Positions 1-33,871 of a stretch of DNA of 33,871 nucleotides are shown here, in pieces. Made by a program: the position numbers and the translations under genes. This stretch comes from Phycisphaerales bacterium (GTDB lineage: Bacteria > Planctomycetota > Phycisphaerae > Phycisphaerales > SM1A02). The stretch's first letter is position 1. The number at the start of each line of letters is the position of its first letter. The notes beneath the pieces are model-generated. The model made no database searches, was not told where the DNA came from, and worked only from the letters and a program-made list of their open reading frames with translations. Location of the stretch: positions 1-33,871 of the forward strand of contig JAKVBQ010000034.1 in NCBI GenBank assembly GCA_022447205.1, in the 5' to 3' direction.

Positions 1-791
1 ATGGCCAGCACGATGCCGATCGCATTCCGGACTTTCTCGAGGTGCTTGGTCACGAGGGTCCCGATGTCCTGGTGCTCGGTTCCCGTGAGCCACTGGCCGA
101 GTCGTACCCCCTCCGGAACCGCATCGGTCGCGCGACGAGCAACCTCGCGATCCGAGCACAGTGCGGCGTCGCCCATGGTGACGTGCCATGTGGCATGCGG
201 CTCTACCCGCTCGATGCGGTCGAAGCCGTCCGCTGCATCTCCGGTCGCTACGCCTGGGAGGAGGAGTTCATCACGCGCGCGGTCTGGGCCGGCTTCAAGG
301 TGCGAAGCGTCGTCATCCCGAGCATCTATGCGCCGTATGGTGAACGCAAGAGCCACTATCGTTTCGGCAGGGACTGGACCGAGGGCATCGCCGTCTACCT
401 CTGGCTGCTCCTGGTGTCGCTGCTTCCGACCCTTCGCCCCGCAGCCCTCCGTCGCAACCTGCACGGGCTCGTGCGCTTTCCGTCACTCCGGGCCGGAACG
501 GCCATGGGCGTGCGCACCGAGCGCTGCTATCTCGTCGCCTGGTGCTTCGGCATCATCGTCCTGTCGCTGCTCGCCCCCTGGCTGCCGGGAAGCTGGATCG
601 TCCTGGGCCTGATCTTCTGGGGAGGTGTCGCCTGGCACGGTTCCGCCTGGTTCGTCGCGCTGGCACTTGCGGGCTACGCACTCGGCGCGTTCGTCGGGGG
701 CGTGTACGGCCTGCTGGTGCCGGTCCTGGCGCTGGTGCTCGCGATCACGCTGCTCATGCCGGCTGGTCGACGGGTGCCTGCGACCGGATGA
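1..791 (+). CDS. Glycosyltransferase family 2, C-terminal part (cut by left edge)
   Basis: The reading frame is open from the left edge, so the true start lies outside. The first visible residues read GQHDADRIPDFLEVL, which matches the DxDGQHdP metal and nucleotide-sugar region of GT-A fold family 2 enzymes. Further on, CGMRLYPLDAV and YAWEEEFITRAVWAGFKV resemble the acceptor-site and ExE-type catalytic segments. After the catalytic part come hydrophobic stretches (for example YLWLLLVSLLP, a leucine-rich span near LVAWCFGIIVLSLLAP, and a C-terminal one), so the enzyme is probably membrane bound. It converges on the acyl ligase and overlaps it by 38 bases. Glycosyltransferases of this kind occur in aryl polyene and xanthomonadin clusters, which fits its neighbours. 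The transferred sugar and acceptor cannot be read from the sequence. Confidence 0.8.
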   Translation, partial: GQHDADRIPDFLEVLGHEGPDVLVLGSREPLAESYPLRNRIGRATSNLAIRAQCGVAHGDVPCGMRLYPLDAVEAVRCISGRYAWEEEFITRAVWAGFKVRSVVIPSIYAPYGERKSHYRFGRDWTEGIAVYLWLLLVSLLPTLRPAALRRNLHGLVRFPSLRAGTAMGVRTERCYLVAWCFGIIVLSLLAPWLPGSWIVLGLIFWGGVAWHGSAWFVALALAGYALGAFVGGVYGLLVPVLALVLAITLLMPAGRRVPATG

Positions 792-2160
792 GCTTGCCGG
801 ACGGCGTCCTCGGCAGTGCGTCGACGATCTCGATCCGTCTCGGAACCTGATGCGGGGGAAGATGCGCTCGTGCGTGTTTCCTCAGGCTTTCGAGGAAGGC
901 CGCCTCGTCACCCTCGTGATCGGGCCTCGTGACGATTCGTGCCTGGACTCGATTCACCGTCTCGCTCAGCGGCAGGGGGGAGACCATGACCTCCACGACC
1001 GCCGGGTGTTCCCGCAGGACGTCCTCGACGTCGTTCGGATTGACCTTGAGTCCACCCACGTCGAACTGGAGTCGTGCGCGGCCGATGAGTTCAACGGTGC
1101 CGTCCTCCTCGATGCGTGCGAGGTCCCCGGTCAGGAACCAGCCTTCGGCGATGCGCTCCCGACAGGGTGCCGTCTCGGAATCGTCCAGGTATCCGACGAA
1201 CATCGCATCGCTCCTGACCATCAGTTCCCCGTCATCGGCGAGTTGCACGTCGACGCCACGGACCGGCGTCGTGCGTCCGTCGAAGCCCCAGGTGATCGTC
1301 CCGACTTCCGACGCGCCGTAGAGGTCGCCGACCTTGACGCCCCAGACCGATTCGAAGCGTTCCCGGGTCGCCACCGGAAGCGGACTGCCCGCGGTGTAGG
1401 CCAGTCGGAGCGAGGTGCTCGGGACGGGACTCGATGCGAGCGCGTCGATCGTCGGAGGAACGGCGGGAAGCACCGTCGCGTCGGAGACCAGCCGTTCCGT
1501 CGCGACGTCGATCTCGAGCTTCGGCATCTGGATGACTTCCGAACCCGCGAGGATCGGAAGCATCACCGCATGTTCGATGCCATAGGCATGGTGCATCGGC
1601 AGTGCGGAGAGGACCCGGTCCTCTTCGGTCAGTCCGATGGTCGCGTGGAGCGTTGCGGCCACGCGGTCGATCGCAAGAGCCTCGCGCAGGCTGACCCTGG
1701 GACGACCGATCGTGCCGGAACTCTGGAGGAGCAGGGAGGCGTGTTCGCCCCGATCCAGGGTGCCGAGTTGCTCACTCGGTTCGAAGCTCGCCTCGAGGAT
1801 CGGGAGGTGCGACCGTCCGGTCGGTTCGTGCCCGGCCTCGGTGACGATCCGTGCACCGGGGCGGTGCGCGTTGATGAGTCCCAGGACGTCCGCTTCGTTG
1901 AGGGGGCCGATGGGCAGGGCCCTTCGGCCGCTCCCCCAGATCGCGAGCACGGCCGCATGGAATCCCGCACCCGAGGGTCCCTGCACCAGGATCGTCGCCC
2001 CTGCCTCGGTCGTTCGGTCGAGTTCCGCGGCAAGTCGACGGGCTTCGGTGATGACGTCCGCGCGCGTGCGCATACGATCACCTGCCGCGCTTCTCACTGC
2101 CGTTCTCGTGGGATCGATGCGGGCCTGTTCGAGTGCCCGCTCGATCAGCGCCCTCGCCAT
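754..2160 (-). CDS. Acyl/aryl-activating AMP-forming ligase
   Basis: This is a 468-residue member of the ANL adenylating superfamily and probably activates an aryl or fatty acid for loading on the cluster's carrier protein. Visible core motifs are a P-loop-like SSGTIGRPR at 147-155, YGASE at 281-285, WFLTGDLA around 341-348 with the invariant Asp, the hinge region IGRARLQFDVGGLKVNPNDV near 359-378, and PSGK with the catalytic Lys456 near the C-terminus. The P-loop is unusual: the normal TSGTTGxPKG has lost its Lys and final Gly. I chose the ATG at 2160 because the frame upstream encodes arginine-rich shadow sequence and because this start overlaps the halogenase stop by 16 bases. It is the last gene of the operon. 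By context it most likely activates the hydroxybenzoate made by the chorismatase; that substrate is an inference. Confidence 0.85.
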   Translation of the reverse strand: MARALIERALEQARIDPTRTAVRSAAGDRMRTRADVITEARRLAAELDRTTEAGATILVQGPSGAGFHAAVLAIWGSGRRALPIGPLNEADVLGLINAHRPGARIVTEAGHEPTGRSHLPILEASFEPSEQLGTLDRGEHASLLLQSSGTIGRPRVSLREALAIDRVAATLHATIGLTEEDRVLSALPMHHAYGIEHAVMLPILAGSEVIQMPKLEIDVATERLVSDATVLPAVPPTIDALASSPVPSTSLRLAYTAGSPLPVATRERFESVWGVKVGDLYGASEVGTITWGFDGRTTPVRGVDVQLADDGELMVRSDAMFVGYLDDSETAPCRERIAEGWFLTGDLARIEEDGTVELIGRARLQFDVGGLKVNPNDVEDVLREHPAVVEVMVSPLPLSETVNRVQARIVTRPDHEGDEAAFLESLRKHARAHLPPHQVPRRIEIVDALPRTPSGKLIRSQAPVDQPA

Positions 2161-3518
2161 GAGGCCTTCAATCCGTCGTCTTTCCCGTTGATGACGCCTT
2201 CGAACGGCGAATCGAAGCTGATGCCTGCCATGGTCAGCATCGAATGGGGACGTCGCTTGCCGACGATCGGGATGCGACTGTGGAATGCCGCCATGACCAT
2301 GAGCATCTCCCAGCGCCACCGAACCCGGAAGGGGATCGTGGGGAAGACGCCGCCGGCGAGCATCGTGATCAGCGCGCGATGGGTCTCCATCGGGCCCTTG
2401 CCTTCGATCACCAGTTCACGGAAGGAGTGGTTGTAGAAGCTGCCGATCAGCTTGAGGAAGGTGTTGCGGTGTCGCTTCAGCCACTTGTGGTGTCGTCGTT
2501 CGGCGCGCTTCGAGGAGAGTCGGCCCTCGAGGACGGCATTCAGGAGCTGTCCCGCGTGCCGACCGCCCAGCATGCCGAGGGTCGCGCCGGTGGACCAGAC
2601 CGGATCGACGAACGCCGCGGCGTCGCCAACGAGGAAGTACCCGTCACCTGCGTAGGGTGCGCAGGTGTATGAGAAGTCGGAGATCACCTGATTGGTCTCC
2701 GGTCCGACCGCGTTCGCCATGCGTTCCGCGATCACCGGGCAGTTCCGGATGCACCACTGCAGCCGCTCGTTCGCCGGGACATCGATCTTCCTGGCGATCC
2801 TGCTGTCGACGACGACTCCGACGCTCGTGGTCTTCTCGTCGAGCGGGATCAACCAGAACCAGCCTTCTCGACACATGATCACCGATGCGAAACCGACCCG
2901 GTCCCCGCTCGGCCTGACCACGTTCTCGAAGTGCTCGAAGTAGGCGATGTTCTTGTATTCCTCCATGATCTTGCGGGTCTTCATCGCCCGGCCGAGGAGG
3001 GAGGCCTGGCCCGATGCATCGATCACGTGACGGGCGCGGACCTCGGAGCCGTCCTCCAGTCTGAGCCTGACGTCACCGGCGGTCAGGTTCTCGATTGCAC
3101 GAACCCCGTTCCCGCTCGAGATCTCGGCACCGCGTTCGGTCGCCGCGTCGAGGAGCATCTTGTCGAAGATCGAACGGCGCATGTTGAACGCCTGGTGCTC
3201 CGACTTGACCATCACGTCCTCGAACGAGATTCGCGTGAGGTCCGCCCGTCCGTCACCGAAGCCGATCTCGATCCCGAGCTTGACCCAGTGCGGGTGGGAC
3301 CGGAGTTGTTCCTCGAGGCCCATCTCCTGGAGCAGCTCCAGGGTCTTGGGCAGGAAGGATTCACCGATTCGGAAGCGGGGGAATTCCTCCTTCTCGACGA
3401 TGAGCACGGAATGGCCTGCATCCGCGAGGGTGATCGCGGCCGTCGCCCCGGACGGGCCGCCGCCGATGATCGCGACATCGTGCATTCGGTCGTCGCCTGT
3501 TCCCGTCATCGTCTTCAT
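2145..3518 (-). CDS. Flavin-dependent halogenase
   Basis: A 457-residue FAD-dependent protein. The dinucleotide-binding GGGPSGATAA is at about 19-28. GESFLP at 52-57 and a lysine at 80 in HWVKLGIEIGF correspond to conserved spots of flavin-dependent halogenases, where a lysine guides hypohalous acid. The diagnostic WxWxIP motif appears as WFWLIP at 220-225. The second FAD segment reads FLVGDAAAFVDPVWSTG at 295-311, and the DPxxSTG part is typical of halogenases and helps separate them from plain monooxygenases. The start at 3518 forms an ATGA overlap with the stop of the chorismatase, which indicates translational coupling. Xanthomonadins are halogenated aryl polyenes, so halogenation of the aryl head or the chain fits. 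Whether the enzyme uses chloride or bromide, and free or carrier-bound substrate, is not visible. A geranylgeranyl-reductase-like oxidoreductase is the main alternative. Confidence 0.83.
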   Translation of the reverse strand: MKTMTGTGDDRMHDVAIIGGGPSGATAAITLADAGHSVLIVEKEEFPRFRIGESFLPKTLELLQEMGLEEQLRSHPHWVKLGIEIGFGDGRADLTRISFEDVMVKSEHQAFNMRRSIFDKMLLDAATERGAEISSGNGVRAIENLTAGDVRLRLEDGSEVRARHVIDASGQASLLGRAMKTRKIMEEYKNIAYFEHFENVVRPSGDRVGFASVIMCREGWFWLIPLDEKTTSVGVVVDSRIARKIDVPANERLQWCIRNCPVIAERMANAVGPETNQVISDFSYTCAPYAGDGYFLVGDAAAFVDPVWSTGATLGMLGGRHAGQLLNAVLEGRLSSKRAERRHHKWLKRHRNTFLKLIGSFYNHSFRELVIEGKGPMETHRALITMLAGGVFPTIPFRVRWRWEMLMVMAAFHSRIPIVGKRRPHSMLTMAGISFDSPFEGVINGKDDGLKASWRGR

Positions 3519-4489
3519 GACGTTCCCGCCTTCACGACCATGGTTCCCTCGATCTCGACGAGCAGCTTGTCCCGGCAGAGTTGTGCGACCCTGAACTCGG
3601 CCGTGGTGGACGGGCCTGCGAGCTCGTTCATGATCCTCTTCCTGAGGTGGTCGAGGTGTTCCGCCTTCGGCACGTAGATCAGCATCGAGTCGAGCTTCGG
3701 GTCGTCATCCCCCTCGGTGGTCGCCCGGAGGAGTTCCTCGATGTTCCTGATCGTCTCATCGAGCTGTGCGTCGAGGTCGTCGACATGCATCGTCTCCTCG
3801 CCACGGACACTCGCGGTTCCACTGATGATGAGCATCCGATCCTCGAGGACGCCGGACACCAGTGCGCTCCTGATGAAGACCGGCGGCAGCTTGCCCCAGG
3901 TCTCCGAGTAGCGTTCGGGAAGGATCTGGCGTGGGTTGTCGACTGCTTCGACGACCACGTTCCCGCGCAGCAGGTGGAGCACCAGGTCCCGGCCCTCGTG
4001 ACCCACGCCGGAGGCGGGGGGGTAGGGATGCTCGTCATCCGGTTGTCCCTCGAATGCCTGGAACCGAGCGGCGTTGAAACTCATGTACCGGTCCTGATCG
4101 CTCTCGTCACGAGCATTGATGCCCGGAATGAAGTTCCAGATCCGGAAGATGTCCCGCTTCGGAATGCCATCGAGCAGGTCGGCGTAGGCATCCCGGGCGC
4201 GTTTGGTGAACTCCCCACCCTCCATCGATCGTGCATCGTGCAGGACGACGCGGCGATGGGTGACGTGCCCGTCGGACCATTCGGTCAGGTCGTGGTGTTC
4301 CTTCCGAAACGCCTTCGCCGGCTGGTCGTCGAGCAGTTCGCGTGCCCATCCCGGGAGATCATCCGGGGTGCCCGCCGCGTGCCAGGCCGGTGCAGGGTGA
4401 TCTGCGCACGTATTCGTGGTGTCGTCCTTCATCGTGGCGTGCGTCGGTGTCTGCATGGAGTTCGAACTGCTCATGGCCTGTGCTCGCAC
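3515..4489 (-). CDS. Chorismatase (FkbO/Hyg5/XanB2 family)
   Basis: This family hydrolyses chorismate to pyruvate plus 3-hydroxybenzoate, 4-hydroxybenzoate or a dihydrodiol acid, depending on subtype. Two family hallmarks are visible. One is RIWNFIPGIN at about 116-125 followed by RYMSFNAARFQAF, matching the RxWNyxpxIN...YxxFNxgRxxAF region. The other is the C-terminal RidA-like half with PPVFIRSAL, SGTASVRGEETMH at 223-235 and QLDETIRNIEELL. Length (324, or 319 residues from the internal ATG) is near the family norm. The frame can begin at the GTG at 4489, 5 bases after the ketosynthase stop, or at the ATG at 4474; neither has a good ribosome site. Its place between ketosynthase and halogenase suggests it supplies an aromatic starter unit. 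The subtype, and so the exact product, needs active-site comparison. Confidence 0.85.
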   Translation of the reverse strand: MRAQAMSSSNSMQTPTHATMKDDTTNTCADHPAPAWHAAGTPDDLPGWARELLDDQPAKAFRKEHHDLTEWSDGHVTHRRVVLHDARSMEGGEFTKRARDAYADLLDGIPKRDIFRIWNFIPGINARDESDQDRYMSFNAARFQAFEGQPDDEHPYPPASGVGHEGRDLVLHLLRGNVVVEAVDNPRQILPERYSETWGKLPPVFIRSALVSGVLEDRMLIISGTASVRGEETMHVDDLDAQLDETIRNIEELLRATTEGDDDPKLDSMLIYVPKAEHLDHLRKRIMNELAGPSTTAEFRVAQLCRDKLLVEIEGTMVVKAGTS

Positions 4490-4494
4490 CCAGT

Positions 4495-6672
4495 TTAGCA
4501 GGGTTCGATGACGATCAGGCCGCTCGTTCCCTGGAAGTCGGCCGCGACCACCGCGGCCGGAACGCCTTCTTCGATGGCTTCGAGCATCGACGCCAGGGGG
4601 CCGATCGCGCCCAGCTCGCTTCGATTGCCCTCGTCCTTGCTTCCGGGAGACGCGATGGCGAGTTCGATCTTGCCGATCGGGCCGGGACTCTTCGTCGTGC
4701 GTGGTGGGTGCCCTCCGGACCGTCGGAGCAGTGCGCGTCCGGCCCGAATTCGGTCACTGAGGCTGTTGCTCGAGGGCCAGGCCAGTCCGGTATCGGCGAG
4801 TCGCGCGACCACCTTCGCGTCCCGTGCACGTGCGGCCGATGCCCCTTCGAGCACGAACGCGATCGCGCCGGAGCCGACCGTCTGGGCGCTCCCATCCGGG
4901 CGGAGCAGGAGTCCCTGAAGCTCCATGACCTCCCGGATGATCGAGTGCGACTCCTCGACGCCGATGACCAGGGCGCGTTCCGCCAGTCCGTTCTGGATGC
5001 GGAGCCTGGCCAGGTGCAGCGCCTCGAGTGCCGCGGTTCGCGATCCGATGACCGTCAGCGTCGCGCCGCCGATCCCGAGTGCGAGGCTGGCCTGTGCGCT
5101 GCCGATGTTCGGCACGCTCTCGGCGAACATCAGTGGATTGCCATGTTCGATCCCGGACTCGATGAGGTCGCTGTAGTAGTCGAGCGAATACCCGATCGCG
5201 CCGTGAAACGATCCGATGAGCGCATCGGATGACGACAGTTCCTCGGTGGTCAGTTCCGCGTCATCCACGGCGAGTCGCCCGACCGCCCTGGCCAGGCAGG
5301 AGATCTGTGCGAGTCTTCTCGTCGCACGTGGGTCATCGAGTCCTTCCAGTGCGGAGTTCTCCACCGAACCTGCAAGGTCATGAAGTCCCTGCCCCGATGC
5401 CGGTCCGCTTCGTGCTCCGATGCCCGGGAGCAATGCACCGATTCCGGTCAGGACCACGTCCTCCTCCATGACCCGTCTCGTCGGGGCCGGCGTCCCCGCA
5501 CGATTGACCGTCAGGCAGGCATCCGCACCACCGAAGCCGAGCGAGAGGATCGCGAGGCGATCGACCGAGGCATTCGGTGCCTCGCCTCGAAGCAGGTTGA
5601 GTCGCGGGAAGTTCTCGGTGTCGGTCGTCCCGTCGGCGGTGGTCAGGAGCTTCGCGTCGTCGAGTGCGGTGAGACCGAGCACCAGTTCGAGCGCACCGGC
5701 TGCGCCAAGGGTGTGACCAAGCCGGCTCTTGAGCGCGGTGATCGGTGTCTTCTCGAGGTCGGTCCCGAGCGCCCTCTCGTAGGCCGCGTACTCGGCACCG
5801 TCGTTCGCGGGCGTCGCCGTGGCATGCGCGAGGATCCATCCCGGAGGTGCCTCCGTGCCCGCCGTCAGCGCACTGGCCATCGCGCGCGCCGCGCCCTTTC
5901 CTTCCGGTTGGGGCTGCGTGAGGTGGTAGGCGTCGGAACACTCGCCGGATCCGTCGAGCAGGCCCAGGATCCCGGCCTCCCGACGTTCCGCGTCATCGAC
6001 TCGTTCGAGGATCACCACGCCGTAGCCTTCGCCGACCTTCATGCCGACCCGGTCGGCCTCGAACGGCATGGTTCGATCGGGTGCGACGAGTCGGAGGCTC
6101 ATGAAGCCGCCCAGCGAGAATTCACTGATCGGGTCGTACCCGCCCGCGATCACCAGGTCCGCTTCACCGGACTCCAGCAACAGCGCGCCGTTGATGATCG
6201 CGGTGAGGCCGGAAGCACAGGCTGCGGAAAGGGAGATGGCACCGAGGGGCAGGCCGGTTCCCTCGAGGCTGTAGCGGCTGACCGAACTGTTGTTCAGTCG
6301 GGCATAGGCCTTGATGTCCTTCCTGCGCAGTCCGTCGCCGAAGTGCCTGATCCCGCCCAGGGTGGTGCCGAGGACGACTGCGGTCCTTTCCGGAAGTCTT
6401 CCGGTCCAGCCTCCATCCTCGATGGCGTCCTTGATCGCCTGCTGCAGGTACCGTTCCGCCCGATCCGGTCGACAACCGATCTTCTCGTCGAGATCGAGTG
6501 CCTGAGCGACCCTGGGATTGTCCTCCGGATGGTTCTCGAGTCCGTCGCCCTCGGAGAATCCGGTTTCGCCGGAGAGGATTCGACGCACCGCGGCATGGCG
6601 ATCGGTCCCGACCGCACAGATGGCGGAGGCTCCGGTGATCGCGATCGAGGGGGAGACTCGCGTCGACGTCAT
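4495..6672 (-). CDS. Ketosynthase fused to a ketosynthase-like chain-length-factor domain
   Basis: A 725-residue protein with two consecutive beta-ketoacyl synthase-fold halves. The first (about 5-392) has an intact triad: Cys152 in SAACASGLTA, His283 in HATATPANDG, and His320 in KSRLGHTLGAAG, with the usual GFGGADACL end. The second half (about 403-725) keeps the fold signature (VVLTGIGALLPGIG, SVPNIGSAQASLALGIGGA, LVIGVEE) but at the active-site position reads VIGSRTAAL, so the cysteine is gone. The second histidine region is reduced to GAIGPLASMLEA and GTSGLIVIEPC closes the protein. This is the pattern of a ketosynthase with its chain-length factor, which aryl polyene and type II polyketide systems usually encode as two proteins. 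The start overlaps the dehydratase stop as ATGA. The protein probably extends the ACP-bound starter by malonyl units. Confidence 0.87.
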   Translation of the reverse strand: MTSTRVSPSIAITGASAICAVGTDRHAAVRRILSGETGFSEGDGLENHPEDNPRVAQALDLDEKIGCRPDRAERYLQQAIKDAIEDGGWTGRLPERTAVVLGTTLGGIRHFGDGLRRKDIKAYARLNNSSVSRYSLEGTGLPLGAISLSAACASGLTAIINGALLLESGEADLVIAGGYDPISEFSLGGFMSLRLVAPDRTMPFEADRVGMKVGEGYGVVILERVDDAERREAGILGLLDGSGECSDAYHLTQPQPEGKGAARAMASALTAGTEAPPGWILAHATATPANDGAEYAAYERALGTDLEKTPITALKSRLGHTLGAAGALELVLGLTALDDAKLLTTADGTTDTENFPRLNLLRGEAPNASVDRLAILSLGFGGADACLTVNRAGTPAPTRRVMEEDVVLTGIGALLPGIGARSGPASGQGLHDLAGSVENSALEGLDDPRATRRLAQISCLARAVGRLAVDDAELTTEELSSSDALIGSFHGAIGYSLDYYSDLIESGIEHGNPLMFAESVPNIGSAQASLALGIGGATLTVIGSRTAALEALHLARLRIQNGLAERALVIGVEESHSIIREVMELQGLLLRPDGSAQTVGSGAIAFVLEGASAARARDAKVVARLADTGLAWPSSNSLSDRIRAGRALLRRSGGHPPRTTKSPGPIGKIELAIASPGSKDEGNRSELGAIGPLASMLEAIEEGVPAAVVAADFQGTSGLIVIEPC

Positions 6673-7097
6673 GCGTCCGCCTCATCGTGTTCGCCGACCA
6701 GCAGGCCGAGGGTGCCTTCGGCACAACGTGCCCCCTCGACGGACGCCGCCACCTCGAGGAGGTGCAGCTGGCCGATGCTTCGAATGAGCCTGGCGTCGAG
6801 TTCGATCGATGCTGGTGGGGTCACCGGAGTTCGGAAGCGCATGTCCGAGGACACCAGCATGCCGCCCGTCCGTTCCTCGCCGGGGTCCGCGGCAAGGCCC
6901 GCGGCCTGCGCGAGCGCCTCGGTGATCAGCACGCCCGGTACCAGGGGCTTGTCGGGAAAGTGACCTTCGAGGAACCACTCGTCACCCCGGACGTCCCAGC
7001 TCGCGACGACATGTTCCGGTTCCAGGGTCAGGATCCTGGAGACGAAGAGGAAGGGGCGCTGGTGTGGAAGGCGCTCGATCAGGTGATCAAGGGACAT
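6669..7097 (-). CDS. FabZ-like 3-hydroxyacyl-ACP dehydratase
   Basis: A 142-residue single hotdog-fold protein. The stretch LPHQRPFLFVSRI at 10-22 and WFLEGHFPDKPLVPGVL at 41-57 followed by ITEALAQAAG match FabZ closely. His46 in GHFP and Glu60 are the expected catalytic residues. It would remove water from the 3-hydroxyacyl-ACP to give a trans double bond. In aryl polyene pathways repeated ketosynthase, ketoreductase and dehydratase cycles without an enoyl reductase build the conjugated chain; no enoyl reductase is seen here, which is consistent. The gene is 24 bases downstream of the ACP and overlaps the ketosynthase start by 4 bases. Confidence 0.85.
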   Translation of the reverse strand: MSLDHLIERLPHQRPFLFVSRILTLEPEHVVASWDVRGDEWFLEGHFPDKPLVPGVLITEALAQAAGLAADPGEERTGGMLVSSDMRFRTPVTPPASIELDARLIRSIGQLHLLEVAASVEGARCAEGTLGLLVGEHDEADA

Positions 7098-7121
7098 GGC
7101 TCTGTTCCGTCCTGGTATCGA

Positions 7122-7400
7122 TCAGGATCCGGAAGCGTCGGGACCCATCTCGTCGACCACGAAGGCGACGAAGTGGTCGATGGTCTCCATCGACTCCTTG
7201 CCGAGCTTCTTGTTCGGGAGCTTGACGCCCAGCCGCTTCTCCACGCCGCTGACCATCATCAGCGCATCAAGTGAATCAAGGCCGAGGGTGCCGTCGAAGA
7301 GGGGGGTGTTCCGGTCGAACTGGGCATCACCCAGCTTCAGGTCCTCGCGGAGCACGACCTCCACGGTCGAGTAGATGTCTTCGGTGTGTGTGTCACTCAT
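7122..7400 (-). CDS. Acyl carrier protein
   Basis: A 92-residue acidic helical protein with the phosphopantetheine site LGLDSLDALMM, where Ser43 is the attachment point. Size and motif are typical of type II acyl carrier proteins. It lies directly upstream of the dehydratase and ketosynthase in the operon, so it is probably the carrier on which the chain is started and extended. Classical aryl polyene clusters usually contain two carriers; only this one is in the operon part visible here. A second carrier gene exists at 19929-20201 in the separate P450 locus. An 8-base palindrome TGACGTCA lies at 7415-7422 just upstream, in the 26-base gap after the permease gene. Confidence 0.92.
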   Translation of the reverse strand: MSDTHTEDIYSTVEVVLREDLKLGDAQFDRNTPLFDGTLGLDSLDALMMVSGVEKRLGVKLPNKKLGKESMETIDHFVAFVVDEMGPDASGS

Positions 7401-7426
7401 GGCGTGTGGTGTCCTGACGTCACATA

Positions 7427-8695
7427 CTAGGTTCTAGAGCGGAAGATGGCACTGGCGAGGACCAGACCCCCGATGGAGGTCCCCAGGAGAACGAGCAGGG
7501 CATGGCCGATCCGTTCGATCGCCTCCCCGATCGATTCCCCGGGGGAGACGTACCAGAGGACCTGCTGGAAGGCTTCGATCGCCCACCAGTTGAAGGCGAA
7601 TGCGCCTGCATCCTGCAGGTACCCGGGAAGCATGAAGCTCGGGACCATGCTGCCGCCCAGGGCGCTGAGGAGGAGCACGATGATCGTGGAGAGCGTCGAC
7701 TGCTGACGCCGGGTCGAGCAGGGCACGGTGACGATCAGGCCGAGTCCCGATGCGGCGGCGGCGGCGAGTGGCACCAGGCATGCCAGCTGCACCAGCTGGA
7801 CGGTCTCGGTGAAGGAGACCTTGAAGATGAACGCCGCCCAGGCAAGCATGATGATGAACTGGGCGATGCCGATGATCGTCGAGAAGTAGAACCGGCCGAG
7901 GATCATCTGGGTGGGGCTGATGCCGAGAGCGGACAGACGACCGGTCAGCCCGTTCTCCCGTTCCTCGAGGAGAGAGCCGCAGATGGTCGAGGCGGAGAAC
8001 ATCAGGAACATCATGCCGATAGCCCCGGTGTAGTAGGTCACCAGTGACTGGTCGCCCTGCTTGGTGCTCGAGGAGATCGCCTTGATCGGGATGGTGCTGG
8101 TGTTCATCGGGATCACGGTGCTGCCTTCCGGCTGGGTGCCGGTCTCGGCAGCCTTCGACAACATGGTTCTGAGCATCTTCTGTCGCTCGGTCAGCGGGCC
8201 GGCCATCTGCTCCAGAACCTCGAGTTGTCGAGCGATCAGTGCGGGAGCCAGACCTCGGCCGGCGGCCTCGAGCAGCTTGCCCTGCGCGAGTTCCGGTGCG
8301 ACCGGGTTGGAGGTGTCGTAATAGAGTTCGAGGGCGAGGGGCTTGCCTTCTTCCAGCAACGAGCTTCCGAACCCCTTCGGGATGACCACTGCTCCCGGGT
8401 AGGTGCCCTTGCGAACGATGAACATCGCCGCGTTCGAGTCGTCACCCTTGAGGGGGACCAGCTGCATGCGGTCGTTTCCGCTCTCGACGGCCTTGATCAG
8501 TGCAGCGCTCTGGATGGACTGGTCCAGATCGAGGATGCCGATCTTGATCTTGATGTTCATCCCGGACCCGAGTCCCCCGAAGGCCATGCCGAACATGGTG
8601 AGGAACGCGATCGGCACCAGGATGAACATGCCGAGCCCGAGGCGATCGCGGCGGAGCAGCTTCCACTGGATGCCGAGCACCACCAGGGTCTTCAT
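7427..8695 (-). CDS. ABC-2 type transporter permease
   Basis: A 422-residue integral membrane protein with ABC-2 permease layout: one N-terminal membrane segment (MFILVPIAFLTMFGMAF), a large extracytoplasmic domain of about 190 residues, then about five hydrophobic segments in the C-terminal half, including the family-typical LLEERENGLTGRLSALGISP loop. It probably pairs with the ATPase at 10487-11407 to export the cluster's product or its lipid-linked form. The start is the ATG at 8695 because it makes an ATGA overlap with the upstream acyltransferase stop; 17 extra codons upstream in the frame are antisense-like and unlikely to be used. Aryl polyene loci more often use an MMPL/RND-type exporter, so an ABC system here is a variation. 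Confidence 0.85.
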   Translation of the reverse strand: MKTLVVLGIQWKLLRRDRLGLGMFILVPIAFLTMFGMAFGGLGSGMNIKIKIGILDLDQSIQSAALIKAVESGNDRMQLVPLKGDDSNAAMFIVRKGTYPGAVVIPKGFGSSLLEEGKPLALELYYDTSNPVAPELAQGKLLEAAGRGLAPALIARQLEVLEQMAGPLTERQKMLRTMLSKAAETGTQPEGSTVIPMNTSTIPIKAISSSTKQGDQSLVTYYTGAIGMMFLMFSASTICGSLLEERENGLTGRLSALGISPTQMILGRFYFSTIIGIAQFIIMLAWAAFIFKVSFTETVQLVQLACLVPLAAAAASGLGLIVTVPCSTRRQQSTLSTIIVLLLSALGGSMVPSFMLPGYLQDAGAFAFNWWAIEAFQQVLWYVSPGESIGEAIERIGHALLVLLGTSIGGLVLASAIFRSRT

Positions 8696-9630
8696 GAGTC
8701 CGTCCTCTCCAGAGATTCCGGCCAGGCGTCGAAGACCATCAGCCATTGCGTCGGGTTGTTGCGCAAGGCCGTCTCGAACGCCTCCACGAAGTTCCTGACA
8801 CCAGGGTGCTCGGTGAGGTTCCGGCAGTATTCGCCGTCGAACTCGATCGGTGCCTCGACCGTGATCCTGTATTCGTCATCATGGTTCCGCCAGCAGAAGG
8901 CCGGCACCAGTGGGGAACCCGTCGTCATCGCGAGCTTGAACGGGCCGGAGGGCAGCCGGGTCTTGTGTCCGAGGAGCTCGCAGTCGAAGCCGACCTGTCC
9001 CGGCTGGACCCGGTCCGCCGGCAGCGCGACCGCCTCGTCTCGTTCCAGCGCTTCCTGCAGGGCACGCCAGGTCTCGATCCCGTCGTCGACCGCATGTTCG
9101 ATCACGCCGAGGTCCCTGCGCAGCTTCGACCGCATTCTCTCGATCGACTTGCTTGGGTCCCGGGCGTAGACCACGTGCACCTTCTTCTCCATCTGGACCA
9201 GCACCGAGGCTGCGACCTCGAAAGACCCCATGTGGGCGGTGGCGATCACGATACCGCCTCCGCGCTCCCTGCGAGCGAAGTACTGCTGGATGTTCCCGAT
9301 CGAGTTGATGTCGGCCTCGTCCTCGATCTCGTCACGGCTGCTGGCGCGGACCAGTTCCTCCGTGAACTGCTGGATCTCGCACAGGACCTCGAGACCGAAC
9401 TGACGACGATCCTCCTCGTCGTTGCCGGGCGGAAGCAGGATCCGGGCATTGCGCCGAAGCGATCTGCGGATGTCGGGTGCGCTGGCCCAGATCAGTCGGA
9501 CCAGCAGCGGACGCAGGCTTCGCAGCATTCCCGGGGCGATGCGGTAGCCGGGGCAGAGGAACCCATCGACGAGAAGTCGTTCCGCCAGGCCGAGCCGTGC
9601 GATCACATCGGTGGGAGCACTGCCCTTCAA
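8692..9630 (-). CDS. LpxL/HtrB-type lysophospholipid acyltransferase
   Basis: A 312-residue acyltransferase of the lipid A acyltransferase type. The catalytic HX4(D/E) motif appears as HMGSFE with His133 and Glu138, followed downstream by ALPADRVQ and PSGPFKLAMTTGSPLVPAFC, which match the conserved blocks of the family. It would move an acyl group from a carrier to a glycolipid or other acceptor at the inner membrane. I place the start at a TTG at 9630, which forms a TTGA overlap with the stop of the PlsC gene. The frame is open for a further 96 codons upstream, but that part lies antiparallel in content to nothing useful: it overlaps the PlsC gene and is proline- and arginine-rich shadow sequence. 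Similar acyltransferases sit in aryl polyene clusters. Confidence 0.82.
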   Translation of the reverse strand: MKGSAPTDVIARLGLAERLLVDGFLCPGYRIAPGMLRSLRPLLVRLIWASAPDIRRSLRRNARILLPPGNDEEDRRQFGLEVLCEIQQFTEELVRASSRDEIEDEADINSIGNIQQYFARRERGGGIVIATAHMGSFEVAASVLVQMEKKVHVVYARDPSKSIERMRSKLRRDLGVIEHAVDDGIETWRALQEALERDEAVALPADRVQPGQVGFDCELLGHKTRLPSGPFKLAMTTGSPLVPAFCWRNHDDEYRITVEAPIEFDGEYCRNLTEHPGVRNFVEAFETALRNNPTQWLMVFDAWPESLERTDS

Positions 9631-10490
9631 TCGAGCCTCTCCTCTTCGGCGAGTTCCACGAATCTCGTGCCGAGACGGTCGATGAACGACCGCGTCGACC
9701 CGTCCGGATCGATCTTCATCGGCTCCCCGTACCTGATGCTGACCGTGCCGGACTTCGGGAGGATCGAACCCACCGGAAGAACGGTGTTGGTCCCGCTGAT
9801 GTGGGTTGGGACCACCGGACAGCCAGACCGCTTGGCGAGCTCCGCCACGCCCAGTCGGAGCCTGCCCAGCTCGCCGCTTCGGGATCGGGTCGCTTCGGGG
9901 AAGATCACGAGGTTCCATCCCCTCGAGAGCAGGTCCTCGATCTGTTCGAGATTCGAGTAGTCACCACCGGAACGGTTGATCAGGGCGGCGTTCACCGAGC
10001 TGCGGATGAACCAGACCACGATCCTTCGCCACACGTTCTGCAGGGCCGAAAGATCCTCGCGCGGTGCGAAGAAGTCGAGACCACCGACCACCGCCGTCCT
10101 CTTCGAATGTCGGTGGGGGAGCAGGGCATGGATCGCGGGGCTGTCGAAGAGGCTCACGTGATTGCAGGCGATGATCCAGGGGGCGTCGAGCCGATCGAGT
10201 TGCTCCATGCCGGAGAGTCGGGGTCGGACCCTGAAGCCGTACCGGATCGTGAACACCATGCACTTGAAGATCGCACCGTGCAGCAGCCTGCTTGGAAGGC
10301 TGGCCGGAACCCTGGTCCGGATCTTCTTCAGCTTCGGCGTGCTCCTGCTGGTTCGCGGGTGGGCCTTTCGGGTGTTCGAGCCGGGTTCCGCCTTGGAAGG
10401 ATCCACTTCGAGGTTCGCTCGTTGATCGTCGGCTTCCCGGGTCTCCTCCCGGTTCGATCGGGTTGCACTGGTCGAGGTGATCGGGCTCAT
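9627..10490 (-). CDS. PlsC-type 1-acylglycerol-phosphate acyltransferase family protein
   Basis: A 287-residue member of the PlsC family. The block I motif HX4D is present as NHVSLFD with His111 and Asp116, and block III as FPEATRSRSG at 197-206. Before the catalytic domain there is a charged, low-complexity stretch of about 65 residues rich in Arg, Glu, Ser and Thr, which is longer than usual and has no recognisable fold. The start at 10490 forms an ATGA overlap with the ATPase stop, which is why I keep the long N-terminus. It lies next to a second, unrelated type of acyltransferase, so the operon encodes two acyl transfer steps. A role in attaching the polyene chain to a lipid is an inference from context. 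Confidence 0.84.
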   Translation of the reverse strand: MSPITSTSATRSNREETREADDQRANLEVDPSKAEPGSNTRKAHPRTSRSTPKLKKIRTRVPASLPSRLLHGAIFKCMVFTIRYGFRVRPRLSGMEQLDRLDAPWIIACNHVSLFDSPAIHALLPHRHSKRTAVVGGLDFFAPREDLSALQNVWRRIVVWFIRSSVNAALINRSGGDYSNLEQIEDLLSRGWNLVIFPEATRSRSGELGRLRLGVAELAKRSGCPVVPTHISGTNTVLPVGSILPKSGTVSIRYGEPMKIDPDGSTRSFIDRLGTRFVELAEEERLD

Positions 10491-11407
10491 GTTCCGCTCC
10501 CGCTCTTCACCAGGGCCTGGAACACCGTTTCAAACGACGTGGGACAGACCCGGACCTGTGCGGGATCGACGCCCTGCGAGGCGAGCGTCGCGATCGCCTC
10601 CGGAAGTTCCGGGGTGTCCTGGACCTCGATGGTCCGTGCGTTGGGGTTTCCCTGTCCTTCGGCACCTTCGTCGGACGCCGAGGCTCCGGAGACCGGAAGC
10701 TTGAGCACGTAGGCCGGCAGACCGGCGACTCGCCGGAGTTCGTCGAGTGCGCCTTCATAGAGCACCCTTCCCTCGCCGAGGATCGTCGCTGCATCGCAGA
10801 GGAACTCCACCTCGTCGAGCCGGTGCGTCGCGTGCAGGATCGCGGTGCCCTCCTCGCGGAGCTGTCGGAGCATCGACCAGATCGCGGCCCGGCTGAGCGG
10901 ATCGACACCGGTCGTCGGTTCGTCGAGGAGCAGGATCCTCGGATGGTTCAGGACCGCGCAACCGATGTTGAGGCGTCGCTTCATCCCGCCGGAGAGTCCC
11001 TTGACCAGATCGTGCTGTCGGTCCTTGAGCTGGACGAACTCCAGGGCTTCCTCGACGCGCTTCCTTCTCGTGGCGTGATCGAGGCCGAGCAGCTTCGAGA
11101 AGTAGGTGAGGTGTTCACGCGTGGTCAGCGTCTCGTGGAGTGCGTTGTCCTGTGGGGCGTAGCCCATCGATGCACGCCGGATCGACGGGTCGATCGCTCG
11201 TCCCTCGAATTCGATCGAACCCTCGTCGGGCCGGATCAGGCCGATCACCGATCGCAGGAGGGTGGTCTTGCCCGCACCGTTGGGGCCCACCAGGGCCATC
11301 CAGTCCCCGCGTTCGATCGTGAGGTCGACGCCGGCGAGGGCCACCCGCTGGTGGTACTTCTTCACCAGTTGCCTGATCGCGAGTGTCGGCGGTCCTGTCA
11401 CGTGCAT
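10487..11407 (-). CDS. ABC transporter ATP-binding protein
   Basis: The nucleotide-binding subunit of an export ABC system. Walker A is GPNGAGKT at 41-48, the Q-loop YAPQD follows near 83, the signature LSGGMKRRL starts at 138, Walker B ILLLDEPTTGVDP at 158-170, and the switch His is in HATH near 195. After the ATPase core there is a C-terminal extension of about 85 residues, common in drug-exporter ATPases of the DrrA/CcmA group. The ATG at 11407 is preferred because the recognisable fold begins just after it; in-frame starts at 11449 and 11506 are possible. It is the first gene of the ten-gene operon, so the operon promoter should lie in the 233 bases upstream. Its partner is the permease at 7427-8695, three genes downstream. 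Confidence 0.88.
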   Translation of the reverse strand: MHVTGPPTLAIRQLVKKYHQRVALAGVDLTIERGDWMALVGPNGAGKTTLLRSVIGLIRPDEGSIEFEGRAIDPSIRRASMGYAPQDNALHETLTTREHLTYFSKLLGLDHATRRKRVEEALEFVQLKDRQHDLVKGLSGGMKRRLNIGCAVLNHPRILLLDEPTTGVDPLSRAAIWSMLRQLREEGTAILHATHRLDEVEFLCDAATILGEGRVLYEGALDELRRVAGLPAYVLKLPVSGASASDEGAEGQGNPNARTIEVQDTPELPEAIATLASQGVDPAQVRVCPTSFETVFQALVKSGSGT

Positions 11408-11640
11408 GCCCTTCGCGCCGCGGGAGGTGGGCCGGGCGTGCCCAATCATCCCGGCCCCGGGAGATGGGGTCAAGGTGTGCGAACCGCCAGTTTCATCGGG
11501 AATCACCCGTCGTTCACGAGCGCCAAATCATCCGTTCCGGACATCCAGGCACCTTTTTAAGGGTCTTCCAGTCACGAAGTGGTCCTTCCTTCCTATGGAC
11601 CATGGACTCTCCGACCACCCCTTGAAAAGGACACCACCAC
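11408..11640. promoter_or_regulatory. Divergent intergenic region between the operon and a beta-helix gene
   Basis: This 233-base gap separates the first gene of the minus-strand biosynthetic operon from the plus-strand beta-helix gene, so it should hold both promoters. I could not identify convincing -35/-10 pairs. A short dyad TGGTCC / GGACCA with an 11-base spacer lies at 11580-11602, about 40 bases upstream of the plus-strand start, and AAAAGGA about 10 bases before the ATG at 11641 is a plausible ribosome site. Confidence 0.4.
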
Positions 11641-13971
11641 ATGCCTGCGAACACTTCATCTTCAATACGCTGTCTTGCGTCCATGTCGATCCTCGCCGCC
11701 AGCTTCTGCGCGCAAGGGATGGACCTGATCGACGTTCCCGAGGACTTCCCCACGATCCAGGCCGCAGTGGATGCACTCCCGGACGCCGGTCCCCTGGGCA
11801 CCATCTACCTTGCGCCCGGCGTCTACAACGAGAACCTCGATCTCACCGGCAAGAACGTGACCATCGTCGGCAATCCCTTCGATCCCGAGCAGGTGGTCAT
11901 CGACGGTTTCGGTGGCCAGTCGACCATCGGTATCGGGAGCTTCGAGGGCGAGGATTGCCTCGTCTCGTTGCTGGGGGTCACCATCATCGGGGGTTCGGGC
12001 TTTCCGCATGCAATCACGGGCCATACCTACGGAGGTGGCCTGCGGCTCGACCCGGGCACCTCGGCCCAGCTCTGGAGTTCGGTCGTTCGTGACAATCATG
12101 CCTGGTACGGGGGTGGCATCTATGCGAACAGCCAGTCCCGTCTTGAACTGCACAACTCCTTCGTCACCGGAAATCATGGTGAGTACAAGGGTGGAGGCCT
12201 GATGGCGCTCGGGAGCCTCGTGGTCGATGGATGCACCTTCGTGCAGAACCAGTCGTTCATGGGGGGGCACATCTGCATGGAGGGTCGATACACCTCGGTA
12301 TTGATCGAGGACAGCACGTTCAGGAACGGGCTTGCCCTCTTCCAGGAGACGCTTGCGAAAACTGGCCATCGTTCCGTCGGTGGCGCGATCGCGTCCCAGA
12401 ACTCCCACGGAAGCGTGACGATTCGCCGGTGTGACTTTGACAGGAACATCAGTGCCTGGGCAGGTGGAGCGATCGGTTTCCTGCCTTTCAGCCCCTTCCA
12501 ACTCGAGTCCTGTGAGGATCAGGCGTTCCCGTGTGCCGATGGACGGCCGATGGTCGAGGACTGCACCTTCACGAACTGCCTGGCCTCCGCCGGTGCAGGC
12601 ATCGCCTGGAACCAGCTTGGGGGAATCGATGCTGGTCGGCTCGTGTTCGACACCTGCGTGGCTTCGACCGGTGGTGGGTTCCATGCCCTGCGTGGTGAGC
12701 ATGTTCTCGAGGACTGCACCTTCGTGAACTGCGCCACGACCCATGCCGGCCGTGGTGGGGGCATCGCCTGTGAAGCGGGCTCCCTCCAGATGACCGGATC
12801 CACCTTCGATGCCTGCATGGCGCATGGAGGCGCCGGTGGCGGACTCTTCCTCGTGGATGCCGTCCTCGCCATGAGTGACTGCAGGTTCCTGGGCAACGAG
12901 TCGGAGGCGCCAGGTTGCGCGCTGCATGCGGTTCGCAGTTCGGTGGGCGACCAGTACTCCGAGTTCCGCGATCACGTCGCATCGACCGCCGTCTTCATGG
13001 ACATGGAGTCGATGTCCGGGACGTCCGAGTTCAACCGCACGCTGTTCCAGGACAACGGTCGTTTCGCCGACACCGCTCACGGTGCGGTCCTGCTCCAAGC
13101 CGATCCGGCGGAGGGCGGTGCCCCGCAGTCGCTGTGTCGATTCACCACCTGCACGTTCGAAGGAAACGAATCATCCGCTGATGGGGGTGCGATCCGTTCG
13201 CTCGGCATGGATGTCGACGTCAAGGCCGGGACATTCCGCTCGAACAGCACCATGGGTGGTCTCGCCGATGGCGGTGCGATCAGCATCGAGGATGCCGCGA
13301 TCTCGATCGCCCTGGCGGAGTTCGACCGGAACACTTCCGGTCGAGACGGTGGCGCGATCCAGCTCGTTCGGGCGCAGTGCGTGGTTCGTGGTTGCTCTTT
13401 CAGCGGCAACCGTGCGAATGACTACGGGGGTTCGATCGAGAGCATCCTCGATTCAGTGCTCGTGGTCGAGCATTCCGACTTCACCGGAGGCCCCGGACTC
13501 ACCGCCCGCTACGGTGGTGCGATCGACATCGATGGTTCCGCGGGACCGGCCTGGTTCTACGGCCTCGAGGTCTCGGGTTGTTCCGTCGAACACCTCGGAG
13601 GTGGCGTGTATTCGGATGGACCGGACACGCGATTCTCCCGGTCCCGAATCAGCGGGAACACCGCCTGGAACGGAGGGGGACTCGGCACGAGTGTCCATGC
13701 CGGTCTCGTCGAGCAGTCCCGTATCTGCGGCAACACCGTCGGGCAGATCATCGGTCCCTGGGAGGATGGTGGCGGGAACGTGGTCGCCGAGGTCTGCTGT
13801 GATGCCGACCTCGATGGTGACGGTCGGGTGGATGGTGCGGACCTGACCATGCTCCTCTCCGAATTCGGAAGTGACGGTACGGGTGTCTTCGGTTCCGACA
13901 TGGATGGAGACGGCAGGGTGGATGGAAGTGACCTGACCATGCTGCTGGGGGTGTGGGGTGGGTGCGACTGA
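11641..13971 (+). CDS. Secreted right-handed beta-helix protein with dockerin-like C-terminus
   Basis: A 776-residue exported protein. The N-terminus has a short signal-like stretch (SIRCLASMSILAASFCAQG). Next comes the module DVPEDFPTIQAAVDALPDAG with LAPGVYNENLDLTGKNVTIV, the N-cap seen in pectate-lyase-like parallel beta-helix and polymorphic outer membrane-like proteins. Some 20 coils follow, with recurring units such as GGGIYANS, VEDCTFTNC, LEDCTFVNCATT and GGAIRSLG, rich in cysteine at the turn C-T-F. The last about 50 residues hold two EF-hand-like repeats, DLDGDGRVDGADLTMLL and DMDGDGRVDGSDLTMLL, ending WGGCD, the dockerin-like tail of this genome. The start has a ribosome site AAGGA. 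It is probably a surface or secreted protein. No catalytic residues can be assigned and the substrate is unknown. Confidence 0.85.
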   Translation: MPANTSSSIRCLASMSILAASFCAQGMDLIDVPEDFPTIQAAVDALPDAGPLGTIYLAPGVYNENLDLTGKNVTIVGNPFDPEQVVIDGFGGQSTIGIGSFEGEDCLVSLLGVTIIGGSGFPHAITGHTYGGGLRLDPGTSAQLWSSVVRDNHAWYGGGIYANSQSRLELHNSFVTGNHGEYKGGGLMALGSLVVDGCTFVQNQSFMGGHICMEGRYTSVLIEDSTFRNGLALFQETLAKTGHRSVGGAIASQNSHGSVTIRRCDFDRNISAWAGGAIGFLPFSPFQLESCEDQAFPCADGRPMVEDCTFTNCLASAGAGIAWNQLGGIDAGRLVFDTCVASTGGGFHALRGEHVLEDCTFVNCATTHAGRGGGIACEAGSLQMTGSTFDACMAHGGAGGGLFLVDAVLAMSDCRFLGNESEAPGCALHAVRSSVGDQYSEFRDHVASTAVFMDMESMSGTSEFNRTLFQDNGRFADTAHGAVLLQADPAEGGAPQSLCRFTTCTFEGNESSADGGAIRSLGMDVDVKAGTFRSNSTMGGLADGGAISIEDAAISIALAEFDRNTSGRDGGAIQLVRAQCVVRGCSFSGNRANDYGGSIESILDSVLVVEHSDFTGGPGLTARYGGAIDIDGSAGPAWFYGLEVSGCSVEHLGGGVYSDGPDTRFSRSRISGNTAWNGGGLGTSVHAGLVEQSRICGNTVGQIIGPWEDGGGNVVAEVCCDADLDGDGRVDGADLTMLLSEFGSDGTGVFGSDMDGDGRVDGSDLTMLLGVWGGCD

Positions 13972-13996
13972 TCGTTCGATGGCTTCTCCTGATGTG

Positions 13997-14028
13997 ACGG
14001 GGTCGGATGGTTCGCCATCCGACCCCGT
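13997..14028 (+). terminator. Intrinsic terminator with UUCG loop
   Basis: A perfect 14-base-pair stem closes a TTCG tetraloop, starting 26 bases after the stop of the beta-helix gene. The stem is GC-rich and is followed by CTTCTC rather than a pure T run. The position fits termination of the beta-helix transcript. Confidence 0.8.
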
Positions 14029-14106
14029 CTTCTCAGTACACTTCGTCCATGCACCTGGTCGAACATCCGGACCGTCGGCTCGATCTCGTCCATGGGGGTT
14101 CCCGCC

Positions 14107-15498
14107 ATGGCTGAAGTCGAAGACAATGGGCGAAAGATGCCCTTCGTACTGCTGCTCGCCGTCGGTCTCGCCCAGTTCATCGTCTGTGTCGACTACTTCG
14201 CGGTCGCGGTCGCCCTGCCGCCGATGGCGGCCGAACTCGGGGTGCGCCCGACCGACCTGCAATGGGTGGTCACCGGTTACGTCCTCTCATCCAGCGCGTT
14301 GCTCGGGATCGCCGGTGCGCTCGGCGATCGCTACGGGCGGAAGCGACTGCTCCTGCTCGGGATCGTCATCTTCGCCCTGGTCTCGATCTGGGTCGGCCTC
14401 GGAGCCACACCGAGCCAGGTGATCCTCGCCCGAGTCGCGCAGGGGCTCGGCGCCGGATTGGTCTTTCCCCTGGCCACCGCCGTCATCAGTCATGCCAGTG
14501 CCCAGCGACAGCTCGCCAGGAACCTCGCCCTGCTGACCGGCATCGCGACGCTCGGGACCGCCCTTGGTCCCGTCCTCGGCGGGGTCCTGACCGAGAGCCT
14601 CGGCTGGCGATGGATCTTCTACGCGAACGTGCCGATCAGTGCGGTCGCCTTCCTCATGGTCGCGATCTTCGCTCGTGAATCACGGGACCCCGGAGCGACC
14701 GGTGGCCTGGACTTCATCGGCATCTTCCTGCTCGTCTCCGGGATCGCCGCGTTCTCGATCGGCATCAACCGGATTCCCTACTGGACGATGCCCGCCTGGA
14801 TCGGCCTGACACTCGGCGGGATCCTCCTGCTCGTCCTCTTCATCTGGTTCGAGTTCCGGACGAGGGTGCCGGTGATCGACGTCCGGCTCTTCGCGAACCG
14901 TGGCTTCCTCGGCTTCTCCGCCACGGGGCTGCTCTCCAACAGTGCCTGGTGCTCGCTGGTCCTGCTCGTGACGCTGCAGCTGCAGAAGGTCCTTGGTGAC
15001 TCGGCGCTGGAGGCGGGGGAGCTCTTCCTCTTCCTCAGCGTCAGCGTTGCGACTGCGAGCTTCATCGCTCCGGCCATCGAGCGAAGGATCGGCATCGTGA
15101 CCCTGACCCGGATCGCGCTGGTGCTGCAGTTCATCGGAATCGGGTTGTTCTTCTTCAATGACAGCGCGCCATGGCTCGCCGCCGGCATGCTGATCGCCGG
15201 CTTCGGCTGCTCATGGGGCTGGGCGATGCCGCAGGCCGGTGCGATCCGAACCATTCCGCGCGACAAGGCCGGCGTGGCGAGCGGTTCCGTCCTGACCCTG
15301 GTGATCGTCGCGGGCAACACCGCGGTCGTCACCGCGGCGATGATCGTCGACCTCTACCCCGATGACGTCGCAGGGGTCGCCCGGGGCATCCATGTCGCCT
15401 TCCTCTGCAGCGCGCTCGTCGCCCTGCTCGGACTGGTGAGCGCCATGGTCTTTCTCCGGAATGATGATCGATTTCTCCGCACGGCCGAAGGCGACTAG
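14107..15498 (+). CDS. MFS drug exporter, DHA2 type (14 TM)
   Basis: A 463-residue major facilitator protein. The cytoplasmic loop 2-3 signature reads GDRYGRKRLLLLG, and the motif C region GPVLGGVLTESLGWRWIFY, with TLGTALGP just before it, is the antiporter motif of drug and proton exporters. The number of hydrophobic stretches suggests 14 segments, typical of the DHA2 group (EmrB/QacA). I prefer the ATG at 14107 because GGGGG lies 8 bases before it; the in-frame ATG at 14092 would add five residues. It follows a terminator, so it is separately transcribed. It ends in CTAG, where its stop overlaps the stop of the convergent cupin gene. It could export the product of either neighbouring biosynthetic locus, but nothing in the sequence ties it to one. 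Confidence 0.88.
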   Translation: MAEVEDNGRKMPFVLLLAVGLAQFIVCVDYFAVAVALPPMAAELGVRPTDLQWVVTGYVLSSSALLGIAGALGDRYGRKRLLLLGIVIFALVSIWVGLGATPSQVILARVAQGLGAGLVFPLATAVISHASAQRQLARNLALLTGIATLGTALGPVLGGVLTESLGWRWIFYANVPISAVAFLMVAIFARESRDPGATGGLDFIGIFLLVSGIAAFSIGINRIPYWTMPAWIGLTLGGILLLVLFIWFEFRTRVPVIDVRLFANRGFLGFSATGLLSNSAWCSLVLLVTLQLQKVLGDSALEAGELFLFLSVSVATASFIAPAIERRIGIVTLTRIALVLQFIGIGLFFFNDSAPWLAAGMLIAGFGCSWGWAMPQAGAIRTIPRDKAGVASGSVLTLVIVAGNTAVVTAAMIVDLYPDDVAGVARGIHVAFLCSALVALLGLVSAMVFLRNDDRFLRTAEGD

Positions 15499-15863
15499 AT
15501 CCACGGCTGGTCGTCGACGTCGACCTCCCTGGCGCCGCCTTCACCTCCGAGGTGCTCGGTGGACGCAGGCTCGAAGAGAAGCACCGACGCGGTGGGTTCC
15601 GCCCGGGGGCGATGTTCCACGCCACGTGGCATGATGAAGAGCTGTCCCGGTTCGAGGACGACCTCGCGATCCCGCATCTCAAGGACGATCCGTCCGCGCA
15701 GGCAGAGGAAGGCTTCGTCCTCCTCCTCGTGACTGTGCCATTCGAGTGCGCCCTCACCGTGGGCGAGTTTCAAGTACTGCCCGTTGCACGACCCGATGAT
15801 GCGAGGGTGCCAGGTCTCATCGAAGGCGTTCAGCTTCTCGTCGAGATCGATGACATCGTGCAT
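15495..15863 (-). CDS. Small cupin-domain protein
   Basis: A 122-residue single-domain cupin. Motif 1 is GALEWHSHEEEDEAFLCLRG with metal-ligand candidates His43, His45 and Glu50, and motif 2 is PGQLFIMPRGVEHRPRAEP with His84, so all four usual metal ligands are present. Such small cupins act as metal-dependent isomerases, dioxygenases or simple binding proteins; nothing here fixes the reaction. The opening MHDVIDLDEKLNAF and the internal WHPRIIGSCNGQYLKLAH are of a widespread uncharacterised mannose-6-phosphate isomerase-like cupin type. It is convergent to the MFS gene with overlapping stop codons and divergent from the tandem-repeat protein. Confidence 0.85.
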   Translation of the reverse strand: MHDVIDLDEKLNAFDETWHPRIIGSCNGQYLKLAHGEGALEWHSHEEEDEAFLCLRGRIVLEMRDREVVLEPGQLFIMPRGVEHRPRAEPTASVLLFEPASTEHLGGEGGAREVDVDDQPWI

Positions 15864-16061
15864 GGTCGGTTCCTCCTGGTGCTGGAGCTTGCTGGGAACG
15901 GCTCCGGGTCGTCCATCGGCTCACGATATCGTGTCCAGCGGCCTCTGGCGGTCGAAACAAGGGGTTCCTTGGTGCTTTCAGGGCGTTGGTGATCGGTTAT
16001 CAGGTAGAGTGCCTGATCGATTCGATCACCCCGTCATTCACGGCACATCAGGAGAAACATC
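15864..16061. promoter_or_regulatory. Divergent promoter region with a dyad
   Basis: This 198-base gap lies between the minus-strand cupin gene and the plus-strand tandem-repeat gene. A dyad ATCAGG / CCTGAT with a 7-base spacer sits at 15999-16017, about 45 bases upstream of the repeat-protein start, where an operator or promoter-overlapping site could be. AGGAG lies 7 bases before the ATG at 16062. No clear promoter hexamers were found. Confidence 0.35.
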
Positions 16062-17291
16062 ATGCATCGCATCAGGACCGTTGCCTTCCTTGGAGCATCA
16101 TTCGTTCGAACCCCGATGGCGTTCGCCCTCGGAATCTTCCTCGTGGCAGGTGGCTTCACCAGCATCGATTCCGTTCAGGCGGATGACCGCACGGAAGGTG
16201 TGCAGGAAGAGTCCAGGGATGGTGGTCGAAAGGCTTCGGGATCGAAGTCGAAGCCCCAGGACAAGGGCAAGCCGAAGGCCGACTACGACGCCGCCGTCGC
16301 GAAGATGACCGAGATGGTCGAGGCCGGCGAGATCACGCGCGAGCAGATGAACCAGCGGCTGGAACAGATGAAGATGAGGATGAGCGGTGAGTACGAGAAG
16401 CGTGACCCTCGCTCCCGCGCCGACGACAAGGAACGCGCCATGCGCGTGGCCGGCATGCTGATGCAGCTCGGCAAGGCGGTCGAGGCCGGTGAGATCACGG
16501 CGGAACAGGCGATGAAACGCGTCATGGATGCCGCCAGGCGCATGGGCATGGACACCGCCCGCGAGGAGCATGCTCCCGCCGACCAGCGGAATGCGCGTGC
16601 CGAGTATGCGGCGGCTGCGGAGAAGATGGCCGCGATGGTCGAAGCCGGTGAGATCACGCGCGAGCAGATGCAGGAGCGTCTCGACGAGATGAGGCGCCGG
16701 ATGGGGAACGCCGATGGAGGCGATCGAAAGCCGTCGATGACCAAGGAGGAGTACGACGAGGCCGCCGCGAAGATGCTCAAGATGCTCGAGGCTGGTGAGA
16801 TCACGCGCGAGCAGATGCAGCAGCGTCTCGACAACATGAAGCGCAGGATGGGCGCCGACGCCGGTTCGAAGAGGGGGATGAGCAAGGAGGAGTACGACCG
16901 GGCCGTCGACCGGATGGTCGAGGCGGTCAAGGCCGGACAGATGACTCGCGAACAGATGCAGGAGCGTCTTGACGGGATGGAGAAGGCCATGAAGGGCGAG
17001 GAAGCCGAAGCGAAGAAGATGACCCGCGCCGACTTCGACGCCGCCGTCGAGAAGATGAGGAAGATGGTCGAGGACGGCGAGATCTCACGGGAGGACATGC
17101 GCAAGCGGCTCGGTGAGATGCGTCGGATGATCGCCGACGAGGCCGAAGAGGCCGAAGAGGAAGTCCGGGATCCCCGGAGGGCCTACGAGGAGATGAAGCG
17201 TCGTCTCGACATGGCGGTCGAGGCGGGGAGGCTCACCCAGGAACAGGCGGACGAACGACTCGCTGAATTCCGCAGGGGTCTCCGTCGCTGA
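16062..17291 (+). CDS. Secreted helical protein with seven tandem repeats
   Basis: A 409-residue protein I do not recognise as a named family. The N-terminus has a hydrophobic segment (about 18-33) ending SVQA before DD, a likely signal peptidase site after residue 40. After a lysine-rich linker the protein is made of about seven copies of a roughly 37-residue unit, with consensus Y-D-x-A-x-x-K-M-x-x-M-V-E-A-G-E-I-T-R-E-Q-M-x-x-R-L-x-x-M-x-x-R-M-G. The unit reads as two helices joined by G-E-I-T. Composition is extremely rich in Met, Glu, Arg, Lys and Ala, with no cysteine in the repeats. The short helix-turn-helix recalls SHOCT-like segments, but here they are extracytoplasmic and arrayed. 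AGGAG supports the start, and a strong terminator follows. Possible roles are periplasmic binding, metal or stress sensing, or structure; no function can be claimed. Confidence 0.8.
   Translation: MHRIRTVAFLGASFVRTPMAFALGIFLVAGGFTSIDSVQADDRTEGVQEESRDGGRKASGSKSKPQDKGKPKADYDAAVAKMTEMVEAGEITREQMNQRLEQMKMRMSGEYEKRDPRSRADDKERAMRVAGMLMQLGKAVEAGEITAEQAMKRVMDAARRMGMDTAREEHAPADQRNARAEYAAAAEKMAAMVEAGEITREQMQERLDEMRRRMGNADGGDRKPSMTKEEYDEAAAKMLKMLEAGEITREQMQQRLDNMKRRMGADAGSKRGMSKEEYDRAVDRMVEAVKAGQMTREQMQERLDGMEKAMKGEEAEAKKMTRADFDAAVEKMRKMVEDGEISREDMRKRLGEMRRMIADEAEEAEEEVRDPRRAYEEMKRRLDMAVEAGRLTQEQADERLAEFRRGLRR
16281..17288 (+). repeat. Tandem array of about seven coding repeats
   Basis: Within the gene at 16062 each unit is about 110-150 bases including linkers. 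The DNA around GAGATCACGCGCGAGCAGATG recurs almost unchanged in units 1, 3 and 4 (near 16329, 16650 and 16797), while units 2, 5, 6 and 7 are more diverged. This suggests expansion by unit duplication with some recent homogenisation. Confidence 0.8.
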
Positions 17292-17323
17292 ATCCGGGCT
17301 TGACGAGAAGAGATCGAATCAGG

Positions 17324-17351
17324 CGCCCCCCGCTCGTGCGAGCGGGGGGCG
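17324..17351 (+). terminator. Strong intrinsic terminator
   Basis: A perfect 12-base-pair stem with six consecutive G-C pairs and a GTGC loop, followed by TTTCGTTT. It begins 32 bases after the stop of the tandem-repeat gene and separates that gene from the P450 pair. Confidence 0.88.
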
Positions 17352-17401
17352 TTTCGTTTCGCGTCGCCCTTCGGGAATGTTGGTCTTGGTAGCATGCCTC
17401 C

Positions 17402-18643
17402 ATGGCCGGTCCCACCCACGACTTCCTGCAACCTTTCGAGCGCATCCAGCGGCTCATGGACAGTGAGCCGGGTGAGCAGGGAGGGAGGCGGGTGATCCTC
17501 ATCAATGATCCCGCCGATGTCCAGACCGTGATGCATTCCCCTGTGATCGTCCGCAACGAGACGATGCGCGCCCTGGCCGGTGACGGGCTGATCTTCTCCG
17601 ACGGTGACAAGTGGAGGGAACGTCGGCGGGCGATGCAGCCATCCTTCCCGCCGAGTGATCCCGAACGGCACGCTCCCGAGGTCGAGTGGGCGGTGGCGGG
17701 CCTCATGTCCCGGCTCGAACGGATCGCGGGGACCGGGGAGACGTTCCTCCTGCTCGAGGAGATGCTTCGTTTCACCACCCGACTCATCTACCGTGTCGCC
17801 TTCGGAATCGAACTGTCCGTCGATCACGACAAGGCGCCGATGCTGATCAGGTTCTTCGATTCCGCGGGCGAGACCTCGATGGCCTTCATCGATTCCCGTT
17901 CCCCCCTCGACATCAACGCGATGCGCCAGTTCCAGGACGCACGTCGCGATCTGGACGAGGAGATCGAGTCGATCATCGATCATGGACGGCGGTCCGGCGT
18001 CGGGGCGGACCACGTGCTCGGAGTCCTGCTCGGCAAGTCGAGCGAAGAGCCTGACTTCACGGAGGAGGATGTCCGGGACGAGATCCGCACCCTGCTCCTC
18101 GCGGGTGCGGAGACCACCTCGAACGTGCTGACCTGGCTCTTCCTGCTCCTTGATGCGCACCCCGACGAGCGGGATGTGATCGAGGCCGAGCTGGACGAGG
18201 CAGCGACGAACGACCGACTCCGGTCGGCGATCCTCGAGACGATGCGGCTCTTCCCACCGGTCTGGTTCATCTCGCGCAAGGCGATCGGGTCGGTCTCCGT
18301 CTCGGGACATGACTTCGAGGAAGGTGACTGGGCGTTCCTCTGCACCTATCTCGTCCAGAGGAATCCCGACTACTGGGAGCGGCCCAACGACTTCGTCCCC
18401 GATCGGTTCGCACCCGGGTACGAGCTTCCGCATCGTTATGCCTGGTTCCCCTTCGGCGGTGGACGGCATCTCTGTCTGGGGAAGGCGCTCGGCGAGCTGG
18501 AGACGTTCGTCGCGGCCCGCCGGATCATGCATTCCTTCCGGCTGGTCCGGGCGGACGACGACCCGCTGCCGCCGCGCATCGGGCTCGTGCTCAAGCCCTG
18601 CCACGACGTTCCGATGCTGGTCGAGGAGCGAACTCGTGGTTGA
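17402..18643 (+). CDS. Cytochrome P450 (first of tandem pair)
   Basis: A 413-residue soluble P450. The C-helix WxxxR is W71...R75, the I-helix oxygen-activation motif is AGAETTS at 234-240, the K-helix ExxR is ETMR at 279-282, and the haem loop is FGGGRHLCLG at 351-360 with Cys358 as the iron ligand. All key elements are intact. No membrane anchor precedes the fold. The ATG at 17402 follows the upstream terminator by only 50 bases; TAGCAT just before it could be a -10 element, which would give a very short leader. It is a close paralogue of the next gene, sharing phrases such as DHDKAP, AGxETTS and TMRLFP. No ferredoxin or reductase gene is nearby. With a carrier protein close by, a carrier-bound substrate is a reasonable guess. 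Confidence 0.92.
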   Translation: MAGPTHDFLQPFERIQRLMDSEPGEQGGRRVILINDPADVQTVMHSPVIVRNETMRALAGDGLIFSDGDKWRERRRAMQPSFPPSDPERHAPEVEWAVAGLMSRLERIAGTGETFLLLEEMLRFTTRLIYRVAFGIELSVDHDKAPMLIRFFDSAGETSMAFIDSRSPLDINAMRQFQDARRDLDEEIESIIDHGRRSGVGADHVLGVLLGKSSEEPDFTEEDVRDEIRTLLLAGAETTSNVLTWLFLLLDAHPDERDVIEAELDEAATNDRLRSAILETMRLFPPVWFISRKAIGSVSVSGHDFEEGDWAFLCTYLVQRNPDYWERPNDFVPDRFAPGYELPHRYAWFPFGGGRHLCLGKALGELETFVAARRIMHSFRLVRADDDPLPPRIGLVLKPCHDVPMLVEERTRG

Positions 18644-18706
18644 CCGTGCGAGCGAGCATGACCGCCGGGGAGCTGCCGGGACGCCTCTCGATGGAAGGGG
18701 GCCCTG

Positions 18707-19918
18707 GTGAGCTTCTCGACGCATTGCATCCAGTGCGACGAGTACTTCGAGTCGCGCCTGCCGATGGACGCATCGATCCCGCTCATGAAGATCAAGGATC
18801 CCGACCGGATCCAGGCGATCCTTCATTCGACCCGGGCCGTGCGTCCCCAGCTGATGAGCAAGATCGCAGGGGAATCGATGGTCTGGATCGACGGGCCGGA
18901 CTGGCTCGTGCGTCGAAGGATCGCACAGGGTTCCTTCCAGCCACGCAACGAACCGTTCCATGTCGAGATCGTCGATCAGGTCGTTTCCGGACTCCTCGAA
19001 AGGCTGGAGACCGCGGCGGAAGAGGGTGAGGTGATCGGGCTGACCGAGGAATTCCTTCGCATGACGACTCGATTCCTCTATCGATTCGCCTTCGACATCG
19101 ACCTGCCCGCCGATCATGACAAGGCACCGATCGTCAGCGCCTACTTCGATGCCGTCTCCCAGCTCGGCTTCTCGATCCTGGACGTGGAGAAACCGCTTGA
19201 TCTCTCGGTCCACCAGCTGGTGCGGACCTCCCTCAAGGCGATGGACCGGGAGATCGACCTGATCATGGACTCCGATCCCGATCCGGGCAGCCTGCTCGGG
19301 AGGATGATCGAGGCGTGTGATGCAGGTGAACTGACCGATCGTCAGGTCAAGGACGAGGTCCGTGGTCTCTTCATCGCGGGAACCGAGACCACTTCCCTGA
19401 CCCTCGCCTGGTTCATCATCCTGCTCGACGAGAACAGGTCATGGCGCGATCGCATCGAGGCGGAGCTGGCCGTCTCGAGGGAGGTGACGCCGCTGCTCGA
19501 CGCTGGACTCCACGAGACGATGCGGCTCTTTCCCGCCGTGCCGTTCATGACCCGGATCGTGGAGGGTGTCGCGGATCTCGGGTTCGGACCGCTCGAGGAG
19601 AACACCGAGTTCATGATCTCGGTCTACCACACCCATCGGAACCCCGAGCACTGGGATGATCCCCATGCCTTCGATCCCGGTCGTTTTCTCGGTGAACCGG
19701 ACCGCCATCGGTATGCCTGGATGCCCTTCGGCGGGGGACGTCACACCTGCATCGGCAATCGGGTGGCTCGGATGGAGGCACGCGACACGTTGCGGGCGAT
19801 CATGGGCCGGTATCGGTTCCACCGTGTCGAAGACACCACGGTCGGCGCACGGCTCGGGATCACGCTGAAACCGACCATCCCGATCAACGTCACCGTAGAG
19901 CGGATTCAGCCTGCCTGA
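18707..19918 (+). CDS. Cytochrome P450 (second of tandem pair)
   Basis: A 403-residue P450 with AGTETTS at 224-230, ETMR at 270-273 and the haem loop FGGGRHTCIG at 341-350 with Cys348. It probably starts at a GTG at 18707, because GGAAGGGGG lies about 6-14 bases upstream; a later in-frame ATG (residue 20) is less likely since the protein would lose the N-terminal segment. It follows the first P450 by 63 bases and should be co-transcribed. The two proteins align along their length, so they arose by tandem duplication, yet the substrate-recognition regions (around residues 60-90 and 150-200) differ. This suggests different positions or steps on related substrates. It converges on the carrier-protein gene with only 10 bases between stops. 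Confidence 0.92.
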   Translation: MSFSTHCIQCDEYFESRLPMDASIPLMKIKDPDRIQAILHSTRAVRPQLMSKIAGESMVWIDGPDWLVRRRIAQGSFQPRNEPFHVEIVDQVVSGLLERLETAAEEGEVIGLTEEFLRMTTRFLYRFAFDIDLPADHDKAPIVSAYFDAVSQLGFSILDVEKPLDLSVHQLVRTSLKAMDREIDLIMDSDPDPGSLLGRMIEACDAGELTDRQVKDEVRGLFIAGTETTSLTLAWFIILLDENRSWRDRIEAELAVSREVTPLLDAGLHETMRLFPAVPFMTRIVEGVADLGFGPLEENTEFMISVYHTHRNPEHWDDPHAFDPGRFLGEPDRHRYAWMPFGGGRHTCIGNRVARMEARDTLRAIMGRYRFHRVEDTTVGARLGITLKPTIPINVTVERIQPA

Positions 19919-19928
19919 AGGGGTCGGG

Positions 19929-20201
19929 TCACCCGGCCTGTCGGGTCTCGGCATAGAGCTGGAAGATCCGGTCGGAAAGATCCGGCAGGGTGGTGCTCTC
20001 GAAGATCAGGGCCGCCGTGATCTCGATCTTGAGCCATTCCGCGAGTTCGCCTGCGATCCAGAGGAGACTCACCGAATCGAGCCCGAGGAGATCAAATGAC
20101 TTGTCGAGCACAACGGTGTCGGGCTCGCAGTTCAGTTCCTGCGCGATCCTGTTGCGCAGCCATGTCAGGATCTCTGATGCATCCTGTACTTCGGCACTCA
20201 T
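19929..20201 (-). CDS. Stand-alone acyl/peptidyl carrier protein
   Basis: A 90-residue carrier protein with phosphopantetheine site LGLDSVSLLWIAGELAEWL, Ser43 being the attachment residue. The DSxS-type motif and the following xxxxAxELxxWL helix resemble carrier domains of modular polyketide and peptide synthases more than the fatty-acid ACP, and differ from the ACP at 7122-7400. It lies 30 bases downstream of the third P450 and is probably translated from the same mRNA. No adenylation, ketosynthase or condensation domain is adjacent, so the enzyme that loads it is either elsewhere or in the locus at 754-11407. P450s that act on carrier-bound substrates are known (for example on amino acids bound to peptidyl carriers and on fatty acyl-ACP by the BioI type), and the pairing here suggests the same. 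Confidence 0.88.
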   Translation of the reverse strand: MSAEVQDASEILTWLRNRIAQELNCEPDTVVLDKSFDLLGLDSVSLLWIAGELAEWLKIEITAALIFESTTLPDLSDRIFQLYAETRQAG

Positions 20202-20231
20202 CGTTCGGAGGCTCCAGCGGTGGCGATGGCT

Positions 20232-21533
20232 TCAAACCATGTTCGCATCGCCGTCGATCGACTCGGGGGTGAACTCGACGGTGAGGGAGGGGCCCATCAG
20301 GAACCCGTACCTTGGAGCATCATCGACATCATCATGGAACCGCATGAGGAATTCCGAGCAGACCCGACCGATGATCATCGCGCCTTCGGTCAGGGCGAGC
20401 GGGGCTCCGAGGCAGTAGTGCCTGCCAAGTCCGAACGGCAGGTATTCCTGTCCCTCGCGAAGGCCCTCGTCGAGGAAACGCTCCGGCCGGTACTCGTCGG
20501 GGTCCGTCCAGACCTCCGGGTTCCGGTGGATGAGGTACAGGCAGGTGTAGATCCGGTCGCCTTCGGCGACCTCGATGTCCCCGTCGATGACCATCGGTTC
20601 GGGAGCGGTTCTCGCCACCAGCCAGATCGGCGGACGCAGTCGGATCGATTCCCGGCAGCATGCGGTCACCGTGGCGAGCTTCTCGACTTCGCTGATCGAT
20701 TCCGGAGGCCATGAATCGAACTGTCTGAACTCGTCCCTGATCGCCGGGAGCCACTTCGGGTGGTCGGCCAGGAACTGGAAGGTGTTCGAGATCATCGAGG
20801 TCGTCGTCTCGACCGATGCCAGCAGCAGGCTCGAGGTGTGTTCGATCACCCGTTGCTCCGTGACCGAGGGATCGTCACGTTCCCATTCGAGCATGCACTT
20901 CATGGCGCGGCTCGGGCAGAACGATCCCGCCTTCGCCAGGTCGTAGATCTCCCTGGAGATCTCGGAGACCGCGTTCTTCCCCTCGCGGAGTTCCTCCATG
21001 ATCTCCGGGCCGATCCTGCCCAGGGTGTCGAACACCCCGATGCCCGCGAGGCGGTTCGAGGTCGATGCCATCTTCATGAGGGTCATCGCGTGGTCGGTGT
21101 TGATGCCGATGTCGATGCCGAAGATCGCACGTGAACTGATCCTGAGCATCACTGCCGCGATCGACGGCACCAGCGGAATGGAGGTCCCCTCGGCAGCGGC
21201 CGTGCGCATCCGGTCCATGAAGTCGTCGATCGACTGGCTGATCTCCGGGAGGCAGTCGTCGAACGACTTCGTCGTCAGTCCCGGTCGAATCTGCTTCCGG
21301 GCATCCTTCCATTCCGCCCCCGACGTCCAGGGCAGTCCCTCGCCGACCATCCGCCTGAGGATCGGCGGCCTGAGCAGGTCCGGGGCGTTGAGGATCTTCA
21401 TCGCCAGGCTGCCGTCGAGGAGGATGTGCCCACGTCCCGAGAGCTGGTCGATCGAGACGACGCGTCGGCCGTCACCCCGTTCACGCAGTTCCTCGATGAC
21501 CTTGATTGGGGAGTCCGTGGGGTCGATCTGCAT
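20232..21533 (-). CDS. Cytochrome P450 (third, paired with the carrier protein)
   Basis: A 433-residue P450 more distant from the other two. The I-helix region is LLLASVETTTS at 236-246, where the usual Gly of AGxET is replaced by Ser; ExxR is ESIR at 295-298; and the haem loop is FGLGRHYCLG at 367-376 with Cys374. The frame is open for another 214 codons upstream, but those are shadow sequence crossing the intergenic region and the divergent gene, so I place the start at the ATG at 21533 in a context matching the usual P450 N-terminus. It heads a two-gene minus-strand unit with the carrier protein. Loss of the I-helix glycine does not abolish activity in known P450s but can alter oxygen handling. 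The substrate is unknown. Confidence 0.9.
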   Translation of the reverse strand: MQIDPTDSPIKVIEELRERGDGRRVVSIDQLSGRGHILLDGSLAMKILNAPDLLRPPILRRMVGEGLPWTSGAEWKDARKQIRPGLTTKSFDDCLPEISQSIDDFMDRMRTAAAEGTSIPLVPSIAAVMLRISSRAIFGIDIGINTDHAMTLMKMASTSNRLAGIGVFDTLGRIGPEIMEELREGKNAVSEISREIYDLAKAGSFCPSRAMKCMLEWERDDPSVTEQRVIEHTSSLLLASVETTTSMISNTFQFLADHPKWLPAIRDEFRQFDSWPPESISEVEKLATVTACCRESIRLRPPIWLVARTAPEPMVIDGDIEVAEGDRIYTCLYLIHRNPEVWTDPDEYRPERFLDEGLREGQEYLPFGLGRHYCLGAPLALTEGAMIIGRVCSEFLMRFHDDVDDAPRYGFLMGPSLTVEFTPESIDGDANMV

Positions 21534-21836
21534 TGGCGTCTGCTCACTCTTTCGCCGCTGTCCGGTGCGTTCACCGGTGTCCGAACGCCGCCATGGTATG
21601 CGCGAAGTCACGGTGCCGTCGATCCGACACGCCCGGAAACGCGTCGATAACCCCGACGTTGCGGGTCGTGCGGTCTGGAGTTGTCGCCAGTCCCGGTCCT
21701 TTGCCGAATGGCCTTGCTGGCGCCTTCGGATCAGGTATCTAGAGGGCGGGAGGCATTCCCCCGAAATCCCTGGAGTCCGGCCTGCGGATGGCAGGCCGAT
21801 ATCGACCGATCCGGAAACCGTCCCTCGATCCGACCC
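21534..21836. promoter_or_regulatory. Divergent intergenic region between P450 and thioesterase-like gene
   Basis: This 303-base gap should contain promoters for the minus-strand P450/carrier unit and the plus-strand thioesterase-like gene. I found no convincing promoter pair, ribosome site or hairpin in it. It codes for nothing recognisable on either strand, although shadow frames cross it. Confidence 0.35.
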
Positions 21837-22811
21837 ATGAGCAAGCTCGCGAACAACCTCTACAACCTCTCGATGCTGGCGATGAAGGACCACTACGTCG
21901 ACGCCGTGCCGTTGCCGGGCACGATCGACTACACCACCTGCACGCCGGGAGAACTCGAGCACATGGGGAGGCTCGTCCTTGAGCGTTTCGGCCGCGACCC
22001 ACGCAGGTGGATCGGCCAGGGTGTCGATGACATCCCCTCGCTCGTCGAGCTCCTGGAATCCATGCCGCAACAGACCGCACCTCAATCTCTGGTCACGCTG
22101 GAGGAATCCAGGGCGAATGACGACGGCCTGGTGGTGCTGTTCCCGGGTCAGTACGGGCTCTCGAGATCCTTCCAACGACTTGCCGGCCTCGTTCCGGGAG
22201 CCAACACCGTGGTGGGGCTCGACTACGACGGTCTCGATGAATCACGACCTGTCGCGAGGTCGATGGAGGAATGCATCGCGTTGTTTCGCGATGAACTGCT
22301 CGGCCGAAGAGGTGCACAACTCGAACGCATGGCCCGGTCAGGTCGTCAGCTGGTGATGTTCGGTTTCTGCATTGGTGCCTGTTACGCCCACGCCATGGCC
22401 GACTGTCTCAAGCGCGAGCTTGATCTCGACATCCGGCTCGTCTACTTCGACGGGCACCCCGCCCAGTGGCTTTCCGGAACGAGGATGTCCGCGATCTTCC
22501 GTCAGTCGAAGAGGGCGCTGGAGATCGTCCGCGTGAAGGGCGACATCGAGCGTCGACTGGTCCGACAGGGTTGTCGACAGATGCGCCTGGTCGGCCGTCA
22601 TTCCGCCGGGATGGTGGATGTCGATGCACTGCTCCTGCGGTCCTGCGCGATCAGTCGCTCATGGGAGCTCTCTTCGGAGGCATGGGAACCGTATGTCCGC
22701 AGTTGTGCCCAGATCGATTTCAACGATCTCAGCCACCTCGACCTGATCCAGCTCCGCCAGGAGGGTCGGATCGCGCAGTACCTCGAACCCGGTTACCGGT
22801 TCGCGGCCTGA
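21837..22811 (+). CDS. Thioesterase-like alpha/beta hydrolase with cysteine nucleophile
   Basis: A 324-residue protein. The first about 95 residues have no match I recognise. From about 96 on it follows the thioesterase domain of polyketide and peptide synthases: VVLFPGQYGLSRSFQRLA at 99-116 (oxyanion strand and helix), then VMFGFCIGACYAHAMA at 173-188. There the nucleophile elbow GxSxG has become GFCIG with Cys178. Asp205 in YFDGHP and His300 in DLSHLDLI complete a plausible triad; the 27-residue spacing from Cys to Asp equals what I recall for the erythromycin synthase thioesterase. Cysteine nucleophiles are rarer and may favour acyl transfer over hydrolysis. It stands divergent to the P450/carrier pair, so release or transfer of the carrier-bound product is the likely role. 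The ATG at 21837 is chosen since upstream codons are shadow sequence. Confidence 0.72.
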   Translation: MSKLANNLYNLSMLAMKDHYVDAVPLPGTIDYTTCTPGELEHMGRLVLERFGRDPRRWIGQGVDDIPSLVELLESMPQQTAPQSLVTLEESRANDDGLVVLFPGQYGLSRSFQRLAGLVPGANTVVGLDYDGLDESRPVARSMEECIALFRDELLGRRGAQLERMARSGRQLVMFGFCIGACYAHAMADCLKRELDLDIRLVYFDGHPAQWLSGTRMSAIFRQSKRALEIVRVKGDIERRLVRQGCRQMRLVGRHSAGMVDVDALLLRSCAISRSWELSSEAWEPYVRSCAQIDFNDLSHLDLIQLRQEGRIAQYLEPGYRFAA

Positions 22812-22890
22812 TCTCGTCCAGACGTTCGGCTCCATGCGCCGTGTCCCGCAGGTCACCCCGCGGAGGCGGATCACTGTCCACATGCAAGGA

Positions 22891-22915
22891 AAAGCCCCGC
22901 ATGAAGCGGGGCTTT
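22891..22915. terminator. Bidirectional terminator
   Basis: A perfect 10-base-pair stem AAAGCCCCGC / GCGGGGCTTT with an ATGAA loop, about 80 bases after the thioesterase-like stop and 30 bases before the stop of the convergent beta-helix gene. A-rich sequence on the left and T-rich sequence on the right suit termination from both directions. Confidence 0.85.
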
Positions 22916-22944
22916 CGAAGGTCTTTTGCCGGGTCTTGCCTCGG

Positions 22945-24492
22945 TCAGGGGCAGACACCCCAGGCTCCGAGGAGCATGGTGAGGTCTGCGCCGTCCACCT
23001 TGGTGTCACCGTTGAGGTCGCCCCTGCAGACGCCGATCGCATCACCCACCGTGATGTAGTCGATCAGGTCGAAGGCGAATCCCATCGCGATGTAGTCATC
23101 GATGTCGAAGTCACCGTCACAGTCGATGTCTCCGTAGGTGACGGTGTCAACCACGCCGCATCCGCAGAGACCGGGGTCGGTCTTCAGCGGGTCGTTCGGG
23201 CAGTCGTCGATGCAATCGGGGGTTCCGTCGCCGTCGCTGTCGGTTTCGGGCGAGCCACAACCACAGAGACCCGGTTCGAACTTGTTCGGGTCTTCGGGGC
23301 ATTCGTCATCCTCATCGCAGTAGCCGTCCCCGTCGCTGTCCGCGCAGAAGTCGCATTCGAAGGTGAAATCATTGCCACCGCCGTTAACGTAGGGCCCGTA
23401 GGTCTGGGTGGGCAGGTTCCCGCAGAGGGTGGTCCCACTGATCGATGGGATCAGATCCTCGGGCCCTTCGACGGTGTAGATGCCGCCACCCAGGCCGCCG
23501 AAGAGTTCGTTTGCGAGATTGTTGTAGATCACCGTATCGATCACGGCCGGGGTTCCGCCATCGTTGAAGATCGCGCCGCCGTTCTCCGCGCTGTTGAAGG
23601 AGAAGACGCAGTCGTAGATCACCGGGCTGCTGCCGAGCATGAAGATCGCGCCACCGCCTCCCTGGACGAAGATGTCATCACCCTCCTCGCGGATCCTGGT
23701 CGAGTTCTCCGTGAAGAGGCACTCGTTCATGGTCATGCTTCCATCGACGTACATGGCACCACCGTTGCAGTTGAAGCGGCTGGTGCTGTTGCCGGTGAAG
23801 GTGCAGTTGTTCAGTTCCATGCTGCCGCTCGCGTAGATGGCGCCGCCACCTGCGGAATCGGAGTTGTTGGAGATGTTCTCCGTGAAGGTGCAGTTGCGCA
23901 GGGTCACGTTGCCGTTGACGTACATGGCTCCGCCACTTTGCGTCGTGGAATTGTTCGTGAAGGCGCAGTCGGTCAGGATCGCACTGCCGGTGAAGAGGTA
24001 GAACCCGCCCCCGCCGGCACTGCCACTGTTGTCCATGAACACGCAGTTGTTCAATACGGGGTTGCCATTGAAGGTGCCCATGCCGCCGGCATCGTTGTTG
24101 TCAACGAAGAAGCAGTTGTTCAAGGTCGGGCTGGTGCCGTTCACCAGCATGCCTCGACCATCCGCATTCTGGATCTGGATGTTCTCGAAGATGGTTTCGG
24201 AGCCTTCTCCGGAGTCGACCCTCAGCAAGCTGGTGATGCTCCGGCCATCGAGGATCGAGGTCGGTGCTCCGCTCTTATCGGTGCTGCCGATGATCGTGAT
24301 GGCAAGACCCATGGTATTGAGGGTCTGATCAGGTTCGTAGAGACCGGCTTCGAGCTGGATGATGTCGCCATCACTGCTGCTGTTGATCGCCTTCTGGATG
24401 TCTCCGCCTGCGGGGACATTGATCGTCTCGGCTCCTGCGGAAACAGCAGCAAACATCGCTGTCACAGCAGCCAGGTGTCGCATCATCATCAT
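22945..24492 (-). CDS. Secreted beta-helix protein with calcium-binding stretch and dockerin-like end
   Basis: A roughly 515-residue exported protein. A signal peptide (RHLAAVTAMFAAVSAGAE) is followed by INVPAGGDIQKAIN and DIIQLEAGLYEPDQTL, the N-terminal cap of right-handed beta-helix proteins. Coils with repeated NCTFTxN and GGAMYV units follow. Then comes an Asp-rich, Cys-containing stretch of the thrombospondin type 3 kind (DSDGDGYCDEDDECP and DSDGDGTPDCIDDCP), and a dockerin-like end with two calcium loops finishing LLGAWGVCP. I place the start at 24492 because GGAG lies 6 bases before that ATG; the frame also allows 24504. It is a clear paralogue of the protein at 25862-27319 and more loosely of 24854-25837. 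Likely surface or secreted; no enzymatic residues identified. Confidence 0.85.
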   Translation of the reverse strand: MMMMRHLAAVTAMFAAVSAGAETINVPAGGDIQKAINSSSDGDIIQLEAGLYEPDQTLNTMGLAITIIGSTDKSGAPTSILDGRSITSLLRVDSGEGSETIFENIQIQNADGRGMLVNGTSPTLNNCFFVDNNDAGGMGTFNGNPVLNNCVFMDNSGSAGGGGFYLFTGSAILTDCAFTNNSTTQSGGAMYVNGNVTLRNCTFTENISNNSDSAGGGAIYASGSMELNNCTFTGNSTSRFNCNGGAMYVDGSMTMNECLFTENSTRIREEGDDIFVQGGGGAIFMLGSSPVIYDCVFSFNSAENGGAIFNDGGTPAVIDTVIYNNLANELFGGLGGGIYTVEGPEDLIPSISGTTLCGNLPTQTYGPYVNGGGNDFTFECDFCADSDGDGYCDEDDECPEDPNKFEPGLCGCGSPETDSDGDGTPDCIDDCPNDPLKTDPGLCGCGVVDTVTYGDIDCDGDFDIDDYIAMGFAFDLIDYITVGDAIGVCRGDLNGDTKVDGADLTMLLGAWGVCP

Positions 24493-24504
24493 CGAATTCT
24501 CCAT

Positions 24505-24853
24505 TTACGAGGACAGCGCCCAGTATAGGCAGAACGCATCTGAGACTCCAAGAATCAACTTTCCATTATTGGATGTGGATTTTGAATGCTTGCTGCCCTG
24601 CTTCTGACGGCCATCCCAGACCGTGCGGGACGGTCGTTCCGGTCTCACTTGGTCGGATATCATCCGGCTTGGTTCACAGCCAGCGCTGATTTTCGCTGTT
24701 TTCACAGCAGGTTCGTCTCTTCGGCCCCCACGCTGTCGGGCTGGCGGATGTCGATGCACTCCTGTTTGAGTGCGGTGTACCCGGTCGGATCTGGGCGCTC
24801 CTCTTCAAGGCCTGGTCAAAGATGGTCTAGGCTGGTGGTTCGAGGAGCCGTCC
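24505..24853. other. Divergent intergenic region, relatively AT-rich
   Basis: This 349-base gap between two divergent beta-helix genes contains no gene I can support. Its part near 24550-24595 is clearly more AT-rich than the surroundings. It holds a likely minus-strand promoter (24522-24551), an inverted repeat GACCGT / ACGGTC at 24619-24635, and two direct copies of TTCACAGC at 24673-24680 and 24701-24708, spaced 28 bases apart, flanking the palindrome CAGCGCTG at 24681-24688. The direct copies could be binding sites. GAGGAG lies just before the plus-strand start at 24854. Confidence 0.45.
24522..24551 (-). promoter_or_regulatory. Candidate sigma-70-like promoter for the beta-helix gene
   Basis: Read on the minus strand, TTGGAG and TATACT are separated by 18 bases. 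TATACT matches five of six bases of the -10 consensus and TTG the start of the -35. The -10 lies about 30 bases before the preferred start codon at 24492, giving a short leader with GGAG as ribosome site. Confidence 0.45.
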
Positions 24854-25837
24854 ATGACCACCGTCCTGCTCGCCACCGCCTGTGTCTTCGGAACTGCCGC
24901 GGTGGTCTCCGGCGACACCTATCTGGTCGGGCCGGACTCACCTGATGACATCCAGGCGTTGCTTGACGACGTGATCGTGGATGGTGACATCATCCAGCTC
25001 GAGGCGGGTCGCTACCTGATCGAGACCACGATCGACCCCCGTGGCCTGGCCGTCATCCTGCGTGGGGTCGTCGATGAAGACGGCACTCCGCTCTCGATCC
25101 TGGACGGTCGTGGTGCGACCCGGGTCATGAACTGCCTGGTCGGTGAAGGACCGGACACGGTCTTCGAGAACCTCGTGGTCACCGGCGGCTCGACCCCGAG
25201 TGGTGGTGGGGGACTCTTCAACTTCATGGGGAGCAGCCCGACACTGATCAACTGCCTCTTCACCGGGAACCGGGCCGACAACGGTGGGGGGCTCTTCAAC
25301 TGGATCGACTGCAGTCCGAAACTGGTGGACTGCGCGTTCATCGGGAACACCGCTTCGACCGGGGGCGCGATGAACAACTTCACCGACTGCAACCCGACGA
25401 TGACCGGTTGCACGTTCACCGGCAACACCGCCCTCGCCGGTGGCGCGGGTGGGGGGCTCTTCAACTACGGCGGGAGCGTTCCCACCCTCGTCGACTGCGT
25501 CATCACCGACAATGCGCTCCTCGGCGGCGCCTCTGGCGGTGGGATGTACAACTTCTATGGTCCCGGCGCGGTGCTCTCGGGCACCACCGTCTGCGGCAAC
25601 GTTCCCGACCAGATCAGCGGAAACTGGACCGACGAGGGCGGCAACACCGTTCGCGAGGAGTGCCTCGACACCTGTCCGAGCGACCTTGATGGTGACGGCC
25701 TCGTCGACGGCGAGGATCTCACGACCCTCCTTGGTGACTGGGGCATGACCGGGGGAGCGAGCGACCTCGACGGGGACGGCCTGGTCGATGGCGCCGACCT
25801 CGTGATCGTTCTCGCATCCTGGGGTGCGTGTCCGTAG
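24854..25837 (+). CDS. Short secreted beta-helix protein with dockerin-like end
   Basis: A 327-residue exported protein: signal peptide (TTVLLATACVFGTAAVVSGD), cap module DDIQALLDDVIVDGDIIQLE with LDGRGATRVMN, then four to five coils built on GGGLFNF-x-x-x-x-P-x-L-x-x-C-x-F-x-G-N. The end has two calcium-loop repeats (DLDGDGLVDGEDLTTLLGDW, DLDGDGLVDGADLVIVLASW) and WGACP. Unlike its two flanking paralogues it lacks the thrombospondin type 3-like stretch. The start at 24854 has GAGGAG upstream; 28 earlier codons in frame are not signal-like. It is divergent from 22945-24492 and convergent to 25862-27319, with 24 bases between stops. Probably surface associated; function unknown. Confidence 0.84.
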   Translation: MTTVLLATACVFGTAAVVSGDTYLVGPDSPDDIQALLDDVIVDGDIIQLEAGRYLIETTIDPRGLAVILRGVVDEDGTPLSILDGRGATRVMNCLVGEGPDTVFENLVVTGGSTPSGGGGLFNFMGSSPTLINCLFTGNRADNGGGLFNWIDCSPKLVDCAFIGNTASTGGAMNNFTDCNPTMTGCTFTGNTALAGGAGGGLFNYGGSVPTLVDCVITDNALLGGASGGGMYNFYGPGAVLSGTTVCGNVPDQISGNWTDEGGNTVREECLDTCPSDLDGDGLVDGEDLTTLLGDWGMTGGASDLDGDGLVDGADLVIVLASWGACP

Positions 25838-25861
25838 TTTCGACGGCCTGCCCGATTCGGT

Positions 25862-27319
25862 TCAGGGACAGACGCCCCATGCGCCGAGGACGATGGTCAG
25901 GTCCTCGCCGTCGACGAGGCCGTCGCCATTCATGTCGCCGGGGCAGACCCCGAGGTCGATGCCCATCGCCGCATAGTCGTCCAGGTCGAAGTCACCGTCG
26001 CAGTCGTAGTCACCTGCGACATCGGTGTCGATCCGGTTGCAGCCACAGCGACCCGGTCCGGTCTTCTGCGGGTCGGTGGGGCAGTCGTCGATGCAGTCGG
26101 GGACGCCGTCGCCATCCGAATCGATGTCCGGTTCCCCCGGGCACTGGTCGAGGCCGTCGCAGACCCCGTCGTCATCCGCGTCCGGACAGTTGAGGCAGTC
26201 GTCACAGGACATGGAGACGCAGTTTGCGCCGAGATCCTCCCAGAAGCCCTGGATCTGGTTCGGGGTGTTGCTGCAGACGGTGGTGCCGGCGAGCGTGGTG
26301 TCGCCGCCCGAACAGGACATGCCTCCGGCGTTCTCCCCGGCCACGTTGCCGACGATCGAGCAACCGGTCAGCACCGGACCGCTGTCGAGATTGCGGATGG
26401 CGCCTCCGATCTCGGCGGTGTTCCCGGCGAACGTGCAGTCGGTCAGGATCGGGCTGCTGCCGTCGTTCTTCATGCCGCCACCGAAACCGACGGCGGTGTT
26501 GTCCGTGAACGTGCAGTCGATCAGTTCCGGATCACTGCCGTCGTTGAACATCCCGCCGCCGCCGTGGGTTGCGTCGCTGGCGAGGGAGCTGTTCTCCGAG
26601 AACGTGCAGTCGGTCATCGTCGGGTTGCTGCCGCCGCCGTTGCAGACGCCGCCGCCGCGTTCGGTGGCGGTGTTGTCCCAGAACGTGCAGCCGGACAGTG
26701 TCGGGTCGCTCGCGTCGTTGTACATGCCGCCACCATGGTCCGTGGCGATGTTGCTCCTGAAGATGCAGTCGGTGAGGACAGGGGTCCCGCCGGTGCAGTA
26801 CACCGCGCCTCCGAACCGGGCGACGTTGCGCGTGAACTTGCACTCGGTCAGGGTCGGGCTGCCCTGGGTGTTGTGGAGTGCACCGCCGTCGGACTCGTTG
26901 AGTGCGATGTTGTCGGTGAACGTGCAGTTGACGAGCATCGGGCTGCTGCCCTGGCAGTACATCCCGGCACCGTCCTCGGAACGACCGTTGGTGAGGACGA
27001 GGTTCTCGAGGATGGTCGTCGAGTCCTCGCCCGAGACGCACTGGAGGACGCGGATGCTCGCGCGTCCGTCGATCCTGCTCATCGGGGCGTCCTGCTCGTC
27101 GACGGCGCCCCGGATCGTGATCGCCCGGCCGATCGTGTCGAGGGTGTAGTTCGGTTGATAGACCCCGGCATCCAGCTGGATCACGTCCCCGGTGGCGGAC
27201 ATGTTGATCGCCTTCTGGATGTCACCGCCCACCGGAACGTGGATGGTGTCCGCTGCCGCGCGGCTCCCAGCCAGAATGATGGCCGGAGCGATCAGGCTGG
27301 CCAGGCATCGTGTCATCAT
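25862..27319 (-). CDS. Secreted beta-helix protein with calcium-binding stretch and dockerin-like end
   Basis: A 485-residue paralogue of the protein at 22945-24492. It has signal peptide MMTRCLASLIAPAIILAGSRAAAD, the cap IHVPVGGDIQKAIN with DVIQLDAGVYQPNYTL, about ten coils with repeating GGGMxND-x-S-x-P-x-L-x-x-C-T-F-x-x-N units, a Cys- and Asp-rich stretch (DADDDGVCDGLDQCP, DSDGDGVPDCIDDCP) and a dockerin-like end (DMNGDGLVDGEDLTIVLGAW then GVCP). The coil units are so alike that they give repeated DNA at about 70-100 base spacing. GAGGAG lies before the start at 27319, in a context like its paralogue (GAG plus two ATGs). The order of modules matches extracellular proteins of this lineage. 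The function is unknown. Confidence 0.85.
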   Translation of the reverse strand: MMTRCLASLIAPAIILAGSRAAADTIHVPVGGDIQKAINMSATGDVIQLDAGVYQPNYTLDTIGRAITIRGAVDEQDAPMSRIDGRASIRVLQCVSGEDSTTILENLVLTNGRSEDGAGMYCQGSSPMLVNCTFTDNIALNESDGGALHNTQGSPTLTECKFTRNVARFGGAVYCTGGTPVLTDCIFRSNIATDHGGGMYNDASDPTLSGCTFWDNTATERGGGVCNGGGSNPTMTDCTFSENSSLASDATHGGGGMFNDGSDPELIDCTFTDNTAVGFGGGMKNDGSSPILTDCTFAGNTAEIGGAIRNLDSGPVLTGCSIVGNVAGENAGGMSCSGGDTTLAGTTVCSNTPNQIQGFWEDLGANCVSMSCDDCLNCPDADDDGVCDGLDQCPGEPDIDSDGDGVPDCIDDCPTDPQKTGPGRCGCNRIDTDVAGDYDCDGDFDLDDYAAMGIDLGVCPGDMNGDGLVDGEDLTIVLGAWGVCP

Positions 27320-27453
27320 CTCGGAACTCCTCGGGGGCGTTCCAGACTAGTCGACCGATCTCCCCGAGGCCAAGGAAAAGGGTCATCTGTACTCGTGCCA
27401 TCCTCCTGGTGTATCGTTCATTCCGGCTTCCAGAGCCATCACAGGGAATCCAT

Positions 27454-28410
27454 ATGAAGAACAAGACCCCGGCACACCGAGCGGCCTTGAGTACAGAGGA
27501 CTACCACGCCCTGACCGGATTCGACGGTGCGTGGCGTGATACCTGGTGGAACGACGAGTTCCTCTCGATGATGGCACGGCAGTGGGGCCTGGAACGGGTC
27601 GAGACCGTGCTCGACGTCGGATGCGGCGTCGGACACTGGGGGCAGAGACTGCTGAGCCACATGAGCACCACGACCGTGCTCCACGGGGTCGATCCCGAGG
27701 AGGCGTGGGTGGAGGGTGCGCACGAGCGGGCGAAGGCCCTCGGGCAGGAGGAACGATCGGAGTTTCAGGTCGGCACGGCCGAAAGCCTTCCCTGGCCGGA
27801 CGACAGCTTCGACATGGTCACCTGCCAGACGGTCCTGATCCATGTCGCCGACATCCGCACGGTGGTCGAGGAGATGACCCGCGTCCTCAAGCCGGGAGGA
27901 CTCTTCCTCGCGGCCGAACCGAACAACTTCGGGAGCATGGCGGGGGGGTGCATCGCCGATCCACTGTCACCCTGGGAACAGGTTTCCGACCTCCTGGAAC
28001 TGGAATACTGCTGCTCACGGGGGAAGCTCGCCGTGGGCGAGGGCCACCAGTCCGGCGGGCACCTCGTCATGGACGCCTTGCGATCGTGTGGCTGGACCGA
28101 TGTCAAGGTCCACCTCAACAACCAGAGCGCCCGGGTGATCCCCCCCTACACCGATCTCGCCTCGAAGACGATGGTCGACTATCTCCGCACCACCCATGAA
28201 TCGGGTGCGGCGATGGTGTTGGGCAGCACTCGTGAGAACTGTCTTCGTTACTTCCTTGCGGGTGGTGGCGAGGAGGCACGGTTTCCCGTGCTCTGGGAAC
28301 AGGCCCGTGCGCGGCTCGCGGAAACGATCAGGGCGATCGACGAGGGCACCCATGCCAGTGCGGGTGGGCACATCCACTACCTGACCTGGGGACGCAAGCC
28401 CGCGTCCTGA
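27454..28410 (+). CDS. SAM-dependent class I methyltransferase
   Basis: A 318-residue protein. Motif I is VLDVGCGVGHWG at 52-63, the acidic residue after strand 2 is in LHGVDPEE, motif II-like PWPDDSFDMVTCQTVLIHV follows, and motif III-like RVLKPGGLFLAAEP confirms the methyltransferase 11 type. The C-terminal about 130 residues form an extra segment with no recognised match and probably contact the substrate. The ATG at 27454 is preferred since AGGGA lies about 8 bases upstream; the frame extends 48 codons further but overlaps the divergent beta-helix promoter. It stands alone between secreted-protein genes, so its context does not reveal a substrate. Methyltransferases occur in aryl polyene loci, but this one is about 16 kb away from the operon. 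Confidence 0.87.
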   Translation: MKNKTPAHRAALSTEDYHALTGFDGAWRDTWWNDEFLSMMARQWGLERVETVLDVGCGVGHWGQRLLSHMSTTTVLHGVDPEEAWVEGAHERAKALGQEERSEFQVGTAESLPWPDDSFDMVTCQTVLIHVADIRTVVEEMTRVLKPGGLFLAAEPNNFGSMAGGCIADPLSPWEQVSDLLELEYCCSRGKLAVGEGHQSGGHLVMDALRSCGWTDVKVHLNNQSARVIPPYTDLASKTMVDYLRTTHESGAAMVLGSTRENCLRYFLAGGGEEARFPVLWEQARARLAETIRAIDEGTHASAGGHIHYLTWGRKPAS

Positions 28411-28441
28411 TGCCGGGTTCCTTCCCGAAGACGATGCCGGT

Positions 28442-28519
28442 CCGGCACCAAGCAGAAGCTGCTGCAATGAGCTGTGGGGAGTTGTTCCTCGTGGCTTGTT
28501 CAGGACGAGAGGGGAGTCA
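28442..28519 (-). repeat. Conserved 3' flanking repeat, copy 1
   Basis: A 78-base segment covering the stop codon and 3' flank of the 28517 gene. By hand count it matches copy 4 at about 68 of 78 positions without gaps. The core CGTGGCTTGTTCAGGACGAG lies next to the stop. A small hairpin AGCAG-AAG-CTGCT is inside. Confidence 0.8.
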
Positions 28520-29104
28520 GGGGCAGACGCCCCACGCGCCGAGGAGGAGCCCAAGATCGACTCCGTTGATCATGCCGTCGCCGTTGATGTCACCTGGGCA
28601 GGTGCTCGGGCAGTCGTCGCATGAACCCTGCGGCAGGAACGTTCCCCCAAGTCGCTCGCAGTGTCCGGAGAGGTTCTCGGTCATGAGTGTGCAGCCGGAG
28701 GGCGCGCAGCAGACGCCGGCGCCTGTCACCGTGTTGATCCAGACGGTGTTGGGCTGGCCGTCGTTCGCGATCATGGCATCGAGGTCCCCGTCGCCGTCGA
28801 GGTCGCCAAGAGCGAGTGACCTGCTGCGGCTGTCTCCGAGTGCCTGGCCGGAGTCGGTGAAGAGGTCGCAGCCGTCGTTGGTCCAGACGGTGTTGGGTTG
28901 ATAGTTGTAGTTCGCGACCATGGCATCGAGGTCGCCGTCGCCGTCGAGGTCACCGAGGGCGACTGAGGTGCTGTAGCTGTTTCCGAGTCCCTGTCCGGAA
29001 TTGGTGAACTCGAACGTGACCTGGGCGCTGGCAATACCGGCGCAGGCACCTCCAGCCAGGAGGGCGGGCAGCAGGAATACGGTGGGGGTGCGGTGGTTCG
29101 ACAT
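28517..29104 (-). CDS. Short FG-GAP/VCBS repeat protein with dockerin-like end
   Basis: A 195-residue exported protein with signal peptide (LLPALLAGGACAGIASAQ). It has only two FG-GAP/VCBS-type units, each ALGDLDGDGDLDAMxAN followed by QPNTVWxN. After them lies a cysteine module (GVCCAPSGC, then CERLGGTFLPQGSCDDC) of a kind common in secreted proteins of this lineage, then a single calcium loop DINGDGMINGVDLGLLLGAW and GVCP. The two neighbouring paralogues have seven units, so this gene looks like an internally shortened copy or a protein that must oligomerise to form a propeller. The start matches its paralogues: conserved CCATCCCT and GGAG upstream and the ATG-TCG context. It shares its 3' flank with the next three genes. 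Confidence 0.83.
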   Translation of the reverse strand: MSNHRTPTVFLLPALLAGGACAGIASAQVTFEFTNSGQGLGNSYSTSVALGDLDGDGDLDAMVANYNYQPNTVWTNDGCDLFTDSGQALGDSRSRSLALGDLDGDGDLDAMIANDGQPNTVWINTVTGAGVCCAPSGCTLMTENLSGHCERLGGTFLPQGSCDDCPSTCPGDINGDGMINGVDLGLLLGAWGVCP

Positions 29105-29200
29105 CGTTCCTTGTTACTCCAGGGATGGGAAGGCAGTCGGCCCAGCGTAACGCTCGCCGTCATCTGTCCCAAGGTAATTCTGCTGCCGACTTTCGTGGCT

Positions 29201-29240
29201 GGGTGTTCTTCGTGGCTTGTTCAGGACGAGAGGGGAGTCA
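29201..29240 (-). repeat. Conserved 3' flanking repeat, copy 2 (short)
   Basis: Forty bases at the stop and 3' flank of the 29238 gene match the core of copy 1 almost exactly; farther out the similarity fades apart from a short CTGCTGC. Confidence 0.75.
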
Positions 29241-30521
29241 GGGGCAGGCGCCCCAGGCGCCGAGGAGGGAGGTCAGGTCGGCGCCATCCGTGTTTCCGTC
29301 ACCGTTCAGGTCCCCGTTTGCGGTGTTCCATCCACCCAGGAGCAGGGTGAGGTCCGCGCCGTCGACGACGTCATCGTTCGTGAGATCCGCCGGGCATGTC
29401 TCACCCGTCACGTTGAACCACACGGTGTTGGCAGGCTCGTCGAAGGCATTTGCGAGCATGACATCGACATCGTCGTCGCCGTCGAAGTCGCCTAGAGCGA
29501 CGGTGAAACCGTTGGCGTATCCAAGGGTCTGGTCCGATTCGGTGAAGACGCCGTTTCCATCATTGGTCCAGATGGTGTTGGGCTCCTCCAGGTTGCAGGT
29601 GATGGCATCGAGATCGCCGTCATCATCGAAGTCGGCAAGGACCACCTGACAGTTCCTGTTCTCGCCGAGCGCCTGTTCCGAGTCCGTGAAGGTGCCGTTG
29701 CCATCGTTGAACCAGACGGTGTCCGGTTCGTCTTGGAAGTTCCCGAAGATCGCGTCGAGGTGGCCATCGCCGTTGAGGTCGCCGAGCGCGACCGTCAGGC
29801 TGTTGCTGTTTCCAAGCGCTTGATCCGAACCGGTGAAGGTGCCGTCGCCGTCGTTGAACATGATGCGGTTGGGCTGCCCGAAATAGTCCGCGAGCACGAC
29901 ATCGAGGTGTCCGTCACCATTGAGGTCGCCGAAGGCGAGCCCATAGGTCCACAAGGTTCCGATCAGATAGTCACTGCTGTTCGTGAAGTTTCCATTTCCA
30001 TCGTTGTGCGCGACGGTGACGACCTCGCTCCCGGTGTTCCTGTTCGTGAAGATGGCATCGAGATCCTCGTCACCGTCGAGGTCGGCCAGGACGACGAGGA
30101 CGCTGTTGGGTCGTCCGATGTCCTGTTCCGAGTTCGTGAAGGTGCCCTTGCCGTCGTTGATCCAGAGGGAGTTGGGCTGGTTGGAGATCACGATCACGGC
30201 ATCGAGGTCGTTGTCGCCGTCGCAGTCGCCCAGGGTGACCATGATGCCGGAATCACCGAGTGTCTGTGCCGATTCGGTGAATGTTCCGTTGCCGTCGTTG
30301 ATCCAGATGGTGTTGGGCTGGCCGCAGCAGTTCGCGACGATGGCGTCGATGTCTCCGTCACCATCGATGTCCCCGGCGGCGATGCTCGTGCTGGAGCCTT
30401 CGTCCAGCGTCTGGCCTGAATCGGCGAATTCGATGGGCGCCTGACCGGCGGCTCCGGCGGAAGCAAGCAGGGCAAGGAAGGTCGTGAGGTACGGGACGGC
30501 GAGGGGGCAATGGGGCGACAT
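29238..30521 (-). CDS. Seven-unit FG-GAP/VCBS propeller protein with dockerin-like end
   Basis: A 427-residue exported protein. After the signal peptide (LTTFLALLASAGAAGQA) and the lead-in FADSGQTLDEGSS come seven units of about 46 residues, each with a D-x-(D/N)-x-D-G/D-x-x-D calcium loop (for example AAGDIDGDGDIDAIVAN, AFGDLNGDGHLDVVLAD, ALGDFDGDDDVDVMLAN) and a QPNTIWINDGNGTFT-type strand pair. Seven units fit a seven-bladed beta-propeller. The end carries two calcium-loop repeats (DLTNDDVVDGADLTLLLGGW, DLNGDGNTDGADLTSLLGAW) and WGACP. Proteins of this design usually bind ligands outside the cell. The coding repeats produce internal DNA repetition every roughly 140 bases. Confidence 0.86.
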   Translation of the reverse strand: MSPHCPLAVPYLTTFLALLASAGAAGQAPIEFADSGQTLDEGSSTSIAAGDIDGDGDIDAIVANCCGQPNTIWINDGNGTFTESAQTLGDSGIMVTLGDCDGDNDLDAVIVISNQPNSLWINDGKGTFTNSEQDIGRPNSVLVVLADLDGDEDLDAIFTNRNTGSEVVTVAHNDGNGNFTNSSDYLIGTLWTYGLAFGDLNGDGHLDVVLADYFGQPNRIMFNDGDGTFTGSDQALGNSNSLTVALGDLNGDGHLDAIFGNFQDEPDTVWFNDGNGTFTDSEQALGENRNCQVVLADFDDDGDLDAITCNLEEPNTIWTNDGNGVFTESDQTLGYANGFTVALGDFDGDDDVDVMLANAFDEPANTVWFNVTGETCPADLTNDDVVDGADLTLLLGGWNTANGDLNGDGNTDGADLTSLLGAWGACP

Positions 30522-30595
30522 CGGTCTTTCTTTCTCCGGGTCTCTATAGAGGGATGGTAGTCAGCAGGCCCCGGTCTGGCGCAGGCCGGCGGGGT

Positions 30596-30671
30596 ACCAG
30601 GCAGAAGCTGTGTATGTACTGGACTGTGGTCGGTTGTTCCTCGTGGCTTGTTCAGGACGAGAGGAGAGTCA
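30596..30671 (-). repeat. Conserved 3' flanking repeat, copy 3
   Basis: This segment at the stop and 3' flank of the 30669 gene shares the core next to the stop and the distal GCAGAAGCTG part with copy 1, with a diverged middle. Confidence 0.75.
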
Positions 30672-33014
30672 GGGGCAGGCGCCCCAGGCGCCGAGCAGGA
30701 TCGCCAGGTCGGTGCCATCCACGGTGCCGTCCTCGTTGATGTCCGCGCCCGGCATCGCACTGCCCCATGATCCGAGGATGAAGGCGAGATCGCTGCCGTC
30801 GACCTTGTCGTCCCCGTTCAGGTCGGCGTCGCATCCGGGCAGGAGGATCACACCGTCCTCTCCCTCGATCACGCCCTGGTTGAACAGCTGCCGGGTGTAG
30901 ATCCGACATCCGTTGGTGACGAGTCGTCCACCGGGTTCGATGGTCAGGGCGTCCACGTAGAGCACCTCGCAGGGCGCGTTGGAGAAGTTGGGGTGGTTGT
31001 TGACGAGGAAGGTCTCGGAACCGGTCTTGATTCGAAGGGATCCGATCGGGAAGTTGGCGGGGTTGAAGCCGTCCTCCGTGGGGCCGACGTCGAGACTGAG
31101 GGTCTCCAGCTTCTGCGGCCCGCCGGTGAGTCCGGTCATCTCGATCGTGGCCATGGAGAGTTTGAACCGGGACGGGTCGTTGATCGCGATGTCGAACCGA
31201 CCACCGACGCCCAGGCGCCAGATCGGATCGGGGAGGCTCAGCGCGGCCTCGCTGCCGAGGACGTAGTCACCAGCGATCGAGATGCCGTCGCCCTCTTCCG
31301 TGTGGCCTCCTCCCATGAAGCCGTTGTTCACCTCACCGATGATCGTGCCCGAGTTCTCGATGTCGCCGTAGACGTAGAGAATGCCACGCTGCACGATCGT
31401 GGTGCCCTCGTTGGTCAAGGATCCGTAGAGGTTGGTGTCGCCCGCCACCCGGGTGGTGGCTGTGGGTCCGTTGAAGTACTTCTCGTCCTCGCTGTAGACG
31501 TCGCCCTCGAGGTAGACCAGACCGGCCTGGTTCTCGATCTGCTCGGAGAAGAAGATCGACGCGTCGTCCTGGATGAGGATGCCTCCTGAGCCGATCTGCA
31601 GTCGGTTGAGGAGGAGCGTTCCGGAACGGGGTGCGATGAGGGTTCCCTGGAGGGTGTAGCCGCCGCTGACCCCGGTCTTGTCCAGGAACGCGGAACCGTC
31701 GCCCGGGAGCAGCATCAGGTCCGGGCCGATGATGGCCGGTCCGCGGGTCTCATAGCGGATCGCGTTGCCGCGGCCGTCGACCACTGCGTCGGCGAGGAAG
31801 CTCTCCATGCCCACGACGAGATCCTCGCCGTTTTCCGCATCCACGGCCGCGGCCTCGAGCGTGGGGTACCAGATCCCGCTGTCACGGTTGAGCACCGCGG
31901 GCAGTTGTTCCGCACGGTTCATCCGGATTCGAAGGTTCTTGTCGACGAAGCCGGCGGATGCCACGTCGAGGTCGGTGTCGCCGTCGAGGTCGCCGAGGGT
32001 GGAGGAGAATGACATCATCTCCTCGAGCGCCTGTTCCTGGATGGTGAACGAACCGGTGCCGTCGTTCATCATTGCACGGTCGATGCCGTTGAATGTGGTG
32101 AACCACCCATCGAGGTCACCATCGCCGTCGAGGTCGCCGAGGGTGACCTTGACGCCGCCGTCGAGTCGCTGACCGCTGTCGGAGAAGAATCCGAACCCGT
32201 TGTTCATCCAGATCTGATCGCCGCCCTGGGCGTCGCACACCACGGCGTCGAGATCCTCGTCACCGTCGAGATCGCCGAGGGCGACCCCGTAGTTCTGCGT
32301 CATCCCGACCGCCTGCATCGACTGTTCGTAGTTGCCCGAACCGTCGTTGAGCCAGAGGCCGTCGTCGCCGTAGAAGTTCGCGCACCAGGCGTCGAGATCA
32401 CCGTCGCCGTTGATGTCCCCGAGTGCGACCGTGTAGGTGTCGCTGTCCCCGAGCTCCTGACCGGAATCGACGAACTGGCCGTTGCCGTCGTTCAGCCAGA
32501 CCCGGTTCGGGTTCTCCAGGTTTCCCACGAAGGCGTCGAGATCCAGGTCGCCGTCGACGTCCCCGAGGACGACTGACCAGCTCTCGTTGTTTCCGAGTGA
32601 TTGTTCGGAGTCGGTGAAGGTGCCGTTGCCGTCGTTGAGCCAGACCCGGTTGGGGGCGTCCGGGTCGCTTGGCGCGGGACCGTTCGCCACCCAGATGTCG
32701 AGGTCTTCGTCCCCGTCGAGGTCACCCAGTGCGATGGACATGCTCGAGTAGGTACCGAGTTCCTGGCCGGTGTCGGAGAAGTTGCCGACGCCGTCGTTCA
32801 GCCAGACTTCATTGCCCCGGAATCTCGCTATCACCAGGTCAAGGTCCCCGTCCGCATCCACGTCACCTATGGCGACTTCGGTCACGTCGGTGTTCCAGCT
32901 GAACAGCTCGGATTCGACGAACTCGAACGTCGTCTGGGCGCCGGCCACGACGGGTGACAGGAGGATCGGGAGGGCGGACAGCAGGTGGACGGCGGGGGTG
33001 CGGTGGATCGACAT
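30669..33014 (-). CDS. Large FG-GAP/VCBS propeller plus beta-strand protein with dockerin-like end
   Basis: A 781-residue exported protein. A signal peptide (LLSALPILLSPVVAGAQ) precedes seven FG-GAP/VCBS units (from AIGDVDADGDLDLVIARF to TLGDLDGDTDLDVASAG). Residues about 370-700 form a different domain with regularly spaced strands and phrases such as GYTLQGTLIAPRSGTLLLNR and LYVYGDIENSGTIIGE, resembling autotransporter-like or adhesin-like beta-helix or beta-solenoid segments. The end has two calcium loops (DLNGDDKVDGSDLAFILGSW, DINEDGTVDGTDLAILLGAW) and WGACP. Its propeller part is paralogous to the 29238 gene, so the solenoid domain was added or lost in one of them. The 5' leader contains AGGAAGAAAGAACG before the ATG, like its paralogues. 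Likely a surface or secreted binding protein. Confidence 0.86.
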   Translation of the reverse strand: MSIHRTPAVHLLSALPILLSPVVAGAQTTFEFVESELFSWNTDVTEVAIGDVDADGDLDLVIARFRGNEVWLNDGVGNFSDTGQELGTYSSMSIALGDLDGDEDLDIWVANGPAPSDPDAPNRVWLNDGNGTFTDSEQSLGNNESWSVVLGDVDGDLDLDAFVGNLENPNRVWLNDGNGQFVDSGQELGDSDTYTVALGDINGDGDLDAWCANFYGDDGLWLNDGSGNYEQSMQAVGMTQNYGVALGDLDGDEDLDAVVCDAQGGDQIWMNNGFGFFSDSGQRLDGGVKVTLGDLDGDGDLDGWFTTFNGIDRAMMNDGTGSFTIQEQALEEMMSFSSTLGDLDGDTDLDVASAGFVDKNLRIRMNRAEQLPAVLNRDSGIWYPTLEAAAVDAENGEDLVVGMESFLADAVVDGRGNAIRYETRGPAIIGPDLMLLPGDGSAFLDKTGVSGGYTLQGTLIAPRSGTLLLNRLQIGSGGILIQDDASIFFSEQIENQAGLVYLEGDVYSEDEKYFNGPTATTRVAGDTNLYGSLTNEGTTIVQRGILYVYGDIENSGTIIGEVNNGFMGGGHTEEGDGISIAGDYVLGSEAALSLPDPIWRLGVGGRFDIAINDPSRFKLSMATIEMTGLTGGPQKLETLSLDVGPTEDGFNPANFPIGSLRIKTGSETFLVNNHPNFSNAPCEVLYVDALTIEPGGRLVTNGCRIYTRQLFNQGVIEGEDGVILLPGCDADLNGDDKVDGSDLAFILGSWGSAMPGADINEDGTVDGTDLAILLGAWGACP

Positions 33015-33032
33015 CGTTCTTTCTTCCTATGG

Positions 33033-33049
33033 GGATACGGAATGTATCC
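33033..33049. promoter_or_regulatory. Inverted repeat upstream of the 781-residue protein gene
   Basis: GGATAC and GTATCC are separated by 5 bases, about 20 bases upstream of the ATG at 33014. It could be an operator or a leader hairpin. I did not find this dyad in the corresponding leaders of the two paralogous genes. Confidence 0.35.
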
Positions 33050-33074
33050 GGCCCCAATCTAGTGGAGGCCACCG

Positions 33075-33152
33075 CCGGCACCAAGCAGAAGTTGCTGCAA
33101 TGGGCTGAGTCGGGTTGTTACTGGTGGGTTGTTCAGGACGAGAGGGGGGTCA
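33075..33152 (-). repeat. Conserved 3' flanking repeat, copy 4
   Basis: A 78-base segment at the stop and 3' flank of the 33150 gene, aligned without gaps to copy 1. The conservation outside the coding region extends about 75 bases. Confidence 0.8.
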
Positions 33153-33871
33153 GGGGCAGACGCCCCAGGCGCCGAGGATGATGTTGAGGTCGGCGCCGTC
33201 GACGAGGCCGTTGCCGTCAATGTCATAAAGCTGGTTTGTACTGTCCCAATTGCCGAGGATTCGACTGAGGTCCAAGCCATCAACCTTGCCATCCAGATTC
33301 ACGTCGCCAAGGCATGGATCCTTGCTGGCGATGTTCCTGTGCCACGTGGCATTGATGAAGTCTGGCGTCCCGGAGTTGCGTGACCAAATCAGTATGAGGT
33401 CTGGTTGTGAATCACCGTCTACGTCGTACAAGCACGGGTACAGCGTCCAATTGCCAGTCATGTCGTCCGGAGCAATGTCATCGAAACTGAAGACCACTGG
33501 TGTATTGGCGAGTACCCATCCGTTGTCGCCTTTGATGATTGATTGAAATGACAACGTGGGTGTACCTGTCGGGCCTTCGTTTCTGAAGCTCCAGCTCGAC
33601 GTGCTTGGGAGGTATACGTAACGCATCGTTGATGGTTGGTCATTGTTGAACTCCCACGGCTCGGTTCTCAGCGTTGCGTCGAAAATGAGACGGTCCTGAA
33701 TGCCATCGCCATCCAGATCCGTTGCAGGGAACTGCTGTTCCGGTGAAAAACCGAAAGGAACGTTGAACCAGAATGGTTTCGTGTTCGCTGGTGAACCAAG
33801 GCAGATGGTTTGTCCGGTCTGCTCGAAGAGTCGGATCGGTGAGTTCTCCAGGCATGCAGTCTGTGTCGGTA
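33150..33871 (-). CDS. C-terminal part of a secreted dockerin-like protein (cut by right edge)
   Basis: The frame stays open from the right edge of the window down to the stop at 33150, so this is one partial gene of at least 240 codons; an ATG at 33626 is internal, not the start. Visible content includes DLDGDGIQDRLIFD and DVDGDSQPDLILIW, FG-GAP/VCBS-like calcium loops, separated by stretches such as SIIKGDNGWVLANTPVVFSF. The end has two calcium-loop repeats (DVNLDGKVDGLDLSRILGNW, DIDGNGLVDGADLNIILGAW) and GVCP. Base composition is clearly less GC-rich than the neighbouring genes from about 33200 onwards, and codon use is more relaxed. The 3' flank matches that of the 28517 gene closely. Function unknown. 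Confidence 0.8.
   Translation of the reverse strand, partial: PTQTACLENSPIRLFEQTGQTICLGSPANTKPFWFNVPFGFSPEQQFPATDLDGDGIQDRLIFDATLRTEPWEFNNDQPSTMRYVYLPSTSSWSFRNEGPTGTPTLSFQSIIKGDNGWVLANTPVVFSFDDIAPDDMTGNWTLYPCLYDVDGDSQPDLILIWSRNSGTPDFINATWHRNIASKDPCLGDVNLDGKVDGLDLSRILGNWDSTNQLYDIDGNGLVDGADLNIILGAWGVCP

Follow-up and report, generated by a model that had tools for sequence, protein, structure and literature searches.

A compact gene set in a group of planctomycetes probably builds, to judge from its gene families, a halogenated pigment-like lipid from hydroxybenzoate, resembling the yellow pigments of Xanthomonas. What sets it apart from the Xanthomonas pigment loci is that its chain-building enzyme is a fusion, that it includes no reductase and that the genome analysed here has another exporter. 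The gene set lies at the left end of the window, which is the whole of a 33,871-nucleotide contig from a genome in 86 contigs, and we consider it rather likely that its operon serves to make a halogenated aryl-polyene-like lipid.

Gene content and recurrence of the operon

The features of the locus are the following:

3..791, + strand: GT2 glycosyltransferase, C-terminal part, cut by the contig end and convergent with the operon; ortholog in the same-genus genome G255
754..2160, - strand: AMP-dependent acyl ligase; PF00501 (AMP-binding) 1.7e-26, PF13193 (AMP-binding_C) 4.5e-14; ORF open to 2319, 2160 being the likely start
2145..3518, - strand: flavin-dependent halogenase-type enzyme (FDH); PF04820 (Trp_halogenase) 1.7e-32
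3515..4489, - strand: FkbO/Hyg5-family chorismatase; PF21168 (FkbO_Hyg5-like_N) 2.4e-16; start at 4489 or 4474
4495..6672, - strand: ketosynthase (KS) fused to a chain-length-factor (CLF)-like half; ketoacyl-synt 3.2e-35 plus a second stretch
6669..7097, - strand: FabZ-like 3-hydroxyacyl-ACP dehydratase; PF07977 (FabA-like) 1e-17
7122..7400, - strand: acyl carrier protein (ACP); PF00550 (PP-binding) 7e-8; DSLD motif
7427..8695, - strand: ABC-2 type transporter permease; PF12698 (ABC2_membrane_3) 7.2e-35; ORF open to 8746
8692..9630, - strand: LpxL-type lipid acyltransferase; PF03279 (Lip_A_acyltrans) 1.4e-23; TTG start at 9630 inferred, ORF open to 9918
9627..10490, - strand: PlsC-type acyltransferase; PF01553 (Acyltransferase) 3.6e-17
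10487..11407, - strand: ABC transporter ATP-binding subunit, with which the operon begins; TIGR01188 211 bits, below the family cut-off of 312; ORF open to 11506

All the genes that an earlier note on this DNA had named were recovered where it placed them, by Pfam or, for the GT2, through the G255 ortholog. The ABC ATPase and permease lie within the same region, yet were left unnamed there. The GT2 fragment itself gave no Pfam match because its N-terminal part is cut away by the contig end, but it is 70% identical to the G255 ortholog (L032:5616-6755), in which Glycos_transf_2 (PF00535) is found at 4e-21. The same G255 genome bears out the suggestion that the host is a Phycisphaerae-type bacterium.

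Clusters with a fused KS-CLF were found on 40 distinct contigs, and because the same set recurs on all these contigs its assembly is not due to chance. The number derives from 50 KS-CLF loci minus 11 duplicate contigs (L066, L090, L074, L080, L087, L092, L098, L088, L097, L100 and L096), which leaves 39, to which L159 was added; L160 is L107 again, and L069 and L076, nearly identical to each other, come from a single MAG. Among the 39 distinct contigs, several of which are short, LpxL is encoded in 34, FabZ in 32, FDH and the AMP ligase in 31 each, ACP in 23 (where an ACP is fused to FabZ, as in some cases, it is entered under FabZ), LolA, a typical gene of aryl polyene loci, and the ABC permease in 18 each, and MMPL in 11. 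The chorismatase is present in 39/39 by selection, since the relatives were found through it. Some clusters are smaller, as in L050, where KS-CLF, chorismatase, FabZ, LolA, LpxL and GT2 are present and no FDH, AMP ligase or MMPL was found within the stretch examined.

Predicted starter supply and the fused KS-CLF

The chorismatase scores 60 bits with FkbO_Hyg5-like_N (cut-off 27) and 121 bits with the strict NCBIfam chorismatase model, whose cut-off of 325 it does not reach. It matches the Hyg5 structure 5ag3 at 4e-23, and its Cys305 and Glu312 align with the Cys and Glu of Hyg5, the Cys being replaced by Ala in FkbO. The same two residues match the Cys and Glu positions of the 3-hydroxybenzoate-forming Nat-hyg5, for which a passage of PMC7170507 gives them as characteristic. 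Both the Cys and the active-site Glu of CH-II (Hyg5-type) enzymes are therefore in place, and the PF21168 assignment together with these residues predicts a hydroxybenzoate starter of the xanthomonadin type. Nevertheless, the same Cys is also found in chorismatases outside aryl-polyene-like clusters, and part of PMC3949708 states that alignment alone gives no accurate prediction of the chorismatase reaction. In a quick tree with midpoint root, in which Hyg5 and FkbO were entered as partial stretches only, the chorismatase does not group with these two but falls on the opposite side of a branch with SH-aLRT 96. The phylogenetic kinship with related pathways expected by the earlier note holds in part: the clade (SH-aLRT 96) includes aryl-polyene-like clusters of Acidobacteria (L084, L089, L091) and Myxococcota (L108), but it also takes in L070, L083, L105 and L111, around which no such cluster was recognised, and it excludes the Burkholderiales locus L114, where KS, CLF and KR are present. 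A plasmid search returned 11 chorismatase records, and none of the 4 inspected is an aryl polyene locus.

The AMP ligase is likely to load hydroxybenzoate onto ACP or CoA and, with the ACP and the FabZ-like dehydratase, completes a trio typical of aryl polyene and xanthomonadin loci. The DSLD motif of the ACP is found in 23/23 sequences. FabZ has His46 and Glu60, and both residues are kept in 34/34 sequences (32 from fused KS-CLF loci and two others from Acidobacteria, L089 and L111, with duplicates and short ORFs dropped).

The KS half of the fused protein (approximately residues 1-395) contains Cys152, His283, Lys315 and His320, and the CLF-like half (396-725) is without Cys at the matching position. 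In the sequences aligned, the C-H-K-H set of the KS and the Cys-less state of the CLF half are both found in 26/26. A KS accompanied by a separate short CLF of the ApeC type was not found among these 26 sequences, in which KS and CLF are fused. ApeO, ApeC, ApeQ and ApeR are what we take to be the names of CFT073 genes for which the sequence record gives product names only. The structural model of the fused protein (pLDDT 90.6, pTM 0.95) has as its top Foldseek match 6riw, the KS-CLF of the polyunsaturated fatty acid synthase PfaC, which likewise holds KS and CLF in one chain; the alignment runs over 885 columns, with TM 0.77 by query length, 16% identity and rmsd 8.0. PfaC is part of a multidomain synthase with other partners. 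In the structural Z-score alignment (VIA-align), whose rows cover the KS half only, the best Z of the model, 51.4, was obtained with the ishigamide KS-CLF (6kxd/6kxf; rmsd 1.9, 381 aligned), yet the first FabF follows closely with Z 50.3, and this match thus gives no sign of special kinship.

Support for a kinship of the KS with aryl polyene KSs is weak. In a careful tree of 27 rows, which took in 15 of the 26 N halves, the KS halves form a clade of their own whose union with the aryl polyene KSs is weak (48/77), and in a quick tree of 64 rows this union has a support of 90, not starred; FabF scores nearly as well as the aryl polyene KSs against the KS half. An assignment of the CLF half to ApeC was rejected. 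Its profile gives 5.6 bits with ApeC, 12 with the CLF of L114, 72 with E. coli FabF and 107 with the unfused CLF of G385, and hhalign assigns FabF a probability of 98 (E 2.2e-14) and a two-sequence ApeC/L114 profile a probability of 88 (E 2.8e-6), so that FabF and the G385 CLF are nearer despite a weak profile link to ApeC. A spread of the fused form through the phylum was likewise rejected: in a draw of 294 genomes, a chorismatase-type match at E <= 1e-10 was found in 32, stretches of 9 of these were examined, and none of the 9, all outside the class of the window, has a fused KS-CLF. The G385 cluster (L141/L150), with an unfused KS plus CLF, is the single case among those nine genomes. As regards earlier descriptions of a KS-CLF fusion, PMC10132072 contains no word beginning with 'fus'.

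Proposed reduction and halogenation

The earlier note had counted the lack of a ketoreductase in or near the locus as one half of the evidence that would speak against its reading, and this lack is what the searches returned. No KR/SDR was detected on the window contig, whose left flank is cut off by the contig end, nor in the stretches examined on the 40 distinct KS-CLF contigs (phmmer E <= 1e-3; as a rule about 10 kb on each side, several contigs being shorter), and the positive control, L114, was detected. A KR just past the cut left end was rejected, since in the same-genus G255 (L032, L033) about 15 kb past the GT2 hold no SDR; this flank encodes a class-III aminotransferase, a small protein with a weak T2SSG match and an alpha/beta hydrolase. 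In the whole genome, 12 SDR matches include one clear FabG-type protein, encoded next to a FabF on contig C34, and a second dedicated KR elsewhere was rejected on these grounds, although one of the other SDRs might serve as such. In Lysobacter, by contrast, the cluster includes a KR, and according to PMC3691225 the pigment is lost when this KR is deleted, which speaks against our reading.

Dependence on a KR in trans bears on the nature of the chain. The product might be a halogenated hydroxybenzoate-primed chain that is short, or saturated by FabG and FabI in trans, and thus an aryl lipid and not a pigment; reduction by fatty acid synthesis would bring an enoyl reductase as well, L054 looks FabI-like, and LpxL and PlsC acyltransferases suit a membrane lipid. 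We regard this as unlikely, given that no enoyl reductase was recognised by Pfam in the operon and that about half of the relatives carry the same LolA, MMPL, LPLAT and GT2 genes as the E. coli aryl polyene locus.

The flavin enzyme has GxGxxG, WFWLIP, FVDPVWSTG and Lys80, the latter numbered from an ORF start and the putative catalytic lysine. All elements of the halogenase signature (GxGxxG, WxWxIP, Fx.Px.Sx.G and Lys) are thus present and halogenation is predicted. Among 37 FDHs, 9 of them outside the fused KS-CLF list (L036, L081, L084, L089, L091, L093, L102, L114 and L141) and with duplicates and short ORFs left out, the Lys and F..P..S.G are found in 37/37 and WxWxI in 37/37, its P in 30/37. 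It could be argued that the enzyme is a hydroxylase or oxidase of the halogenase fold and the product a non-halogenated aryl polyene, since the NCBIfam model of the QhpG monooxygenase also matches, CmlS reaches 204 bits against a cut-off of 900, and FDH is missing from some loci in the stretch examined, e.g. L037, L050 and L103. However, the three motifs are those that part of PMC10377541 gives for RadH, the Lys is invariant, and the best PDB matches are the halogenases 8zop, 3e1t and 3i3l (157-176 bits), which makes this reading improbable. Far less credible is a poly-keto chain on hydroxybenzoate that would cyclise unreduced to an aromatic product: KS-CLF and ACP without KR do constitute the minimal aromatic PKS set, but FabZ, which needs a reduced substrate, is catalytically intact in all 34 sequences and no cyclase/aromatase was recognised by Pfam in the window operon.

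Proposed pathway and relation to known systems

For the halogenated aryl-polyene-like lipid that we favour, the sequences show the gene content, the operon layout and its recurrence, the conserved active-site residues, the KS-CLF fusion and that searches found no KR nearby and no LolA in the genome, whereas each reaction step, the polyene and whatever colour it may have are inferred. The chorismatase would convert chorismate to hydroxybenzoate, most likely 3-hydroxybenzoate, which the AMP ligase would activate onto the ACP; the fused KS-CLF would add malonyl units, its CLF half setting the chain length, and the keto groups would be reduced by a KR in trans, most likely the FabG beside FabF on C34. 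Dehydration by FabZ without subsequent enoyl reduction would yield the polyene, and halogenation of the phenol ring by the flavin enzyme could precede or follow extension. The LpxL-type and PlsC-type enzymes and the GT2 would link the chain to a lipid or a sugar, with the ABC transporter as the exporter of the product. The gene families support the course outlined in the earlier note, from hydroxybenzoate starter and ACP loading to KS-CLF/FabZ and halogenase.

Like the xanthomonadin and arcuflavin loci with their XanB2-type chorismatase, the operon combines chorismatase, AMP ligase, ACP, dehydratase, KS plus CLF-like protein, acyltransferase, glycosyltransferase and, as in Xanthomonas, a halogenase. 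It is nevertheless a variant and not a xanthomonadin locus proper, because no KR was found, KS and CLF are fused as in PfaC, the CLF half lies closer to FabF than to ApeC, and LolA was not found in this genome, with distant MMPL matches only, even though relatives have both. In this comparison the Xanthomonas, Azoarcus and Lysobacter loci were taken from published descriptions, and the KR-bearing sequence comparator was L114, from a Burkholderiales MAG. The aryl polyene locus of E. coli CFT073 shares LolA, MMPL, LPLAT, GT2, ligase, ACP, KS and dehydratase with the wider planctomycete set. It differs by the presence of a KR, of two KSs and of a short CLF as a separate protein, and the part of it that was read carries no annotated chorismatase or halogenase. 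With CmlS/CndH-type flavin halogenases, the putative halogenase has motifs in common, in addition to its matches to 3i3l, 3e1t and 8zop.

The claim that the aryl polyene class would be new to the phylum is weakened by an antiSMASH 'arylpolyene' cluster reported for Phycisphaera mikurensis in a section of PMC8882080. Passages retrieved from PMC9902471 and PMC13055281 do not connect planctomycetes with any cluster of the aryl polyene type, and an excerpt of PMC12078418 traces planctomycete colours to carotenoids. The clusters suggest that aryl-polyene-type lipids occur across Phycisphaerae-type planctomycetes and provide a naturally occurring type II PKS whose reduction may rely on fatty acid synthesis, and a single-chain KS-CLF could ease structural and biochemical study of chain-length control. 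We tentatively hypothesize that reducing type II PKSs have a separate branch in planctomycetes, with PfaC-like KS-CLF and borrowed FabG, that would make halogenated aryl polyene lipids and in one lineage use an ABC exporter without the LolA/MMPL route; if true, this branch would represent an aryl pigment class so far chemically unfound in the phylum.

According to part of PMC3949708, xanthomonadin-like loci have LolA, an exporter, a glycosyltransferase and an acyltransferase as conserved components, and flexirubin loci contain them too. The LolA plus MMPL-type exporter pair was not found in this genome, where the LolA search, positive in 6/14 controls, gave no match. LolA/MMPL are present in G584 and G596, which belong to the same family as the window genome. 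Within this family LolA was found in two genomes only, adjoining the cluster, a pattern that makes it possible to test cleanly whether LolA is a carrier dedicated to these lipids.

Operon content and exporter forms

The window comprises the complete contig C28 (33,871 bases) of a genome of 86 contigs and 3.25 Mb, 95% complete, and carries a minus-strand run of ten genes from 11407 to 754, in which intergenic gaps do not exceed 26 bases and four-base overlaps occur at five joints (FDH/chorismatase, KS-CLF/FabZ, permease/LpxL, LpxL/PlsC and PlsC/ATPase), some starts being inferred. The genes are transcribed in the order ABC ATPase, PlsC, LpxL, ABC-2 permease, ACP, FabZ, fused ketosynthase and chain-length factor (KS-CLF), chorismatase, flavin halogenase-type enzyme (FDH) and AMP ligase. 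A GT2 gene convergent with the operon is truncated at the contig end, and its complete ortholog in G255, a genome of the same genus, is a Glycos_transf_2 protein. The tight packing of a pigment-type gene set proposed in the earlier note is borne out, as one ten-gene operon whose set is kept in relatives; the operon is real, conserved and biosynthetic. Judged from its genes it is aryl-polyene-like in logic, with a putative product chemistry. The locus is a variant in three respects that were tested: no ketoreductase (KR) was found, the ketosynthase is fused with a CLF half that is not of the type of ApeC, the separate CLF of the E. coli aryl polyene (APE) locus, and ABC genes are present without the LolA/MMPL set.

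A chorismatase search over 298 genomes of the class gave matches at E <= 0.001 in 75, and 1e-20 was reached in 22, the window's own counted; 20 stretches were mapped, plus 49 named loci from one wide scan and later additions. Fused KS-CLF clusters were found on 40 distinct contigs, and all those titled are planctomycete save one 'uncultured bacterium' (L095). The fullest sets, in families f10, f18, f2 and f4, comprise ACP, FabZ, LolA, an LpxL-type acyltransferase, KS-CLF, chorismatase, halogenase, AMP ligase, MMPL and a small-protein gene without Pfam match, to which f18 adds an ABC pair and a GT2. Family f1, to which the window genome belongs, has both exporter forms, with the ABC genes in G000, G255, G231 and G249, a divergent version of this form in G197, and LolA/MMPL in G584 and G596. 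These last two are the only ones among 41 genomes of the family in which LolA (PF03548) was found, in both inside or beside the chorismatase cluster; it was not found in the other 39, including the window genome. In the loci of G231 and G249 (L034, L035), extra genes absent from the window operon lie between PlsC and the ABC ATPase; those of L035 encode a DUF2141 protein and a UbiE-type methyltransferase, with look-alikes in L034, and the product of these loci may be methylated.

Active sites and kinship of the fused KS-CLF

The KS half carries Cys152, His283, Lys315 and His320, unchanged in 26/26 long sequences, and the second, CLF-like half is without the cysteine in all 26. Likewise, the FabZ His/Glu are retained in 34/34 sequences and the ACP motif DSLD in 23/23. 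In the flavin enzyme Lys, F..P..S.G and WxWxI are all present in 37/37, and 30 of these also have the Pro that completes WxWxIP; PMC10377541 lists these motifs for the halogenase RadH.

The KS-CLF model (23 sequences; mean pLDDT 90.6, pTM 0.95) had as top Foldseek match the PfaC KS-CLF (6riw; TM 0.77 by query length, 885 columns, 16% identity), and the KS half scored best with the ishigamide KS-CLF (Z 51.4), the first FabF being at Z 50.3. The N halves form a single clade (support 94/100), which joins the aryl polyene KSs with weak support of 48/77, and with 90 in a quick tree. Bit scores of the N-half profile were 285 for the KS of G385, a planctomycete genome of another family outside the window's class, 282 for an Acidobacteria cluster (L084), 277 for the genome's own FabF, 254 for E. 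coli FabF, 230 for the Burkholderiales comparator L114 and 215 for the E. coli APE KS, and do not settle kinship with aryl polyene KS versus FabF. With the C-half profile, the unfused CLF of G385 scored 107 bits, E. coli FabF 72, the L114 CLF 12 and E. coli ApeC 5.6; hhalign gave a probability of 88 for a two-sequence ApeC/L114 profile and 98 for FabF. In G385 an unfused KS and a CLF-like KS accompany chorismatase, halogenase, AMP ligase and MMPL (L141, L150), and phmmer found no KR in the 43 kb contig. We may hypothesize that the fusion arose from an unfused pair like that of G385.

The missing ketoreductase

A KR in or near the locus, which the earlier note had named as a check, did not appear: phmmer searches with the E. 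coli APE KR, E. coli FabG and the window genome's own FabG found no SDR on any of the 40 KS-CLF contigs, in the stretches covered. The same search detected an SDR adjoining KS and CLF in L114, the positive control, and was also positive in L070 and L081, where a chorismatase is present and the fused KS-CLF absent. Accordingly, either a KR such as FabG acts in trans or no polyene is made. The one clear FabG of the window genome adjoins a FabF on another contig, C34. Since deletion of the cluster KR abolished the pigment in Lysobacter, according to PMC3691225, the missing KR is the point on which the polyene reading is weakest.

Chorismatase, published clusters and other genes

By alignment, the window chorismatase has both the Cys and the Glu named in PMC7170507 for a 3-hydroxybenzoate-forming enzyme, whereas FkbO has Ala at the Cys position. 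This Cys is equally found in chorismatases outside such clusters, and a passage of PMC3949708 warns that alignment alone cannot accurately predict the reaction. In a quick tree (SH-aLRT support only), the window's clade joined cluster-borne chorismatases from Acidobacteria and Myxococcota (96), and Hyg5, FkbO and L114 fell apart from it. Phylogeny, the other check named, upholds kinship with cluster enzymes only in part: L114 lies outside the clade, and L070, L083, L105 and L111, none with a recognised cluster of this kind nearby, lie inside it. The chorismatase of L070, from a MAG titled Proteobacteria, is 43% identical to the window's, and its presence in that MAG is possibly a binning error. 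L117 and L118, Aureibacter and Parabacteroides plasmids, have chorismatase-fold proteins in a neighbourhood common to the two but unlike the window's (a SUMF1 protein, a cytochrome or YncE-type gene and a dihydroxyacetone kinase subunit); in the tree these proteins group with chorismatases of other planctomycetes (L142-L149).

The suggested novelty of this pigment class to the phylum is weakened by print: PMC8882080 reports one antiSMASH arylpolyene cluster for Phycisphaera mikurensis (Phycisphaerae), and a table in PMC11588811 gives one in 1/6 genomes compared. A 2025 review of planctomycete metabolites (PMC12078418) counts five compounds or classes, all of class Planctomycetia, and its main text has no word starting polyene, halogenase or chorismat. 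A literature search largely short of full texts turned up no aryl polyene cluster described as having a fused KS-CLF.

Three neighbouring genes match PF00067 (E 5.7e-48 to 7.3e-52), none reaching an NCBIfam cut-off:

17402-18643, plus strand, cytochrome P450 (PF00067)
18707-19918, plus strand, cytochrome P450 (PF00067)
20232-22175, minus strand, cytochrome P450 (PF00067)

Several right-handed beta-helix proteins are encoded at 11641-13971, 22945-27319 and 30669-33014, the first with a dockerin-like repeat at its end and the last with a weak match to GC-type dockerin.
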